Positions 1 through 64,000 of a stretch of 64,000 nucleotides of DNA are shown here, one piece after another. Where the stretch lies: contig NZ_LWDV01000009.1 in NCBI RefSeq assembly GCF_001693735.1, positions 727,565 through 791,564 on the forward strand, given 5' to 3'. A model generated the notes under the pieces. It was not told the origin of the DNA. It was given only the letters and a program-made list of their open reading frames with translations, and searched no databases. The stretch comes from Orenia metallireducens (GTDB taxonomy: Bacteria > Bacillota > Halanaerobiia > Halobacteroidales > Halobacteroidaceae). Numbering within the stretch: position 1 is the stretch's first letter; the number at the start of each line of letters is the position of its first letter. Made by a program: the position numbers and the translations under genes.

Positions 1-258
1 TCAGGTAGATTTAAAGCGACTAATAATAAAATATCTAAACGAGGGTCAACTTACCTTCGGAAGTCACTCTACCAAGCAACTACTGCTGCTGTGAGAAAAG
101 TTAAAGGAAGACCTAATAATCAACTCCTATATGACTATTATACCCAAAAACGTGAGCAAGGAAAACCATATAAAGTAGCTGTTATCGCTACTGCCAATAA
201 GCTTTTAAGGACTATTTATGGAGTTTGGAAGAATAACAAAATATTTAAAATAAAGTAA
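1..258 (+). CDS. IS110-family transposase, C-terminal fragment at window edge
   Basis: The fragment corresponds to residues 318-402 of the complete transposase and includes the RGSTYLR segment that holds the serine used by IS110-family enzymes. It is identical to the full copy over this stretch. The start lies outside the window, so whether the gene is intact cannot be judged. Confidence 0.85.
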   Translation, partial: SGRFKATNNKISKRGSTYLRKSLYQATTAAVRKVKGRPNNQLLYDYYTQKREQGKPYKVAVIATANKLLRTIYGVWKNNKIFKIK

Positions 259-390
259 TAACTATTAGATTAAAATCTTAATATTTTGCTAAATTTTAAA
301 AACTTGCTAAAAAGTAAGCTTATTTTGTCATGCTTATTTTTAGATTTTTGAATAAATTAGAATTTGTTCTTGACTTTTATTAGCTGGTTT
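1..390 (+). mobile_element. IS110-family element, right end only (cut by window edge)
   Basis: This is the 3' part of an IS110 element nearly identical to the complete copy further right, with one mismatch seen in about 390 nt. It carries the last 85 codons and the stop of the transposase (1-258), then a noncoding right end. The element stops at AGCTGGT and the next bases, TTATACGCAGTCTGCC, are the outer attC arm of the neighbouring cassette. It therefore sits inside an attC R'' box in the same orientation as the other copies. Near identity implies recent transposition. Confidence 0.85.
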
Positions 391-423
391 ATACGCAGTC
401 TGCCCCCTCTTTTTACTCTAAAT

Positions 424-1548
424 TTACTTGTTTTCCAAAACCTTTTTCAATTCTCCTCTTACTTCCTTACTCATAGGTTTTTCATTTAAATATTTTTTTA
501 TAATTTTCTCTGTATAATTATCCTTTTCCTTAATTATTATTTCATGTGGCATAAGATTACAAGAAAACTCATGCCAAATCCCTGTTTCAATTAACTTATC
601 TAAATATTTAGGTATAATTCTAGTATCTCCTAATTCTAAAGTATAGTAATATGTGGTGTAAAATCCCATTCCACTGTGTTTTATTAATGGTAATGATACT
701 AAATTATCATCTAACAGATATTTTATTGACCACACATAACAATCTTCATTAGCAGACTCAGATACAAATATTCCATTATCACTTTTATCATATATGACTT
801 TTAAAACTGGAGGTATTAAACTTGGCTGTTTTTTTATCGCTCGAAGGAAAAAATATAATCTATCATCATTACCTGCGCCATCCAACCCTTCATACCGTCT
901 TTCAAAAACTTCTTTAATAATTTGTGGTGAAATATCTTCTTTTAATTTATCTTCTACTTTTTCAAAATCAATTTTTCCTGATGGATCAAAAAGTTCAATG
1001 ATTTTTTCATCTTTATTTCTTTTTCCATTTTCTATATTGGTTAAAAATGATATTTCTGAAAAACCAGTATCATTATATACTTCACCTTTATAAATATCTC
1101 TTATTATTAGTTTCAATTCACTTACATTTTTAGCTTTAAACTTAATATTTTGTTCTTTATTAACATCAGCTACGGTAATCGTATTCTTATCAGATTTATT
1201 TATAACTATCTCTAAAGTCTTTATTCTATTATTTGCGTAAAATAATTTAGAAGATTTCCCATAACCATTAAAAATATTTATCCCTTCTATATTAATTGGT
1301 CTTAAAAATTTAAAAACAATATATTCTCCTACCCCACTACCTTCCACTCCCTCAAACCATGCTGTTCTTCTATCTTCATCTGTTAAATTTACTGGATGAT
1401 AAGCTAATTTAGGTTGATTATTACTAATCAAATAAGAAGAATACTCAAGATCTTGAACTAATGTCATTGTAGGATAATAGTTTTCAGCAAAAGCAACACT
1501 ACTTATAATAATAGTAAGAATAATAACAATTAAAAATGATCGTTTCAC
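424..1548 (-). CDS. Secreted discoidin-like (NADase-translocation F5/8C type) protein, cassette gene
   Basis: A predicted exported protein of 374 aa. A signal peptide (VKRSFLIVIILTIIISSVAFA) leads into a beta-rich domain of about 150 aa. Its motifs (DEDRRTAWFEGVEGSGVGE, then INGYGKSS-like and DTGFSEI segments) are typical of the discoidin-like domain annotated as NADase-type glycan-binding. The C-terminal half has no recognised domain. I chose GTG at 1548 because AAGGAG lies 7 nt upstream and the paralogue at 11318-12490 starts at the same residue. It is the sole gene of its cassette. The cassette start GTTATACGCAATATGCCCCC mirrors its outer attC arm at 389-407, which is now split from the rest of attC by an IS110 insertion. 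Its biological role is unknown. Confidence 0.7.
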   Translation of the reverse strand: MKRSFLIVIILTIIISSVAFAENYYPTMTLVQDLEYSSYLISNNQPKLAYHPVNLTDEDRRTAWFEGVEGSGVGEYIVFKFLRPINIEGINIFNGYGKSSKLFYANNRIKTLEIVINKSDKNTITVADVNKEQNIKFKAKNVSELKLIIRDIYKGEVYNDTGFSEISFLTNIENGKRNKDEKIIELFDPSGKIDFEKVEDKLKEDISPQIIKEVFERRYEGLDGAGNDDRLYFFLRAIKKQPSLIPPVLKVIYDKSDNGIFVSESANEDCYVWSIKYLLDDNLVSLPLIKHSGMGFYTTYYYTLELGDTRIIPKYLDKLIETGIWHEFSCNLMPHEIIIKEKDNYTEKIIKKYLNEKPMSKEVRGELKKVLENK

Positions 1549-1606
1549 ATTATCACTCCTTAATTCTTTAAAAAATAAAAAATACATAGACATGGGGGCA
1601 TATTGC

Positions 1607-1734
1607 GTATAACGTCTCAGAGGTTCGCGACGCCGCTGCTCCCCCCTTACCTCTCATCTAACCGCCAAGTCTCACATAAGTCACCCCATCTTGCTATTCC
1701 CCACCTAATCGGTGTAGCTAACGTCTTGTTATAT
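1607..1734 (-). other. attC site A (second attC type)
   Basis: Left arm TAAC-GTCTC-AGAGGTT-C-GCGACGCC pairs with right arm GGTGTAGC-TAACGTCTT-GTTA. Body and arms match attC M rather than the majority type. Both sites terminate ORF-less cassettes. Confidence 0.9.
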
Positions 1735-2438
1735 GATGTAAATGGCGTACGGTTATCCTCCCAACTTTCCTTCAAACATCTAGCTTCCTACATCAACTTT
1801 TAATATTAATTTCCTTACCCCTGAAAATTTATGAATTAAATACCATTTTAACACAAACACCAGCCAGCCACTTCATTTAACCATCTAAATACTTTATATT
1901 TATCATTCTTACAATTAAGCTAACATTATCCACATTCCTGCAAAAAAAATATAAATTCAAAATTATTGGTTGGCTAATTATAGTTCATATCTTCAAACTT
2001 CTACAACCTCAAATATTTCAATCTATAAATCAAACTAAACATAAAGCAAATACATATCATTATCTGACCGCAATTAGCTAGCATTTCCGCCTAGGAAGTG
2101 CTAGCGGACATATCAAATCTGCACTCTTCTACAATGCTCAAACATATCATTTATTCTCAAAATTTTGATATGTAAAAGCATTCCCTTAATTGCAGTATAA
2201 ATGATTGACTCTGTTTCTTCTAACTCTTGCCAACCAATAATCTCCTTAATATTGGTTTTCCAATATGTTTTGCTATTATTTGAACTAAAACACTCTCAAT
2301 AGAATTCTTTATTAATTAGCTCAATATCTCATAAAAAACAACTATGTAATAAAATAATTCTTACCATTTATCAAACAAAAATCTTTTTGGCTGGCTGCTT
2401 CTAACATAGATTTTACTATGCATCTAGCCATTTATGTC
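1735..2438 (-). other. ORF-less gene cassette with long-range inverted repeat
   Basis: This is a cassette of about 700 bp with no credible ORF on either strand. Its ends are complementary: start GTTATATGACATAAATGGC, outer attC arm GTTATATGATGTAAATGGC. Inside, CAGCCAGCCA (1861-1870) and TGGCTGGCTG (2388-2397) form an inverted repeat around a 517-bp interior. A local hairpin, GCTAGCATTTCCGCCTAGG with its complement, lies near 2076-2106. The cassette at 24568-25002 shares the same CCAGCCAGCC/GGCTGGCTGG pair, a neighbouring AARAAGATYTTT motif and the same attC type. The two are therefore relatives, perhaps expressing an RNA. Confidence 0.7.
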
Positions 2439-2565
2439 ATATAACGTTCCTGGGGTTCGCGACGTTCACGCTACCCCTCTCACTCTACATTCTAACTACT
2501 AAATTTCATAAGTTACCACTTGTCCAACTTCTGACCACATAGCTGAATGTTGCTAACTCCATGTT
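2439..2565 (-). other. attC site B, split by IS110
   Basis: Left arm ATATAACGTTCCTGGGGTTCGCGACGTT and right arm AGCTGAATGTTGCTAACTCCATGTT are present. The outer R'' bases are displaced to 4154 onward (ATGCGATCG) by an IS110 element inserted between TT and A of GTTATGCG. Confidence 0.85.
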
Positions 2566-2572
2566 CGTATAA

Positions 2573-2760
2573 TAGGGTACATAACCAGTTCAATCTGGTA
2601 TGTACCCTTATTTATTATTATAATAATAGTAAAATTAAAACCAGGATGAAGAACGTACCTCATGTTGGGACTTTGATCCCGTCGCATAAACTGTTCAATT
2701 TCTAGTCAACACTTATACCCCAATTGAGCTGGTTGAGTCTTTGAACTCGTATCACAACAC
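2573..2760 (+). ncRNA. Predicted IS110 bridge RNA programmed for attC
   Basis: The left end folds into a 5' hairpin (GGGTACATAACCAG paired with CTGGTATGTACCC, 2575-2607), followed by two similar loops. In the first, CATGTT (2661-2666), hairpin GGGACTTTGATCCC and TCGCATA (2682-2688) have the order left guide-stem-right guide. The guides match the left target CATGTT (2560-2565) and the complement of the right target TATGCGA (4153-4159). In the second loop, AGCTGGTT (2727-2734) before hairpin GAGTCTTTGAACTC equals the right end of the element (4145-4152), as a left donor guide should. I could not find a convincing right donor guide. Expression is inferred. Confidence 0.6.
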
Positions 2761-2812
2761 AAACCTGTGGAGAGTTGTTGATTAAGAAACCTGGTTAATA
2801 AGGAGGACTCAA

Positions 2813-4021
2813 ATGGATCAACCTATTTTAAGTATTGATGTATCAAAATCTAATAGTTATGCTACTGCTTTTTTAGCTTATGGACAGGTTTTTACTTCTC
2901 CCATTTCTTTTGCTAATACTAGCGAAGGAATAGTAACTGCTTTTAAATTACTTAAAAATTTAAAGAAAGCAAGTGGTAAACAACCTAGGGTTGTTTTAGA
3001 AGCCACAGGAAACTTTTCTAAACCTCTTAAATATTCTTTTATGAAAGGTGGATATGAGGTAATAGAGCTTAATCCTATTCAAACTCATAAAGCAAAAAAG
3101 AGAAACATCCGTAAGATAAAGACTGACCCTATTGATACCCATAGAATTGCACAGGTTTATTATCTCAATAACTTTAAATCACAAGCCAATATCCCAGAAG
3201 AAACTGCAGAACTAAAGAATCTTACTCGTCAATATGAAAGTTTTAATGAGCTTTATAGAGAAACTCAACTTAAATTTATGAGCATTGTTGACTTAATCTT
3301 TCCTCAATATAATCAAGTTTTCGCTAAGCTATGTAGTATTACCTCATTAGAGGTTCTGGCTACTTTTCCTACACCTGAAGCTATCTTAACTGCTGATGTT
3401 AATCAGCTTAAATCTATTTTAAAGATAAGTAATCATAATCAAAAGTGGATAGATAATAAAGTTGAAGAATTAATGGCTGCTGCTAAAGAGAGCTTATCCT
3501 ACAAGGTTGCTCAAAGCTCTAGTATTCGGGTTCTAAAGCATTATATAGAATTACTTTTGACCCAGAGAGCTATTTTAAAAGATTTAAAAACTGAAATTAC
3601 AAAGTATGCTAAGCTTTCTTATGCCTTTCCTTTACTCCTGTCGATACCAGGAGTAGGAAAGTTAACAGCAGCCAGTATTATAGGAGAAATTGGTAATATT
3701 TATAGGTTCCCTACCACTAAACAGTTAGTTGCTTATGCTGGTCTTGACCCCAGCATCTATCAGTCAGGTAGATTTAAAGCGACTAATAATAAAATATCTA
3801 AACGAGGGTCAACTTACCTTCGGAAGTCACTCTACCAAGCAACTACTGCTGCTGTGAGAAAAGTTAAAGGAAGACCTAATAATCAACTCCTATATGACTA
3901 TTATACCCAAAAACGTGAGCAAGGAAAACCATATAAAGTAGCTGTTATCGCTACTGCCAATAAGCTTTTAAGGACTATTTATGGAGTTTGGAAGAATAAC
4001 AAAATATTTAAAATAAAGTAA
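2813..4021 (+). CDS. IS110-family transposase
   Basis: A 402-aa DEDD/serine recombinase that works with a bridge RNA to integrate the element at a guide-specified site. The N-terminal RuvC-like DEDD domain shows SIDVSKS (D9), LEATGNF (E63) and KTDPIDTHRIA (D105, D108). The C-terminal Tnp20-type domain shows SIPGVGKLTAASIIGEIG and RGSTYLRKS with the candidate serine S333. Length is normal for the family. An AAGGAGG ribosome site precedes the ATG. It is intact, and an almost identical copy lies at the left edge, so the element is probably active. Confidence 0.93.
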   Translation: MDQPILSIDVSKSNSYATAFLAYGQVFTSPISFANTSEGIVTAFKLLKNLKKASGKQPRVVLEATGNFSKPLKYSFMKGGYEVIELNPIQTHKAKKRNIRKIKTDPIDTHRIAQVYYLNNFKSQANIPEETAELKNLTRQYESFNELYRETQLKFMSIVDLIFPQYNQVFAKLCSITSLEVLATFPTPEAILTADVNQLKSILKISNHNQKWIDNKVEELMAAAKESLSYKVAQSSSIRVLKHYIELLLTQRAILKDLKTEITKYAKLSYAFPLLLSIPGVGKLTAASIIGEIGNIYRFPTTKQLVAYAGLDPSIYQSGRFKATNNKISKRGSTYLRKSLYQATTAAVRKVKGRPNNQLLYDYYTQKREQGKPYKVAVIATANKLLRTIYGVWKNNKIFKIK

Positions 4022-4153
4022 TAACTATTAGATTAAAATCTTAATATTTTGCTAAATTTTAAAAGCTTGCTAAAAAGTAAGCTTATTTTGTCATGCTTAT
4101 TTTTAGATTTTTGAATAAATTAGAATTTGTTCTTGACTTTTATTAGCTGGTTT

Positions 4154-4268
4154 ATGCGATCGTTATAAGCGGACTTCTTCCTCATTACTCTATTTCAAAA
4201 ATATAAAACTTTACTTACTCCTCCTGCTTAAACCATCTCTACATTTTTTTATTATGATAGATTGTCAA
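4154..4268 (-). other. Remnant of a decayed cassette, 3' end
   Basis: The 115 bp after the IS110 begin with a displaced attC R'' (ATGCGATCG) and then hold no ORF. An IS30 element and an IS110 right-end fragment follow. The partner cassette start (expected CGATCGCATAAC on the plus strand) is missing. A deletion has therefore removed most of this cassette, the next attC and the body of a third IS110. Confidence 0.5.
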
Positions 4269-5342
4269 ATTAAGTGCAACACTTGTTAAGCTCATTTATA
4301 AATGCTTCATAAGGTGTTTTATAACCTAAACATTTCCTTGGTCTATGGTTGAGCAAATTCAAAACGTGGTTAACTTCATCTTGATCAGTAGTATTAAAGT
4401 TAAATTTCTTAGGAAAATATTCTCTAAGAAGTCCATTAGTATTTTCATTTGTTCCTCGTTGCCAAGAGGAATATGGATCAGCAAAATAAACATCTGTTTC
4501 TAAATATTTTTCAATATCTTCATATTTAGCAAACTCTTTACCTCGGTCTACAGTAAGGGATTTAATAATGGTTTTAGGTAAATTACTTAAGGCACTAAAC
4601 AATGCATTATTTAAAGTCACTGCTTTTCGATTAGGCATAAGTACTGCATATAAAAATCGTGTCTTACGCTCAACAAAAGTTGCAAGCAAGGCATGCCTTA
4701 GATTTACCACGACTAGATACTACAGTATCTAATTCCCAGTGACCAGCAATTTCACGTTTTCTAACTTCTTTAGGTCTTTCTTTAATTGACTTCCCGGTAT
4801 TGAATTTACCTCTAGTTTCCTTAGGCTTTCTTGATTTGCCTTTTCGTCTTAGCCTAGTTAAATCACCTTTAATTAAGAACCTATCATAAATCCAGTTATA
4901 AATCGTCTTAAAGCTAATGCGCATTTGATTATCCAAAGGATAATCATGAGTTAAACGTCCTTCAATTTGTTCTGGAGACCATCCTAGCTGAAGTTTTGCA
5001 TTAATATATTCTACAAGATTATTAGTTTGCTTTTTTCCTTTAGCACCACAATTACTACGTCTGTTTCGATATAGTTCGCCTGCTTTAGTAGCACTATATT
5101 TATTATCTATAGTATTTTTTTTAAGTTCTCTATATATAGTAGATCTATCTCTACCTAATTCATTAGCTATATCTTTAACAGCCCAACCAAGTTTTTTAAA
5201 ATGTACTATACAACAGCGTTCTTTTGTAGTAAGATGATTATAGTGACTCATTTAATCACGTCCTTTATTGAGTTTGTGTGATTACTTACTACAATAACAG
5301 AACGTGGTTGATGTGTCACTTTTTTTTGTTGTTGCACTTAAT
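4269..5342 (-). mobile_element. IS30-family element, inactivated
   Basis: A 1074-bp element bounded by perfect 13-bp inverted repeats ATTAAGTGCAACA (4269-4281) and its complement (5330-5342). It carries one transposase reading frame broken by a small duplication. No clear target duplication is seen. Confidence 0.85.
4270..5251 (-). pseudogene. IS30-family transposase, frameshifted
   Basis: Two overlapping frames (5251-4670 and 4710-4270) together make one IS30 transposase of about 325 aa. The first has the N-terminal HTH (LTTKERCCIVHFKK, DIANELGRDRSTIYRELKK) and the first catalytic Asp in GHWELDTV. The second has LTVDRGKEF and the QRGTNENTNGLLREYFPK block with the Asp and Glu. The break is a direct duplication of TTGC (…CTTGC-TTGC-AACT…) that shifts the frame. 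Removing it restores KACLATFVERKTRF. It is probably dead rather than programmed frameshifting, because the duplication is exact and no slippery run is present. Confidence 0.85.
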
Positions 5343-5370
5343 ATTTTAATTCATCGTATGTAAATATTTT

Positions 5371-5402
5371 TTAATTTATTCTTGACTTTTATTAGCTGGT
5401 TT
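5371..5402 (+). mobile_element. IS110 right-end fragment adjoining attC arm
   Basis: The sequence ATTCTTGACTTTTATTAGC with following TGGT matches the last ~25 nt of the complete IS110 (one difference). It stops at the same base before TTAGGCGAAGTCCAG, an attC R'' arm. The rest of this third IS110 is missing. Confidence 0.7.
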
Positions 5403-5461
5403 AGGCGAAGTCCAGTTTGTTTTCAACCCTAAAAAAATTTAAAATAGAACATACAAAAAAT

Positions 5462-5627
5462 GTAACTACTCAGGTACGAGATATAGTGGTCGCTATTTTA
5501 AAACATACTATACATAGTGGTTTATGCACTTGGTTTCTCAAAAAAATTAGTGTTTTTATGTGTTTTTTCATGTTTAAAAGTTTAGAAACGCACTATTTAT
5601 AAGGGATTAGGGTACCTGAGTAGTTAC
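5462..5627. repeat. MITE-like element with 16-bp perfect inverted repeats
   Basis: GTAACTACTCAGGTAC (5462-5477) and its exact complement (5612-5627) enclose 134 bp with a weaker inner inverted repeat and no ORF of note. It lies at the 3' side of the FGE-domain lipoprotein gene inside that cassette. It could instead be a long transcript hairpin; no target duplication is obvious. Confidence 0.5.
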
Positions 5628-5713
5628 CAAAAAATAATTTAATTAAGACTATATTCATTTAAACGTTACACCTAAAAATTTCTATTCTACTTCCCAAAAG
5701 GACTTACTTCTTA

Positions 5714-7516
5714 CTAAATTTTAGTTCTTGTAATTCGGAAACCTTGAGGGTAGCCACTATTTGATTTATAGAAAGTATCACTATAAGTAACTTCACATCT
5801 AGAAGAATAATTAGTAGAACCACCACCACGAACAAAAATACGTCTAGAATCTAAACTATCGATACTATCCGTCATTTCCCAAACATTACCACTCATATCA
5901 TATATATTTAACTCATTAGCTTTTTTTTGTCCTATAGATAATGTTCCCATCCCAATAGAAAAATTAGAACTTCCTTCTATATCTGAATTACCTCTATACC
6001 AAGCTACCTCATCAATATTATTACTTCCTGCATAAGTTGTAGCCTCTCCATTAACTCCTCCACGTGCTGTATACTCCCATTCATTTTCTGTTGGCAACCT
6101 ATAACCTTCTAGAGTTGATTTATCTGTATTTATCAACTCCCATTCACTAAGATTATAAGCTGGAGTTAATCCTTCTTGTTCACTTAACCAATTACAGTAA
6201 GCTACTGCTCCATACCATGTTACTTCTACTACAGGATAATCACTTATATCTATTGCTGTTCCAGAAGAGTCAGTCCAATATTTTACATAAAAATTACTCC
6301 CATCATAACTAATCTGACAATAATCACTATCCATATCAATTACCTCCTGATTTTCATAACTTCCATCTGGAGATACTCCTGCACTATTCAAAAACTCAAC
6401 ATATTCTTTATTAGTTACTTCATATTTTCCCATTTCTATATCATAATCTAAAGTTAAGTCTCCATTATCTGCTGATGTTGTTCCTGCTAATACTGTTACC
6501 ATTTCAACTAAAGGCATATCAATTGTAGCTACATTACTAAAATCACTTGAATAACCATTGGAATCATAAGCTATTAGCCAGTAATAATAAGTATTTCCTA
6601 TTTCTACATTAGAATCAGTATAAGTGTTTTCTATAACTAAATTATCATTAATAACTTCTTTTACTCCATCCAAGTTATTACTACGATAAACCATATATCC
6701 ACTAATATTTGATTCTAAATTCTCATCCCAATTCAATACTATTTCTCCATTTTGAAGTTCTGCATTTAGTCCTGTAGGGTCTGAAGGAGAAAGATTTACA
6801 TTTATAGTAATATCTAATCCTCCTGTACTAGTTTCAATAGTTATTGAAGCATTGTTATCTCTACTAGGTAAAATATCAATTTGATTTCTTCCTGAAGCAA
6901 CTACAGTATCATTATCATCAAACAAAGAAACTTCAATATCCCATTTTTTTGCTTTAACTTCTGTAAAATTAGCTGTTCCTGTAGAACCTTTTATAGTTAA
7001 ATTTTTAATTATATTATCTTCTTCGGATATGTTACTGATTAATTTAACTTGTCCTGCAACAACATTTAATCCAGCAGGAATAGTAACACTTGTATTTAAA
7101 TTTCCATCTAACAAATAAAGCTCTACATTAGCTGTTGTAATAGTATCAGCCATTACTGTAGAAGTATGACTTCCACCATAAGCATTATATCCTTCAGTAT
7201 CTACAGCAATTATTTCCACTGTCCAATCTCCTACTTCTAAATCATTAAAAACTACTTCATTAGTATTAGCATCTACCTCCTGAGTTTTATTTAAATTTCC
7301 TTTACTAACCGTAATTTCATATTTGTCAATTGTAATCATATCTGAAATAGATTGTACTTTTAAATTATTAGCATTAGAATTACTAATAGTTACTTTTAAC
7401 CTACCCATATTTTGCTTTTCCTTTATTTCTGTTAATTCTTTACTACATCCTACTAGCATTAAACCTAATATTAAAACCAATCCAACAATAATAATTTTTT
7501 TCTTAAACTCAAACAT
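5714..7516 (-). CDS. Lipoprotein with C-terminal formylglycine-generating-enzyme-like (FGE/SUMF1) domain
   Basis: A 600-aa surface lipoprotein. A signal peptide with lipobox LVGC (C24) leads into beta-rich repeats (about 35-240), a fibronectin type III-like segment (about 245-330, DPTGLNAELQNGEIVLNWDE…) and an FGE-sulfatase domain (about 335-600). The FGE domain shows MGKYEVTNKEYVEFLN, YRLPTENEWEYTARGG, MSGNVWEMTD and FRITRTKI. Bacterial proteins with this fold include formylglycine enzymes, but many are binding or structural variants, and no Cys pair typical of the catalytic type is visible. It is the only gene of its cassette, whose start GTTAGGCAAAATCCAGTTT mirrors the outer arm at 5401. 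The gene is large for a cassette. Confidence 0.75.
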   Translation of the reverse strand: MFEFKKKIIIVGLVLILGLMLVGCSKELTEIKEKQNMGRLKVTISNSNANNLKVQSISDMITIDKYEITVSKGNLNKTQEVDANTNEVVFNDLEVGDWTVEIIAVDTEGYNAYGGSHTSTVMADTITTANVELYLLDGNLNTSVTIPAGLNVVAGQVKLISNISEEDNIIKNLTIKGSTGTANFTEVKAKKWDIEVSLFDDNDTVVASGRNQIDILPSRDNNASITIETSTGGLDITINVNLSPSDPTGLNAELQNGEIVLNWDENLESNISGYMVYRSNNLDGVKEVINDNLVIENTYTDSNVEIGNTYYYWLIAYDSNGYSSDFSNVATIDMPLVEMVTVLAGTTSADNGDLTLDYDIEMGKYEVTNKEYVEFLNSAGVSPDGSYENQEVIDMDSDYCQISYDGSNFYVKYWTDSSGTAIDISDYPVVEVTWYGAVAYCNWLSEQEGLTPAYNLSEWELINTDKSTLEGYRLPTENEWEYTARGGVNGEATTYAGSNNIDEVAWYRGNSDIEGSSNFSIGMGTLSIGQKKANELNIYDMSGNVWEMTDSIDSLDSRRIFVRGGGSTNYSSRCEVTYSDTFYKSNSGYPQGFRITRTKI

Positions 7517-7701
7517 TTTTCTCCTCCTTCTTGATTTTAAAGTATTATATTTCTTATTTTTCTGTCAGAAATAATTATATTAAGTTTTTCTAAATCAAAA
7601 AATACTATCACCTCCTTGATAAACTAACATATTTTATTGAAAATTTTATCTATCATAAAATCATATACACTTTGATTATGATTTATTTTAAACTGGATTT
7701 T

Positions 7702-7834
7702 GCCTAACGTCCCGCGGCTTCGCGACGTCCCTAATAACGCTCCCAACTTATAATTAAAGCTACAATCTTACATAAGTCAGCCCTACTTTTCACTTATCCT
7801 CCCAAGTTGGGATGTCGCTAAGGTGCTGTTACAA
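7702..7834 (-). other. attC site D
   Basis: GCCTAAC-GTCCC-GCGGCTT-C-GCGACGTCCC on the left pairs with GGGATGTCGC-TAAGGTGCT-GTTACAA on the right. Majority body type with the inner motif ACATAAGTCAGCCC. Confidence 0.93.
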
Positions 7835-7911
7835 GACGTGCGTCTTTTTAAGTATTTAATCCAAATTTGCTTTATTTGATAATTTTAAGATTTTATTTCC
7901 ATTAACAAAGT

Positions 7912-7950
7912 AAAAAAATAACCCTGAGATTAAAATATAACTACTCAGGG
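7912..7950 (-). terminator. Terminator of the first Rpn cassette
   Basis: Hairpin CCCTGAG (7922-7928) with CTCAGGG (7944-7950), followed on the minus strand by TTATTTTTTTAC. The same hairpin ends the other two Rpn cassettes (22152-22180, 23406-23435). Confidence 0.75.
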
Positions 7951-7958
7951 ATTTAACT

Positions 7959-8858
7959 TTATTTCAATTTTTCTACCTCTTCTTTATTTAAACCTGTTGC
8001 CTTAACTACTTTTTCTATATCTAATCCCATACTTAATAAATTCTTAGCAGTTTGAATTTTCTCTTTCATCCTTCCTTTTTCTTCTCCTAATTTTATTCCT
8101 TCTTCTCTCGCTTCTTCTGTAGCTCCTATTATATTAGTAACTTGGTCATGAATTGCCTTTTGCCGACTCTCATATAACTCTCTAGCTTTTTTATCATGAC
8201 TTAACAATTCTAAAACTTCTGCTGCTTCTTTCAATTCTTTTATTCTTTCCTCAAGCATTCTTATCACCTCGCTATCAGGATTTTTCAAAAATAGTGCCCA
8301 AGGAATTAAGTTATCCTTATCTCTCTTACTTTCCACCTCATCAATACTTTTAAACCTATCTGCATTCAATTTTGGCAACTCTATAAAATGAATTTCTTGC
8401 AAATCAGTTAATACCTCATTAGTCTCTTTTTCCTTTAATAAATAAGTATTATGATACCTACTATTCTCCCTTAAATAATTAAAATTCAAAATATTTATTG
8501 TTACAGTCTTTTGAAGTTTCTGATACGGGTCTCCTTCTTCCATCTGAGACTCAAACAACTTACTCCAGTAATATAGTGTCCTTCTTTTCATATTATATTG
8601 ATTTTTTAACTGAATTTCTATATTTATCTTAGTATTATTATTAGCAGTTGCTTTGATATCTAATCGAGAAAACTTATCATCTTCCCAATCTTTATCCATA
8701 TCTGTATTTTCTATTTTTACACTTACAATTTCTTCTTCTGTTCCTTTACTCCCAAAAACACTATTCAAAAATGAAATTAATATTTCTGGATGTTTTTCAG
8801 AACCAAATATCTGCTTAAATACAAAATCAACTTTAGGGTCTAACATTTCTCTTTTCAT
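7959..8858 (-). CDS. Rpn-family PD-(D/E)XK nuclease, cassette copy 1
   Basis: A 299-aa member of the Rpn/YhgA-like family, DNA nucleases also annotated as putative transposases. The N-terminus has LDPKVDFVFKQIFGSEKHPEILISFLN. The nuclease core has RLDIKA (D67) and NIEIQLKNQYNM (E81, Q83), and a charged helical tail (ERIKELKEAAEVLELLSHDKKARELYESRQ) follows. Start ATG lies 10 nt after GAGGG. It is about 85-90% similar by eye to the copies at 22189 and 23444. Its cassette start has been separated from the gene by a group II intron. The role inside the integron is unknown; phage defence or recombination has been proposed for the family. Confidence 0.85.
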   Translation of the reverse strand: MKREMLDPKVDFVFKQIFGSEKHPEILISFLNSVFGSKGTEEEIVSVKIENTDMDKDWEDDKFSRLDIKATANNNTKINIEIQLKNQYNMKRRTLYYWSKLFESQMEEGDPYQKLQKTVTINILNFNYLRENSRYHNTYLLKEKETNEVLTDLQEIHFIELPKLNADRFKSIDEVESKRDKDNLIPWALFLKNPDSEVIRMLEERIKELKEAAEVLELLSHDKKARELYESRQKAIHDQVTNIIGATEEAREEGIKLGEEKGRMKEKIQTAKNLLSMGLDIEKVVKATGLNKEEVEKLK

Positions 8859-9020
8859 GTCTAATTATCCCTCACTAATTTATATAATTACTTCGATATT
8901 AACAACATTATATCTTATTTTTAGAGGAATTAAAAGACTTACACTAGCAGAAAATTTGAATAACAAACAGAACTTAGCAGTCGGGTAAGTCAGGAGCTTT
9001 ACAGCTCCTTCCTCCCCTAA

Positions 9021-9054
9021 GAACCGTACTTGACACTTTCACGTCATACGGCTC
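9021..9054 (-). ncRNA. Group II intron domain V
   Basis: The 34-nt hairpin starts GAGCCGTATG, has the loop GTGAAAGTGTC and ends AGTACGGTTC. This is the catalytic heart of the ribozyme. It lies between the reverse transcriptase stop and the intron 3' end, as expected. Confidence 0.9.
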
Positions 9055-9099
9055 AAGCTCTCCAAAACTAATCTTCGGATTAGCAAACAATAATTAAAT

Positions 9100-10566
9100 T
9101 CATTTCAATCTTAGCTTTTTGCGTAAATAATATTTATCATATTCTTTTAAATAAGGGTTTGCTGCGAACTTTATTAACCTATGCCTTATTATCTTTGTAT
9201 CACTTGCGAATATCAATTTGATATTTCCAACTGAGAATGTCCAATCACGGGTTTCAGTTCTTATCCAGTATCTATCTTTTATCCATTGTTTAGCTTTATT
9301 TGGATGTCTTCGCTTTGCCCAACTCCACAGTGCATAGAATATATCCCTATCTAAGCTTTGATAGCTCTTTTTGGAACATGCACTCCTATGGTAATTACAC
9401 CAACCTCTAATTTTTGAGTTTAATATCTTAATTAAGTTTTCTTGTTTTATTGTTTTGTTTTCCTTGATTTTAGTTCTAATTTCGTTTATTATTGATTTAT
9501 AGGATTCTTTAGATGGTTTTATAATTAGCTTTCCATTATATTTCCTAAAGTTCCATCCTAGAAAATCAAATCCAGTATTGATATGAGTTATTTCGGTCTT
9601 TTCTCTTGATAGTTCAAGACCTCTTTCTTTCAAAAATCCCTCAATCAATTCTCTGGCTTCTTCTAGAACTTCTTTATTAGTGGCTGTTACTACAAAATCA
9701 TCTGCGTATCTTACCAGATTTATTTTATTTCTTCTATTATATTTTCTATTTATTGTTCCTCTTGAATTAGTCCAATATTTTCTTTTTAATAATTCTTCTA
9801 ATCCGTCTAGTGTCATATTAGCTAGAATAGGTGAAATTATTCCACCTTGTGGAGTTCCTTTTTCCGTAGGAAAAAGCTTTTTATTATGAACAAAACCTGC
9901 TTTAAGAAACTGATTTAATATTTTTCTGTCAATTAATATATTTTCTTTTAACCATTCGTGATTTATATTATCAAAACAACCTTTGATATCTCCTTCTAAC
10001 ACCCACTGAGCAGATATCTTTTTCCCTAATAATTTAAACAGATATTCTTTGGCATCATCACAACTCCTATATTTTCTAAAGCCAAATGATACCTTATCTG
10101 CTGTTGTTTCTGATATCGGATCAAGTGTTTTAGCATATAGAGCTTGCATCGCTCTATCATGTATTGTAGGTATCCCCAAAGGTCTTTTCTTTCCATTTGA
10201 CTTTGAGATATGCACTCTTTTTAATGCTTTTGCTTTATAATTCTTATTAGTTAATTTTAGGGCATTTATATATTTGCTTGTAGCAGTAGACCACAGTATT
10301 TTATCTATACCTGGTGTCTTTTTCCCTTTATTTGTTGTTACTCGCCTTACGGCAAGTAGTTTTGTATAATATGATTTTGATAATAAATATTGTAGCTTTC
10401 TAGCTAAGTTCTTCATTCCTCTAGTTATTGCTTTAGCGATTCGCGATTGAAGTTTATTAACCTTTCTTATTACAGGTCCCCAAATTATTGTTTCCCATTT
10501 GATACCTGCATTCTTCCGGTCTACGGTCGCCCACTCATATTGAGTTATTTGGCTTGCCATATTCAT
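9100..10566 (-). CDS. ltrA: Group II intron reverse transcriptase/maturase
   Basis: A 488-aa intron-encoded protein that assists splicing and primes retrohoming. The RT domain runs through PLGIPTIHDRAMQALY, VLEGDIKGCFDNINH, KGTPQGGIISP and the active-site YADD (287-290). The maturase (X) domain carries KIRGWCNYHRSACSKKSYQSLD from about 388. The protein stops just after NPYLKEYDKYYLRKK, so there is no HNH endonuclease. Introns of this kind use nicks or replication forks, or single-stranded targets, for priming. The frame is intact and lies inside intron domain IV. Confidence 0.93.
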   Translation of the reverse strand: MNMASQITQYEWATVDRKNAGIKWETIIWGPVIRKVNKLQSRIAKAITRGMKNLARKLQYLLSKSYYTKLLAVRRVTTNKGKKTPGIDKILWSTATSKYINALKLTNKNYKAKALKRVHISKSNGKKRPLGIPTIHDRAMQALYAKTLDPISETTADKVSFGFRKYRSCDDAKEYLFKLLGKKISAQWVLEGDIKGCFDNINHEWLKENILIDRKILNQFLKAGFVHNKKLFPTEKGTPQGGIISPILANMTLDGLEELLKRKYWTNSRGTINRKYNRRNKINLVRYADDFVVTATNKEVLEEARELIEGFLKERGLELSREKTEITHINTGFDFLGWNFRKYNGKLIIKPSKESYKSIINEIRTKIKENKTIKQENLIKILNSKIRGWCNYHRSACSKKSYQSLDRDIFYALWSWAKRRHPNKAKQWIKDRYWIRTETRDWTFSVGNIKLIFASDTKIIRHRLIKFAANPYLKEYDKYYLRKKLRLK

Positions 10567-11154
10567 AAAGTTTCAATCCTTTCCTGCCTTAGATAACCTT
10601 TAGGAAGTCAGCCTCCTTTCAGAGCAGGGCAAATTTAGAACCCTTATCTATCTCATTACAAGATAACATTCGCTTTTTCCTATTTCCTCTACCCACTAAT
10701 ATTGTATTAACATTGCTGTTAACCTACCTGAAAACCAGGAATATACCGGGCTTACACAGTTCTATACCTTAGCCAATTCATACTGCCTTAGATTCTACCT
10801 TTACTCCGAAGATATCAGTCTATTTGCCAAGCAACACGAAAACTTACTTGACCCCATCTCCCACCTTTTGGTCATAGTGTATCAGCCTAATTTCACTATT
10901 TACGTTTGACGAAGCTTTCAGTAATTCAATTAATTTAATCATAGCAGTATATTTATCCTAGCAATCACCTGCTTCAAGGCTAGCAGTTTGTTTCACATTG
11001 TCCCTACCGCTTAGCACAAAACCGTTACCAGTAATGCACCGGTAGATAGGATTACCTCAAATAGAATAGGTAGTCCAAAAGTCTACCTTACGGTAGACTT
11101 AGACAGCCTAAGATATAGCTTATCCCTATTATTTCAAAGGCTGGTCGCACTGTC

Positions 11155-11288
11155 GCATAACGTCCCGCAGGTTCGCGACGTCCCCTCTAACGTTCCCAAC
11201 CTCTAATTAAAATTAACGTCCTAACATAAGTCAGCCACTCTTTCATTTGTCCTTCCCAAGTTGGGATGTCGCTAACGTGCTGTTATAC
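11155..11288 (-). other. attC site E
   Basis: GCATAAC-GTCCC-GCAGGTT-C-GCGACGTCCC pairs with GGGATGTCGC-TAACGTGCT-GTTATAC. The G in GCAGGTT is matched by the C in TAACGTGCT, a compensatory difference from site D. Confidence 0.93.
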
Positions 11289-11317
11289 GCAGTCTGCCCC
11301 CTCTTCTTACTCTAAGT

Positions 11318-12490
11318 TTAATCTTTTATTAAAACTTTCCTTAACTCTCCTCTTACTTGCTTACTCATAGATCTTTTATTTAAATATTTTTCAATAATTT
11401 TCTCTGTATATCTATCCTTTTCCTTAATTAATATCTCATTTGGCATAAGGTTACAAGAAAATTCGTGCCAAATTCCTGTTTCGATTAACTTATCTATATA
11501 TTGGGGTATAATTCTAGTGTCACCTAAGTCTAAAATATTATAATATGTAGTATAATAATCAAGTCCACTATGTTTCATTAGTGGCAATGCTACTAAATTA
11601 TCATTTAATAACGATCTTATTGCAGATACATAAGGATCTTCTCTATTCGATTCAGAAACAAATAAACCTCTATCACTTCTATCATATATAACTTTTAATA
11701 CTGGGGGAAGCAATTAAGGATTTTTCTTCATAGCGTGAATAAAATTGCCCAATCTTATATCATCGCCTGCTCCATCTAAATTAGAATATTGCATTTCAAA
11801 AACTTCTTTAATAACTTCTAATGAAATATCTTTATTCAATTTACTTACTAACTTTTTTACATATGAGTCATATGATTGAGTTTCCTCATTATATTCAAAA
11901 GTCTCTCCAAAATTAGCCTGTTTAAAAAGATTAATAATTTCTTCCTTTTTATCTTCAGTTATTTCTTCACTTTCAATATTAGCTGAAAATGATATCTCTG
12001 AAAAACCAGTATCATTATATACTCCACCTTTATAAATATCTCTCACTATTAATTTCAACTTAGTTACATTCATAGCTTCAAACTTTATATATTGCTTTTT
12101 CTCAATATCATCTAAAGTAATACTCTTTTTAACAGATTCATTGACAACTAATTCTAATGTTTTTATTCTATTATTTGCATAAAATAACTTAGAAGATTTT
12201 CCATAACCATTTAAAATATTTATCCCTTCAATATTAATTGGTCTTAAAAATTTAAAAACAATATATTCGCCAACTCCATTATCTTCTACTCCCTCAAACC
12301 ATGCTGTTGTTCTATCTTCATCTATTAAATTTATTGGATGATAAGCTAATTTAGGTTGATTATTACTAGTTAAATAAGACGAATACTCAATATCTTGAAC
12401 TAATGTCATTGTAGGATATTGGTTTCCAGCAAAAGCATAACCACTTATAAGAATAGTAAGAATACTAACAATAAAAAATAATCTCTTCAC
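11318..12490 (-). pseudogene. Discoidin-like secreted protein with in-frame stop (paralogue of 424-1548)
   Basis: The gene is the same length as the intact cassette gene at 424-1548 plus a few codons. It has the same GTG start after a GAGGTGATAAT ribosome site, a signal peptide, and the TMTLVQDIEYSSYL, TTAWFEGVEDNGVGEY and YNDTGFSEI segments. A TAA interrupts it at 11714-11716 (…KKNP-stop-LLPPVLK…), where the paralogue has Ser (TCA to TAA is one change). The frame is otherwise open to 11318. Cassette ends GTTATACGCAATATGCCCCC and GTTATACGCAGTCTGCCCCC also match that cassette, so this is a duplicated and inactivated cassette, or a truncated but secreted 258-aa product. Confidence 0.8.
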
Positions 12491-12549
12491 ATTATCACCT
12501 CTCTATTCTTTAAAAAATAAAAAGCACATAAGCTATGGGGGCATATTGC

Positions 12550-12678
12550 GTATAACGTCCCTGGGATTCGCGATGTTCAGCTACCTAGAACTATCGTTAA
12601 GAGCAATTAATTACATAAGTCACCACTTCTTATTTCTAAATACTTACTTAGCTGAATGTCGCTAAACCCATGTTATGT
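12550..12678 (-). other. attC site F
   Basis: Left arm GTATAACGTCCCTGGGATTCGCGATGTT, right arm AGCTGAATGTCGCTAAACCCATGTTATGT. The body is shorter and its right arm resembles site B. Confidence 0.9.
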
Positions 12679-12970
12679 GTGCGTTTGCAGGACAGTTATC
12701 CAACTTAATTAAGTCATCGCCTCTGGTTTTGATCTTCCTCTGGTTTTGATCTTCCTCTGGTTTTGATCTTCCTCTGATCTTGAACTTCCACTGGTTTTGA
12801 ACTCCAACTGCTTTTGAACTCCCCCATGGTTTTACTTCACTACTGACTTTAATTTCCCACTCCAGTATTGTAAAGTCTTACTATGCTCTTGAACTTCTAT
12901 ATGTTTTTATCTTTATTAACACTTTAATTGAAACTAACTGAAAATAATAATACTCTCATCTGCAAATGAC
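12679..12970 (-). other. ORF-less cassette with 17-bp tandem repeats
   Basis: A cassette of about 290 bp whose ends GTTATGTGTCATTTGCAG and GTTATGTGTGCGTTTGCAG are complementary. It has no ORF. Three exact 17-bp units CTCTGGTTTTGATCTTC (12721-12771) are followed by about three degenerate ones to about 12823. Seventeen is not a multiple of three, so the array is unlikely to be coding. Confidence 0.75.
12721..12823. repeat. Tandem 17-bp repeat, about six units
   Basis: Units 1-3 are identical. Units 4-6 keep the core TGNTTTTGAACTNC with substitutions. A lone similar word, CTCTTGAACTTC, recurs near 12880-12893. Confidence 0.8.
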
Positions 12971-13103
12971 ACATAACGTCCCGCGGCTTCGCGACGTCCC
13001 CTATAATGCTCCTAACCTAAAATCAAACCACTAAGTCTAACGTGAGTCAGCCCCGCTTTCATTTATGCTCCCTAGTTGGGATGTCGCTAAGGTGCTGTTA
13101 TAC
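12971..13103 (-). other. attC site G
   Basis: ACATAAC-GTCCC-GCGGCTT-C-GCGACGTCCC pairs with GGGATGTCGC-TAAGGTGCT-GTTATAC. It ends the two-gene cassette to its right. Confidence 0.93.
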
Positions 13104-13125
13104 GACGTGCGATTTATTGTTATCA

Positions 13126-14025
13126 TTATTTAAATCTATAATCCAAAAAATTAAGACTAGTAATTGGAAAATTTATATATGGATAATCTGATTTCACTAT
13201 AGGTTTACTGTAAACAAAAAATATAATCTCATCTGATTCTAAATTTGCTAATTCTTCTAATTTTCTCTTCCATTTTCTATTCATATAATGTTTTTTTATT
13301 AGTTTTTCAGTGATATATATAGTAGTAGAATAATAACTTCCTTCAGAAATTATACTATTAGTAAATTCAATAGCAAAATTATTACCTTTTCTCTCAACAT
13401 TTCCAGTACCATAATAAATTCTTTTATAATTACTATATAAATTTAATTCTTTTTCACTAATTTTAACAAACATATCTGCATAATTGATTGGATAATTCCT
13501 TATTTTAATAAAATAATCGTTTAATACATTATCTTCTTTATATTTTTCAAATTTTGAAATTAAAGGCTTTATAGTGAAATATTCTGAATTTCTTTTTTCA
13601 TTTTTATTTTTTTCCTGCTTTAATTTTAATTTTTGTTTTTTATGGTCTATTTCACCATTACTCTTAGTAATTAATTTCTGAGAGTGTGATTTAGGTCTTT
13701 GAAACAATAAAATATCAAATTTAGAATCAATATATTTATTTTCTGTTCTATTTTTATTACTATTCTTTTGTTCTTCTTTCTCTTCAGTATTCTTTCCTAT
13801 ATCGCATTTACTACTATGTTCATCATATATACGAAAATGAGGTGATTTTTTCATCTCATCTCTACTTTTATCAATATTAGCACAAGTTATTTGTAAAGAA
13901 CAATTTGGGTCTGGACATTCAAAATTTTTCTTATTCTTAATGGTTCCATCCCAATATAGTTCATGAGCTTTTTCTGCATCTACTACATCACCATAATCTA
14001 AACTATAAGCTTCTTCTGTCTTCAT
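13126..14025 (-). CDS. Unrecognised zinc-motif protein, partner of the HEPN-like gene
   Basis: A 299-aa protein I do not recognise. Near the N-terminus C37, C42 and C48 with H63, H70 and C74 (ECPDPNCSLQITC … HFRIYDEHSSKC) look like a zinc-binding module. A lysine-rich linker (about 75-150) follows, then a C-terminal domain with several beta-like stretches (TTIYITEKLI, EIIFFVYSKPI). It is the second gene of a two-gene cassette, 34 nt after the HEPN-like gene, with a good ribosome site (AAGGAGGAG). The pairing suggests a toxin-antidote or abortive-infection module, by inference only. Confidence 0.55.
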   Translation of the reverse strand: MKTEEAYSLDYGDVVDAEKAHELYWDGTIKNKKNFECPDPNCSLQITCANIDKSRDEMKKSPHFRIYDEHSSKCDIGKNTEEKEEQKNSNKNRTENKYIDSKFDILLFQRPKSHSQKLITKSNGEIDHKKQKLKLKQEKNKNEKRNSEYFTIKPLISKFEKYKEDNVLNDYFIKIRNYPINYADMFVKISEKELNLYSNYKRIYYGTGNVERKGNNFAIEFTNSIISEGSYYSTTIYITEKLIKKHYMNRKWKRKLEELANLESDEIIFFVYSKPIVKSDYPYINFPITSLNFLDYRFK

Positions 14026-14059
14026 AATCTACTCCTCCTTAAACCTTATTAAATTTAAA

Positions 14060-14965
14060 TTAATTATTTTTAACAATTCCTCTAAAACTATAAAATTCAT
14101 TAATAATAGGGTTGTCTGGATAAAGTATATTTAAAAGATGATATATGGCAATCTCTACATCTATAACATATTTATTTGCTTTATCCAAACTGATTTTTTG
14201 AACTTCTGGTCTATGAATAAGTTTATTTCTTATAGAAGATCCTTCATTTAATTCTTTATATTTAGGTGATCTTTCACCTATCATTGACTCTAATATTCTC
14301 CCATACAATTTATATAATGGTGGGGAAGGCAACTCCAATAATATTGTTTCAATTTCAGGTTGATACCTAATAATAAACTCTTTAATTGCTAATTCAGCAG
14401 CAATTGTAGCATCAATCCATTTATATCTTGGATTACTTTCTGTTTTAGCTCGATGTAAATGTTTTAAAGCTAAAAATGGCTTAATACCATTATTTAAATA
14501 TTCCTGTATGATATCAATATTGCCCTTATTCAATTTTTTTACAAGACTCGCACTAACACTTATATTAGCTCTCATAGGTAAATGATACCAATTTTCTTCA
14601 TCTACTGAATAAAATACTCCTTGTATAGATATTAAATTTTCATCTAAATCTTCACAATATAATAAATATTTAATAAGAGAAATTACTTTCTTACTTGCGT
14701 TGCTTAAATCACTTCTTATATTTAATATTTTATCTTGAAAACCATTTTTCAAATTTTTCATCTCTACTTCCTTATAGTTTTTTAAAGCTTCATATAATTC
14801 GTCAGAGATATTGTATTTTGCTCTACATTCAATTTCTTTTTCTTCAGGTTTGATGGTTACATTAATATCATCCTTATCTTCATTTGGAACATTAAACTTA
14901 ACCGTTTTTATTTCTGATTTGATATTACCTAATATAGTGTACAACCCTTTTAAATAAATCAACAT
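14060..14965 (-). CDS. HEPN-like protein (RNxxxH motif), cassette gene
   Basis: A 301-aa protein. The C-terminal 130 residues are helical and carry DATIAAELAIKEFIIRY followed by SSIRNKLIHRP (R246-N247-K-L-I-H251). This fits the R-N-x3-H active site of HEPN ribonucleases in toxin-antitoxin and abortive-infection systems. The N-terminal part (about 1-140) is unassigned. It is the first gene of its cassette, translated from ATG after GGAGGAAGTAAGATT. The cassette start GTTATACGACATGCAAA mirrors the outer arm of attC G. The HEPN call rests on the motif and helical context, not on a full alignment. Confidence 0.55.
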   Translation of the reverse strand: MLIYLKGLYTILGNIKSEIKTVKFNVPNEDKDDINVTIKPEEKEIECRAKYNISDELYEALKNYKEVEMKNLKNGFQDKILNIRSDLSNASKKVISLIKYLLYCEDLDENLISIQGVFYSVDEENWYHLPMRANISVSASLVKKLNKGNIDIIQEYLNNGIKPFLALKHLHRAKTESNPRYKWIDATIAAELAIKEFIIRYQPEIETILLELPSPPLYKLYGRILESMIGERSPKYKELNEGSSIRNKLIHRPEVQKISLDKANKYVIDVEIAIYHLLNILYPDNPIINEFYSFRGIVKNN

Positions 14966-14993
14966 AATCTTACTTCCTCCTTTTTTGCATGTC

Positions 14994-15123
14994 GTATAAC
15001 GTCCCGCAGATTCGCGACGTCCCTTTTAATGCTCTTAATTTTAGATAAACTTTAAGTCTTACATAAGTCAGCCCAACCTTCATTTATCCTCTCAACTGGG
15101 ATGTCGCTAATTTGTTGTTATAC
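14994..15123 (-). other. attC site H
   Basis: GTATAAC-GTCCC-GCAGATT-C-GCGACGTCCC pairs with GGGATGTCGC-TAATTTGTT-GTTATAC. The GCAGATT/AATTTGT pairing differs from sites D and E in a compensating way at two positions. Confidence 0.92.
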
Positions 15124-15172
15124 GCTGTCGAATTTTTCTCTAAAATTTATATGTACTTTAGTAATAATATTT

Positions 15173-15568
15173 TCAACCATAAAATTCGGGATTTAAAGCA
15201 ATAGAGAAAGCTTGTTCAACAAACTTTCTCTTTTTTTCATCAAATACTTTTGCATCCCCTTTATAATATTTAATAGTTTTGATTCTTTTATACCATGGCT
15301 TTCCCTTATGAGATCCTCCCCCATGTCCTTTAAGTCTTTTTCTTATGCTAGTACCAGTTTCCCCAACATATAGTAGCTTGTCATTTTTATCATATAATAA
15401 GTAAACAAAAGAACCACTCTTACAAACTTCAGGACTTTCCTTACTTCTACCATCTGAAGAAATCACTTTATCTATAGAAATACTCTTTAATTTGCTTTTT
15501 ATTTTATTGGTAATAACTTGTGCCTCATCTGTAACTATTTTTTCAAAAAAAATTTGTTTTTTATTCAT
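15173..15568 (-). CDS. Small GIY-YIG nuclease-fold protein, cassette gene
   Basis: 131 aa. The GIY-YIG signature is present as FVYLLYD (55-57 VYL) and LLYVGETG (YVGE 67-70). Catalytic-type R76 (SIRKRLKGH), H82 and E118 (RKFVEQAFSIALNPEF) are also present. The length and lack of other domains resemble stand-alone GIY-YIG proteins of unknown role. It lies 38 nt after the zincin-like gene in the same cassette, with GAGGA before the ATG, so the two are probably co-transcribed. A DNA-cleaving or repair role is possible but unproven. Confidence 0.75.
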   Translation of the reverse strand: MNKKQIFFEKIVTDEAQVITNKIKSKLKSISIDKVISSDGRSKESPEVCKSGSFVYLLYDKNDKLLYVGETGTSIRKRLKGHGGGSHKGKPWYKRIKTIKYYKGDAKVFDEKKRKFVEQAFSIALNPEFYG

Positions 15569-15605
15569 CTTTATAGTTCCTCACTTTATAAGTTATATTT
15601 TTAAA

Positions 15606-16361
15606 TTAACCATCAAACATACTATAAATTTTAATTTCATGTGGAAAACTCAATTCTTTTAATAAGTCAATAATTTCTACTACTAATTTTTTAATTTCAT
15701 CTTGATCATAACTAATATTATTTAAAACATTTATTATATTTTCAATATACTCAGAATTTTGTTTATATCCTAACAACTTAGATTTTTCTTCTTTTAATCT
15801 TGAATAATTTATAATAGCCCATGAAACCATAAGCACTTGCTCCCATTTATACTTATAACATTCTAAATAGTTTTTCTTTCTCCACCTTTTGATTTCCTCA
15901 TCTCCATTTCCCCGTTCAATCTCTTCCAAATTATATTGTTTTACAATCTCTTTTATATATAAGTGACTAAATAATTCAGTAATTCTTCCTCCATAATTAT
16001 AAAGACTATCTTCAATTCTTACTAAAGGGAAATTTCTTAAAATATAACCTGCCTCCCCTAATTCATGGACAAACGCACTAACTAATTTATCTTTATCTGA
16101 CTTAGGATTAATCTTTATTTGAATTTCATTTGGCGGTATTTCTTTAGTAATAGCTATATATTTACCTTCCCCTAAAATAAATTTTATTTGAACTTCTTTC
16201 TCCACTGATTTCTCTTTAATAAATTTGAAAAAACTTTCTACTTGTGGAATTTCATTTAGAAAATATTCTTTAATTGCTATACTTTCTGCTAATTGTTTGC
16301 TTTTTCCACTTTGTTGAGCCTTAAATATTGCATTATTAACATGTTTTTTTAATTTATTCAA
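15606..16361 (-). CDS. Zincin-like hypothetical protein, cassette gene
   Basis: 251 aa, starting at TTG after AAGGAGAATATAA. The centre has SAFVHELGEAGYILRNF (H99, E100, E103) and, about 30 residues later, GGRITELFSHLYIKEI (E129, H133). A degenerate metalloprotease of the zincin fold with an HE-x-x-E pattern is possible, but the classical HExxH is not present. The remainder is charged and helical. It is the first gene of a two-gene cassette with the GIY-YIG protein. Confidence 0.4.
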   Translation of the reverse strand: MNKLKKHVNNAIFKAQQSGKSKQLAESIAIKEYFLNEIPQVESFFKFIKEKSVEKEVQIKFILGEGKYIAITKEIPPNEIQIKINPKSDKDKLVSAFVHELGEAGYILRNFPLVRIEDSLYNYGGRITELFSHLYIKEIVKQYNLEEIERGNGDEEIKRWRKKNYLECYKYKWEQVLMVSWAIINYSRLKEEKSKLLGYKQNSEYIENIINVLNNISYDQDEIKKLVVEIIDLLKELSFPHEIKIYSMFDG

Positions 16362-16409
16362 TTATATTCTCCTTTCTATAAAATACATACTTACATAAAA
16401 TTCGATGGC

Positions 16410-16567
16410 GTATAACGTTCCTGGTATTTCCGACGTTACCGTCCCGTTAGGGTTGGCATGGCTTTTGCCACTAAAACCCCTAACCCCTCTATTGCAAAAG
16501 ACATGACAAAGGTAATGTCCCGTAGGGTAGGCCGTTCTTTGGCCGTTACGGAAATGCCATGTTAGAC
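16410..16567 (-). other. attC site I (divergent, longer body)
   Basis: GTATAAC-GTTCC-TGGTATTTCCG pairs with CGGAAATGCCAT-GTTAGAC. The body is 158 bp and unlike the majority type. It contains GGCATGGCTTTTGCC and a nearly continuous secondary palindrome (ACGTTACCGTCCCGTTAGGG with CCCGTAGGGTAGGCCGTT). The arms recall attC sites of other bacteria, so this cassette probably arrived separately. Confidence 0.88.
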
Positions 16568-16630
16568 GAAGTGCCCGACAATTTACTGTTTCAGTTAAAA
16601 ATTCTTTTAGCAAAAATATATTATTAATAA

Positions 16631-17425
16631 TCAATCTTCTAATAAATTATTAAATTGTTGACTATATTGAATTGTGTATTTAATAAATTTTACTATTTCA
16701 TCTATCCTATTAAATTTCATATCTTTGCTCCACATCAAAGCATCATTTATTAATGAATCCCATTTTTCACTCAATTCTTTTTTTACCCATCGAGCAGCTT
16801 TAGGTTTTGAAACAACAGTTCCATGATGCAATGTATATATAACTCTACACATACTAAGCACTGCATAGGCTTGGTATTCATCATCATATAATTTACTTTT
16901 ATTATTAATCATTGGCTTCCACCAGTTATACAATATTTTTAATGTTACCCGTTTTAAATCATTTTGTTTTATATATTTAATTTCACTTCTTAAATCCTCA
17001 CCTTTTAAAATCATCCCGTGTTTTTTAAGAACATACTTTTCTATAATCCATTCATTTCCATATCTCAATAATTTTAATTGTCCCTTATGTATATATGGTC
17101 GTGGGTTTTCTGGAGGTTGAAATTCTTTCAATTTATCTTTAGAAATATATGATCCCTCTAATCTATCTCCCCAAATAGGATTATTTGAAACTAATTCATA
17201 ATGCATATTTCTTAAATAAGTTATAATTTCTTTCTTAAGATTTGTTTCAGTAATAACTAAAAAATCAATATCACTAGAATTTAAATTAAAATCACCAACT
17301 GCCAATGATCCTAGAATATATATACTAACAAGTTGTTGTTTCAATATGTTATTAACATTTGATACAAATTTATCTAATAATTTATTGACTCCTGGATATG
17401 ATGTATAAGGTTTAACTTCCCCCAT
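16631..17425 (-). CDS. AadA-like aminoglycoside nucleotidyltransferase family protein
   Basis: 264 aa. The N-terminal nucleotidyltransferase core has YILGSLAVGDFNLNSSDIDFLVI (GS 39-40; metal-binding D52, D54). The C-terminal helical domain has YAVLSMCRVIYTLHHGTVVSKPKAARWVKKELSEKW, the hallmark of the AadA/ANT(9) adenylyltransferase C-terminal domain (DUF4111). Length matches AadA (about 260 aa). AadA genes are classic integron cassettes. Here the host is environmental, the attC is of a different type from its neighbours, and substrate specificity cannot be read from sequence. Confidence 0.75.
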   Translation of the reverse strand: MGEVKPYTSYPGVNKLLDKFVSNVNNILKQQLVSIYILGSLAVGDFNLNSSDIDFLVITETNLKKEIITYLRNMHYELVSNNPIWGDRLEGSYISKDKLKEFQPPENPRPYIHKGQLKLLRYGNEWIIEKYVLKKHGMILKGEDLRSEIKYIKQNDLKRVTLKILYNWWKPMINNKSKLYDDEYQAYAVLSMCRVIYTLHHGTVVSKPKAARWVKKELSEKWDSLINDALMWSKDMKFNRIDEIVKFIKYTIQYSQQFNNLLED

Positions 17426-17464
17426 AATAAAGGTTCACTCTCCTCCTACCACTAAGGGCATTTC

Positions 17465-17595
17465 GTCTAACGTCCCTGAGCTTCACGACGTCTCACCAAT
17501 GCTCCCAACTCTAATTCAAACATAAAACTTTCATATGTCACCCCCCGCTTTCATCTATGCTCCACAGGTTAGATGTCGTTAAGCTCATGTTAGCT
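17465..17595 (-). other. attC site J
   Basis: GTCTAACGTCCCTGAGCTTCACGACGTCT pairs with AGATGTCGTTAAGCTCATGTTAGCT. It ends the 4.3-kb NTPase cassette. Confidence 0.9.
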
Positions 17596-17625
17596 GACGT
17601 ACGGCTTTTTAGTTTAAATACTTTT

Positions 17626-20600
17626 TTATATTTTATTTCTGATACAGTATTCTTCGATTAATTCTCTGCTCAAAAACAAATAAATTATTGATGGAATTTC
17701 AATTATCTCTTTTAGATTTTTTCTCCAGTTATATAATATCTGTAAAATTTCATGTAACCTATAATCTTTACTAGGATCAAATTCACTAGGATTAATCTTC
17801 TCACCCAATTCACTTGCTAAATCCACAATTTCAAATCTATCCATATATTGAGGCTTAAATCTTTCAGGATGATTATTTAAATAATCAAGTAAGCATCGAG
17901 TTCTATTTTCCAAATCATCCATAATCTTTTTTAATAATCTAGTTGTTTTTTCAAATTTAATGAATACTTTCTCTATATATTCATCAGTATAATTTTTAAG
18001 TATTCCATTTGCTAATAAATTTTCTTCTGATAATTCTTCTAATCCTTTTAATTGGGTAACATGAAATAAATAATTATATAGTTCATAAAATTCAACTTCA
18101 AATTCTTCCAAAACCTTTAGTTCTGAAATATAGTCAAACCACCCTTCAATATTTAATTCTTCTAAAATTTCCTTATTCAATAATTGAGGAACTAAATCAA
18201 AAAATTCTAAATTCTCTTCATCGATATCTAACAATCTATATAATTTAATCTCATAACTCCTTAAATTTATAACTTTTCCTTTTACTAAAGGAATTACTCT
18301 GAACTTTTGAAAATTTAATTCTGCTAATATTCGCTTAAAATAAGAATCTTTTATAGACTGAAAGACAGTTTTTAAATTCTTAAAAGTTTTTTCTAAGCTT
18401 TCATTTAAAATTAAAGAATCAGGTATATCTAATAGTATTACCTTTTCTTTCTCAAAAGATTTAACAATATTTACATTTATATTATTATTAGATAAATTAT
18501 TAAGTTCATTTTGTATATTGTTTTCCATATCTTTTTTAAATTCTATAATTTCTGTTTCAGCCGTATTAACTATATCCATATCATATTTAAAATATTCAAT
18601 TGCAAATTTATTCCATACACCTAATAATATTTTATAAGTTTCTTCTTCTTCGGTTTTTAAATTGATTATTTCATCATCATCCACATACTTTCCAAAAATC
18701 CGTTGAAATTCTCTTTGAAATTGATTATAAGTCTTTAAAATATTCCCTAAATTAATCATACAAATTCTATTAATATCATCATCAAATTTTATTCCATTAG
18801 CTTCAAATATTTTGTTGATTTTTCTTTTTTCCTTCATACTCTTCCCTTTAAACTCTGTTTTAGCTAATATAATATTAATAGCTTGCTGTAAAAAATTTTG
18901 AACTGCCGCCTTAAAATTACTATATAAATCTTTAAATTGACTATATCTTTGAAGATTAAGTGCAATTTCAGGTAACTGATTAGAAATATCATTTACTTTC
19001 CTACCTTCACTAGTAAATCCCCAACTATCTACTACTGTTTTAGGAAATGGAACTTCATAACAGAAAGATTTTTTTAAATTATCCCATTCCAAACTTGAAA
19101 TATACTTTCCAAAAATGTTTACCTTACTTTGCTTTTTAAAATGTTCACCTATACCTTGAATTAATTGCTTTAATATGATAACTAATTTTTCTCTTTTACT
19201 TATAATATTTTCAACATATTCTGTCCAATTATCTGGGCGATATTTCCAACTTGCTAATTCACCAAAAATAGCATTTATATTAGTCAACCATTTTAAAGGC
19301 AGATTTCTTATTGGAATTTTTTTCTGAGTATCATCCATATCATAAGGTATTAAATCAAACTTATGTCCATATCCTTGACTTGCAAAAAATTTTCTATCAG
19401 GATAAACTTTTCTCATTAAATTTATATTCTTCATTATCTGTGCATGAATAAAATTATCTTCTTCTATATCTTTTCCTTCAATATTAATTATACAATGTAA
19501 AGTTAATTTCTCTCCATCATCTTCTATAATTGGAACATTAAATTCTTTTTTGAATCTACTAATAAATTTAGGTCTAATTTCGCTTAAAACTTTTCTACTA
19601 TCATTTGAATTATAATAATATAACCCAGCTAATATATCAGCTATATATTCTAGTGAATTTAATTCTAATGCTTTATTATAATCAAATTCAGTTAAATTAA
19701 TCTTTCTTTCTATATTCACTTTTCCTAACCAAAATAAAGCTTCACCGCAATTTGACCAATCTTTGTCTGAATCAGGAAAATTAGTGGGTAATTCTACCTG
19801 TCGAAGATAATCATCTAGAAAGGTGTATATTTTATCTCTATTTTCTCTTAATGTTTTATGCCATCCATTAATTTTATCTTTTATGTCTTGATTTATATTA
19901 GGTAAATCAATTTTTTCAAAAATATTAATTGGCTTATCAGACATAGAATTACTTATATCTAAACCTAAAACAATATACCATCCATATCCAAACCTATCAT
20001 ATACCTCATCAATTGTATTGCGATTTTTTTCAACATATTGTTTAATACCAAACCATAATAAACTATTAATCACTCCATTAAAACCTACCCAAGAAGATAG
20101 TTTAATATCCTTTAAATAATTTAAGATTTCCTCATATTTAGTATGTTTATTTAAAGAATGTAAAATGAATATTTTTAAATCTTCTTCTGCTAAAACTGAA
20201 ATACACTTCTTAATATATTCATTTTTCGGCGATATAACTGGATCAAATAAAATATCAATTAAAATTTTTGACCTAATAGAATGTAATCCTGTCAAATACT
20301 TGCCATTTTCACTTCTCCTTAGCAGATATTCTTTTTCAAATAATTGTAATATATATTTTGGAGCACTAAGTTCAAGATTTGAAAGTAAGGAGCTTAAATC
20401 TACTTTTCCATCATATGCACTAGCCAAAGAAACAATTTTTAATAATTCTAACTGAGTAGATTCTTCTCCTTGACTTATCCTTTTTTCAATATTTTCTATT
20501 TGTTGCTTTAATCTATCTTTTAATGTATTACCTTGAGTAACTAAATAAGTAAATTCTAATAAAGGTCCTTTCTCTCCAAAACTTAACCATGCTTCCTCGA

Positions 20601-21855
20601 AATCCCTAAATTTAACATCTGGCTTTCTTTCTATCAGTTTTTTATAAATTTTTTCAGCTTCTAAACGATTAAAATTTAATTCCATTTCAGAAAATATTAA
20701 GTCAGCTCCTGTTAAAGAAGACCTCTTCCAATCTTCTTCTCTAATAGTAACTAATACTTTAAATTTTGTATAATTATTTGCAACTTCTTTCACTATTTCT
20801 GTCCATTCGACATTACCAGGCTCAACATCTATATAAATCATTAAAGGTAAGTCTACTGATTTAGATATTCCATATAAAGTATTAATAATTCTACGTGCAT
20901 GAGATTTTCCTTTGATATAGTTAATTTGATATGAATAATTAGTTGGATGGAATTCATATAAATAACGATAAGCTAATGTACTTTTTCCTTGCCCTGAAGC
21001 CCCATGAATAATTACTATATTATCTTTTTCAAATTTTTTCTTAATCTGTCTAATCTTTTCTTCTCTAATTACATCTAAATTATTTTTAATATGAATATAT
21101 TTAGCAGATACTCCAACATAAAATTCCTCTCGTACTCGTTCTATAGATTCCTCTTTTTCAACTTTCATATAATCTAATGGTAAAATAGCATTACCATATT
21201 CTTCATGAAAACTAACTCTTTCATTTAAAAACATACCTATTTGATCTAATTTATTTAATAAGGAATGTCTATCTACAAATCCTTCTTCTTCTGACAATTC
21301 ATAAATCCAATACATTAATAAATCAAAAGCAATTTGATAATCAACTGTTACTTGAGGATTTTTTCTTAGAGCTCTTTTTATATTTTCTATAATTTTACTT
21401 TCCTTCACTCTTTCTATTTTTAAATTTTTAAAAATAAGTTCTATTTCTTCTTCTTTGTAATTATAATTCTCCTTCAATTTCTTTTTTACCTTATCCCTAT
21501 CTATTCCCTCTTTTATAATAGCATTATATAATTCAGGGCCTACATTCCCAAAAACTACTAAATTTAATTTAGAGGCTTGTCCCTCTTTTAAAGTCTTTAA
21601 AGACCTTCTAAAAAAAGAGTCTTCTTTTTGAGGAGAAAGAGAAGATAAAGATAAATTAGTAGAATAATTCTTTACTTGTACCACTTCTTTAAGATTAATA
21701 TTATTATCATAAACCGCTAAATCTTCTTTTCCTTCTGGTTGAAACTTAAACTCATCTTCAGTGTGATTCAATATTCTATTAACTATATATAATGTTTGCG
21801 TTCTAAATCCTCGAAAAGCAGATTCAGCCCCTATATCAGATTTCAATCTACTCAC
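17626..21855 (-). CDS. Giant nuclease-STAND-like P-loop NTPase, probable anti-phage protein
   Basis: 1409 aa from GTG at 21855 (AGGAG 7 nt upstream). Residues 1-110 resemble the Cap4/DUF4297 dsDNA nuclease: GAESAFRGFRTQTLYIVNRIL, then KEDLAVYD (D45) and VVQVKNYS (Q60, K62). A P-loop ATPase follows, with HGASGQGKST (Walker A, 285-293), LMIYIDVE (Walker B, 338-345) and VTIREEDW (sensor-like). The remaining ~900 residues are helical and presumably sense a ligand. This nuclease-NTPase-sensor layout is that of Avs and other STAND defence proteins. It is the only gene in one of the longest cassettes here (about 4.3 kb), whose ends GTTAGCTGACATAC and GTTAGCTGACGTAC match. The defence role is inferred. 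Confidence 0.7.
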   Translation of the reverse strand: MSRLKSDIGAESAFRGFRTQTLYIVNRILNHTEDEFKFQPEGKEDLAVYDNNINLKEVVQVKNYSTNLSLSSLSPQKEDSFFRRSLKTLKEGQASKLNLVVFGNVGPELYNAIIKEGIDRDKVKKKLKENYNYKEEEIELIFKNLKIERVKESKIIENIKRALRKNPQVTVDYQIAFDLLMYWIYELSEEEGFVDRHSLLNKLDQIGMFLNERVSFHEEYGNAILPLDYMKVEKEESIERVREEFYVGVSAKYIHIKNNLDVIREEKIRQIKKKFEKDNIVIIHGASGQGKSTLAYRYLYEFHPTNYSYQINYIKGKSHARRIINTLYGISKSVDLPLMIYIDVEPGNVEWTEIVKEVANNYTKFKVLVTIREEDWKRSSLTGADLIFSEMELNFNRLEAEKIYKKLIERKPDVKFRDFEEAWLSFGEKGPLLEFTYLVTQGNTLKDRLKQQIENIEKRISQGEESTQLELLKIVSLASAYDGKVDLSSLLSNLELSAPKYILQLFEKEYLLRRSENGKYLTGLHSIRSKILIDILFDPVISPKNEYIKKCISVLAEEDLKIFILHSLNKHTKYEEILNYLKDIKLSSWVGFNGVINSLLWFGIKQYVEKNRNTIDEVYDRFGYGWYIVLGLDISNSMSDKPINIFEKIDLPNINQDIKDKINGWHKTLRENRDKIYTFLDDYLRQVELPTNFPDSDKDWSNCGEALFWLGKVNIERKINLTEFDYNKALELNSLEYIADILAGLYYYNSNDSRKVLSEIRPKFISRFKKEFNVPIIEDDGEKLTLHCIINIEGKDIEEDNFIHAQIMKNINLMRKVYPDRKFFASQGYGHKFDLIPYDMDDTQKKIPIRNLPLKWLTNINAIFGELASWKYRPDNWTEYVENIISKREKLVIILKQLIQGIGEHFKKQSKVNIFGKYISSLEWDNLKKSFCYEVPFPKTVVDSWGFTSEGRKVNDISNQLPEIALNLQRYSQFKDLYSNFKAAVQNFLQQAINIILAKTEFKGKSMKEKRKINKIFEANGIKFDDDINRICMINLGNILKTYNQFQREFQRIFGKYVDDDEIINLKTEEEETYKILLGVWNKFAIEYFKYDMDIVNTAETEIIEFKKDMENNIQNELNNLSNNNINVNIVKSFEKEKVILLDIPDSLILNESLEKTFKNLKTVFQSIKDSYFKRILAELNFQKFRVIPLVKGKVINLRSYEIKLYRLLDIDEENLEFFDLVPQLLNKEILEELNIEGWFDYISELKVLEEFEVEFYELYNYLFHVTQLKGLEELSEENLLANGILKNYTDEYIEKVFIKFEKTTRLLKKIMDDLENRTRCLLDYLNNHPERFKPQYMDRFEIVDLASELGEKINPSEFDPSKDYRLHEILQILYNWRKNLKEIIEIPSIIYLFLSRELIEEYCIRNKI

Positions 21856-21931
21856 AATATCACTCCTATCATAGAAAAGAAATTTACAAAATAAAATTAA
21901 TTTCACATTTTTATATAAAACTGAGTATGTC

Positions 21932-22064
21932 AGCTAACGTCCCGCGGCTTCGCGACGTCCCCGTCAACGCTCCTTACCTCCAATTAAAGCTACAACCTAA
22001 CATAAGTCAGCCCCACTTTTCATTTATGCACTCAAACTGGGATGTCGCTAAGGTGCTGTTACAC
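21932..22064 (-). other. attC site K
   Basis: AGCTAAC-GTCCC-GCGGCTT-C-GCGACGTCCC pairs with GGGATGTCGC-TAAGGTGCT-GTTACAC. Almost identical to attC D. Both end Rpn cassettes. Confidence 0.93.
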
Positions 22065-22151
22065 GACGTGCGTCTTTTTAATTATTTAATCCAAATTTAC
22101 TGTATTTAATAATTTTAAGATTTTATTTCCATTGATAAGGTAAAAAAATAA

Positions 22152-22180
22152 CCCTGAGTTTAAAATATAACTACTCAGGG
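22152..22180 (-). terminator. Terminator of the second Rpn cassette
   Basis: Hairpin CCCTGAG/CTCAGGG with a downstream T run on the minus strand, the same design as at 7922. Confidence 0.7.
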
Positions 22181-22188
22181 ATTCAACT

Positions 22189-23064
22189 TTATTTCAAATT
22201 TTTTATCTCTTTCTTAGATAAGCCTGTTACTTCAACTATTTGCTCTATATCTAACCCCATATTTAATAATTTTTTAGCAGTATTTATTTTTTCTAACCTT
22301 TTTCCTTCTTCCCTAGCTTCTTCGGTAGCACCTATTATATTAGTAACTTGGTCATGAATTGTTTTTTGCCTACTCTCATATAATTCTCTAGCTTTCTTAT
22401 CATGACTTAATAACTCTAAAACTTCCGCCGCTTCTTTCAACTCTTTTATTCTTTCCTCAAGCATTCTTATCACCTCACTATCAGGATTTTTCAAAAATAG
22501 TGCCCAAGGAATTAAATCATCTTTTCCTCTTTCACTTTCTACTTCATCAATATTTTTAAAACTATCTGCATTTAATTTAGGCAATTCTATAAAATGAATT
22601 TCCTCTAAATCGGTCAATACTTCATTAGTCTCTTTTTCCTTTAATACATAAGCATTATGATACCTATTATTCTCTCTTAAATAATTAAAATTTAAGATGT
22701 TTATTGTTACAGTCTTTTGTAATTTTTGATAAGGATCTCCTTCTTCCATTTGTGATTCAAATAATTTACTCCAATAATATAATGTCCTTCTCTTCATATT
22801 ATATTGATTCTTCAACTGAATCTCTATATTTATCTTAGTATTATTATTAGCAGTTGCTTTGATATCTAATCGACTAAACTTATCATCTTCCCAATCTTTA
22901 TCCATATCTGTATTTTCTATTTTTACTCTTACAATTTCTTCTTCTGTTCCTTTAGTTCCAAAAACACTATTCAAAAATGCAATCAATATTTCTGGATGTT
23001 TTTCAGAGCCAAATATCTGTTTAAATACAAAATCAACTTTAGGGTCTAAAATTTCTCTTTTCAT
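22189..23064 (-). CDS. Rpn-family PD-(D/E)XK nuclease, cassette copy 2
   Basis: 291 aa from the ATG at 23064. An upstream ATG at 23070 is also possible, but the copies at 7959 and 23444 align from MKRE, 10 nt after GAGGG. It has the same LDPKVDFVFKQIFGSEKHPEIL start, RLDIKA and NIEIQLKNQYNM nuclease residues and helical tail as copy 1. The main differences are in the last 35 residues, including a shorter linker at EEAREEGKRLEK. The neighbouring cassette carries copy 3, so this is a cassette duplication followed by divergence. Confidence 0.85.
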   Translation of the reverse strand: MKREILDPKVDFVFKQIFGSEKHPEILIAFLNSVFGTKGTEEEIVRVKIENTDMDKDWEDDKFSRLDIKATANNNTKINIEIQLKNQYNMKRRTLYYWSKLFESQMEEGDPYQKLQKTVTINILNFNYLRENNRYHNAYVLKEKETNEVLTDLEEIHFIELPKLNADSFKNIDEVESERGKDDLIPWALFLKNPDSEVIRMLEERIKELKEAAEVLELLSHDKKARELYESRQKTIHDQVTNIIGATEEAREEGKRLEKINTAKKLLNMGLDIEQIVEVTGLSKKEIKNLK

Positions 23065-23187
23065 ATACATTATCCCTCACTAACTACTATAATTACTTCA
23101 ATTTAACAATATTATATCTTATTTTCAGAGAAATTAAAAGTCATACCATAACGAAAAATTTGAGTACCCAACAGAATTTAGCATGTC

Positions 23188-23317
23188 GTGTAACGTCCCG
23201 CAGCTTCGCGACGTCCTCGCCAACGCTCCAATCTCTAATTAAAACCACAAGCTCACATAAGTCAGTCCCACTTTCATTTATGCTCACAGCTAGGATGTCG
23301 CTAAGCTGCTGTTACAC
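23188..23317 (-). other. attC site L
   Basis: GTGTAAC-GTCCC-GCAGCTT-C-GCGACGTCCT pairs with AGGATGTCGC-TAAGCTGCT-GTTACAC. The GCAGCTT/AAGCTGC arm is perfectly complementary. Confidence 0.93.
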
Positions 23318-23405
23318 GACGTGCGTCTTTTTAAGTATTTAATCCAAATTTACTGTATTTAATAATTATAAGATTTTATTTCCACTAGCAAGGTAAAAAA
23401 ATAAC

Positions 23406-23435
23406 CCCTGAGTCCAGCGATGTAATTACTCAGGG
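23406..23435 (-). terminator. Terminator of the third Rpn cassette
   Basis: Hairpin CCCTGAG/CTCAGGG with a T run, shared with the other Rpn cassettes. Confidence 0.7.
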
Positions 23436-23443
23436 ATTCAACT

Positions 23444-24319
23444 TTATTTTAAATTTTCTACTTCTTCCTTATTTAAACCTGTTGCTTTACATGCCTGTTC
23501 AATACTTAATCCCATATTTAATAAGTTCTTAGCAGTATTTAGTTTTCCTATTTTTATTCCTTCTTCCCTAGCTTCTTCTGTAGCACCTATTATATTAGTA
23601 ACTTGATCATGAATTGCCTTTTGCCGACTCTCATATAGCTCTCTAGTTTTCTTATCATGGCTCAATAATTCTAAAACTTCTGCCGCCTCTTTCAACTCTT
23701 TTATTCTTTCCTCAAGCATTCTTATCACCTCGCTATCGGGATTTTTTAAAAATAGTGCCCAAGGAATTAAATCATCCTGTTCTCTCTTACTTTCTACTTC
23801 GTCAATACTACTAAAACTATTTGCATCTAATTTAGGTAATTCTATAAAATGAATTTCCTCTAAATCAGTCAATACTTCATTAGTCTCTTTTTCCTTTAAT
23901 ACATAAGCATTATGATACCTATTATTCTCTCTTAAATAATTAAAATTCAAAATATTTATTGTTACAGTCTTTTGTAATTTTTGATAAGGATCTCCTTCTT
24001 CCATTTGCGATTCAAATAATTTACTCCAATAATATAATGTTCTTCTTTTCATATTATATTGATTTTTCAACTGAATTTCTATATTTACCTTAGTATTATT
24101 ATTAGTTGTTGCCTTAACATCTAACCGAGAAAACTTATCATCTTCCCAATCCTTATCTATATCTGGGTTTTCTATTTTTACACTTTCAATCTCATCTTCT
24201 GTACCCTTTGTTCCAAATACACTATTCAAAAATGCAATCAATATTTCTGGATGTTTCTCCGAACCAAATATTTGCTTAAATACAAAATCAACTTTAGGGT
24301 CTAAAATTTCTCTTTTCAT
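23444..24319 (-). CDS. Rpn-family PD-(D/E)XK nuclease, cassette copy 3
   Basis: 291 aa, nearly collinear with copies 1 and 2. The nuclease core reads RLDVKATTNNNTKVNIEIQLKNQYNM, and the C-terminal tail ends GLSIEQACKATGLNKEEVENLK. GAGGG lies 10 nt before the ATG. Most differences from copies 1 and 2 are conservative or in the tail, suggesting all three are under selection. The cassette start GTTACACGACATGCTAAG and outer arm GTTACACGACGTGCG are the same as for copy 2. Confidence 0.85.
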   Translation of the reverse strand: MKREILDPKVDFVFKQIFGSEKHPEILIAFLNSVFGTKGTEDEIESVKIENPDIDKDWEDDKFSRLDVKATTNNNTKVNIEIQLKNQYNMKRRTLYYWSKLFESQMEEGDPYQKLQKTVTINILNFNYLRENNRYHNAYVLKEKETNEVLTDLEEIHFIELPKLDANSFSSIDEVESKREQDDLIPWALFLKNPDSEVIRMLEERIKELKEAAEVLELLSHDKKTRELYESRQKAIHDQVTNIIGATEEAREEGIKIGKLNTAKNLLNMGLSIEQACKATGLNKEEVENLK

Positions 24320-24436
24320 ATCTATTTATCCCTCACTAATTAATATTATTCTCAATATTAAGTATATTATATCTCATTTTTAGAGGAATTAAAAGAACAC
24401 ATGCCCATACAAACAATGAATAGAACTTAGCATGTC

Positions 24437-24567
24437 GTGTAACGTCCCAGAGGTTCGCGACGCCACCCCTATCTCCCAATTCAGCATCCAACCACCAAAT
24501 CTCATATAAGTCATCCCCAGCTACTATTTCCCACTTAAATCTAGGTGTAGCTAACGTCTTGTTATGT
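24437..24567 (-). other. attC site M (second attC type)
   Basis: GTGTAACGTCCCAGAGGTTCGCGACGCC pairs with GGTGTAGCTAACGTCTTGTTATGT. The arm and body match attC A, and like A it ends an ORF-less cassette. Confidence 0.9.
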
Positions 24568-25002
24568 GATGGAATCGGCGTCATAGCATCTACCTGACTG
24601 TTCTTCCATACCACTATGTATCATAAAAGCTCATACTTAGAGTTATTAGTTAGTTTCTTCTATCCTCAAAACCTTGATGAGAATAATTGCTAAAATGAGA
24701 CTCCAGCCAGCCAAACCCCTAACACTAAATCTAATTTCCAACTCTATTTCTCCTATTAAAAGCAAATGTCCAGACTAATATAACAGCTCATCACTACATG
24801 AATTATAAAAGTCATCCCATCTCTTAACTAAATTAAACAATTAACTTTTATAGCACAATTTTCTTTCCTAACTAATAAAAAAAAGATCTTCTTGGCTGGC
24901 TGGTAACATTAACATACAAGTTCAAAAATTTTTATCTTAGTTTTTAGGATAGAAGATCACAAATCTCTATTACCAACCATGCAGAAGTTAGCCGATTCTT
25001 TC
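24568..25002 (-). other. ORF-less gene cassette, relative of that at 1735-2438
   Basis: About 435 bp with no ORF of note. Ends GTTATGTGAAAGAATCGGC and GTTATGTGATGGAATCGGC are complementary. CCAGCCAGCCAA (24703-24714) and TTGGCTGGCTGG (24892-24903) form a 12-bp inverted repeat around 177 bp. On the cassette strand the upstream arm is followed by GAAGATC and a T run, as in the other ORF-less cassette. Possible RNA gene; no product is recognised. Confidence 0.7.
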
Positions 25003-25133
25003 ACATAACGTCCCGCAGCTTCGCGACGTCCCCACATTGCTCCAACCCCTAATAAAACTCACAAGCTCACATCAGTCAGCCCCACTTTTAATTTATCCTC
25101 TCAAGTTGGGATGTCGCTAAGGTGCTGTTATGT
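25003..25133 (-). other. attC site N
   Basis: ACATAAC-GTCCC-GCAGCTT-C-GCGACGTCCC pairs with GGGATGTCGC-TAAGGTGCT-GTTATGT. Confidence 0.93.
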
Positions 25134-25178
25134 GATGTTGATCTCGGTTTTTTATGATTATCATATTATTTCAATTAT

Positions 25179-26294
25179 TTAATATTCTAATCTACTAAAT
25201 GTTGTATTTACTATATTCTTTAATACAGTTTTTGCACGATTATACAGCCAATCAAACCCTACAATTTTAACTACACCTTTCCTTGATTCATTTTCTTGCT
25301 TTAAACGAGCAATTTGTTCTTCATTTAAAGAAGATTCCATCCCTATAACAACTAAACAAAAAGGTCTCCATATATTATCAAAAGTTTTTCTAGCATAAAG
25401 GTTATTTGAAATAATCCATTCGCGATATTCCAAAGCTTGTCTTATAGCATGTGTCACTTTAGAATTTAAATTACCATTTTTATTTATAATGATATCAGTA
25501 GGTTTTTCTATTTCAACAACTGTATAATTATCATCCATCTGTTTAATAATAAAATCTGGAATTAACTTCTCACCAAGTTTAGGCTTACTCCATATGTTTG
25601 CATAAAATGAATCTAGAATATAAGGGTGTTTTTCTAAGTATTTATGAACTAATTCTTCATATAGATTATCTTGATTTATTAGATTATTATATTCGTCTAA
25701 AACTTTATCATTAAGTCTAAACCACCTACTACTTAAAGCATAACCAAAATTATTAAATGCTTTTTTATTATCATTTATATAACTACTTGCAAGTAGTGTA
25801 TGAAATGAAAGATATAAATCAATAGGTATTAGGTCATCCGAGTCAAAAGAAGTCACCAAATTAACTAACTCTCTTCTAACATCATTCACAAAGCTTTTAT
25901 TTCTATAACAATTGTTATTATTTAACTTTTCACAAATTTTTGATGAAAAATAAGATTTAATATACCTATCAATCAATTCATTTAAAGAGTATCCTGCTAT
26001 ATGTGAAAACACTCTTAATATTGCACTTATCACTTTGCTTTTTTTAGTATTTATAACTAATTTAGATAATAACTTTAACCCTTCTTCTTCCCACAACATA
26101 GCACTCATAACAGAGCAAAATATATATTCTTTATCAGGATATGTTTGCTTATATTCATTATCTACTAATAACATTATGTTATTCAATCCTACAGAATCTT
26201 TACTTTCCAAACATTTTAATAAAACCATTTCAAAATCTTTAGTAGACCAATCATCTTGATTAATAATTTTATCTATCATTTTTCTTACATCCAT
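25179..26294 (-). CDS. Shedu-like PD-(D/E)XK nuclease domain protein, cassette gene
   Basis: 371 aa. The N-terminal ~210 residues are helical and unassigned. The C-terminal part reads as a Shedu/DUF4263-type nuclease: KLGEKLIPDFIIKQ (D247), TVVEIEKPTDII (E261, K264) and SKVTHAIRQALEYREWI (H282, Q286), then a beta strand (CLVVIGMES). Shedu proteins are single-gene anti-phage nucleases. The sole-gene cassette context fits, since integrons are known carriers of such genes. The family call rests on the motif order; another PD-(D/E)XK family is possible. Start ATG follows TAAGGGTGGTAATTAT. Confidence 0.6.
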   Translation of the reverse strand: MDVRKMIDKIINQDDWSTKDFEMVLLKCLESKDSVGLNNIMLLVDNEYKQTYPDKEYIFCSVMSAMLWEEEGLKLLSKLVINTKKSKVISAILRVFSHIAGYSLNELIDRYIKSYFSSKICEKLNNNNCYRNKSFVNDVRRELVNLVTSFDSDDLIPIDLYLSFHTLLASSYINDNKKAFNNFGYALSSRWFRLNDKVLDEYNNLINQDNLYEELVHKYLEKHPYILDSFYANIWSKPKLGEKLIPDFIIKQMDDNYTVVEIEKPTDIIINKNGNLNSKVTHAIRQALEYREWIISNNLYARKTFDNIWRPFCLVVIGMESSLNEEQIARLKQENESRKGVVKIVGFDWLYNRAKTVLKNIVNTTFSRLEY

Positions 26295-26346
26295 ATAATT
26301 ACCACCCTTAATTCAAAAATAAAATAATATCTAAGAGATCAATGTC

Positions 26347-26478
26347 ACATAACGTCCTACAGCTTCGCGACGTCCTCATTAATGCTCTGTAACTTAATTT
26401 AATGCAACCTGAATTTCATAAGTCATCCCCAGTTTCATTTATTCACTGCAACTGGATGTCGCTAAGCTGCTGTTATGC
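26347..26478 (-). other. attC site O
   Basis: ACATAAC-GTCCT-ACAGCTT-C-GCGACGTCC pairs with GGATGTCGC-TAAGCTGCT-GTTATGC. Confidence 0.92.
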
Positions 26479-26498
26479 GAAGTCAACATTGCACCCAA

Positions 26499-27443
26499 TT
26501 AACTATTTAGTACAAATTTTATTTTGCTTATTTTAGGGTCTTCTACTTCAGGTTTTTCCTCACAATACCAATTATAAGCTTTTCTTAAACCTTCTCTTAA
26601 ATTAATTTTAGGAATATATAAATCATCTTCTTCTAATTTTTCTATACTCAATAAATATGTAACATCTCTAAATGGAAAAAATCTTCTTACATTTACACCT
26701 AAATCATCATAATCTACTTTCTTTATTCCTATTTCTTTTCCTACAACTTCCATAGCAGTTTCAACTAAACATTCCCATGATACTTTTTCAGGATGAGTTA
26801 AATTGTATGCATTTCCTATTGCTTTTTCCGAATACATAGCACTTTCAAAAGTTTTTACTAAATCTTTAATATAAACAAATTGATTTTTACTATTTCCTGC
26901 TGGTATCGGCAAAATTGATTCCTCACTTATTCTATCAAATAAATAAGTTTCTCTATACAAATTGTTTCCTTCTCCATAAATGTAAGTAGGTCTAAAAATA
27001 GTAATCGGAAACTTTTCTTTTTCATATAAACTAAATAAATAATCCTCTGCTTTCTTTTTATTTAATCCATAGTCTCCCCAATTTTGATTAAAACCTCTTG
27101 AATAATCTTCTTTAACAACCTCTTCAGTAGCTTCATAAACCGAACCAGAACTACAGAAAATATAATTTTTCAGTTTAGTTCTATCTAAAACTGATGTTAG
27201 TAATGCAACATCTTCCTTTGTATATGCTGAAATATCAAATACAACATCATATGATTTTCCTCTTAATTTATCTCTTAAATCGGTTGCAGATTTTCTGTTT
27301 GCTTTTATATGATTTCTAATCCCATCATAATTAACAGCTTTTTTCCCTCTAGTAAAAATATCAACTTTGTTACCTTTATCTATCATATATTTAGCGATTG
27401 AACTGCTAACAAACTGTGTTCCTCCCATGATTAATATTTTCAT
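26499..27443 (-). CDS. NAD-dependent epimerase/dehydratase family protein, cassette gene
   Basis: 314 aa from the ATG at 27443 (GGGGAG, 8 nt). The Rossmann N-terminus has KILIMGGTQFVSSSIAKYM; the usual GGTxFVG glycine is Ser. FCSSGSVYE and the catalytic-type YGLNKKKAED follow, then FRPTYIYGEGNN. This is the extended SDR family acting on nucleotide-linked or free sugars. The substrate cannot be named. Cassette ends GTTATGCGAAATCAAC and GTTATGCGAAGTCAAC match. A metabolic gene here is a reminder that not all cargo is defence. Confidence 0.8.
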   Translation of the reverse strand: MKILIMGGTQFVSSSIAKYMIDKGNKVDIFTRGKKAVNYDGIRNHIKANRKSATDLRDKLRGKSYDVVFDISAYTKEDVALLTSVLDRTKLKNYIFCSSGSVYEATEEVVKEDYSRGFNQNWGDYGLNKKKAEDYLFSLYEKEKFPITIFRPTYIYGEGNNLYRETYLFDRISEESILPIPAGNSKNQFVYIKDLVKTFESAMYSEKAIGNAYNLTHPEKVSWECLVETAMEVVGKEIGIKKVDYDDLGVNVRRFFPFRDVTYLLSIEKLEEDDLYIPKINLREGLRKAYNWYCEEKPEVEDPKISKIKFVLNS

Positions 27444-27477
27444 TGTCATATCTCCCCTACCTTCATTTGTTGATTTC

Positions 27478-27610
27478 GCATAACGTCCCGCAGATTCGCG
27501 ACGTCCCTGATAACGCTCATATTCTCAAGATAAACCTGCAAATCTAACATAAGTCATCCCAGCCCCCATTTATGCTCATCAACTGGGATGTTGCTAATCT
27601 GCTGTTATAC
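27478..27610 (-). other. attC site P
   Basis: GCATAAC-GTCCC-GCAGATT-C-GCGACGTCCC pairs with GGGATGTTGC-TAATCTGCT-GTTATAC. The GCAGATT/AATCTGC arm is perfectly complementary. Confidence 0.93.
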
Positions 27611-27638
27611 GCAGTCTCACTTTGCACTATATGTTACT

Positions 27639-28655
27639 TTATATAAATATATCCATCTTAGGGTCTACTAATAAACTATTGGGTTTACTAAACAATGACA
27701 TATCATATAATTTAAGATAATCCCTTTTCTCTTTTTCACTTAATGACTCCCATTTTATAGGAGAAAGATATACATTCTCAACATATAAAGTTACCATATT
27801 TGAAACTATAACTTTCTGTTTCTCTAAAGCTCTATTTAAAATCTGATTATCTATAAATTCAAAATAATTTTTATGCTGTTGAAGATAACTCATAATAATA
27901 AATGTTTTTTGATTTTGAGGGAAAATAGTTAAAAATATTGGTTTAATATTTTTATAATAAATTAAATCATTAATTAAATTACCTTCTACATCCCATTCAA
28001 TAAAAAATAAAGAAGAAACTGCTATATGATACTCTTCAGGAAGTTCAATCACTTTTGACTCAATTTTATAAAATTTATCCTTACCCAAATTAATGTTCAT
28101 TGGAATTTTTAAAGATTCTAATTTTTCTATTGATTCATTAGTTCCTCTAGAAATCAATTTTAAATGTTTTTTATAATCATTTAAACCAATATCTATTGGA
28201 ATTCCACAAAATTTTCTTAAATCTATTAGTTCTTCTTTACTTAAAGATAACATTTTTTCATATAGATTTTTTACAGTTCTTTTAGTATTATATTCTTTAG
28301 CTAAGGCTCTATAAGCAAATAAAAATTCTTGTTCCTTATTACCTATTTTATAATCATATAATTCGATAGGTTTAAATATATTAGTGTCATGTTCATTGCA
28401 AAATCCCAAAAAAGTAGAAGCCTTTTTGCGTCCTATTCTTTCCAATGTTGGTTTAGGAAATCCAAACTTATTAATTTTGACCTTTATACCTAATACATCG
28501 CCATCATCAGAAATTTTATTTAAAATTTTATTATTCTGTATTGAATGTGCATTTATAACTTTTGAAGAACAATTACTATAAAAACAATCTTTATATTCAC
28601 ATCCTTTATTTAATTGACTTTGTAGTTTACTAAAAGCTATTGCCATTTGATTCAT
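27639..28655 (-). CDS. Unrecognised protein with N-terminal Cys/His zinc-like cluster, cassette gene
   Basis: 338 aa, not assigned to a family. The N-terminus has CEYKDCFYSNC (C19, C24, C29), NAHSIQNNKIL (H37) and LGFCNEHD (C86, H89), a spaced Cys/His set of the kind that binds zinc in HNH-like or treble-clef folds. The C-terminal 200 residues contain predicted beta strands (IEWDVEGNLINDLIYYKN, PIFLTIFPQNQKTFIIMSYL) and no membrane segment. It is the only gene of its cassette. Ends GTTATACGCAATCTCACTT and GTTATACGCAGTCTCACTT match over 19 nt with one difference. The function is unknown; nucleic-acid binding is a guess. Confidence 0.5.
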   Translation of the reverse strand: MNQMAIAFSKLQSQLNKGCEYKDCFYSNCSSKVINAHSIQNNKILNKISDDGDVLGIKVKINKFGFPKPTLERIGRKKASTFLGFCNEHDTNIFKPIELYDYKIGNKEQEFLFAYRALAKEYNTKRTVKNLYEKMLSLSKEELIDLRKFCGIPIDIGLNDYKKHLKLISRGTNESIEKLESLKIPMNINLGKDKFYKIESKVIELPEEYHIAVSSLFFIEWDVEGNLINDLIYYKNIKPIFLTIFPQNQKTFIIMSYLQQHKNYFEFIDNQILNRALEKQKVIVSNMVTLYVENVYLSPIKWESLSEKEKRDYLKLYDMSLFSKPNSLLVDPKMDIFI

Positions 28656-28714
28656 AAGACCATCCCTCTTTTTTTAAAATTATTTAAAAGTAGTTCCGTT
28701 TTAAGTGAGATTGC

Positions 28715-28847
28715 GTATAACGTCCCGCAGGTTCGCGACGTCCCCAATACTGATCCTAACCTCTAACTAAAATTACAAGCTAACATAAGTCAGCCCCTAC
28801 TTTCATTTATCCTCTCAAGGTAGGATGTCGCTAACGTGCTGTTAGGT
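28715..28847 (-). other. attC site Q (first attC after attI)
   Basis: GTATAAC-GTCCC-GCAGGTT-C-GCGACGTCCC pairs with AGGATGTCGC-TAACGTGCT-GTTAGGT. It ends the attI-proximal cassette. Confidence 0.93.
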
Positions 28848-28883
28848 GACGTAGATGCTAACTTTAAGCCTTCACTAAAAAAT

Positions 28884-29450
28884 TTAAACTTCTATCTGCT
28901 TAATAAATTTTAAATTTTCATTCTCAAAACTCAACAAAACTATGTCTGGCATTTTAATAGTTTTCCAAAAATTATAATCATATTTTTCATCAAAATAATT
29001 TAAAATAACTCCTAACCAAGTCCCGTGAGTTCCAACTATAATATTTTCATTATGATATTTTCTTATTATTTTATTTAATGCTCTTATTCCTCTTTCCTGC
29101 ACTTGATTTAATGATTCTCCACCTTCCAAGCAATAATCAAAATCATTCCATTGATGCTTTACAAAATTTCTAAATTCTTCATCATTTAAATATCTATTCG
29201 CTACTTTTCTCTCTTTAAAATCTTCTATTATTTCCATATCTAAATTCTTATCTTTTGATACACCTTCTACAGTATGTACTGCTCTAATATAAGGACTTGA
29301 TAACACTCTTGTAATATTCAAGTCTTTAAAAAAATCAGTTACTCTCTTAACATCATTTTTACCTTTTTCAGATAATGGTCGATAAAAATCATCATCCTTT
29401 GGAACATAATTACTCTCTGCATGTCTAACAAAATAAATGTTTGTTTTCAT
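28884..29450 (-). CDS. Histidine phosphatase family protein, first cassette
   Basis: 188 aa, phosphoglycerate-mutase-like fold. The phosphohistidine site is FVRHAESN (R9-H10). SSPYIRAVHTVEGV, the ERKVANRYLNDEEF acid loop and VGTHGTWLGVILN with the second His complete the set. The substrate could be a small phosphorylated metabolite or protein. A GAGGGAGATAAAAA ribosome site precedes the ATG. As the cassette next to attI, it should be the most recently inserted and the one most exposed to any attI-borne promoter. A perfect 16-bp palindrome (29568-29583) lies in its leader. Confidence 0.8.
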   Translation of the reverse strand: MKTNIYFVRHAESNYVPKDDDFYRPLSEKGKNDVKRVTDFFKDLNITRVLSSPYIRAVHTVEGVSKDKNLDMEIIEDFKERKVANRYLNDEEFRNFVKHQWNDFDYCLEGGESLNQVQERGIRALNKIIRKYHNENIIVGTHGTWLGVILNYFDEKYDYNFWKTIKMPDIVLLSFENENLKFIKQIEV

Positions 29451-29567
29451 TTTTTATCTCCCTCATTCTGAATATTAATTCTCTCTTTTTTAATCATGTC
29501 ATTTAATAAAAATCCTATAATAACAAACAAACTAAATTTCTTTCATTAAGTAACAAACAACTATCAT

Positions 29568-29583
29568 ATATGATATATCATAT
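29568..29583. promoter_or_regulatory. Perfect palindrome upstream of the first cassette gene
   Basis: ATATGATATATCATAT is a perfect 16-bp palindrome 118 bp upstream of the start codon, in otherwise simple AT-rich DNA. It could be an operator; no regulator is identified. Confidence 0.35.
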
Positions 29584-29629
29584 TTTTATTATCATCATTA
29601 TTGTTATAACACCTGCATTGCATCTATGT

Positions 29630-29746
29630 CACCTAACATATATCTTAACGAAGTATGTCGTATAATTCTCTTATTTATAGGTATTAACGACATACGTCAT
29701 AAAACCCTCATATCCAGTGGTATTAACGAAGTACTTCGTTAATACC
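29630..29746 (-). other. attI-like site with three phased palindromes
   Basis: The half site GTTAGGTGACATAGATGC (minus strand; crossover between 29636 and 29637) is the first cassette's start and complements the outer arm of attC Q. Beyond it lie three palindromic motifs beginning TTAACG at 29645, 29684 and 29723, exactly 39 bp apart: TTAACGAAGTATGTCGTATAA, TTAACGACATACGTCATAA and a perfect 28-bp palindrome GGTATTAACGAAGT/ACTTCGTTAATACC (29719-29746). Regularly spaced recombinase-binding sites beside a crossover are expected of attI. No full attC occurs here. Binding by the adjacent recombinase is inferred. Confidence 0.75.
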
Positions 29747-29780
29747 CTATATATCTTTAAACTTAGTGCCCCTCAAAAGC

Positions 29781-30824
29781 TTATATCTTATCTAAAGGAC
29801 TCTCAATCTTACTAATACTTTTTTTACTGACATGTGTATAAACTTCTGTTGTTCTAGAACTCTTATGACCAAGCAACTCTTGAATATAGCGAAGATCAGT
29901 CCCCCTTTCTAATAAATGTGTAGCAAAAGAATGCCTTAAATCATGAACAGATACATCCTTTTTTATCTTTGCTTTCGAGCAAGCCTTCTTAAAAATTTTT
30001 TGTACTGTTCTTTTGGTCAAATGAGTATCTGGCTTTGCTCCAGAGAATAACCATTTTTTAGGATTATACACTTTATAGTAGTCTCTTATTACATCTAAAG
30101 CAAGATATGATAGTGTAGTATATCTATCCTTTCTACCTTTTCCTTGCCTAACTCTAATTAACATTCTATCACTATCAATATCCTCACATTTTAATTTAAC
30201 AACCTCTCCTACTCTCAGTCCAGCTGAATAGACCAAATATAAAATTGTTTTATGCTTTTGATTGTCTAATGATTCTAATATTCTAACTACCTCTTTCTCA
30301 CTTAATACTTGAGGTAGCTTTTTCTCTTTTCTAGGTCGAGGTATACCAATTGTAATATTATCCTTCTTAAGTACCTTCGCAAACAAAAATTTCAAAGCAC
30401 TAACTGCTTGATTAACAAAAGAATGAGAAAGTTTCCTTTCATTTAATAAAAATAATAGATACCTTTTGATATCTTCTGCCCTAACTTTATCAATACTCTC
30501 ATTACTAAAATTAATAAATTGTCTAATATGACTCAAATATACATCCTCTGTTCTTTTACTATATCCCTTCAACCTTAAACATTCTATAAATTTTTTTATT
30601 GTAATTTCATTTTCACTAAAATATTCAAAATTTAAGACAACCTTTTCATCTTTAAAAATTTCTTTTATTTTCTTTATATTATCGAATGAATAAGGGACTA
30701 TCCAAACCTTATCTTCTGCATCCCACCTCCGTCCTCTCAACTGCCTTATTCTCTCTACCCTTTTCTCAGAATACTTAAAACTAACTACTAAAAAATCTTC
30801 ATTCTTATTTACTACTATAGACAT
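29781..30824 (-). CDS. Tyrosine recombinase, candidate non-canonical integron integrase
   Basis: 347 aa from the ATG at 30824 (AAAGGAG, 7 nt). An upstream in-frame TTG at 30947 lacks a ribosome site. Residues 1-65 form a module with RQLRGRRWDAEDKVWIVPY, like the short HARP/SMARCAL-type motif seen in some Firmicute recombinases. The SAM-like core-binding domain spans about 70-165 and the catalytic domain about 170-347, with R204 (SAGLRVGE), K229, H294-R297 (HDLRHSFATH), H320 (LLGHKSS) and Y329 (EVYTHVS), ending ESPLDKI. The C-terminal phrase recalls IntI and XerC/D. Between the Lys and HxxR there is no IntI-specific extra segment; the spacing is Xer-like. It points toward attI and the cassettes (same strand), as in the reversed integron of Treponema. 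Confidence 0.8.
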   Translation of the reverse strand: MSIVVNKNEDFLVVSFKYSEKRVERIRQLRGRRWDAEDKVWIVPYSFDNIKKIKEIFKDEKVVLNFEYFSENEITIKKFIECLRLKGYSKRTEDVYLSHIRQFINFSNESIDKVRAEDIKRYLLFLLNERKLSHSFVNQAVSALKFLFAKVLKKDNITIGIPRPRKEKKLPQVLSEKEVVRILESLDNQKHKTILYLVYSAGLRVGEVVKLKCEDIDSDRMLIRVRQGKGRKDRYTTLSYLALDVIRDYYKVYNPKKWLFSGAKPDTHLTKRTVQKIFKKACSKAKIKKDVSVHDLRHSFATHLLERGTDLRYIQELLGHKSSRTTEVYTHVSKKSISKIESPLDKI

Positions 30825-31060
30825 AAATTGGCTCCTTTCATAATTGAAATCTTCCTTTATAAAATTTATAACCAATTCATGTCTTTTATATACACTAAAA
30901 GAATTATCTACCACTATATTACTACTATATTTGTTAAAATCCTGCAAATTACTTTTAAAAGTTACAGAAAAAGCATCTTTAATTTAAGTAATTCTCATTA
31001 TCGGCTAACTATCTTTTTATTTTACTTTAGATTTACGAGCCTGAACAACAAGTAATAATT

Positions 31061-31087
31061 AAAAAAGCCGAGGAACCCCCCCGACTC
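31061..31087 (-). terminator. Rho-independent terminator after the U32 peptidase gene
   Basis: Minus-strand hairpin GTCGGGGGGGTTCCTCGGC followed by TTTTTTAATT, 49 bp after the stop codon. It separates the integrase from the chromosomal gene upstream. Confidence 0.8.
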
Positions 31088-31135
31088 TCTCTACCTTTTA
31101 ATATTCCTTTAATTATACGTAAACTATCAACTGCC

Positions 31136-33595
31136 TTACTTCACTCCCCGATAATAATGCCCAGTCGTATACCCCTTCTTCTTAAACCTAAAACTCAACT
31201 CACTCAAATCAACATCTTCCCCTTTCAACTTAGCCTGATAAGCTCTAATTACCTCAAGCACCTCTTCTTTATCTTCTAGAATAAAGTCAAGACGATAACT
31301 CTGACAACCTGTTAAACTGATCTCATCTAGATACTCTATCAGATATAGTGGCTGACTATTGTAGATAATTGTTGCACAGCTATTAGGGTTAGCTTCAATT
31401 GGAGCTACCATCCTCTTTCTATCTAAGAGACCATAGCTCCCCTTACTACACTCACCTTGACACTTCTTCTTAGAAGAGAATTCATTCTTAACAGTACCTA
31501 TAGGACAGTACTCAGTAATCATCATCGGTAGATGTCCATATATAATTAGTTCCTTAGCAATATTATTATATCTGGCTATCTCTTTAATCTCCTGTAAATT
31601 CAACTCTGGTGATAAGACTAGACTCTGATAATCCTCCCCTCTCCAATGCTTAACACTATAACTATTGAAGGTATTCAGTGGATAGTCTGCAATTAAAGAT
31701 TTGTCTGTACCTTTTAACAACTCTGCTGCTCCTAAGTGAGGGACTAGATAACCACTGATCTCTGACTTCTCTAAATCTTCAATCTGACTCTTAACCCTCT
31801 TCATCTCTGCTGAACGGGAGATTTGAGGTAGCTTCACAAATAACTGAGTCTGATAATCTCTAAACTTATCAACTATCTCCCCTATCTGCAAGCCTCGACT
31901 ATCACAATAGACTCTATCTACACCTAACTCTAAAACCTCTTCAATATAATCTAAATCCTTCAAATAAACTGCCAGCTCCATAGTCTTTTCAAGCTTTGAA
32001 GGCTCTAGATTAAAAGTATCTTCCTTTATCTTATTATTCCGTGGATTCATGATAAACTGCTGGCTTCGCTGATAATCTAGCTTCTCTACAGCATCACGAC
32101 GCAGTTCATTGATCTTAGAAATAGGAACAAAGAGATTATCCTCGATATCCAATTCTAAGTCCTCTAATTGATAAGGGGTATTCCCCAACTTGCTCAACTG
32201 CTCCCGAAAATCTTCAGAGGTGATAGCCCGTTTTTGAGCTTCCTCAGGGATGAACTCACTTTGAGCCGATACATAATGACCTGCTGAATCCCAAAGATTA
32301 AATTCCATCGGTCTACCTAGCTTAGCTGAGATTTGCCCAAAAATTTCAATCTTCTTGATAGTGTCAGGGAATACATAACTCTCCTGTAATCGTTCCAATA
32401 GCTCCTTCTGAGAAGTCCGATAGACAGGATTACTTTTCTTGATTTTTCCTCTAATCTCCACAGAGATAATATCCTTACTAATTTGCTGATAATCTGAAAG
32501 TACCATCCCTATATTTCTACCACCATCAATCCAGATCTCTATTCCATCACCTTGATCAAGTTCTTTAGATAATTTAATCTTACACTCCTTAGTCTGCTGG
32601 TTATAAGCAAGTACCTCTCCCACCTTGATACCCCAGTTCTTAGGGCGTTGATGGCTGATTAAATCTAAGTTGTCCTTACCTAGATAATAACCAGGGATAA
32701 AGCCACCACGATTGAAAATCTGCTCTATCTCCTCTTGGTCTTTGGCTAAGACTCGATGAGCTTTATTCTCAAAATATTCATTAATATATTTTCTATACTT
32801 CTCAGTTACCAAAGCAGTATATTCTGGTCGTTTCATCCTCCCTTCAATCTTCAAGGAAGTAATCCCTGCCTCAATCAACTTAGGTATAATCTTCAAGGTA
32901 TTGATATCCTTGGGGCTGAGTAGATACTTCTTAGCATACTCCTCTTTAACCACCTCTCCACTATCTAAATCTACTAAGCTATACGGAAGACGGCAAGGTT
33001 GAGCACAGCGACCACGATTTCCACTCCTCCCTCCAATCAAGCTACTCATCAGACATTGCCCAGAATAAGAAATACATAAAGCCCCATGAACAAAGACTTC
33101 TATCTCTAAGTCGGTATTATCGGCTATCTCCTTAACTTCAGCAATGGATAGCTCTCTAGCCATCACTACCCGAGAGAAACCTAACTCTTCCAAATATTTA
33201 GCACCTTCTAGATTATGTATAGTCATCTGAGTACTAGCATGAATCTCCAGGTTAGGAAAGTTATCCTTAACCAACTTAGCTGTTCCCAAATCCTGTAGAA
33301 TCACCCCATCTACTCCATACTGATAAATCTTTTCGATAAACTCCAATACACCCTTAATCTCACTATCCTTATAAAGAGTATTGACAGTTACATAAATCTT
33401 AACTCCACGAATATGGGCATAATCAAAGACCTCTTCTAACTCTTCTACAGTAAAATTATCAGCATTTTCACGAGCATTAAAACTCTTGCCACCTAGATAG
33501 ACAGCATCACATCCATTCTGCACTGCTGCATATAAGCTAGCCCAGTTTCCCACTGGTGATAATAACTCAACCTGATTCACTCTATAATCATACAT
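31136..33595 (-). CDS. U32-family peptidase / RlhA-like protein with DUF3656
   Basis: 819 aa. The N-terminal U32 core begins VELLSPVGNWASLYAAVQNGCDAVYLGG and has EVFVHGALCISYSGQCLMSSLIGGRSGNRGRCAQPCRLPY with the family Cys cluster, and a DUF3656 region follows. A second U32-like half ends with Cys residues in YCPIGTVKN and CQGECSKGSYGLLDRK. Members of this family modify 23S rRNA (RlhA, hydroxycytidine) or have been called collagenase-like peptidases. The two-module length is usual for clostridial members. The first gene on the chromosomal side of the integron, it is transcribed toward it and closed by its own terminator. Confidence 0.85.
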   Translation of the reverse strand: MYDYRVNQVELLSPVGNWASLYAAVQNGCDAVYLGGKSFNARENADNFTVEELEEVFDYAHIRGVKIYVTVNTLYKDSEIKGVLEFIEKIYQYGVDGVILQDLGTAKLVKDNFPNLEIHASTQMTIHNLEGAKYLEELGFSRVVMARELSIAEVKEIADNTDLEIEVFVHGALCISYSGQCLMSSLIGGRSGNRGRCAQPCRLPYSLVDLDSGEVVKEEYAKKYLLSPKDINTLKIIPKLIEAGITSLKIEGRMKRPEYTALVTEKYRKYINEYFENKAHRVLAKDQEEIEQIFNRGGFIPGYYLGKDNLDLISHQRPKNWGIKVGEVLAYNQQTKECKIKLSKELDQGDGIEIWIDGGRNIGMVLSDYQQISKDIISVEIRGKIKKSNPVYRTSQKELLERLQESYVFPDTIKKIEIFGQISAKLGRPMEFNLWDSAGHYVSAQSEFIPEEAQKRAITSEDFREQLSKLGNTPYQLEDLELDIEDNLFVPISKINELRRDAVEKLDYQRSQQFIMNPRNNKIKEDTFNLEPSKLEKTMELAVYLKDLDYIEEVLELGVDRVYCDSRGLQIGEIVDKFRDYQTQLFVKLPQISRSAEMKRVKSQIEDLEKSEISGYLVPHLGAAELLKGTDKSLIADYPLNTFNSYSVKHWRGEDYQSLVLSPELNLQEIKEIARYNNIAKELIIYGHLPMMITEYCPIGTVKNEFSSKKKCQGECSKGSYGLLDRKRMVAPIEANPNSCATIIYNSQPLYLIEYLDEISLTGCQSYRLDFILEDKEEVLEVIRAYQAKLKGEDVDLSELSFRFKKKGYTTGHYYRGVK

Positions 33596-33632
33596 CTATA
33601 TTAATACCTCCATAATTTGAATTGATAAGTAA

Positions 33633-33676
33633 TGTTTCTAACTCTTCGTTACTCGTCACCCGTCACTTGTTACTTA
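33633..33676. repeat. Dispersed palindromic repeat
   Basis: TAAGTAATGTTTCTAACTC … GTCACTTGTTACTTA is an imperfect palindrome built from the GTAACNNGTGACGAGT words that recur at 36978, 41532 and 55640. No gene. Confidence 0.5.
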
Positions 33677-33844
33677 TTTTATATTATCCCACTTTTGATT
33701 GCAATTAAATTCTCAATTACCCTTATCCTCTAATAATTTTCTATTATGTATGACTCATTACATTAATCAACACCAAAATATAGGATAATATTATTGAAAG
33801 ATAATTAAAATTATAAATCTGCTTCTCTTAAAGGGGTGATAACT

Positions 33845-34078
33845 ATGGGGCTTAAAATGAAACTTAAAAACTGCAAAAAATGCAACCATATCTTTGTTAA
33901 TAATGGACAAAATCTATGTCCTGACTGTATAGAAGAAGAGAGAAATAATTTTCAAAAGATAAGAGATTATCTCTGGGATAATCCTGGCTCAAATATCAAT
34001 GATATACATCAAGAGACAGAAGTTCCTCTAAAAATAATCAGACAATTTCTTAGAGAAGGAAGGTTTAAGTTCATCTAA
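33845..34078 (+). CDS. Small zinc-ribbon plus HTH protein (flagellar-operon YvyF-like)
   Basis: 77 aa from ATG at 33845 (AAGGGGTGAT upstream; a GTG at 33836 is the alternative). The zinc ribbon is CKKCNHIF…CPDC. It is followed by a helix-turn-helix-like stretch, IRDYLWDNPGSNINDIHQETEVPLKIIRQFLREGRF. This resembles the YvyF/TIGR03826 family usually found in flagellar operons, but no flagellar gene is next to it here. Probably a small regulator. Confidence 0.65.
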   Translation: MGLKMKLKNCKKCNHIFVNNGQNLCPDCIEEERNNFQKIRDYLWDNPGSNINDIHQETEVPLKIIRQFLREGRFKFI

Positions 34079-34207
34079 TTTTAATCATAGTGTTATTTAG
34101 GAAGATTACCTATAACTACAAAGAAGATAATCAGCTATTAACTAGAATTAATATATTAACATCTTGTGCTAGTATAAAAGCTAATATAATTTGTACTTAT
34201 TTAGACA

Positions 34208-34488
34208 TATAGTCTCGTGAACTTAGACTGAAATTTTCCAGTATTAATATTTCTATAAAAGTTTTATAATTATATTAAGTTATAGACAAAAGTTATATGT
34301 TCTAGATACTATATTGGATAAAATTCATTTTAGATTCACAAATCTATATAGTCTCGTGAACTTAGACTGAAATTTTCCAGTATAAATGTTTCTATAAAAA
34401 TTTTAGAGTTAGATTAAGTTATAGACAAAAGTTATATGTTTTAGATACTATTTTGGATAAATTTCATTTTAGATTCACAAATCTATAG
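34208..34488. repeat. Two tandem ~138-bp noncoding repeats
   Basis: Units start at 34208 and 34347 and the next TATAG lies at 34484. They agree over most positions, including AGTCTCGTGAACTTAGACTG and AAGTTATAGACAAAAGTTA. Each unit has the hairpin AGTCT-CGTGAACTT-AGACT. The 540-bp gap between 34079 and 34619 holds no ORF. Tandem small RNAs or regulatory sites are possible. Confidence 0.75.
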
Positions 34489-34619
34489 TAGGATAAAATT
34501 TTAAAGTCATATTTAGTATGACTGCTTACATTAATTTATCTCACAGTATTCTATAATCTAATTAAGAATAAGTCATCTAACTATACAACAAACTTCATTA
34601 AATCAAGGAGGAGATAGAT

Positions 34620-35624
34620 ATGATAAAAAAGAAATCATTTCTTTTAATCTTATTATTATCATTAGCTTTAGCAATCACAGGCTGTAGTGATGAAGATAGC
34701 CCCCTTAGTAGTGGTAGTGGTGAATTAGCTTTATCCCTTGCTGATGCACCTGTCAATAATGTAGCAGAAGTAAATGTAACCCTTTCAGAAGTACAAGTAA
34801 GCCGCTTAGAGGATGGTCAAGAAATCTGGGAAATAATTAATGATTTTGCTGACAATGGTGGAGAAGCAACCTTTGATTTATTAACCTTGCGCTTTGATCA
34901 AGAACTATTAGGGCAAGAAATGTTAGCAGTTGGACACTATAATCAAATTAGATTAATCGTAGCTGCCGATGAGCAAGGAAAAACAGGGAAAAATTCTGGT
35001 AAATCTTATGTAGTCTTCAATGATGGCTCTACCCAGCCTATCAAAATACCATCTGGAACTGAAACTGGGTTAAAGATTAATCATGACTTTACTATTGAAG
35101 ATGGGAAAATTACTAGATTATTATTAGATGCTGATGTAAGTAAGATTATGCATAGTGCAGGAAATAGTGGTAAGATAATCCTAAGACCTACTGCTATTAA
35201 GATTATAGACCAAGTCATCTCAGGTGGTATCAAAGGAAGAGTAGCAGATACTACTGGTCAAGCTATTACTGGAAATGATGTTCTAGTAGAGGCTTGGAAT
35301 GGTGGAACAAAAGTTGCTTCAACAGTAGCTACTGTTGAAGATATAGTGGATGAAGATACTGGTGAAGTGATTAAAGAAGCAGGTTCTTTCTTACTAAGAG
35401 GACTTGAAGAAGGAACTTATACTATTAAAGTTAAAGTAGTTACTGGAGAAGATTTAGATCAAGATGGAAATCCTGATGAAGTATTAAACACTAACGGTGA
35501 AGTAATGTATCAACAGACTAATAATATTACTGTTGATGTAATTGCAGAACAAGTCACACCATTATCAAAGAATATCATCTTAGAAGAAGTAACTGTTGAT
35601 ACAACAACTACTACTGAGCAATAA
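34620..35624 (+). CDS. DUF4382 surface lipoprotein
   Basis: 334 aa. A signal peptide with lipobox AITGC (C22) is followed by a DUF4382 domain (about 34-195: GELALSLADAPVNNVAEVNVTLSEVQVSR … IRLIVAADEQG). A carboxypeptidase-regulatory-like beta-sandwich (about 200-325: GGIKGRVADTTGQAITGNDVLVEAW … RGLEEGTYTIKV) and a Thr-rich tail complete it. It is probably an outer-surface protein. A strong AAGGAGGAG ribosome site and its own terminator (35671-35702) show a single-gene unit. The long repeated leader region may regulate it. Confidence 0.8.
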   Translation: MIKKKSFLLILLLSLALAITGCSDEDSPLSSGSGELALSLADAPVNNVAEVNVTLSEVQVSRLEDGQEIWEIINDFADNGGEATFDLLTLRFDQELLGQEMLAVGHYNQIRLIVAADEQGKTGKNSGKSYVVFNDGSTQPIKIPSGTETGLKINHDFTIEDGKITRLLLDADVSKIMHSAGNSGKIILRPTAIKIIDQVISGGIKGRVADTTGQAITGNDVLVEAWNGGTKVASTVATVEDIVDEDTGEVIKEAGSFLLRGLEEGTYTIKVKVVTGEDLDQDGNPDEVLNTNGEVMYQQTNNITVDVIAEQVTPLSKNIILEEVTVDTTTTTEQ

Positions 35625-35670
35625 AGTTAAAAATTATAATGTCTATACCAATAACCCTTAATTATATAAA

Positions 35671-35702
35671 AAGATAGGAGGATAAATCCTCCTATCTTTT
35701 TA
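35671..35702 (+). terminator. Terminator after DUF4382 gene
   Basis: AAGATAGGAGGATAAATCC with complement TCCTCCTATCTTTTT forms a strong hairpin followed by a T run. Confidence 0.88.
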
Positions 35703-35803
35703 AAGTTTATGATTAAACTATATATTAAAGAACAAGTAGAGTAAATTAAGATTCTTGGACACGACTATATTTTTCATTTTAATAACTAACTTTTAATCAA
35801 CCA

Positions 35804-36796
35804 TTAAATATAATAAAACAAGATAATAGTTACTATAGCCAAAATAGATATTAAAACAAAACTATAAAGGATTAACCCTTCTCTATTAGTAGAATTATCT
35901 AACCCTTGTGTGATAGCTTCTTTAACTTCAACCTTTGGTACTGCTAATTTCAACTCTGATTCCGATTCAATAATCAACCTACCTTTGATATCTTCTCCTA
36001 AATCTAAAAGTAAATAATACACTTTCTTCTTAGCATCAAAATAAATTTCCTCTATCCTTACCTTTAATTTATTATTTTCAACAATCAAATCTGAGAATTT
36101 TTCAAAAAAATTACGGTAATCTAGTTCTGCCAACTTAACTAAAATTATATCATTTTTTTGTAATTCTCTTATCCTCTTCCCATGGACAGCAGATATCTGA
36201 GGAAGGCAATCAATTATAATTTCACCATCACCCTCATTCTTATTTTCCTTTTCTTCCTCTTCATTCTCATCATAAAACAACTGGGGATATTTTTTCTTTA
36301 GCTCCTCATAATCCTTTAGCTCTATAAATAAAGCTAATTCTACATGCTCCTTTACTATATCTCCTAAGCGAGCTTTAAATCTATCATTAATCTCCTCAAT
36401 TTCATCTGCCATAAAAAGTTCAATAAACTCTACAATATCAATTTCTGTCAACTCCTCTTTGAGCTTGGCTCTAATCATTCTACCTTTCTTCTTCTCTACT
36501 TCAGAAGACTTGGAGAGTAACCTTAAAAAAGCCTTATTATCAGGTGAAACATAGGATATATTATCTCTATTACTAACTATCGCTTCAAAGTTTATCATCT
36601 TTCTATCTGGTATACCTATAATGACAATAAATAATACATGTACTTTACTCTTACCACCATAAGAGATCCTACCCTGAATATGAATATATTTCTTTTCAGC
36701 TTCAGCAATATCTGATAATATATCTAAATCGCTCTCAATCCCATCTATAGTTGTATCCACTGAATCATTAATAGGAACAAAGTGGCTCCCTTCCAT
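35804..36796 (-). CDS. Tail-anchored protein of unknown function
   Basis: 330 aa, not recognised. Two beta-rich modules (about 30-110 and 185-290) flank a helical acidic segment (about 110-180, with EEEEKENKNEGDG). The last ~22 residues (LILYSFVLISILAIVTIILFYYI) form one membrane helix with almost nothing after it, so the bulk should face the cytoplasm. The repeated IHIQGRISYG / IIDCLPQI-type strands faintly recall PilZ or YcgR domains, but the RxxxR and DxSxxG motifs are not seen. ATG follows TAAGGAGGTAGGGT. Confidence 0.55.
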   Translation of the reverse strand: MEGSHFVPINDSVDTTIDGIESDLDILSDIAEAEKKYIHIQGRISYGGKSKVHVLFIVIIGIPDRKMINFEAIVSNRDNISYVSPDNKAFLRLLSKSSEVEKKKGRMIRAKLKEELTEIDIVEFIELFMADEIEEINDRFKARLGDIVKEHVELALFIELKDYEELKKKYPQLFYDENEEEEKENKNEGDGEIIIDCLPQISAVHGKRIRELQKNDIILVKLAELDYRNFFEKFSDLIVENNKLKVRIEEIYFDAKKKVYYLLLDLGEDIKGRLIIESESELKLAVPKVEVKEAITQGLDNSTNREGLILYSFVLISILAIVTIILFYYI

Positions 36797-36977
36797 ACCC
36801 TACCTCCTTATAATAGCTCTTTAACTATTTCATTACTTCTTTCAAAAAAATTTTTTTCCTTCTTTTTAAGCTATTGTTTCTTTCTATAATTTCAACTTAT
36901 TAATCCAATTATTATCAGATATAAATAATAATCTATATCCCATACTACTAGAAGAACTAATGCAATAGAAAGATATT

Positions 36978-37040
36978 AAGACAATTGATAACTAATAACC
37001 AGTAAATAACTTAACCTGTCACCTATTACTCATTACTACC
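36978..37040. repeat. Dispersed palindromic repeat in gap before sleB
   Basis: The 329-bp gap 36797-37125 contains AACTAATAACCAGTAAATAAC … CTGTCACCTATTACTCATTA, a member of the GTAAC/GTGAC palindrome family, and the sleB terminator. No gene is seen. Confidence 0.4.
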
Positions 37041-37093
37041 GTAATATACCTATTAGCAGTTACTATCTATATTAAAATCATTAGATATGTAAA

Positions 37094-37122
37094 AAAACAG
37101 ACCTTATTAAAAGGTCTGCTCT
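37094..37122 (-). terminator. Terminator after sleB
   Basis: GCAGACCTTTTAATAAGGTCTG followed by TTTTTTT on the minus strand. Confidence 0.88.
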
Positions 37123-37125
37123 TCA

Positions 37126-37827
37126 TTATTTAGCAAAATAATGTCTTCCAATTTTTGTGATAATCTCTCTAGTATAAATCCAATAAGATGTTACCTTAGC
37201 TGGATTATAGTAGAAGACTGCTCCTTCTGTTGGATCCCATCCTTTTAGAGCATCATGAACTGCATTCATCACCTTTGGATCTGGTGTTAACCAGAATTGA
37301 CCATCATGAACAGCTGTAAAGGCCCAAGGTTCAAAGATAACCCCTTTAATCGTATTTGGGAATCTTGGGTCTGCTACTCTATTTAAAATAACAGCTGCCA
37401 CAGCAACCTGACCTTCATAACTTTCACCTCTTGCTTCAGAATAAACAGCTCTTGTTAATAAGTTTAACTCTTCTTGAGTTACATTAATTCTATATCCAGA
37501 AGCTCTATTAACATTAGCTGTATTCTTATAACTATTTTCATCCTTTAATTCATTAATAGTCTCATAACCAGCCATACCATCGATTCTAATACCATTGTCC
37601 TTCTGGAAATCAATAACAGCCTTCTCTGTTATAGGACCGAAATAGCCAGTAGCTTCAACTGTAAAGTAACCTTCCTTAGCCAATTCCTTTTGTAATGACT
37701 TCACATCATTACCCCTAGCACCAAAGTATAATAATCTATTACCTAAAGTCACCGCTTCACCTACTGATGTCACTACACCCATTAATAACATCACTAAAGC
37801 CAATACTATAGCAATATTTTTTTTCAT
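37126..37827 (-). CDS. sleB: Spore cortex-lytic enzyme SleB
   Basis: 233 aa. A signal peptide (1-24) precedes a peptidoglycan-binding domain (about 32-95, YFGARGNDVKSLQKELAKEGYF … DGMAGYETINEL) and the hydrolase-2 (SleB) catalytic domain (about 113-232). The catalytic domain shows LLTRAVYSEARGESYEGQVAVAAVILNRV with the catalytic Glu in YSEARGE and a C-terminal FYYNPAKVTSYWIY. SleB lyses cortex peptidoglycan during germination, so the organism forms endospores. The usual partner ypeB is not adjacent. Confidence 0.9.
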   Translation of the reverse strand: MKKNIAIVLALVMLLMGVVTSVGEAVTLGNRLLYFGARGNDVKSLQKELAKEGYFTVEATGYFGPITEKAVIDFQKDNGIRIDGMAGYETINELKDENSYKNTANVNRASGYRINVTQEELNLLTRAVYSEARGESYEGQVAVAAVILNRVADPRFPNTIKGVIFEPWAFTAVHDGQFWLTPDPKVMNAVHDALKGWDPTEGAVFYYNPAKVTSYWIYTREIITKIGRHYFAK

Positions 37828-38022
37828 TTTACTACACCTCCTGATTATTTTCTTTTTATAAATTCAACTACATTATCATCTTTAATTAATTTTTTATAAC
37901 CTTTCAACGAACAGATATCATTATACCTATAGAAATATAGAATTTCAAAGGAAGTTATTGTAAATTAATTGAGTCAATTGGCAAACAGCAGCTTATAATT
38001 TAAAGAATTGATATAATATAGA

Positions 38023-38201
38023 GATATTGCGACACTTTTTGTGTTGACAGTTAAGGTTTTTATAGGTGAAAAGAATTATTGTTTGAACGTGGCAATGACA
38101 AAAGTAACACGGGAAAAAAGCTGATAAGCTTTCCCGTAATTGTTTTAATAAACTTATTAAAAGTTTGTTTGCTTTTTTAAAGTAAAACTGTCGCAATATC
38201 C
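38023..38201. repeat. MITE-like element with 12-bp inverted ends
   Basis: GATATTGCGACA (38023-38034) and its exact complement (38190-38201) enclose 155 bp with an inner hairpin ACGGGAA…TTCCCGT. Related end words appear at 55627-55645 (GGGATAGTGCGACACTTT) and near 56573. The only ORF across it has no ribosome site and is not believed. Confidence 0.6.
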
Positions 38202-38242
38202 CCATTAACCCTCAACCTTTAATAACGTAAACTATTTTAATA

Positions 38243-38281
38243 AAGAATAAGGATTAGCCCCAGGGCTAATCCTTATTCTTT
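38243..38281 (-). terminator. Long terminator hairpin
   Basis: AAGAATAAGGATTAGCCC and its exact complement form an 18-bp stem with a T-rich flank, downstream of the decayed membrane-protein gene. Confidence 0.75.
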
Positions 38282-38303
38282 ATTCTCACTCTTCTGCCAA
38301 GCA

Positions 38304-38855
38304 CTAACTAAAGAGGATACACCTTGAATTAAAAAAATAACTGGCCCGTTCAGTTTTTCCAGTCTTTTCACTCACTTTATCAGCCACTTCTATAAAATTA
38401 GTATAACTTAATAAAGTATTCCAGACAATTGAACTTATATTTGATTCTAGAAGATTCTTTCTAACCTCTGCCCAGAAATAAGGAAAGAAGATTATATTCA
38501 AAATAATCCTATTAAAAATAGACTCAATAAATAGGTTAATCCTCAATAGTAATTTCCCCAAGTCAATAGTAGTCCTATCTCATCCATGAACAAACAAGCC
38601 TAATCCCATCCCATAAATTACTGCTGCATGCCTTCTCTTAAAGATTGATGAACCAACTATAGCAATCCATCCCGCAATAGCAATTAAGAGTATCCCAAAG
38701 TAAAACTGGTAGATGTGATGACCAAATAGCATTATGTTCCTTCCTATATAGAACTTAGTATCAGGATTTAATCCCTCTTTAGCTACCTGAGCAAACTTAC
38801 TCTCTGCTGAGCCTGCAATTAATACCATCAATCTAATTAATAGAAAAGAGATCAA
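38304..38855 (-). pseudogene. Decayed multi-pass membrane protein gene
   Basis: Pieces in three frames read like one membrane protein. The first runs from MISFLLIRLMVLIAGS to HHIYQFYFGILLIAIAGWIAI and AVIYGMGLGLFVH, where it breaks. A second frame supplies DEIGLLLTWGNYY. A third supplies RINLFIESIFNRIILNIIFFPYFW and a tail. GLGLF-DEIGLLLT is a conserved phrase of an uncharacterised membrane family. At least two frameshifts make it nonfunctional. The last part (EVRKNLLESNISSIVW…) is read in the third frame and may be unrelated. Confidence 0.6.
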
Positions 38856-38910
38856 ATAAGAAATAGTAATTAAAAAAGAATGGTCTTTTCCTCTTTTATA
38901 CTAATTGTTA

Positions 38911-39453
38911 TCAACTCCTTCCTATCTCATATTCACTCTCTAATAAAAACCCCTTCTCTCTTAACTTATCTTCAATCAATTCCAATACCTCTTGATTTAA
39001 GGCTTCAATAGTATGTAAGTGCACCCCTTCAGTTAATGTTGATAGAGGTTTAACATCTTCTCCTCTATAATTTTCTAGAAAATCCTCTAGATCTTTCCGG
39101 TTTTGTACCATTAACATTCCCTTGATTTCACCATAAATAGGATGTTCAACAATTACATCCCTTATTCTTCCTCCATATTTAATTACGGTCAACAACTCTT
39201 CTTCTATATCTTCAGGTTTATGCTTACAAGCTACTGTCTTTTCTACCATATTACTATCTTGTGGCACCATATATCCTCTTGCTGTAGCTAATATCTCTTC
39301 ACCTTGTGCCCTCAATAATGCTATGTCTTGAACAATTACTTGGCGGCTTACACCAAAAACATCTGCCAAATCAGATCCAATCATCGGTCTACTTTCTTTT
39401 TTTAATTTATTTAAGAGCATCCTTCTTCTATCTTCTGCAGACACACTCATCAC
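38911..39453 (-). CDS. niaR: NiaR-type niacin-responsive transcriptional repressor
   Basis: 180 aa. An N-terminal winged HTH (HTH_11; RRRMLLNKLKKESRPMIGSDLADVFGVSRQVIVQDIALLRAQG) precedes the 3H domain, which binds niacin and a metal through three conserved His. These His lie in CKHKPED, IVEHPIYGEI and EGVHLHTIEAL. The length is typical. NiaR represses NAD biosynthesis and niacin uptake genes when niacin is present. No such target is adjacent. MSVSAEDRR (second Met) may be the true start. Confidence 0.87.
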   Translation of the reverse strand: MMSVSAEDRRRMLLNKLKKESRPMIGSDLADVFGVSRQVIVQDIALLRAQGEEILATARGYMVPQDSNMVEKTVACKHKPEDIEEELLTVIKYGGRIRDVIVEHPIYGEIKGMLMVQNRKDLEDFLENYRGEDVKPLSTLTEGVHLHTIEALNQEVLELIEDKLREKGFLLESEYEIGRS

Positions 39454-39527
39454 TCCTGAACTACAAATTATTTATATTAATCTCTCCCTATATTATTTAT
39501 TTCATTGTAGATTGTAAAACTCCTGCT

Positions 39528-39552
39528 AAAAAAGCTGGCAGAATGCCAGCTA
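39528..39552 (-). terminator. Terminator after the DUF1540 gene
   Basis: Minus-strand AGCTGGCATTCTGCCAGCT followed by TTTTTT immediately downstream of the small gene. Confidence 0.85.
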
Positions 39553-39556
39553 ATAA

Positions 39557-39706
39557 TTACTCTCTTGCAAAACTTGCACATTTTGTTCCTTCAGCATATC
39601 TAGTAAATTCCCCATTATCATCACAAGTAACTAAAATTTCTTCTAAACTACATATCTTTTTAGCATTATAGGCACAACTTTCTACATTACATTTAATCTT
39701 TGCCAT
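39557..39706 (-). CDS. DUF1540 small cysteine-rich protein
   Basis: 49 aa (MAKIKCNVESCAYNAKKICS, then an acidic loop and TKCASFARE). Cys at 6, 11, 19, 28 and 43 follow the DUF1540 spacing (C-x4-C-x7-C … TxCxSF), a small presumably metal-binding protein common in spore-forming clostridia. AGAGGTGTTATC precedes the ATG and a strong terminator follows, which supports the gene despite its size. The function is unknown. Confidence 0.85.
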   Translation of the reverse strand: MAKIKCNVESCAYNAKKICSLEEILVTCDDNGEFTRYAEGTKCASFARE

Positions 39707-39740
39707 GATAACACCTCTGTTCTTAGTTTAAAATAAATTT

Positions 39741-39770
39741 TAAAAGCAAGAGCTTTAGCTCTTGCTTTTA
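39741..39770 (-). terminator. Terminator after the acidic repeat protein gene
   Basis: AAAGCAAGAGC-TTTA-GCTCTTGCTTT, an 11-bp stem with T/A runs on both sides, so it could act in both directions. Confidence 0.8.
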
Positions 39771-39824
39771 TCTATTTAGAAAAAATTATAAATCATTAAG
39801 GTCTGACCCTTTAGTCTCATCGTT

Positions 39825-40082
39825 TTAGAATAACTTTTGTTGATTCTTTTTTGATTTCTCTAATTCTTCCTCTAAATCAAAGTCATCAGGATTTAACTCC
39901 TCAGTATCTTTAACTTGGGATAAAGTTCCTTGATTTTTATTAAGCGTCTCTAACTCTTCTGGTGAGTCAAAATCATCAGGATTTATCTCTTCTGTATCCT
40001 CTCTTGAAAACACCTCCGCTTCTTGCTTATTTTCAAGCTCTAATAAATCTTTAGAAACTTTATCTTTAGGTTTTTTAGCCAT
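39825..40082 (-). CDS. Small acidic protein with internal duplication
   Basis: 85 aa. Two copies of an EEI/LNPDDFDxxEELE motif (about 28-43 and 61-76) sit in a Glu/Asp/Lys-rich chain with no hydrophobic core, so the protein is probably disordered. AAAGGAGGTAATATA precedes the ATG. I do not recognise a family. It is likely real given the ribosome site and terminator. Confidence 0.6.
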   Translation of the reverse strand: MAKKPKDKVSKDLLELENKQEAEVFSREDTEEINPDDFDSPEELETLNKNQGTLSQVKDTEELNPDDFDLEEELEKSKKNQQKLF

Positions 40083-40197
40083 TATATTACCTCCTTTAAT
40101 TATATGCTATTATTAATTTCCCACAATTTTAAATAAATTATATCCATTATCCTTTGGAAAATAATAAGTATTACTTAATAAATATTACAACCTATCC

Positions 40198-40866
40198 TTA
40201 TTTAATAGAAGTATATAGTTCACCATCGGTTTCTAAAACTGCTAACATAACATCCTTAAAGTCCTCGATACCTCTTTTTTTTAACTCCTTTAATAACCAA
40301 GCCTCATCTAAATTGACCTTATCTAATCCATTATAATTAATCTCTCCATCAGTAATTAATAAGGTAGGAATCCCTTCATATTTAGTTGCAATGCCTAAAT
40401 CATTGGGGGTTAGCCCCCTGTGCTGTGATTTAGGTATTACTGTTAAATCTCCAGAGGTCTCCAAAATAGCAAATTCTACATCTGATGGATTAAAGATACT
40501 ATTCTCATGGAGCTGCATCAAAAGATCATGAATACTATAACGGGATTTTCTCATCTCTGTCTCATCAATCTTACCATTTCTAATTAAGATACTAGGTGTT
40601 CCATTAATTAACCTTCTAATAGTACTATTCTTTAAAGATAAGTATGATACTATCAATTCAATTGAAGCCAACGTAACTAGTGGGATAACTGCATCAATTA
40701 AATTAGTGTTCCTCTGTTCTATTACAATTACCCCTAACTCTGCTATCATCAATGATACTACTAAGTCAAAAGGGGTTAATTCTCCAACCTCTCTTTTTCC
40801 CATTAACCTTAAGGCCCCTAGGGTTAGAAAATATACAAAAATTGTCCTTAGTAATAAATTAAGCAT
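40198..40866 (-). CDS. DUF421 (YetF/YcaP-like) membrane protein
   Basis: 222 aa. Three N-terminal membrane helices (LLLRTIFVYFLTLGALRLMG, FDLVVSLMIAELGVIVIE, AVIPLVTLASIELIVSYLSL) are followed by two cytoplasmic DUF421 subdomains (ILIRNGKIDETEMRKSRYSIHDLLMQLHENSIFNPSDVEFAILETSG). YetF-family proteins in spore formers affect spore lipid or germination traits, but the molecular function is not settled. AAGGGGGAGAAACT precedes the ATG. Confidence 0.85.
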   Translation of the reverse strand: MLNLLLRTIFVYFLTLGALRLMGKREVGELTPFDLVVSLMIAELGVIVIEQRNTNLIDAVIPLVTLASIELIVSYLSLKNSTIRRLINGTPSILIRNGKIDETEMRKSRYSIHDLLMQLHENSIFNPSDVEFAILETSGDLTVIPKSQHRGLTPNDLGIATKYEGIPTLLITDGEINYNGLDKVNLDEAWLLKELKKRGIEDFKDVMLAVLETDGELYTSIK

Positions 40867-41163
40867 AGTTTCTCCCCCTTAACTAAAATCACAATCTAAT
40901 AGTCTATGGTTTATTTCTCTACTATTATTATCAGCAAATAATTGAATTTTATAAATAGTAATTTTTACAATCATAATTTATTCTAAATTATAGAAGAATC
41001 TTAATGAAAATTTATTATAGATACCGTATATCTAACTTTTATTTAGGCTATAATAGTAAAAGGATAAGCTATAATTATCTTCAATTCCTTTTATTCTTTA
41101 TTACATCTAAATATCTAATATAAAAGATAAAATAGATAGTATTCAAGGAGGGATGTCAACCAA

Positions 41164-41511
41164 GTGGAAGAGAACTATGAAAGTACAAGTACAAGAAACT
41201 TTCAAATTAAAGCAAATACAGAGATTTCTCCAGGGCATTTGCTGATTAAATTCAATGATTCTCAATTCTCTGAACAGGATCTTCGTTTCTTTGGAGTCAA
41301 TAAAGAAGGTGCTCCAGTTAGTGGGTCAGGTGTTCCAGCTGAACAGATTAATAGTCACTATAGAGATGAAACTACTGCTTTATTCAACATTAGTGATCTA
41401 GTACAGACTGGGCAATTTACCGATGAGACTGTAGAAGGTGTTATCACTGCTAGTGGTCATGAGATAGGTCGCCATAGGATCGAAACTCCTCCTTCTATTT
41501 ATGTAGGATAA
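41164..41511 (+). CDS. Hypothetical protein
   Basis: 115 aa, not recognised. It is soluble, without signal or membrane segment, and rich in beta-like stretches (ISPGHLLIKFNDSQFSEQDLRFFGVN). The GTG start lies 12 nt after AAGGAGG, a wide but usable spacing. It stands alone in 600 bp between two minus-strand genes. Confidence 0.5.
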   Translation: MEENYESTSTRNFQIKANTEISPGHLLIKFNDSQFSEQDLRFFGVNKEGAPVSGSGVPAEQINSHYRDETTALFNISDLVQTGQFTDETVEGVITASGHEIGRHRIETPPSIYVG

Positions 41512-41531
41512 AAGTAATAAATAAGCAGTAC

Positions 41532-41590
41532 TAAGTAATAGGTGACAAGTCTTTTACTCATTACTTGTCACCTATTACTTATCAGCTGTC
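41532..41590. repeat. Palindromic repeat after the hypothetical gene
   Basis: AAGTAATAGGTGACAAGT and its complement form an 18-bp stem. It may serve as terminator for the genes on either side, and belongs to the GTAAC/GTGAC palindrome family. Confidence 0.6.
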
Positions 41591-44453
41591 ACTGATGTTT
41601 TTCAAAATAAATTAAATGTTCACTATCCCATGAAGCTAACCCAAAAATATATCCTTCATAATTGATAAAAGGTAGATTTAATTCTAATCCCTTCTCCTTC
41701 CTCCTTAGATATTCATTCCATGTAAATTTCCTAGCAAAGATTATCTCTTTAAGAATCAACTTATTATCCTGATCTTGATGGACCATGTCTAAAAGAATAG
41801 ATATACTCTCATTAACTATCAATCTTTGATAGATTTCCTCTAAACTTAAGTAGGAGCCCTCCTTATCTAATAATTCTTTAACCTTCCGTGCTATATATTC
41901 TCCAATCTTCCCTTTCAATAGCCTGTGGCTATAATATCTATAACCTGCCTGATTCTTCTTAGCATATTCTCTTCTTAACAGAACCAAAGTTTGATATTCA
42001 CAACCTACTTGTTGAGCAATATCTTCTAAACTCTTCTCTTGCTGATAATGTAATCTAAATAGATCTTCCTCTGTTACACTTTTGCTCAAAGCATCTACCA
42101 AATTAAGCCTATAATCAATTAATTGATTATAATCTTTACTCTTTAAGTTAAATAGATATTCCTCTTCTAGCCTTCCATATTCACCTTCTCTTAACTTATC
42201 AGAAATTATCTTTATCTCTTCTAAATTTAAATTATAGATATTATATACAAGATAATCTAATCTTCCTTGCAAATCCCTCAAATCAGATTCTTTCACAGCT
42301 AGCCTTTCACTAAACTCTATATAATCTTGATATAACTCTTCTTTACTATCATAATCATCTTCCTCTAAATAAGATAAGAAAGATAAAGACTTAATCTCCT
42401 CCTTTAAAACTCTAATCTCTCTTACCAAAGAATCAATCACTTCTAAATATTCACCAATCTTTATCTTTAGCTGCAGGACGGTATTAGGATAATAGTCGTA
42501 TAATTCATAGCTCATCTTCTTAGCAAAACTCTTGAAATAAAAATTATATACTTTAGAATTTAACAGACCTATCAAAAACTCTAAGGTTAACAAATCTTTA
42601 AACTCTTCTTTTAATATCAATAAATAGACATCAGCGCTACAATAATTTCCACCATCATCAATAGCAAAACGATTCTTAGAAGCCTTATAAGGATAAACTA
42701 TCTTCCTATTATTAAATATTTCTTGGTTCCTACCCCATTGCAACTGATACCATTGCTTTAAGCCTCTCTTACATTCCCGTCTATTGCTAAGCCTATCTTT
42801 AAATTGGCTTAAATAAGCTATAGTATTTGGATAATCCCCAACAGAACTTATCAAATCACTATAAATTAAATGTTCTTTTCCTTCTTCTACTAGATACATA
42901 TCAATATGGCGGTTCTTAATCCAAGGTCGTAATAGCTTCCCTTCTAGCTGTTCTTCTCTAACCTTATCCTCTGATACAACAAAGGCCTTATCATATCCAG
43001 TAATAATCCCTTGAAAACTATCACAAATATCACCTAAGATATACATTCCTTCTTCTTCAACCTTATTACAAATCGACTGCTCTTTCTTTGATAAAAGCCT
43101 CCATCCTTCAGGATTTAATTCCGATTGCTTAATAATAAAACTCTGATAATAATCTTGCTTCTGTTTACTATCTATTTTCTTAATTACATCTTCACCCTTA
43201 AAGTTCTGTGCTTTATTATTCAGTCTGATAACCTCTATCATACCATCATTCTTATTTTGAGAAGATAATTTAATAATAATAGAATCTACAATAGCACTTT
43301 CAAAAAGTTGTAGGCCATAGAAATCTAGGATAAATAAAAGGTTGACCTTCTTTTGAAGGTACTTCCTTAAACTCCCTCCTGCAGGCGACTCTAAAAAATA
43401 GCGAGAAGTTATCATCATTAGTTCACCATTCTTTCTAAGGGATTTTACCCCCTTCTCTAAAAAACAATAAGAGAGATCAGCTTTATCAGCATAAACTAAA
43501 TAATTATCCTTCAACCATTGTTTATAATCCCTTTCCAGCTCTTTATGACCTACATAAGGAGGATTTCCAATAATAAAATCAAATCCATCCTTAACTTCTA
43601 ACCTTAAAAAATCTCCAGTTTGAATATTTAAGCTCCTTATAGGTAGTGGATTATTAATTCCCTTAAATAATAAAGAGATGATAGTCAGTTGTACAGCAAA
43701 GCCATCTAAGTCAATGCCATATAGATTATTCTCTAAAATATGTTGATGTATCTTATTTAGACTCCAATCATCTTTAAGGTACAACTCCTTTAACTTCTCT
43801 AAATTACTAGTATATTTATCATATAAAATATCATAAGCCTCTACCAAAAAGTAACCACTTCCACAAGAAGGGTCCAGTACCTTTAGATAAGGATTTTTGA
43901 GAATATCATAGTTCTCTAAAGTATTTTTTAATATAAAAGAGATAATACTATCTGGAGTATAGACTTGTCCAGTCTTCCTTTTAGAAGTCTGCGAAACTAA
44001 ATGTTGATATACCTCCCCTAATAGCTTAGTATTTAATTCCCTAAAATCATAATTATTTAAAATTCCACCTACATTATCAATTATCTGCTTATTTTTGCTC
44101 AATAACTCCCATCTAGAATCTAAATTTAGACCTTCATTAAAGTTATCCAAGATTACCTTAAAGATAGTATTTAAAGAGTAATCTATTAAATTTAAATCTT
44201 TAATCAACCCTCTAGCTTGGATAGACTTTAAAATTAATAATTTAATGATAGAGAGATAGGTTGTTTTTATGCAAAAATTATTATTCCAATTAATTCTCTC
44301 TTTCTTAGTTTTAATATCATCTAAATTTTGATATTCATCAATAATATTCTTAAATTCTTGGTTTCTTAATCTAGCTATAAATTCCTCTTGATAATCTGCC
44401 AATAAGACAGTATAAATTTTATCTATATCTTTAAATAATGCTCGTCTATTCAT
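41589..44453 (-). CDS. Eco57I-type N6-adenine DNA methyltransferase, type IIG-like
   Basis: 954 aa from ATG at 44453 (GAGGTG, 6 nt). Residues ~145-400 form the adenine methyltransferase: GQVYTPDSIISFIL, LDPSCGSGYFLVEAYD (SAM), NNLYGIDLDGFAVQL, DFIIGNPPYVGHK (catalytic NPPY) and YFLESPAGGSLRKYL. A TaqI-like specificity domain (about 470-680) and a coiled C-terminal part follow. The N-terminal 140 residues show no clear PD-(D/E)XK motif, so it may be a methylase-only orphan or carry a diverged nuclease. No separate endonuclease gene is adjacent. Confidence 0.8.
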   Translation of the reverse strand: MNRRALFKDIDKIYTVLLADYQEEFIARLRNQEFKNIIDEYQNLDDIKTKKERINWNNNFCIKTTYLSIIKLLILKSIQARGLIKDLNLIDYSLNTIFKVILDNFNEGLNLDSRWELLSKNKQIIDNVGGILNNYDFRELNTKLLGEVYQHLVSQTSKRKTGQVYTPDSIISFILKNTLENYDILKNPYLKVLDPSCGSGYFLVEAYDILYDKYTSNLEKLKELYLKDDWSLNKIHQHILENNLYGIDLDGFAVQLTIISLLFKGINNPLPIRSLNIQTGDFLRLEVKDGFDFIIGNPPYVGHKELERDYKQWLKDNYLVYADKADLSYCFLEKGVKSLRKNGELMMITSRYFLESPAGGSLRKYLQKKVNLLFILDFYGLQLFESAIVDSIIIKLSSQNKNDGMIEVIRLNNKAQNFKGEDVIKKIDSKQKQDYYQSFIIKQSELNPEGWRLLSKKEQSICNKVEEEGMYILGDICDSFQGIITGYDKAFVVSEDKVREEQLEGKLLRPWIKNRHIDMYLVEEGKEHLIYSDLISSVGDYPNTIAYLSQFKDRLSNRRECKRGLKQWYQLQWGRNQEIFNNRKIVYPYKASKNRFAIDDGGNYCSADVYLLILKEEFKDLLTLEFLIGLLNSKVYNFYFKSFAKKMSYELYDYYPNTVLQLKIKIGEYLEVIDSLVREIRVLKEEIKSLSFLSYLEEDDYDSKEELYQDYIEFSERLAVKESDLRDLQGRLDYLVYNIYNLNLEEIKIISDKLREGEYGRLEEEYLFNLKSKDYNQLIDYRLNLVDALSKSVTEEDLFRLHYQQEKSLEDIAQQVGCEYQTLVLLRREYAKKNQAGYRYYSHRLLKGKIGEYIARKVKELLDKEGSYLSLEEIYQRLIVNESISILLDMVHQDQDNKLILKEIIFARKFTWNEYLRRKEKGLELNLPFINYEGYIFGLASWDSEHLIYFEKHQ

Positions 44454-44690
44454 AGTAAACACCTCATTAAGACTATTTCTTTGACTTATAACTTATTTAA
44501 TAGCTTCAACTATAATTATTATATTCCTTTTATTTTTATAATCAATTACATAAGTTAGTTCTTTATTTACTCCCAAGCCCACTTTAATTAAATTTCATTC
44601 TAACGCTAGATAACTACAATATCTAATTCTTTAAAAAATAAAGATTAATGAGTAACATGTTATGGAATTCTAAATTTTTCTACTAAATAG

Positions 44691-44720
44691 AAAAAGCGTT
44701 GGAAAACTCCAACGCTTTTC
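44691..44720 (-). terminator. Terminator after glgP
   Basis: AGCGTTGGAGTTTTCCAACGCT followed by TTTTT on the minus strand. Confidence 0.88.
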
Positions 44721-44724
44721 TTAA

Positions 44725-47256
44725 TTAAATCCATTTAATTAAACCTAACTCATGCTTAGTAGCTAATTTATCTGGATTTGGGATGACCCTAAAGGTATAA
44801 TTATAATCACCAGTCTCCTCAAATTTAACCTTAGCACTATAGGTATAATTATTCTCTTCTCCTATAGGTTTTAACTCCATAGGTATAACCTTAACAGAAC
44901 TTTGATTGTGCTTATCAACTAGATAGACCTCTACTCTTACATCTTTAGGTATCAAATCACCTAATTTAACTTGTGCAGTAAATTCAAATTCATCAGTGAT
45001 ATTAAATTTACCTTGGGCACCTTGATTGATAGAACTAATCTCTATCTTATCCCAATTGCTTTTTAGAGTATACTTCCATTTAGCTAAATCTATAGCTACT
45101 TTATTTTCCTCAAATTTCATGCCTCGTTTAAGAGCTGGCATATATAATCTATTAGTATATTCTTGTACCATGCGGTCAGTATTATATTTAGGAGCATTGC
45201 TAACTATAGTCTCTTTCATATACTCAATCCACCCATGGGCAATTCCATTATCATCAACATTATAATATAATGGTACAATCTCTTTTTCTAAAGTATCATA
45301 TAAGGACTTACTATCGATTAAATCCTGCTCTTCACGATTACTATACTCAGACTTATAACCAATAGCCCAACCATTTTTACCATTATAACCTTCACACCAC
45401 CATCCATCTAAAATGCTAAAGTTCAATCCACCATTAACAGCTACCTTCTGTCCACTGGTTCCACTAGCCTCTAATGGTCTTCTTGGATTGTTTAACCAAA
45501 CATCTACGCCTTGGACTAAGTATCTGGCTAAGTTCATATCATAGTTTTCTAAAATAATAAACTTTCCTTTAAATTCTTCACTTTCAGAGATATTGTGTAA
45601 CTCTTTAATCAACTCTTGACCAGGAATATCAGCTGGATGGGCCTTGCCTGCAAATACAAATTGGACCTCTTTTCCATGGTTATTACAGATCTCTTTTAGT
45701 CTTCTTAAATCTTTTAAGATTAAAGTTGCCCGCTTATAAGTTGCAAATCTGCGAGCAAACCCAATAGTTAAGGTATCTTTATCTAATAGACTTTCATCCA
45801 GTTCAGCTAAACCACTATATCTCTTTTTTCTAGCTAAATCCTTCTGGCGAACAAAGTCTATCATCTTAGACTTTAAGGCTCTATGAACCTGCCAAAACTC
45901 CTGATTAGGAATCTCCTTAACCTTTGCCCATACTTGCTTATCTTCAATCCTATCCCGCCAATTTGTTGGAAGATAATTATCAAATAGCTCCTTCAACTCT
46001 GGAGCTAACCAAGTCAAAGTATGAATTCCATTGGTAATATAAGTAATTGGATTCTCATCGACAGGCACAGAGGGCCATAAATCCTTCCACATCTTACTAG
46101 ATACATCACCATGTAAGGTACTAACTCCATTATGAAAACGAGATAATCGTAAAGCTAATACAGTCAATCCAAATCCTTCATCATAATCATGAATCATTCC
46201 TAATTTCATGAACTCTTCTCTACTCAACCCCACTTCCTGCCAGTAGTTAGAGAAATACTTATCCTTTAACGCAAAAGAGAAGACCTCATTACCTGCAGGA
46301 ACAGGGGTATGGGTAGTAAAGATAGTATTAGAAGCAACCTTCTCCATAGCTTGATAGAAGTCCATATCATTATCTTTAATCAGATTTCTAATTCTTTCTA
46401 AACCTAAATAAACAGAGTGACCTTCATTCATATGCCAAACTGCTGGCTTATACCCCATCTTATATAAAGCTCTAGTCCCCCCGACACCTAAAAGAATCTC
46501 TTGGGAGATTCTAGTTTCAGAACCTCCACCATATAACCTTGAAGTCAGCTTTCTATCACCTTCATTATTAGATTCTAAGTCAGTATCTAATAAGTAAACA
46601 GTAATTCTTCCAACCTTTACTTCCCAGACTTTAAAGTATACATCTCTCTGCTCCAATTTAACAGAAAGGATTAAATCCTCATCAGACTCATCTTTAACTG
46701 GATTTACTGCTAGTAAATCAAAATCTAACTCTGGATAAACCGCCTTCTGCCATCCTTCATTATTGATTCTTTGTTGAAAGTATCCATTACGATAAAGTAT
46801 TCCAACTCCAACAAAAGGTAATCCTAAATCACTGGCAGATTTGCAATGATCTCCAGCAAGAACCCCTAAACCACCCGAATAAATTGGTAGGGATTCATGA
46901 AAACCAAATTCAGCAGAAAAATAAGCAATTACTCTTCCTTCTGCTAATTGATCAAAGTTTCTGTTAAACCAAGTATCTTGACGATTTAAATAATTATCAA
47001 AGGATTCTATGACTTTATTATACTCTGTTAAGAAATTATCATCCTCAGCAACCTGCTGTAGAGTTTTATAACTTACTTTAGAGATAAACTTAATAGGATT
47101 TCTATTAACCTCTTCCCATAATTTAAAATCAATTTTCTTAAATAAATCTTCTACCTCTGGATTCCAAGACCACCATAAATTTTTAGAGATACGTTTTAAA
47201 CCTTCAATCTGTGCTGGTAATTCTGGTTTAACTGATAAACTACCATAGAATTGCAT
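44725..47256 (-). CDS. glgP: Alpha-glucan (glycogen) phosphorylase, short DUF3417 type
   Basis: 843 aa. It releases glucose-1-phosphate from glycogen. The N-terminal DUF3417 region (NLWWSWNPEVEDLFKKID) is followed by YFSAEFGFHESLPIYSGGLGVLAGDH, FTTHTPVPAGNEVF and the PLP region EASGTSGQKVAVNGGLNFS with the lysine. The C-terminal ~100 residues form an extra beta-sandwich (KLGDLIPKDVRVEVYLVD … FRVIPNPDKL) common in this subfamily. It is the last gene of the glycogen cluster and has its own terminator. It lies 49 bp downstream of the branching enzyme and is probably co-transcribed. Confidence 0.93.
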   Translation of the reverse strand: MQFYGSLSVKPELPAQIEGLKRISKNLWWSWNPEVEDLFKKIDFKLWEEVNRNPIKFISKVSYKTLQQVAEDDNFLTEYNKVIESFDNYLNRQDTWFNRNFDQLAEGRVIAYFSAEFGFHESLPIYSGGLGVLAGDHCKSASDLGLPFVGVGILYRNGYFQQRINNEGWQKAVYPELDFDLLAVNPVKDESDEDLILSVKLEQRDVYFKVWEVKVGRITVYLLDTDLESNNEGDRKLTSRLYGGGSETRISQEILLGVGGTRALYKMGYKPAVWHMNEGHSVYLGLERIRNLIKDNDMDFYQAMEKVASNTIFTTHTPVPAGNEVFSFALKDKYFSNYWQEVGLSREEFMKLGMIHDYDEGFGLTVLALRLSRFHNGVSTLHGDVSSKMWKDLWPSVPVDENPITYITNGIHTLTWLAPELKELFDNYLPTNWRDRIEDKQVWAKVKEIPNQEFWQVHRALKSKMIDFVRQKDLARKKRYSGLAELDESLLDKDTLTIGFARRFATYKRATLILKDLRRLKEICNNHGKEVQFVFAGKAHPADIPGQELIKELHNISESEEFKGKFIILENYDMNLARYLVQGVDVWLNNPRRPLEASGTSGQKVAVNGGLNFSILDGWWCEGYNGKNGWAIGYKSEYSNREEQDLIDSKSLYDTLEKEIVPLYYNVDDNGIAHGWIEYMKETIVSNAPKYNTDRMVQEYTNRLYMPALKRGMKFEENKVAIDLAKWKYTLKSNWDKIEISSINQGAQGKFNITDEFEFTAQVKLGDLIPKDVRVEVYLVDKHNQSSVKVIPMELKPIGEENNYTYSAKVKFEETGDYNYTFRVIPNPDKLATKHELGLIKWI

Positions 47257-47305
47257 CTATACCACCTCTAGCTATTTATTTACTTTACTTATTAAATTTA
47301 TTAGG

Positions 47306-48955
47306 CTAACTAGGTATTGCTATATCTTCACCTTTACCTTCTATTTTAGGCTGATGTCTTTTACTATAGATTTTATAATCTATATCTGGGAATATATTGT
47401 CTTTCCATTCTATCTCACCTAAGAAACTTTCATTTATATTACCCGATTTTATTTGATTATATAAGTCTAAGAATCTACTAATATGGGCTTTTGTTCTATT
47501 AACAGCATATTCAACAGTAGTTCCAGTCATCATAATAAATGCCCAGTCACTACTTTGAGCCAGTAACAACTCTCTAGCAGCTTGATTTAATGCTCTTCTT
47601 GTTAAATCATCAGGATGATAAATCTCTGTTGCCAACTCAATCATCTTCTCTGCTGCATGATGCAGATGGCGATAAATCCAATCATTACTATCATCTAACC
47701 AGACATCATTATATCCTTTGGCACCCCAACTACACATTGGTGGTTGACAGACTTGATTACTTGGATATTCTTCTAAATAATCGATTGGAGATATCATCTT
47801 AACTACATCCTGGTCATAATAAGCCTTTCTAATTAAGAAATTAATAAAATCTGGTCCTTCATACCACCAATGTCCAAATAATTCTGCATCGTATGGTGAT
47901 AACACAATAGGTTTTCTATCAATTAATCCATCCAAATATTCAATTTGCTTAGCTCTATTAAATAAAAAGTTACCTGCATGTTCAGCAGCTTTATCCCTTG
48001 CTACATATGGATCATATGGCTGCTTAGCATCTAACCCACACTCTGATCCAGTAATCTTATGGTATTTGATTCCTGTATCCATTCTAATTCCATCAGGATG
48101 AATATATGGTCCAATATAATCTAAAGGTAATTCAAATCCAATATCACGATAAAATTCTCTATAATTGTAGTCTCCTGGATAACCTGTCTTAGAACTCCAA
48201 ACTTGACGAGAGGATTCTTGATCTCGAGCAAAAGCAGCAACTCCTGAACGAGTATAGATAGGAGAAAAGACACCATATTTAGGACGAGGTGTAGCATGTA
48301 GTATCCCATGAGTATCTACAATAAAAAATCTAATCCTAAATTCTCTTAAGATCTTATCTACACCTGGATAATAAGCACATTCTGGCAACCAAATTCCTCT
48401 TGGTTCTCTTCCTAAATGCTTTTTATGAGTCTCTACTGCTACTTCAATCTGCGCTCTTACTGCTTCAGGATACTGTTGCATCAATGGTAAGTATCCATGA
48501 GTAGCACCACAGGTGATAATCTCCAAATAACCTAGATCCTGAAATCTCTTAAAAGCATTAACTAAATTTTTATTATATCTATGTACAAAGGTCTCTCTAG
48601 CCTTCTCAAATCTCTCTAAATAAAATCTAGCTGTTTTATTAAAGTCAGGATTATCTTTAGTACGCTCTACCTCTTTGTGAGCCAGTTCAATCGATTTATC
48701 AATATGTCTAACATAACGATCTTGCAATAATGGATCTGCTAACATAGAAATTAACGGTGGAGTTAAAGACATAGTAAGTCTATACTCTACTCCATCACGA
48801 TGTAATTCCTCAAAATGATTAATCAATGGTATATATGTCTCTGTAATAGCCTCATAAAGCCAGTTTTCTTCCATAAAATCCTCATGCTCTGGATGTCGCA
48901 CAAATGGTAAATGTGCATGTAATACTAATGCTAAATATCCTTTTTCTACTACCAT
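47306..48955 (-). CDS. GH57-family 1,4-alpha-glucan branching enzyme
   Basis: 549 aa from ATG at 48955 (GGGAGTGATAACT). It makes alpha-1,6 branches in glycogen. GH57 motifs are in order: LHAHLPFVRHPE (motif 1), GIWLPECAYYPGVD (nucleophile E192), SPYDAELFGHWWYEGP (acid D356) and the C-terminal DUF1957 helical domain (DWAFIMMTGTTVEYAV). The length fits the Thermococcus/Thermus branching-enzyme type rather than GH57 amylase. Its place between glgP, a DUF4912 gene and glgA supports the call. Confidence 0.88.
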   Translation of the reverse strand: MVVEKGYLALVLHAHLPFVRHPEHEDFMEENWLYEAITETYIPLINHFEELHRDGVEYRLTMSLTPPLISMLADPLLQDRYVRHIDKSIELAHKEVERTKDNPDFNKTARFYLERFEKARETFVHRYNKNLVNAFKRFQDLGYLEIITCGATHGYLPLMQQYPEAVRAQIEVAVETHKKHLGREPRGIWLPECAYYPGVDKILREFRIRFFIVDTHGILHATPRPKYGVFSPIYTRSGVAAFARDQESSRQVWSSKTGYPGDYNYREFYRDIGFELPLDYIGPYIHPDGIRMDTGIKYHKITGSECGLDAKQPYDPYVARDKAAEHAGNFLFNRAKQIEYLDGLIDRKPIVLSPYDAELFGHWWYEGPDFINFLIRKAYYDQDVVKMISPIDYLEEYPSNQVCQPPMCSWGAKGYNDVWLDDSNDWIYRHLHHAAEKMIELATEIYHPDDLTRRALNQAARELLLAQSSDWAFIMMTGTTVEYAVNRTKAHISRFLDLYNQIKSGNINESFLGEIEWKDNIFPDIDYKIYSKRHQPKIEGKGEDIAIPS

Positions 48956-49369
48956 AGTTATCACTCCCAAAAATTTAATAAAATATACAAACTACTCTGG
49001 AAAGATACTTCATTATTTACATAATGTATTTATACAGAAAAATATTTTATCCTTCCTTTTAACCAATATAAATAAGTTCAACTTAAATCATCAAATTTGA
49101 TAAATTAAAGTTTAAAAATATATTTTTCTATTAGATATCCCCTTCTAAAGTTAAATGACTATTTTAGATCATTATAAGATTTATAATCAATATATGATGT
49201 GCTAATGATCACTTACTCTATTTAGACACTTTAACAAATAAGTAAAGATAATCACTCCTATATAAAATATCTAATAAATCAATTTATTTTTATAAATAAC
49301 TATATAACAGGGTTAATTCTATATAAGAGTAGAATTATTATTACAACCATGTATAAAATATTATACCTA
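48956..49369. other. AT-rich gap without gene
   Basis: 414 bp, strongly AT-rich, no ORF or obvious hairpin. It probably contains the promoter of the branching enzyme gene, which I cannot place with confidence. Confidence 0.5.
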
Positions 49370-50125
49370 CTACCTTTCTAATACCTCTAATATTTCAACA
49401 GATTTTTTAAGTAATTCTGCTGAACCTTCTAATTGCTCCAGCTTAAGTAACGCTAGAGAACTTACTCTCTCTTCTAAACTATATAAATTAATCTCTAAAT
49501 CTTCACTAATCTTTCTTATCCCTTTTTTTATTAATTCTGGAGAGCTAAGCCCTTCCTGGCCTCTTGCTAAAGCACCAGATAAGAGATAAATTATATCCAT
49601 AGTCTCCTTAACTGTCATCCATTCTTCATCTAATATATCACTGATTTTATTATTAGGCATACTGACTCGATTGGATTCAAGAACTGGATGTATATTCCCA
49701 AATTTATCTAATACACCTAACTTCACCTCGTAGGTATTTGCTGGTGCTAAATCATTTAAGTACCATCTGTTATTATCAGCAGTAATATTAATATCATAAT
49801 AAACATTATAATCACTACCTAAACTAAGATTATAGACCCTTAGAATTAAAGGTGCATCTTCTAATCCTTTGTATCCAGCTTGACGACAAATTTTATAAAT
49901 CTTCTCTAATCTATACTCCCAATATAAATGAGCAGTCTTTGGATTTTTGACTTGTAACATCAACCTATCTTCTCCATAACTACTGGGAATTTGATATTGG
50001 TTGATATTATCTTGATTTGGCTCATTATTAGCCATCTTCTTCTGAGCAAGCTCACTTGTTTGTGGGCTACTTAATACCTCCTTATCTTCTAATTGATTTA
50101 AGTTAACCTCTTGAATTTCAGACAT
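49370..50125 (-). CDS. DUF4912 protein of the glycogen cluster
   Basis: 251 aa. A DUF4912 domain (about 50-150: YGEDRLMLQVKNPKTAHLYWEY … PLILRVYNL … YEVKLGVLDKFGN) is followed by a helical tail. DUF4912 proteins often accompany GH57 enzymes and glycogen synthase, and the fibronectin-like fold may bind glucan. The N-terminal 40 residues are polar and likely disordered. The function is unproven. Confidence 0.8.
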   Translation of the reverse strand: MSEIQEVNLNQLEDKEVLSSPQTSELAQKKMANNEPNQDNINQYQIPSSYGEDRLMLQVKNPKTAHLYWEYRLEKIYKICRQAGYKGLEDAPLILRVYNLSLGSDYNVYYDINITADNNRWYLNDLAPANTYEVKLGVLDKFGNIHPVLESNRVSMPNNKISDILDEEWMTVKETMDIIYLLSGALARGQEGLSSPELIKKGIRKISEDLEINLYSLEERVSSLALLKLEQLEGSAELLKKSVEILEVLER

Positions 50126-50282
50126 ACTAACCCCTCCTCTAAAACTTATAATTATTAGTTATAAAATTATAATCATCAGTGAAGTTCATAAAGTAATAAT
50201 TAGTAAATTTTAATTATGAAATTCCCTGAAGACACCCAATACCAATCTACAATTCTATTCTATATGAATAGCAATTATGACA

Positions 50283-52016
50283 TTAATAGGTCAATAACTT
50301 CTTTAACTCTCCAAAAAGTTTATTTCCTACCCCTTTTATCTTCTTTAATTCATCTAAATTTTTAAACATACCTTCTTGACTCCTATAATTAATAATTTTA
50401 TCTGCTAAATGAGGTCCTATCCCTTTTAACTCAGTTAAATTCTCTTTACTAGCAAGATTAAGATTGACTTTTTGAATCAAATCTCCTAAACCTTCCACTT
50501 TATTCTCCGAATTCATATTTAACTTTAGAACTTTTGCTTCTAATTCTTTATTTTTATCTAACTCTTCTTGATTTATCCCTAATAATCTACAATATAATTC
50601 GATATATTCATTAGCAGATTTATTCCAACTAAAATCAAAACTCATAGCTCTTCTCACTAACTTATCCCACAATTCTGGTTGATGATAAAGATTAATAGCT
50701 CTACGAATTGTATATAACATATCATGGGCATTATAATTTTTAAATGTAAATCCATTTCCTTCTCCTGTTACTTCATTATAGGATTTGATAGTATCATTCA
50801 ATCCACCAGTTTCCCTTACAAGAGGTATAGTACCATATCTTAAACTAAATAACTGCCCTAGACCACAAGGCTCATACTTAGACGGCATTAAGAAGATATC
50901 ACTTCCAGCATAAATCTTCTGTGCTAAATTGCTGTCATATCTGATATTTGCTGCTACTTTATTAGGATAACGCCTTCCTATATCTTTAAACATTTCTTCA
51001 TAAAAATATTCTCCAGTACCTAGAATAATTAACTGTATATCTTCTTGTAATAGTTCGTCGACAATAGCAGAAATTAAATCTAACCCTTTCTGCTCAACAA
51101 GTCTAGAGATCAAACTGATAACTGGAACATCTTCTCTAATAGGTAAGCCCATATCTTCCTGTAACCTTCTCTTATTTTCATATTTGCCTGATAGATTATC
51201 TGCACTATAATTGGCATAGATTCTATTATCAGAAGTAGGATCATTCTCCTGATAACTAATGCCATTGACAATACCATATAAATCATCGGCATTCATTCTT
51301 AATACGTAGTCTAGACCTTCACCAAAATAAGGAGTTTTAATCTCACTAGCATAGGTTTTACTAACTGTAGTAATCATATCGGACATCTCAATCCCCATCT
51401 TCATATAATTAATACAGTCATCATGGCAAACCACTCCCCAATCCCAATACTTGGAATGTAATGCTAAAACATCATCAAGAACCTCTTTACCAAATACCCC
51501 TTGATAACGTAAATTATGAATTGTGTAGACTGTTTTAATGTCTTTATAAAAGTCATAGGTTTGATAATTTTCTTTAAGCATAATACTTAATGGACCAGTC
51601 TGCCAATCATTACAGTGAATAATATCTGGCTGAAAGTTTATTTTAGGTAACATCTCTAATACAGCACGGCAGAAATAAGCAAATTGAATATGCTTATCTT
51701 TATTATCATAAAGGCTATCGCGATCAAAGTAATTCTTATTATCTATAAAATAATTAATTACTCCCTCTCTTTCCAAACTATTTACTCCAACATAATTATC
51801 CCTCCAACCAACCCTAGTCCTAAAGTGAAGCTGGTGTTCTAAATTTTGGAGATAATCCCATGGAATCTGCCTATATTGAGGCATAACTACTCTAATATCA
51901 TGTCCCTCTTCTTTTATAGCTTGGGGTAAGGAACCAGCTACATCGGCTAAACCACCAGTTTTAGCAAAAGGTGCAACTTCAGAAGACACAAATAATATCT
52001 TTAACTTATTCTTCAT
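50283..52016 (-). CDS. glgA: Glycogen synthase with C-terminal helix-hairpin-helix domain
   Basis: 577 aa. It transfers glucose from ADP-glucose to glycogen. The GT5 part (about 1-485) has SSEVAPFAKTGGLADVAGSLP (sugar-nucleotide loop), HCNDWQTG, YTIHNLRYQG and PSKYEPCGLGQLFSLRYG with the catalytic Glu. A ~35-residue linker leads to two helix-hairpin-helix motifs at 520-577 (LTELKGIGPHLADKI, LKKIKGVGNKLFGEL), as in ComEA. HhH modules bind DNA, so this fusion is odd for a sugar enzyme. The frame is continuous, so it is not an annotation artefact. Confidence 0.92.
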   Translation of the reverse strand: MKNKLKILFVSSEVAPFAKTGGLADVAGSLPQAIKEEGHDIRVVMPQYRQIPWDYLQNLEHQLHFRTRVGWRDNYVGVNSLEREGVINYFIDNKNYFDRDSLYDNKDKHIQFAYFCRAVLEMLPKINFQPDIIHCNDWQTGPLSIMLKENYQTYDFYKDIKTVYTIHNLRYQGVFGKEVLDDVLALHSKYWDWGVVCHDDCINYMKMGIEMSDMITTVSKTYASEIKTPYFGEGLDYVLRMNADDLYGIVNGISYQENDPTSDNRIYANYSADNLSGKYENKRRLQEDMGLPIREDVPVISLISRLVEQKGLDLISAIVDELLQEDIQLIILGTGEYFYEEMFKDIGRRYPNKVAANIRYDSNLAQKIYAGSDIFLMPSKYEPCGLGQLFSLRYGTIPLVRETGGLNDTIKSYNEVTGEGNGFTFKNYNAHDMLYTIRRAINLYHQPELWDKLVRRAMSFDFSWNKSANEYIELYCRLLGINQEELDKNKELEAKVLKLNMNSENKVEGLGDLIQKVNLNLASKENLTELKGIGPHLADKIINYRSQEGMFKNLDELKKIKGVGNKLFGELKKLLTY

Positions 52017-53188
52017 TGTAATCCTCCTCTAAATTAAGTAGGTATATCTTTAGATCGAATAAAAGAAAATTATATTAAAATATATTTCTATTATCCATAA
52101 TTATGCAAGATTTAAACTTTAATACATATTACTCTGTTTTTTTTCTTAAATTTCTAATAGGTAGGTAATAAATTTTTGATTGTCTATTAACTATATGATT
52201 ATCCTAGTCGTTAATATGTTACTTTAAATAAATTTTATATTTAATTTAGAATGTTCTGGTCTGCATTAAAAATTCATACTCTTAGAATGCTTTTTCTTTT
52301 AAGCATACAATTTAAATTATCACCATAACTCAAGACTTTTATTCTAAACAAATAATTTCTTTAATAAAAATTTCATCTTTATCTAACTTAATTTAAACAA
52401 TTATAAACTGATTATTAACTTATAGCTTATATAATTTAAATATATTTTAACATACAAATCAAAATTTTAAAAGTTTTTAATTACATTTAATGAAAAAATT
52501 TACATTTATGTATTCCTACTGTAACCCTAAATATAAGCTTTTATGCTATATACTCTTATCTTTATTTTAATTTGATTTTTATTATAATTTTGATTTTAGG
52601 CTTGGATATCTATATAAATTGAATTAAAGTTTTTCATTAAGCATTTATTCGTGTATATATGAAAATTATTAGTTCAACTTATATATAGTTATCTAACTTT
52701 AGAATGAAATATAAAACCAATCTACCTCACCCCTCACCCCTAACCCCTATGAGGAATATAATTCAATTCCTCTTCGTACAGAACCAGTCTCTCCTCATGC
52801 CAAGAGAGGGGAACAAAATATGTTTTAATTCTCTATTTTAAGGTAGGAGAGAGCTAGGGAAATTATACTTTATAATCATTTTTAATAAAGTATAATGACC
52901 ATGGAGAGTCTCTTGAGACTTGTAAGGAGTGAGGTATAAAAATGGTTTTAAATTTTCTATAAAATTACACTTTAGACTTGGATATATCTATTATAGATTT
53001 ACCATAAAATAGGTTAATAACAATCATATGAATTATTCAAATTTTCAAAATATTTTAAGGAAACTGTTTACATTTATCCTAAACTAACATATAATATAAA
53101 TAAGAAGAGAGTACTTAGTAGAATCGATTCTCTTTAAAGTACTGAGTAGCCGAGCAAGTTACCATAAAAAACTTGTGAGGTGATATCC
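52017..53188. other. Long AT-rich intergenic region with degenerate palindromic repeat
   Basis: 1.17 kb with no credible gene. At 52728-52925 a degenerate palindrome (CTCACCCCTAACCCCTATGAGG … GGTAGGAGAGAGCTAGGG) matches the more perfect copy at 61468-61555. A hairpin leader (GTACTTAGTAG … GTACTGAGTAG, about 53110-53150) precedes the small gene that follows. Confidence 0.6.
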
Positions 53189-53293
53189 ATGTACTATGAA
53201 AGCATTTATTTTGTCAAATCTAAGGAACAAGACCTTCTTAGAGCTGAACGACAAGCTGAATTAGAACGAAAAGCAAAAAAACACAATAATTAA
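53189..53293 (+). CDS. 34-aa microprotein
   Basis: The peptide starts MYYESIYFVKSKEQDLLRAE and ends RKAKKHNN, an amphipathic helix rich in Lys/Arg/Glu. A strong ribosome site (GTGAGGTGATATCC) precedes the ATG and a textbook terminator (53301-53330) begins 8 bp after the stop, so the unit is probably expressed. A structured leader lies upstream. The function is unknown. Confidence 0.6.
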   Translation: MYYESIYFVKSKEQDLLRAERQAELERKAKKHNN

Positions 53294-53300
53294 GCAAAAA

Positions 53301-53333
53301 GAAGTAGGTTGGAATTCCAACCTACTTCTTTTT
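53301..53333 (+). terminator. Terminator after the 34-aa gene
   Basis: GAAGTAGGTTGGAATTCC with complement and a run of seven T; a 15-bp stem. Confidence 0.9.
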
Positions 53334-53407
53334 TTAGATTTATATGTATAAAACAAAAAAACTCTTTCTCAATTTGAAAACATTTCTAATTTAGATTATT
53401 TTAATTA

Positions 53408-53484
53408 TGGTAGCGGCGGAGGGATTTGAACCCCCGACTCTACGGGTATGAACCGTATGCTCTAGCCAACTGAGCTACACCGCC
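53408..53484 (-). tRNA. tRNA-Met (CAT)
   Basis: 77 nt with encoded CCA. The anticodon loop reads TTCATAC, the D arm AGCTCAGTTGGCTAGAGC and the T arm GGGGGTTCAAATCCCTC. Acceptor GGCGGTG pairs with CGCCGCT (one G-T at each of two positions). Elongator type is likely, since the first pair is formed. Confidence 0.95.
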
Positions 53485-53503
53485 ATATCATTTAATTTTA
53501 AAA

Positions 53504-53592
53504 TGGTACCGAAGGTCGGACTCGAACCGACACGGGAGTTAAATCCCACCGGATTTTAAGTCCGGTGCGTCTGCCTATTCCGCCACCTCGGC
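53504..53592 (-). tRNA. tRNA-Leu (TAA)
   Basis: 89 nt with CCA. The anticodon loop reads ACTTAAAAT, and the long variable arm (TGGGATTTAACTCCCGT) is typical of Leu. Acceptor GCCGAGG pairs with CTTCGGT. Confidence 0.95.
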
Positions 53593-53661
53593 ATAATAAC
53601 TCTCAATCACAATTATTATTTTACAATATTCTAAAAAACTTGTCAACTATTAATTATTTAA

Positions 53662-53746
53662 TGGTGGAGGGGAGAGGATTTGAACCTCTGAAGGCGTCGC
53701 CGGCAGATTTACAGTCTGCTCCCTTTGACCACTCGGGAACCCCTCC
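53662..53746 (-). tRNA. tRNA-Tyr (GTA)
   Basis: 85 nt with CCA. The anticodon loop reads CTGTAAATC, with the long variable arm GCCGGCGACGCCTTC of bacterial tRNA-Tyr. Acceptor GGAGGGG pairs with CCCCTCC. Confidence 0.95.
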
Positions 53747-53997
53747 ATAATCTTTAATTGACACATAGAATAAAGCACTTACCCTTAATTAGGCAATTTT
53801 TTGTGCAACTTTTAATATAATATCACACCACAAAATTAATGTCAAATAAAAATTTAAATTTTTATAATAATTTTTAATTAAATTAATCATTAAATTTTTT
53901 GAATATATATTAAATGATTCCCAATAAACAAATTATAACTTATTCCAAACATAAATTAAATGATAGACTATAAGCTATTAATAGTCTTCTTAAATAA

Positions 53998-54711
53998 TTA
54001 TCCTTCTAATTCCTCAAAATGTTCCATTCTTATTTGATTCTTAACCTTTTCATCAATGACTATCTCTTTAAACTCTTCCCAACCTATTCTATCTATCATC
54101 TCACCTAATCTCTCGCCTACCTTACCCTCTTCTTTATAATAATCCATAATCTTTTCCACAAATAATAGAACTTGTTCATGGCTTAACTGATGAGCAATAG
54201 TTTTGGCTAGACTTGGATTATGCCCTCCTGCTCCTCCAATTCTTAATTCAAATCCTTCTTCATGACCTATTACACCAATATCTCTAATAGCTGGTGCAGT
54301 ACAAGATAAATGACAACCACTTACAGCCATCTTCATTCTTGAAGGCAATTCCATACCTAAATATTTATTTTCTAAAGCCATTCCCAACTTAACTGAATCA
54401 GCTTTCCCCCGCTTACAGAAACTTGTCCCAGGACAGAAACGAATACCTCTACATCTTAAACCAGATTTGTCTTTAGACTTCATTCCTAAATCTTCCCAAG
54501 CTTGCTCTACTTGCTCAGCTTCTAAACCAATTAACATAATCTGCTGACCAGATGTTACTTTGATTATACAATCATATTTCTCTGCCACTTCAGCAATCTT
54601 TTTTAAGGTTTTAGCATTGGTTAACCCCCCACTGATATGGGGAGTAATTGCATAACTTCTCTTGCCATTTTTAATCCGCTGCAAATTTGCCCCTTGTGGT
54701 AATTGAATCAT
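53998..54711 (-). CDS. Small siroheme/[4Fe-4S] sulfite reductase-like protein, copy 1
   Basis: 237 aa. A ferredoxin-like half domain (about 5-75) is followed by the siroheme-iron-sulfur region CRGIRFCPGTSFCKRGKADS (about 87-106) and MAVSGCHLSCTAPAIRDIGVIG. The Cys pattern C-x5-C … SGC-x3-C ligates the cluster that bridges to siroheme. The single-module size matches the small monomeric sulfite reductase of Desulfovibrio (about 24 kDa) and related nitrite/sulfite reductase-like proteins. It lies next to a paralogue and near asrABC. Confidence 0.8.
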   Translation of the reverse strand: MIQLPQGANLQRIKNGKRSYAITPHISGGLTNAKTLKKIAEVAEKYDCIIKVTSGQQIMLIGLEAEQVEQAWEDLGMKSKDKSGLRCRGIRFCPGTSFCKRGKADSVKLGMALENKYLGMELPSRMKMAVSGCHLSCTAPAIRDIGVIGHEEGFELRIGGAGGHNPSLAKTIAHQLSHEQVLLFVEKIMDYYKEEGKVGERLGEMIDRIGWEEFKEIVIDEKVKNQIRMEHFEELEG

Positions 54712-54822
54712 ATTAGTTCCTCCAATCTTATTTAAAGAATGAATATAAGAGATCAGTGTGAATAAATTGAAAACTGCTTTACCAATTATTAGTACTCACA
54801 CCGATCATCTAGTAAGATTACA

Positions 54823-55506
54823 CTACTGTATCAATACTTTATCTTTAAACTCTTCCATCCCAACCCGATCAATAAATTCTCCTAAGCGTTCTCTCTTGTT
54901 TCCATTCTCTTTAAAGTAATTAATTACATTATCTATAATCTGCAAAGAATCTTCTCCAGTCTGATGTTCAGCTATAACTTGTCCCAATCTAGCTCTTACT
55001 CCACCATGACCCCCTGCATAGATATGAAAACCTTTAGCTGTACCCATTAATCCTAAATCTCTAAACTCTGTATCCATACACTTATTAACACAACCACTTA
55101 CTCCCATCTTAAACTTACCTGGTAGCTCTACACCATGATAACGCTTATCCAGCTCCATTCCCATCCCTACAGAGTCCTGTTGGCCCCTTTTACAGAAGGT
55201 AGTTCCTGGACAAAATTTAATACTTCGAACACAGACACCAATCGCATATCCTGGATCCATTTCTAAATCATTCCATACATTATCTATATCCTCTTCCTGC
55301 AACCCTACAATAGCTAGACGTTGTGAGCTAGTTGCTTTAACTGCTGCAGCATTATATTTCTTAGCTATTTCACCAATCTTAATCAAGTCATCAGGATTTA
55401 AGATTCCTCCTGGACTATGGGGCGCAATTGCATAAGTTCCATCACGCTGTAAGACTGCCCCTTTTGCCAATAAATCTTTCTTAGTTCCTTGATTCTTCAC
55501 ATCCAT
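54823..55506 (-). CDS. Small siroheme/[4Fe-4S] sulfite reductase-like protein, copy 2
   Basis: 227 aa, paralogous to the gene 112 bp downstream. Cluster motifs are CVRSIKFCPGTTFCKRGQQDS and MGVSGCVNKCMDTEFRDLGLMG. The two differ at the residues following the second pair (SCTAPA against KCMDTE), suggesting different substrates or partners. AAGGAGGTAAACAT precedes the ATG. It probably heads a two-gene unit. Confidence 0.8.
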   Translation of the reverse strand: MDVKNQGTKKDLLAKGAVLQRDGTYAIAPHSPGGILNPDDLIKIGEIAKKYNAAAVKATSSQRLAIVGLQEEDIDNVWNDLEMDPGYAIGVCVRSIKFCPGTTFCKRGQQDSVGMGMELDKRYHGVELPGKFKMGVSGCVNKCMDTEFRDLGLMGTAKGFHIYAGGHGGVRARLGQVIAEHQTGEDSLQIIDNVINYFKENGNKRERLGEFIDRVGMEEFKDKVLIQ

Positions 55507-55626
55507 ATGTTTACCTCCTTAGATATAATTAATCAAAATTAGTATCTGGAGGTAAAATTAAATTTATACTTATCTTAATTAAATATAATACTTAATAACT
55601 TCAATCTAGAGAATGTCACTTAATGG

Positions 55627-55725
55627 GGATAGTGCGACACTTTAGTAATCAGTAACGAGTGACGTGTAACGAGTAAAAGCCTCTTCTCGTCACTAATTAC
55701 TCATCACTCGTTACTGTCCTAATAT
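55627..55725. repeat. Composite palindromic repeat
   Basis: GGGATAGTGCGACACTTTAG is followed by GTAACGAGTGACGTGTAACG and, after a 30-bp gap, its approximate complement. It joins the MITE-like end word and the GTAAC/GTGAC palindrome family in one place. Confidence 0.5.
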
Positions 55726-55744
55726 CTTTATATTATCTCACTCA

Positions 55745-56386
55745 CTATATAGTAAAGATATCCTCATACTGATCAGCTAAAACCTTTCTTTCATGCTTAA
55801 TCTCTGAATTAACCGTTGTGATAAAGCTTTCTATCCAATTGCTATATAACTTATGCATTAGCTCTACTGGAGCTTGGGCTGCTTTCCAGAATTCGATATG
55901 GAGTTTAATATTATGCCTCCATACAATTATATCTTCTTCACTTTTAACTACAGCAGATAGTCTATCACAAGGCATTCTCTCCACTAGAGTATTCTTTAAT
56001 AATTCAAAGGCAGTCCTTAAGTCATTACTCTTAATCTCCTTTAATCCTTCTTGTGCTAAAGCTGCTCCATTTTGACGGTAAGTATCTACTAATAATTCTT
56101 GATCATCATATTTATCCTTTAACTCTCTAACTAGAGCTGCTTCTCTACTTTGAGCTGTGCTAATTGCTCCCTCTAACCAGGGATGGATATGACTCTCACC
56201 AATCAAATCTTCTAATGGTGTATCACCCTTTAACTCTCCATACTCTTCTCTAACTTTGGATACAATCCCTTCAACATCTTGACCATATTTCTCTTTAAAA
56301 GCATCAACCAACTCAACCTCTCTATCTTCAACTACCTTAATCTGGTCATATAACCAATAATGAATATGTCCTAATACTAAACTCAT
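55745..56386 (-). CDS. Helical protein of unknown function near the sulfite genes
   Basis: 213 aa, not recognised. Two similar segments, LGHIHYWLYDQIKVVEDREVELVDAFKEKY (N-term) and IGESHIHPWLEGAISTAQSREAALVRELKDKY (about 63-94), suggest an internal duplication of a four-helix unit with conserved HxH/H and Glu. A His/Glu-rich helical bundle could hold metal, as in hemerythrin-like folds, but I cannot show it. It stands alone between the sulfite reductase pair and a lipoprotein. Confidence 0.5.
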   Translation of the reverse strand: MSLVLGHIHYWLYDQIKVVEDREVELVDAFKEKYGQDVEGIVSKVREEYGELKGDTPLEDLIGESHIHPWLEGAISTAQSREAALVRELKDKYDDQELLVDTYRQNGAALAQEGLKEIKSNDLRTAFELLKNTLVERMPCDRLSAVVKSEEDIIVWRHNIKLHIEFWKAAQAPVELMHKLYSNWIESFITTVNSEIKHERKVLADQYEDIFTI

Positions 56387-56633
56387 TTAACCCACTCCTT
56401 TTATATATTTAAGTAATCTAACTTTCTCATCTCTTGGTTAATCTAATTATGCCAGAATAATAATCTTAGTTCCTTGATTTACATCACATACTGGAATATT
56501 TTTTAGATATTTGATAAAGTTTTTATCTAATTTTTTGCTTCTTAAGTAAAGTTAAAAGATGTCAGCATAGAGAGATATTGAGACAGTAACTAGTGATGAG
56601 TAGATGGAAAAAATTATCGGTGAATTTTCCTAT

Positions 56634-57308
56634 CTACTCTAGACTACCATAGCTTTTCAGTTTAGAAGTAACTTGATAATCCTCCCCTCTGCTCTCTAAC
56701 ATAATCAGTCCAATATTCTTAGCATAGTATTCATAGCTCTCAAAATCTCTATCTTCTTCTATAGAAGCGACCTTGACTTTAACTACATCATAGAAGTTAC
56801 CTGCTGGAGTTGTTAGCTGTTCATCTATCGCTACAATCTCCCTTCTCTTCTTAGCATTATCCCATTTTTCTCCAACCTTAAGAGGTGATTTTAAGATAAC
56901 CTCTTTAGCATCAGCTTTATCATCTACCTCATTTAATAGATTAGTATCACTATAAAACTCAGGGTTTTCCTGAAGAAGAACCATTTCTTCTTTCTCTACT
57001 CGATAAACAGAAGCTATCTCTGTTCCACCATTATTTTTGTGAACCTGTATTAGATTATCTTTGACAAACTTTGTCTCAGTCGTAAAGGTAGCATATTCAT
57101 TCCCTTCACCTTGATACTTATAAAGCATACCCTCTCTGATAGGAAGATAAGCCCTCAAATCAACTTCTGTCTGCTGGTCAATTCTATTTTCAACTTGATT
57201 ATCATCGTTATTATCTCCTTCTACTATTTTATTTGCTGAACACCCTAATAAAAACTGTAAAACAAAGACAACAATTACCAGTTTATGCCCTTTAAAAAAT
57301 TTACTCAC
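56634..57308 (-). CDS. Lipoprotein of unknown function
   Basis: 224 aa. The signal peptide ends in a lipobox LLGC (C23). The mature part is beta-rich (YLPIREGMLYKYQGEGNEYATFTTETKFV … VGEKWDNAKKRREIVAIDE … VKVKVASIEEDRDFESYEYYAKNIGLIM). This layout is seen in many clostridial surface lipoproteins without a known function. GTG start after GGGAGGAGATTAAA. Confidence 0.7.
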   Translation of the reverse strand: MSKFFKGHKLVIVVFVLQFLLGCSANKIVEGDNNDDNQVENRIDQQTEVDLRAYLPIREGMLYKYQGEGNEYATFTTETKFVKDNLIQVHKNNGGTEIASVYRVEKEEMVLLQENPEFYSDTNLLNEVDDKADAKEVILKSPLKVGEKWDNAKKRREIVAIDEQLTTPAGNFYDVVKVKVASIEEDRDFESYEYYAKNIGLIMLESRGEDYQVTSKLKSYGSLE

Positions 57309-57387
57309 TTTAATCTCCTCCCTTTTAAATAAGTATTTCTCTTATTAGAAGCAAATATTAAAGCTCTAATAATATAACTCCAAATAC

Positions 57388-58065
57388 TCATGTCCACTCT
57401 CTTAATCTCTCTATATCTAAGATGGTAATCTGAGTATTGCCAACCTTGATTACTTCTTCCCGCTCTAGCTCCTTTAAAAAACGGCTTACTGTCTCCCGAC
57501 TAGCACCAATCATTAAGGCTAACTCTCTTTGGCTCAAATTTAGATCAATCTTAATCCCCTGTCTATTCTTCTCACCATAATCTCTAGCAAGCTTCCACAA
57601 CCTACTAGCAACACGAGGTCCTGTCTTCTTTAATCCCAAATTTCTCAATTGACGATAGCTCTGCCTTAATTTTAAAGATAATGAATTAAATAACTGGAGA
57701 GTTAAAACAAAGTTATCTTCCATCATTCTTAATAAGCTGGTGATATTAATTAAAATCAGCTCCCCAGCCTCTAACATCTCTGCAGTGATAGAGCTTTTGC
57801 GCCTATCTAAAGAGATTTCATTGATAATATCCCCCTCTTCTAGAATATGTATTATCTTCTCCTTCCCACTTGAAGTAAATTTAGATATCTTCACCTTACC
57901 CTCTACAACAATATAGAGATAATCAACTTCATCGCCATCAAAAAAGATTATCTCCCCTTGATGATAATGCCTTAGGATAGCTTTTTGAGAGATAGCTAAG
58001 ATAACCTTTTCATCTAAATCATTAAATTGGTCAAATCTTTCTATTATTCTTTTAATTTTATCCAT
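57388..58065 (-). CDS. Crp/Fnr-family transcriptional regulator
   Basis: 225 aa. A cyclic-nucleotide-binding-type beta barrel (about 10-125, IIFFDGDEVDYLYIVVEGKVKISKFTSSGKEKIIHILEEGDI) precedes a C-terminal HTH (LSQRELALMIGASRETVSRFLKELE). The recognition helix SRETVSR (R190, E191, R195) equals the E. coli CRP residues that read TGTGA. There is no N-terminal Cys set for an Fe-S cluster, so it is not Fnr-like in sensing. Boxes TGTGA-N6-TCACA lie upstream of asrA and the formate/nitrite channel gene, so those are likely targets. Confidence 0.87.
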   Translation of the reverse strand: MDKIKRIIERFDQFNDLDEKVILAISQKAILRHYHQGEIIFFDGDEVDYLYIVVEGKVKISKFTSSGKEKIIHILEEGDIINEISLDRRKSSITAEMLEAGELILINITSLLRMMEDNFVLTLQLFNSLSLKLRQSYRQLRNLGLKKTGPRVASRLWKLARDYGEKNRQGIKIDLNLSQRELALMIGASRETVSRFLKELEREEVIKVGNTQITILDIERLREWT

Positions 58066-58116
58066 TATACTTCACCTATTCCACCTTTTTGTTACCCTTT
58101 ATTATCTCCTGATACA

Positions 58117-58155
58117 AAAAAAGTAAAAGCTCAAGGGTAAGTTTCCCTTGAGCCT
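58117..58155 (-). terminator. Terminator after asrC
   Basis: GGCTCAAGGGAAACTTACC and CCTTGAGC with TTTTACTTTTTTT on the minus strand. It ends the asrABC operon, 9 bp after asrC. Confidence 0.85.
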
Positions 58156-58163
58156 ATTTTAAA

Positions 58164-59168
58164 CTATTTGCCTACCTTTTTAAAGTTATTACTTACATTG
58201 GTCTTATATCCAGGCCAATCGATATGCTCAGCCACTCTACATTCAGGGTTCAACTCTACCCCTTCTAGGACATACTCTTTAAAGACTTGGAAGCCAGTCC
58301 TATCTACAATATATCCAACATGCTCTTTAGGTAAGCTACGATCAATATACTCATCTACATAATCATAGGTCTTATTGATAATATCGATGATAGCATCCTC
58401 AGTTACCCATTCTAAGAAAGGCATAGCTAGACGTGGATTTCTCTTTCCTGTACGCCCCATAATCAATAACTTATAATACTTCTTACTAGTATCTCTAGTC
58501 CAAGCATTGGTAGGACATTTAGCGATACATTCTCCACAACCGATACATTTATCCTCATCACGAACAACCTTATAGTTCTTAAACTCTAATGCTCCAGTTG
58601 CTCGCTTCTGACAGTTCTTCACACAAGCTCCACAGCTAATACAGCGATAAGCATCATAGACAGGTAAGTCCATTCCTAAGACACCAAAGTCCTGCATATG
58701 TGCCTTGATACAGTCATTTTGACATCCAGAAACTGCAATTTTAACATGATAATCATTAGGGAAAATATTCTTCTCTATTCTTTGAGCCAATTTAGTAGTA
58801 TTATACTTGGCATAACGGCAGACCTTATTACCGATACAAGCTGATACATTACGAGTTCCAGCAGCAGGATAACCATCCTCTGGATTTCCGATATCTACAC
58901 CAATGCCAGCTTCCATTCCCTCGATTAAAGGTGCTACCTTCTTATTTACTTCCTCTACCATATTCATCGGAATTCCTGTAATCTCAAAGCCTTGACGGGT
59001 AGTAATATGGAGATTTCCATCTCCATAAGTTTCAGCAATCTCTTGTAAAATTGTTAGATATTTAGCCTCTAAATGCCCCCCTGGTACTCTAACCCTTAAG
59101 GCAGTAACTCCTCTGTCCTTTGTAATCCGATAAGCATTCTTCTTAAACTCTTTAACATTTAATGACAT
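58164..59168 (-). CDS. asrC: Anaerobic sulfite reductase subunit C
   Basis: 334 aa, the siroheme catalytic subunit that reduces sulfite to sulfide. The siroheme/[4Fe-4S] motifs are NVSACIGNKVCRYAKYN and VSGCQNDCIKAHMQDFG. They surround an inserted ferredoxin with two clusters, CISCGACVKNCQKRATG and CIGCGECIAKCPTNAW. The order and length match AsrC. It is the third gene of asrABC, 15 bp after asrB. Confidence 0.95.
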   Translation of the reverse strand: MSLNVKEFKKNAYRITKDRGVTALRVRVPGGHLEAKYLTILQEIAETYGDGNLHITTRQGFEITGIPMNMVEEVNKKVAPLIEGMEAGIGVDIGNPEDGYPAAGTRNVSACIGNKVCRYAKYNTTKLAQRIEKNIFPNDYHVKIAVSGCQNDCIKAHMQDFGVLGMDLPVYDAYRCISCGACVKNCQKRATGALEFKNYKVVRDEDKCIGCGECIAKCPTNAWTRDTSKKYYKLLIMGRTGKRNPRLAMPFLEWVTEDAIIDIINKTYDYVDEYIDRSLPKEHVGYIVDRTGFQVFKEYVLEGVELNPECRVAEHIDWPGYKTNVSNNFKKVGK

Positions 59169-59183
59169 GTTTTTCTCCCCTCC

Positions 59184-59984
59184 TTAATCGACTAAGTTCT
59201 TAGCTTTTGTATAGTTAAAAACTGGTCCTTCGACACAGATATAAGTATCATCCATCTTACAGTGACCACATTTACCAATTCCACAGGACATCTTCCGTTC
59301 AAAGGATACCCAGATTTGTTCCTCCTTGATATCATGCTTCATAAACTCTAAACTAGTGAACTTCATCATAATTGGAGGTCCAACGATAACAACTGACCTA
59401 TTAGCTACATTATCAAAATCAACCCGATCAACAATATCGGTTACTAATCCTACATTACCTGTCCAATCCTCATCACCTTCATCAACAGTTAAGATTACAT
59501 TGATATGGTCTGCTCTTTCCCATTTAGCAATCTCATCAGCAAATAAGATATTAGCTGGATTTTTAAAACCTAATAATAGAGTTAATGAGTTAACCTCTTT
59601 AGAATTTCTATAGAAATAATTGATAATACTCTTAACTGGTGCCAAACCAGTTCCTCCTGCTGCAATTACCAAATCCTTTCCTCTATATTCTTCTATTGGA
59701 AATCCATTTCCGTAAGGTCCCCGAATCCCTAATTTATCTCCAACCTCTAAGTGAGCAATTTGATTAGTTACTTTACCCACATGGCGAATAGTCAAATCTA
59801 TATAGCCTTCACCAAAATCACTGACTGAGATTGGACATTCTCCTACCTTAGGAATAGATACTTCAACAAACTGTCCATTATCAACATCTAAATCTATTGC
59901 TAAACGATAAGTGTAGTCTACTTCACTTTCAGGTCTAATACTAATGATCTCTACTGTTGTTGGTATATATGGGTTATTAGCCAT
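59184..59984 (-). CDS. asrB: Anaerobic sulfite reductase subunit B
   Basis: 266 aa, an FAD/NAD(P)-binding electron-transfer subunit of the ferredoxin-NADP reductase fold. LTIRHVGKVTNQI and GIRGPYGNGFP bind flavin, VIAAGGTGLAPVKSIINYF binds the nucleotide, and the C-terminal CGIGKCGHCKM with a later Cys binds [2Fe-2S]. It passes electrons from NAD(P)H to AsrC through AsrA. It overlaps asrA by 8 bp, indicating translational coupling. Confidence 0.95.
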   Translation of the reverse strand: MANNPYIPTTVEIISIRPESEVDYTYRLAIDLDVDNGQFVEVSIPKVGECPISVSDFGEGYIDLTIRHVGKVTNQIAHLEVGDKLGIRGPYGNGFPIEEYRGKDLVIAAGGTGLAPVKSIINYFYRNSKEVNSLTLLLGFKNPANILFADEIAKWERADHINVILTVDEGDEDWTGNVGLVTDIVDRVDFDNVANRSVVIVGPPIMMKFTSLEFMKHDIKEEQIWVSFERKMSCGIGKCGHCKMDDTYICVEGPVFNYTKAKNLVD

Positions 59985-60996
59985 TATTCTTTCCCTCCTT
60001 AATAGCTTGGTTCAATTTCTTGATTGCTCCTACAAAGGAGATGTATTGAGGGCAGACATCTTCACAACGTCCACAGCCTACACACATATCAATATCAAAT
60101 CTCTTACGAAAGTCATATATCTTATGCAAGGTCTTAAATCTCATTCTATCTCCGTAAGTCGTTCTAAAGTCATGGCCTCCAGCCATCTCTGTATATCCAT
60201 CGATATGGCAGCCAGCCCAGACTCTTCTTCTCTCCCCTATATTCTCATTATCTTGATAAGAGATATCCTGCATCGTCCAACAGCTACAGGTTGGACAGAC
60301 TGTATTACAGCGTCCACAGCCAATACAACGTTTACTGTACTCTTTCCAAATCTCTGAATCGAATAAATCTGTTGTAATATCCTCCAATGCAGGTACTTCA
60401 ACCTGCTGCTTATTCTCTTGAATAAATTCTGGGCTATAGTCAGTACTTTCTTTATCAACAAAAACCTCCGCTAATTCATCATCTTTAACTTCACAGAAAA
60501 TTTCTTCATCGCTAACTCTGATAAATACTGAATAATCATCAGTCCTATTCGTTCCCATTGAAACACAGAAACAGGAGTCAAATCCTTCTGTACATTCTAC
60601 TACTACAAATTTAACCTTCTCTCTTAATCTCTTATAATAGATATCCTCTTGTGGTCCATTCTCTAAAAAGATCTTATCCAAACGTTTGAAGGCATTTACT
60701 TCACAAGGTCTTAAAAAGACCAATACCTTCTCACCCTTATCCTCAGCTTCGATATACTCATTACCATTGAAATAGAATAAAGTCTGAGTAATTGGAAATA
60801 CAACCTCTTTTGGAGAATATTTAGTCTTAGAATTAAAATCAATCTCCTCTAAAGAGCTTACTCTATCATAAAGTACCAAATCAGTATCTGAAAAGGTTCC
60901 TTTATCTTTTTTTCTAGTCGGAGCATAGATTTTATAGTCCTCTTGCAACTTACTTAAAATATCATCAAATTCACTTCTTTTTACTCTGTATGACAT
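59977..60996 (-). CDS. asrA: Anaerobic sulfite reductase subunit A
   Basis: 339 aa, the ferredoxin-like electron-transfer subunit. The N-terminal DUF is followed by two [4Fe-4S] motifs, CIGCGRCNTVCPTCSCW and CVGCGRCEDVCPQYISF. First gene of asrABC. A leader of about 260 bp precedes it, with a CRP-type box at 61113 and another at 61295. The promoter most likely starts transcription near 61260. Confidence 0.95.
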   Translation of the reverse strand: MSYRVKRSEFDDILSKLQEDYKIYAPTRKKDKGTFSDTDLVLYDRVSSLEEIDFNSKTKYSPKEVVFPITQTLFYFNGNEYIEAEDKGEKVLVFLRPCEVNAFKRLDKIFLENGPQEDIYYKRLREKVKFVVVECTEGFDSCFCVSMGTNRTDDYSVFIRVSDEEIFCEVKDDELAEVFVDKESTDYSPEFIQENKQQVEVPALEDITTDLFDSEIWKEYSKRCIGCGRCNTVCPTCSCWTMQDISYQDNENIGERRRVWAGCHIDGYTEMAGGHDFRTTYGDRMRFKTLHKIYDFRKRFDIDMCVGCGRCEDVCPQYISFVGAIKKLNQAIKEGKNNG

Positions 60997-61112
60997 ACAC
61001 TTTCACCTACCCTTTGATTTTTTCAAACTCAACCTCGATTGTGAATTAATTCATTAAGCACTCGACAGCTTTACACTTATTCTTTATCCTAGCATAATTT
61101 TAAGTTGAAGTT

Positions 61113-61128
61113 TGTGATAAAACTCACA
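61113..61128 (-). promoter_or_regulatory. CRP-type box 1 upstream of asrA
   Basis: TGTGATAAAACTCACA, a perfect TGTGA-N6-TCACA dyad 117 bp upstream of the asrA start. Confidence 0.7.
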
Positions 61129-61258
61129 TTAGCAAGTACTTTACCATCACCACCACTAAAATTTATAATATCAAAGTTTATTTCCTTATTTTGTGAAAAT
61201 AAACACTATATATTTTAAAAAAATTTAAACTCATTTTTAAAAAGATTGTTCTTTTCTT

Positions 61259-61310
61259 CACAACTATATAGTATCATATCATCTCTTTTAATGTTGTGAT
61301 TAATCTCACT
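61259..61310 (-). promoter_or_regulatory. Probable asrABC promoter with CRP-type box 2
   Basis: TGTGATTAATCTCACT (61295-61310) is followed on the minus strand by ATGATACTAT (-10 region), placing the box near -42. The flanking sequence resembles that at 63620-63661. Confidence 0.55.
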
Positions 61311-61467
61311 TTTAAGGTAAATAATAATGGTTATCATTTATCCCACTTGTTTATATCCCCTCCTGTACTAATAGAAAAACTGCTACAATAGATTGATATT
61401 TAGACACTTTTAGAACTCAGTGTATAGTATAAAGTTGAAAATTAAGAAATAAATTTAAAATTTCAAA

Positions 61468-61555
61468 CCTCACCCTAGCCCTCTCCTACCTTAGGAGAGG
61501 GAACAAAAAGATTTTGTCCTCCTTCTCCTAAGGTAGGAGAAGGGGTTAGGGGATG
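61468..61555. repeat. Long imperfect palindrome
   Basis: CCTCTCCTACCTTAGGAGAG … CTCCTAAGGTAGGAGAAGG is a near-perfect inverted repeat of about 80 bp. A degenerate copy lies at 52728-52925. The 668-bp gap from 60997 to 61664 has no gene; it holds this repeat, the asr promoter and the HAD-gene terminator. Confidence 0.7.
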
Positions 61556-61614
61556 AGGTATCAAAGTGTCGCTTTATCACCATAATCTGATATCAAACTC
61601 CACACAGAAAATAA

Positions 61615-61650
61615 AAAAACAGTTTACTGTAATTACAGTAAACTGTTTTA
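61615..61650 (-). terminator. Terminator after the HAD phosphatase gene
   Basis: AAACAGTTTACTGTAATTAC with its complement and a run of T on the minus strand; a 13-bp stem. Confidence 0.85.
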
Positions 61651-61664
61651 ATTAATTTTATCCA

Positions 61665-62486
61665 TTAAGCAATTGATCTCTTAGCGAAAATAAACTCCTC
61701 AATTACTTTAGCAACTCCACCCTCCATATTACTTGTAGTAATATAGTCTGCTTCTTTCTTAAGCTGATCATTAGCATTATCTACAGCAACACCTAATCCT
61801 GCATATTGGATCATAGTTAAATCATTATAACCATCACCAATAGCAATTACTTGATTTTGTCTAACCCCTAGACGATCCGCTAATTTTGCTAACATAGCCC
61901 CCTTATCAACCCCTTTAGCAGTAAACTCAAGGAAAAATGGTTTTGAACGAAACAAGTTAACCTTTGATTCTAAAAGTGGACGAAGTCGATCTTCTACCTC
62001 TTTAAGATAAGCTGGCTCTTCCAACATTAAAGCCTTAACTGGATTTGATCTAACCTTATCTGCTAAATCTTCAACTTCAATAATCTCCATCCCAGTTAAG
62101 TCATACTCAATCTCTGTATACTTGTTATTCTTAGTAGTTATAATATCATCACCAATATAAGTATGATAAAAAACCTGATGCTCTTGACTGATCTTATGTA
62201 ACTCTAAAGCCAACTCTTGTGATAGGCAGTTTTCAAAGATTACCTCATCCTTAGCACAATCGATCACAATTGAACCATTATAAGATAAGATATAGCCTCC
62301 GTACTCTTTAAGATTTAGCTCCTTAGCAAATTTTTTCATAGCATAAGTAGGACGACCTGAAGCTAACACAATAGTAGTACCAGATTTTTGAGCCTCCATA
62401 ATAGCCTCTTTAGTCTTCTCTGAAATCTTCTGATCATCTGTTAATAATGTATCATCCATATCCATTGCAATCATTTTGTACTCCAT
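61665..62486 (-). CDS. Cof-type HAD phosphatase
   Basis: 273 aa from ATG at 62486 (AGAGGGG, 8 nt; upstream in-frame Met at 62516 lacks a site). HAD motifs: IAMDMDDTLL (nucleophile D), LASGRP (S/T motif), K in VKALML/RSKPFF region, and VIAIGDGYNDLTMIQYAGLGVAV (motif IV). The long C2 cap is typical of the Cof/YbiV family, which dephosphorylates sugar phosphates or pyridoxal/flavin phosphates. The substrate is unknown. Confidence 0.9.
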   Translation of the reverse strand: MEYKMIAMDMDDTLLTDDQKISEKTKEAIMEAQKSGTTIVLASGRPTYAMKKFAKELNLKEYGGYILSYNGSIVIDCAKDEVIFENCLSQELALELHKISQEHQVFYHTYIGDDIITTKNNKYTEIEYDLTGMEIIEVEDLADKVRSNPVKALMLEEPAYLKEVEDRLRPLLESKVNLFRSKPFFLEFTAKGVDKGAMLAKLADRLGVRQNQVIAIGDGYNDLTMIQYAGLGVAVDNANDQLKKEADYITTSNMEGGVAKVIEEFIFAKRSIA

Positions 62487-62627
62487 AATTTTCCCCTCTC
62501 TGAATCTATCTAGCAATTCTTATATTTTTAGCTCCTTAATTGATAAGACATAGCTTCAATCTAGGATTATCCTTAATAAATATTAGATAAAAATAAAATG
62601 AATCCTTCTAAAAATTTCAAATAATCA

Positions 62628-62665
62628 AAAAGAAAGCTAGTTTAAACTAGCTTTCTTCTTTAAAT
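62628..62665 (-). terminator. Terminator after the formate/nitrite transporter gene
   Basis: GAAAGCTAGTTTAAACTAGC with TTTCTTTTTG on the minus strand. Confidence 0.85.
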
Positions 62666-62674
62666 CATATTAAA

Positions 62675-63493
62675 TTAGGCCATTTTCTTAGCTTCTTGCT
62701 CAACTTTTAAGCTTTGAGAACTATTTGAGACATAGAAGTATACTGCTCCAATTAATATTGCTCCACCAACCATATTTCCTAAGGTTACAGGTATTAGATT
62801 TCTAAAATATCCTGCAACTGCAATTGTTTCAGGATGACCTGGAATAAATAATCCCATTGCTAATAAGGTCATATTAGCAACACTATGTTCAAATCCACTA
62901 CCGATAAAAGCAAATAGACACCAAAAAATTAGAATTAATTTAGATACTTCATTTTTAGCTTTCATCCCCATCCAGATTGCCAAAGTAACTAACATATTAC
63001 ACAAAATACCTCTAAAGAATAACTCAGAGATTGGTGCATTCATCTTTCCGGCTGTTGCCCCTAAAATTAATGTAGATGTTGGAGCATTACTAATCAATCC
63101 AGTCTTAAAAATTAACCAAGCAACTCCAATAGACCCAACTAAATTACCTAAGTAACACCAGAACCATAATTTAAATACATCTTTAATTCTTACTTCTCCA
63201 GATAACCAACCAACTGTCATTATTAAATTATTTCCTGTAAATAGTTCAGAACCTGCAAAGATAACCAAGGTTAAAGCTACACCAAAACTTGCTCCCATTA
63301 TAGTCTTAACCATCGGAGAACCTGCCGCCTTTAATGGTGCTCCAATAGAGAAGATTAACATAATCCCCAAGCCTACAAAAGCTCCTGCAAGCATAGATAG
63401 CACAAAGTATCTAGACAAGTCATTGTTCATAAATTCCACTTTCTTCTTAGCAGCTATAGCTACTTTGTCAGTTGTCTCTTTAAACATCTTCAT
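62675..63493 (-). CDS. Formate/nitrite channel family protein (FocA/NirC/HSC)
   Basis: 272 aa with six membrane helices. FNT signatures: AGAFVGLGIMLIFSIG, FAGSELFTGNNLIM (central helix break) and IGSGFEHSVANM with the conserved pore His. The family moves small anions such as formate, nitrite or hydrosulfide through a pentamer. Because it shares a Crp-type box and region with asrABC, export of HS- or import of nitrite is plausible; substrate cannot be told. A CRP-type promoter lies upstream at 63612-63661. Confidence 0.9.
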   Translation of the reverse strand: MKMFKETTDKVAIAAKKKVEFMNNDLSRYFVLSMLAGAFVGLGIMLIFSIGAPLKAAGSPMVKTIMGASFGVALTLVIFAGSELFTGNNLIMTVGWLSGEVRIKDVFKLWFWCYLGNLVGSIGVAWLIFKTGLISNAPTSTLILGATAGKMNAPISELFFRGILCNMLVTLAIWMGMKAKNEVSKLILIFWCLFAFIGSGFEHSVANMTLLAMGLFIPGHPETIAVAGYFRNLIPVTLGNMVGGAILIGAVYFYVSNSSQSLKVEQEAKKMA

Positions 63494-63611
63494 CTCTCCC
63501 TTATTATTTAATCACTTTGTGAAAATTGACACTAGTTTAATAAAAAATTTAATTCTATAAAAAATAGCATATTCCTAACTAAAAACCAATTAGTTCTTGT
63601 TCTCACTTTCA

Positions 63612-63661
63612 CAATCTGATGATACCATATCTATCTTCTTAGTGTTGTGATATATCTCACA
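63612..63661 (-). promoter_or_regulatory. Probable Crp-dependent promoter of the channel gene
   Basis: The perfect palindrome TGTGATATATCTCACA (63646-63661) is followed on the minus strand, about 20 bp on, by TATGGT as -10. This puts the box near -40, the class II position. The resemblance to 61259-61310 argues for shared control. Confidence 0.65.
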
Positions 63662-63711
63662 ATAAGAGTAGAAATATACTCACTTGCTGATTGAATTACT
63701 AGTTAGAATTA

Positions 63712-63737
63712 CAAAAGCATCCAAATGGATGCTTTTT
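63712..63737 (-). terminator. Terminator at the right end of the window
   Basis: AAAAAGCATCCATTTGGATGC with TTTTGTAAT on the minus strand. It ends the partial gene that enters from the right. Confidence 0.85.
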
Positions 63738-63738
63738 A

Positions 63739-64000
63739 TTAATCTAATCTTAATTTAAGATAATTAAAGGTTCTTCTCTTTAAAAGAACTTCTTTAACAA
63801 ATCTAGTTAATTTATTATTTTTAATTATATTATCAAATTCACCTTCGTCGATTAAAATCTTTCTTCTCAGCCAATAACCATTTAGTATATCTTTGTGAAG
63901 ACTCTTCTAGGTTAGCCGTATCAATTCCCTTTCTAAAGTATAGTTCCTTCATATGCTTTAATAGAATATAAAGCTCATCATATAAAGGAAATCGCTTCTG
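63739..64000 (-). pseudogene. Partial gene at window edge, apparently frameshifted
   Basis: From the edge one frame reads DELYILLKHMKELYFRKGI … LEES and stops at 63839. A second frame, starting near 63895, reads LHKDILNGYWLRRKILIDEG … NYLKLRLD and ends at 63739, just before a terminator. The two look like one protein C-terminus joined by a single frameshift. No family is recognised, and a sequencing error cannot be excluded. Confidence 0.45.

Follow-up and report, generated by a model that had tools for sequence, protein, structure and literature searches.

The window analysed here, a 64,000-nucleotide stretch of the genome of the salt-loving bacterium Orenia metallireducens (contig NZ_LWDV01000009.1, positions 727,565 to 791,564), very probably carries a chromosomal integron that relies on a tyrosine recombinase lacking the I2 helix as its integrase. 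This reading is carried by the anatomy of the locus, the missing I2 segment, the absence of a canonical IntI above cut-off in the genomes searched, the rule that joins the cassette ends, the adjacency of recombinase and cassettes across hosts and the position of the enzyme outside IntI. The system works like an integron, and its enzyme is not an IntI by the criteria tested. The locus is best read as one member of a widespread integron class built on an I2-independent recombinase, in which the folded attC is probably read by other means.

The recombinase and its cassette array

The recombinase gene stands beside attI in the interval 29637-30824, which the sequence-only reading had singled out and which takes in attI itself (Table 1). 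All six catalytic residues are present (R204, K229, H294, R297, H320 and Y329) and are invariant in an alignment with 21 relatives, with K229, H294 and R297 at the positions originally assigned to them. An IntI-specific extra helix had been reported as lacking, and comparison with known integrases bears this out. The phmmer match to VchIntIA (2a3v) is split in two around query residues 240-266, opposite IntI residues 171-239, so that 27 residues stand in place of about 69 in 2a3v; the additional domain with the I2 helix (about 40 residues) is therefore missing, and the alignment of the 21 relatives likewise lacks the segment. On the IntI model TIGR02249 the enzyme scores 227.4 bits in two stretches, below the curated cut-off of 265, while the canonical IntI controls (L100, L104 and L105) score 419-473 bits in a single stretch. 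The best NCBI model for the enzyme is NF040815 (XerA_Arch), with 232.7 bits against a cut-off of 220. This model evidently takes in the whole family, and a link to integrons is already hinted at in its annotation, since its product name reads 'site-specific tyrosine recombinase/integron integrase'. Inspection of the ORFs neighbouring the recombinase revealed no IS91 transposase. The genome also has separate Xer-like genes, and a second copy of the 5' part of the recombinase gene, upstream region included, is found at G000:C8:685304-685516 (L002) with no attC nearby; this copy is 83% identical to the recombinase over 71 aa.

Recombinase and cassettes share one orientation, as first described. 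attI is positioned at the 3' end of the gene, roughly 75-145 bp past the stop codon, and the cassettes follow from it in the same direction. Three inverted sites of the type TTAACGA-N6-TCGTTAA, about 40 bp apart and Xer-like, lie between the stop codon and the attI crossover (G29637|T29636 on the minus strand), and across 26 loci a half-site TCGTxAA tends to stand about 8 nt upstream of the G|TTA crossover. The attC array, called clear from the letters alone, comprises 16 imperfectly palindromic sites in the window, and a covariance model built from 14 of them scores these 14 at 95-155 bits. The array extends past the window, with a further attC at G000:C9:725532.

Each cassette begins GTTANNNG at attI or at the preceding attC. 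The 5' arm (R'') of each attC is complementary over about 16 nt, across G|TT, to the start of its own cassette, which lies inside the neighbouring attC or, for cassette 1, inside attI. Complementary ends of this kind are what integron cassettes need. A cassette-junction test gave 85 matches out of 112, where the shuffles averaged 50, and none of the 100,000 reached as high a score. The complementarity therefore points to past excision and insertion at G|TT. It has one exception, at nt 11, where A is found in 17/17 cassette starts and faces C in 14 of 16 R'' arms, so that the outer stem of the circular cassette would carry a single A.C mismatch at a fixed place.

Table 1. Features of the integron in the window (window positions; genes belonging to a cassette are given in the feature column)
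Feature	Position	Strand	Basis
I2-less integron recombinase, 347 aa, catalytic RKHRHY set	29781..30824	minus	ATG at 30824
Codons of N-terminal module (aa 1 to ~70), bb-a-bb-a-b fold predicted by AlphaFold2	30606..30824	minus	
attI, crossover G|TT at 29637|29636	29637..29780	minus	sequence, junction test, consensus across loci
Cassette 1: histidine phosphatase gene 28884-29450 and attC 28711-28855	28721..29636	minus	junction test
Cassette 2: gene 27639-28655 and attC 27474-27618	27484..28720	minus	ORF list, junction test
Cassette 3: NAD-dependent epimerase gene 26499-27449 and attC 26343-26486	26353..27483	minus	junction test
Cassette 4: SduA-like (Shedu) gene 25179-26294 and attC 24999-25141	25009..26352	minus	junction test
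attC	24433..24575	minus	covariance model
attC; PDDEXK_2/Rpn gene 23444-24319 in upstream cassette	23184..23325	minus	covariance model
attC; Rpn-like gene 22189-23070 in upstream cassette	21928..22072	minus	covariance model
attC; STAND NTPase gene 17626-21906 in upstream cassette	17461..17603	minus	covariance model
Divergent long attC of AadA-like cassette (gene 16631-17425)	16406..16571	minus	junction test
attC	14990..15131	minus	covariance model
attC	12967..13111	minus	covariance model
attC	12546..12686	minus	covariance model
attC, adjoins group II intron 8980-11073	11151..11296	minus	covariance model
attC	7698..7842	minus	covariance model
attC	2435..2571	minus	covariance model
attC	1603..1742	minus	covariance model

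The STAND NTPase (1426 aa) and the SduA (Shedu)-like protein are defence-like cargo. The attC of the AadA-like nucleotidyltransferase cassette (16406-17425) differs in sequence from the others and keeps the same end rule; this cassette was perhaps captured from the array of another host. The group II intron carries a reverse transcriptase, directly adjoins its attC and lies on the strand of the cassettes. A 139-nt intergenic repeat is present at 34207-34484 in two tandem copies that are 94% identical. Elsewhere in the same genome, a second, decayed integron (G000:C10:66156-77839, L040) retains a broken recombinase remnant, attI repeats and four attC, and recombinase-free attC clusters are located at C9:353681-372322 and C9:902028-903334.

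Folding of attC and the N-terminal module

The attC sites were folded in their circle form (DNA parameters, cassette-sense strand), as an RNAalifold consensus of the array form recovers no more than one small hairpin on the L'/spacer' side, the R arms there coming from different cassettes. The circle form is the more stable, with a mean of -21.5 versus -18.1 kcal/mol for the array form (Wilcoxon p 0.0015, n = 16), and the array form of most sites folds slightly better than random. In the free circle R'' meets the start of its own cassette, the one sequence with which it can pair in full, and the fold is accordingly better than in the array copy; capture would therefore be favoured over loss, and the free circle over excision. 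A system that is integron-like but recombines double-stranded attC in the Xer style, with no folding of a single strand, would be in keeping with the three Xer-like inverted sites in attI, with the double-strand activity of Xer relatives and with an array-form fold so little above random. The R arms, however, lie more than 100 bp apart and are still complementary over their 16 nt in the circle, and the L arms are mutually complementary as well. Such pairing matters only if the strand folds or is extruded as a cruciform, which argues for folding and makes the double-strand route unlikely.

For an integron of the I2-less kind proposed here, we infer that the recombinase acts on the folded strand and that landmarks in attC, together with the N-terminal module, replace I2. 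The enzyme would bind attI as a double strand, through the TCGTxAA half-sites, and the attC of a cassette as a folded single strand; one strand would be exchanged at G|TT, with replication resolving the junction as in IntI systems. Strand and polarity, for which IntI uses I2 on extrahelical bases, may be read from the conserved A.C mismatch, the asymmetric spacer (1 versus 5 nt) and an A.G mismatch in the L arm, and a HARP/XPB-DRD/MutS-I-like domain at the N-terminus would be the best candidate reader.

The N-terminal module, an addition already seen in the sequence-only reading, spans residues 1 to about 70 and was modelled by AlphaFold2 with a mean pLDDT of 85 alone and about 93 inside the whole protein. 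The top Foldseek matches of the model are the XPB damage-recognition domain, the HARP domain of SMARCAL1 (4o66) and MutS domain I, with probabilities up to 0.97 but E values of 0.05-0.3. VIA-align places T4 UvsW first (Z 7.3), with XPB (6.9) and HARP (4.5, rmsd 1.8 over 48) lower in a list that also contains unrelated proteins of like Z; Z values of 4.5-7.3 lie in a range to which the tool attaches no firm verdict. Among Pfam families HARP (PF07443) comes first for several members, with E from 1e-4 to 0.035 and every score under the cut-off: the window protein scores 14.2 bits and the best relative 22.1, against a gathering cut-off of 25. A HARP identity by sequence profile against the PDB was set aside, the comparison giving a chance-level match to 4o66 alone (E 1.8). 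The predicted fold may be akin to that of the XPB-DRD/HARP/MutS-I group of structure-reading DNA-binding domains. Domains of the HARP, XPB-DRD and MutS-I types reportedly bind fork, junction or mismatched DNA, as Mason is said to have described in 2014, and a mismatch or junction reader joined to an enzyme that acts on DNA with mismatches at set places would make a coherent, if hypothetical, picture. The module appears not to be an absolute requirement, nor a plain replacement for I2, because one member of the window clade (G092/L166, locus L191) heads an array without it, and a contig from a viral collection encodes a canonical IntI (L105, 7977-9215) that has both I2 and a comparable module (hhalign probability 95.6).

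Relationship to IntI, Xer and other recombinases

In a careful tree of 64 rows, all ten IntIs with I2 fall together in a single clade (support 100/100) that leaves the window family outside, and the window enzyme belongs to a clade of 26 rows (support 98/95) that is likewise outside IntI. The Xer rows lie across a 100/99 branch from the window family. The earlier proposal of a different recombinase lineage, drawn from Xer-like spacing, therefore stands as to separation from the IntI clade and is refined as to kinship: IntI, and not XerC/D, is the closer relative of the window enzyme, which forms a separate clade within a wider IntI-like group that includes other I2-less recombinases. The latter branch near the window clade in an order that the tree does not settle. 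In AU tests, a grouping of the window family with IntI to the exclusion of the other I2-less enzymes is not rejected (p 0.42), nor is one that unites every I2-less enzyme (p 0.34). The data are therefore compatible with three histories: I2 was gained once integrons already existed, it was lost on the stem, or there were two origins.

The enzyme might thus be an IntI that lost I2 secondarily and represents no independent lineage. Consistent with this, its closest solved structure, by sequence and by fold, is the Vibrio integron integrase 2a3v, the family shares the C-terminal SPLD of IntI, one I2-bearing IntI has the N-terminal module too, and the AU test permits the joint clade. Against it, the IntI clade excludes the window family with full support and other I2-less recombinases lie beside that family; a loss within the sampled IntIs is therefore unlikely, and we regard secondary loss in general as improbable. 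A bolder form of the preferred reading, conceivable though short of probable, is that cassettes are recombined as single strands without I2 in a second widespread integron class, the N-terminal HARP/XPB-DRD/MutS-I-like domain reading the fixed defects of attC; integron-type recombination would then have arisen twice, or integrons would predate I2.

With classical integrons (TIGR02249; VchIntIA and IntI1) the locus shares a recombinase beside attI, cassettes of a gene plus attC, the G|TT crossover, cassette ends that are complementary in the circle and a catalytic core closest to 2a3v. Its enzyme differs from IntI in lacking the I2/additional domain, in bearing an N-terminal module, in scoring under the IntI cut-off and in forming its own clade, and its layout differs in the co-direction of recombinase and cassettes and in an attI at the 3' end of the recombinase. 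Classical attC sites have a 7-nt core consensus, whereas the R complementarity of the window sites covers 16 nt with one conserved mismatch. XerA, XerC and XerD also lack I2, and an XerA model is the one that fits the window enzyme best; the window family differs from them in its tie to attI/attC arrays, its N-terminal module and its place beyond the 100/99 branch. By protein match, IS91-associated I2-less recombinases of the TnpF type (for example beside ISVsa3 and tet(X3) in Acinetobacter) are up to 52% identical in the core (residues 111-345), and differ in having no N-terminal module in the match and in adjoining IS91 transposases. The HARP/XPB-DRD/MutS-I domains may resemble the predicted fold of residues 1-70, with a sequence match under curated cut-offs, and in the window such a fold would be fused to a recombinase. 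Spirochaete (Treponema-type) integrons have integrase and cassettes co-directed as well and are likened here by orientation only, their enzymes being IntIs; typical Spirochaetota IntIs are in reverse orientation (PMC9668308).

The I2 helix has been described as a feature of integron integrases alone, as necessary for capturing cassettes and as the key step in the origin of integrons (PMC7790495, PMC4792948). Archaeal IntIs were certified by the I2/additional domain (PMC9668308), and a genome survey defined or selected intI by the additional domain (PMC2426708). Because I2 serves as the criterion for IntI, arrays of the window type would be filed as integrase-less attC clusters; for Firmicutes, one complete integron and a few such clusters are on record (PMC9024848). 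We found no description of I2-less integrons in the open-access papers searched, and the class is apparently undescribed. If it works, it would overturn the I2 criterion, account for the missing recombinase of some 'orphan' arrays, add to the integrons of Bacillota, of which surveys report almost none (PMC9024848), and make the origin of integrons directly testable.

Occurrence of the recombinase beside attC arrays

The sequence-only reading had allowed for a canonical intI elsewhere in the genome; a search of the genome of the window and 12 others of its order turned up no gene at or above the TIGR02249 cut-off. All 13 have attC of the window type and 10 have the recombinase. The three genomes without it have 1, 2 and 4 attC hits, and those with it up to 85, 45, 32 and 30.

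Adjacency was scored for 26 recombinase ORFs, each followed by 600 bp or more of sequence. They come from the order itself, from elsewhere in its phylum, from a Ratteibacteria MAG, from plasmids of Chryseobacterium and from one contig of a viral collection. An attI junction with a complementary cassette end is present downstream in 20 of the 26 and upstream in none of 25, and a control in which single bases were shuffled passes in 28 of 1040 cases (2.7%). Position 11 was omitted from the junction score, by a rule set after some loci had been seen, because an earlier, stricter cassette-chain detector missed arrays with the conserved mismatch. Loci L242-L247 were added after the scoring rule as a partial check: the junction test is positive for L242 and L247, and weak attC-model hits (best E 9e-5) come from L242, L243, L245 and L246. 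In relatives the same gene is thus mostly found beside attC arrays, and the concern that the recombinase might commonly occur away from them holds only for exceptions, with no attI or attC near the family loci L177 and L180-L182, three of which belong to one genus. This pattern suggests that the recombinase moves the cassettes. That it is instead a bystander, in an ordinary CALIN built by a canonical IntI since lost or acting in trans, would fit the common occurrence of CALINs in IntI-less genomes, usually explained in this way (PMC8618304), and the three genomes that have attC alone, but is very improbable given the lack of any IntI at cut-off in the order, the few attC where the recombinase is missing, attI half-sites that recur at an about constant distance and a recombinase at the attI end, never on the other side, in several Bacillota families, Ratteibacteria and a Bacteroidota plasmid.

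Outside the order, the recombinase is positioned directly upstream of attI and cassettes in other Bacillota families, in the Ratteibacteria MAG and on a Chryseobacterium plasmid. The Ratteibacteria locus, ordered panC - recombinase - attI - MTase/RE cassette - attC - panD and with cassette ends near-complementary over about 21 nt, is the clearest far relative of the window integron. A phage origin of the recombinase was considered and rejected, as no phage record matches at 1e-40 and a direct scan of viral contigs came back empty; an alignment-based scan of viral contigs returned, for the most part, I2-less enzymes of more distant kinship together with canonical IntIs. I2-less recombinases are found on two Chryseobacterium plasmids, L060 (NZ_CP041688) and L061 (NZ_CP094530), which places a member of the class on a plasmid; L060 has a cassette array whose long attC repeats are near-identical. 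On L061 there is also an IS91 transposase beside a second tyrosine recombinase gene.
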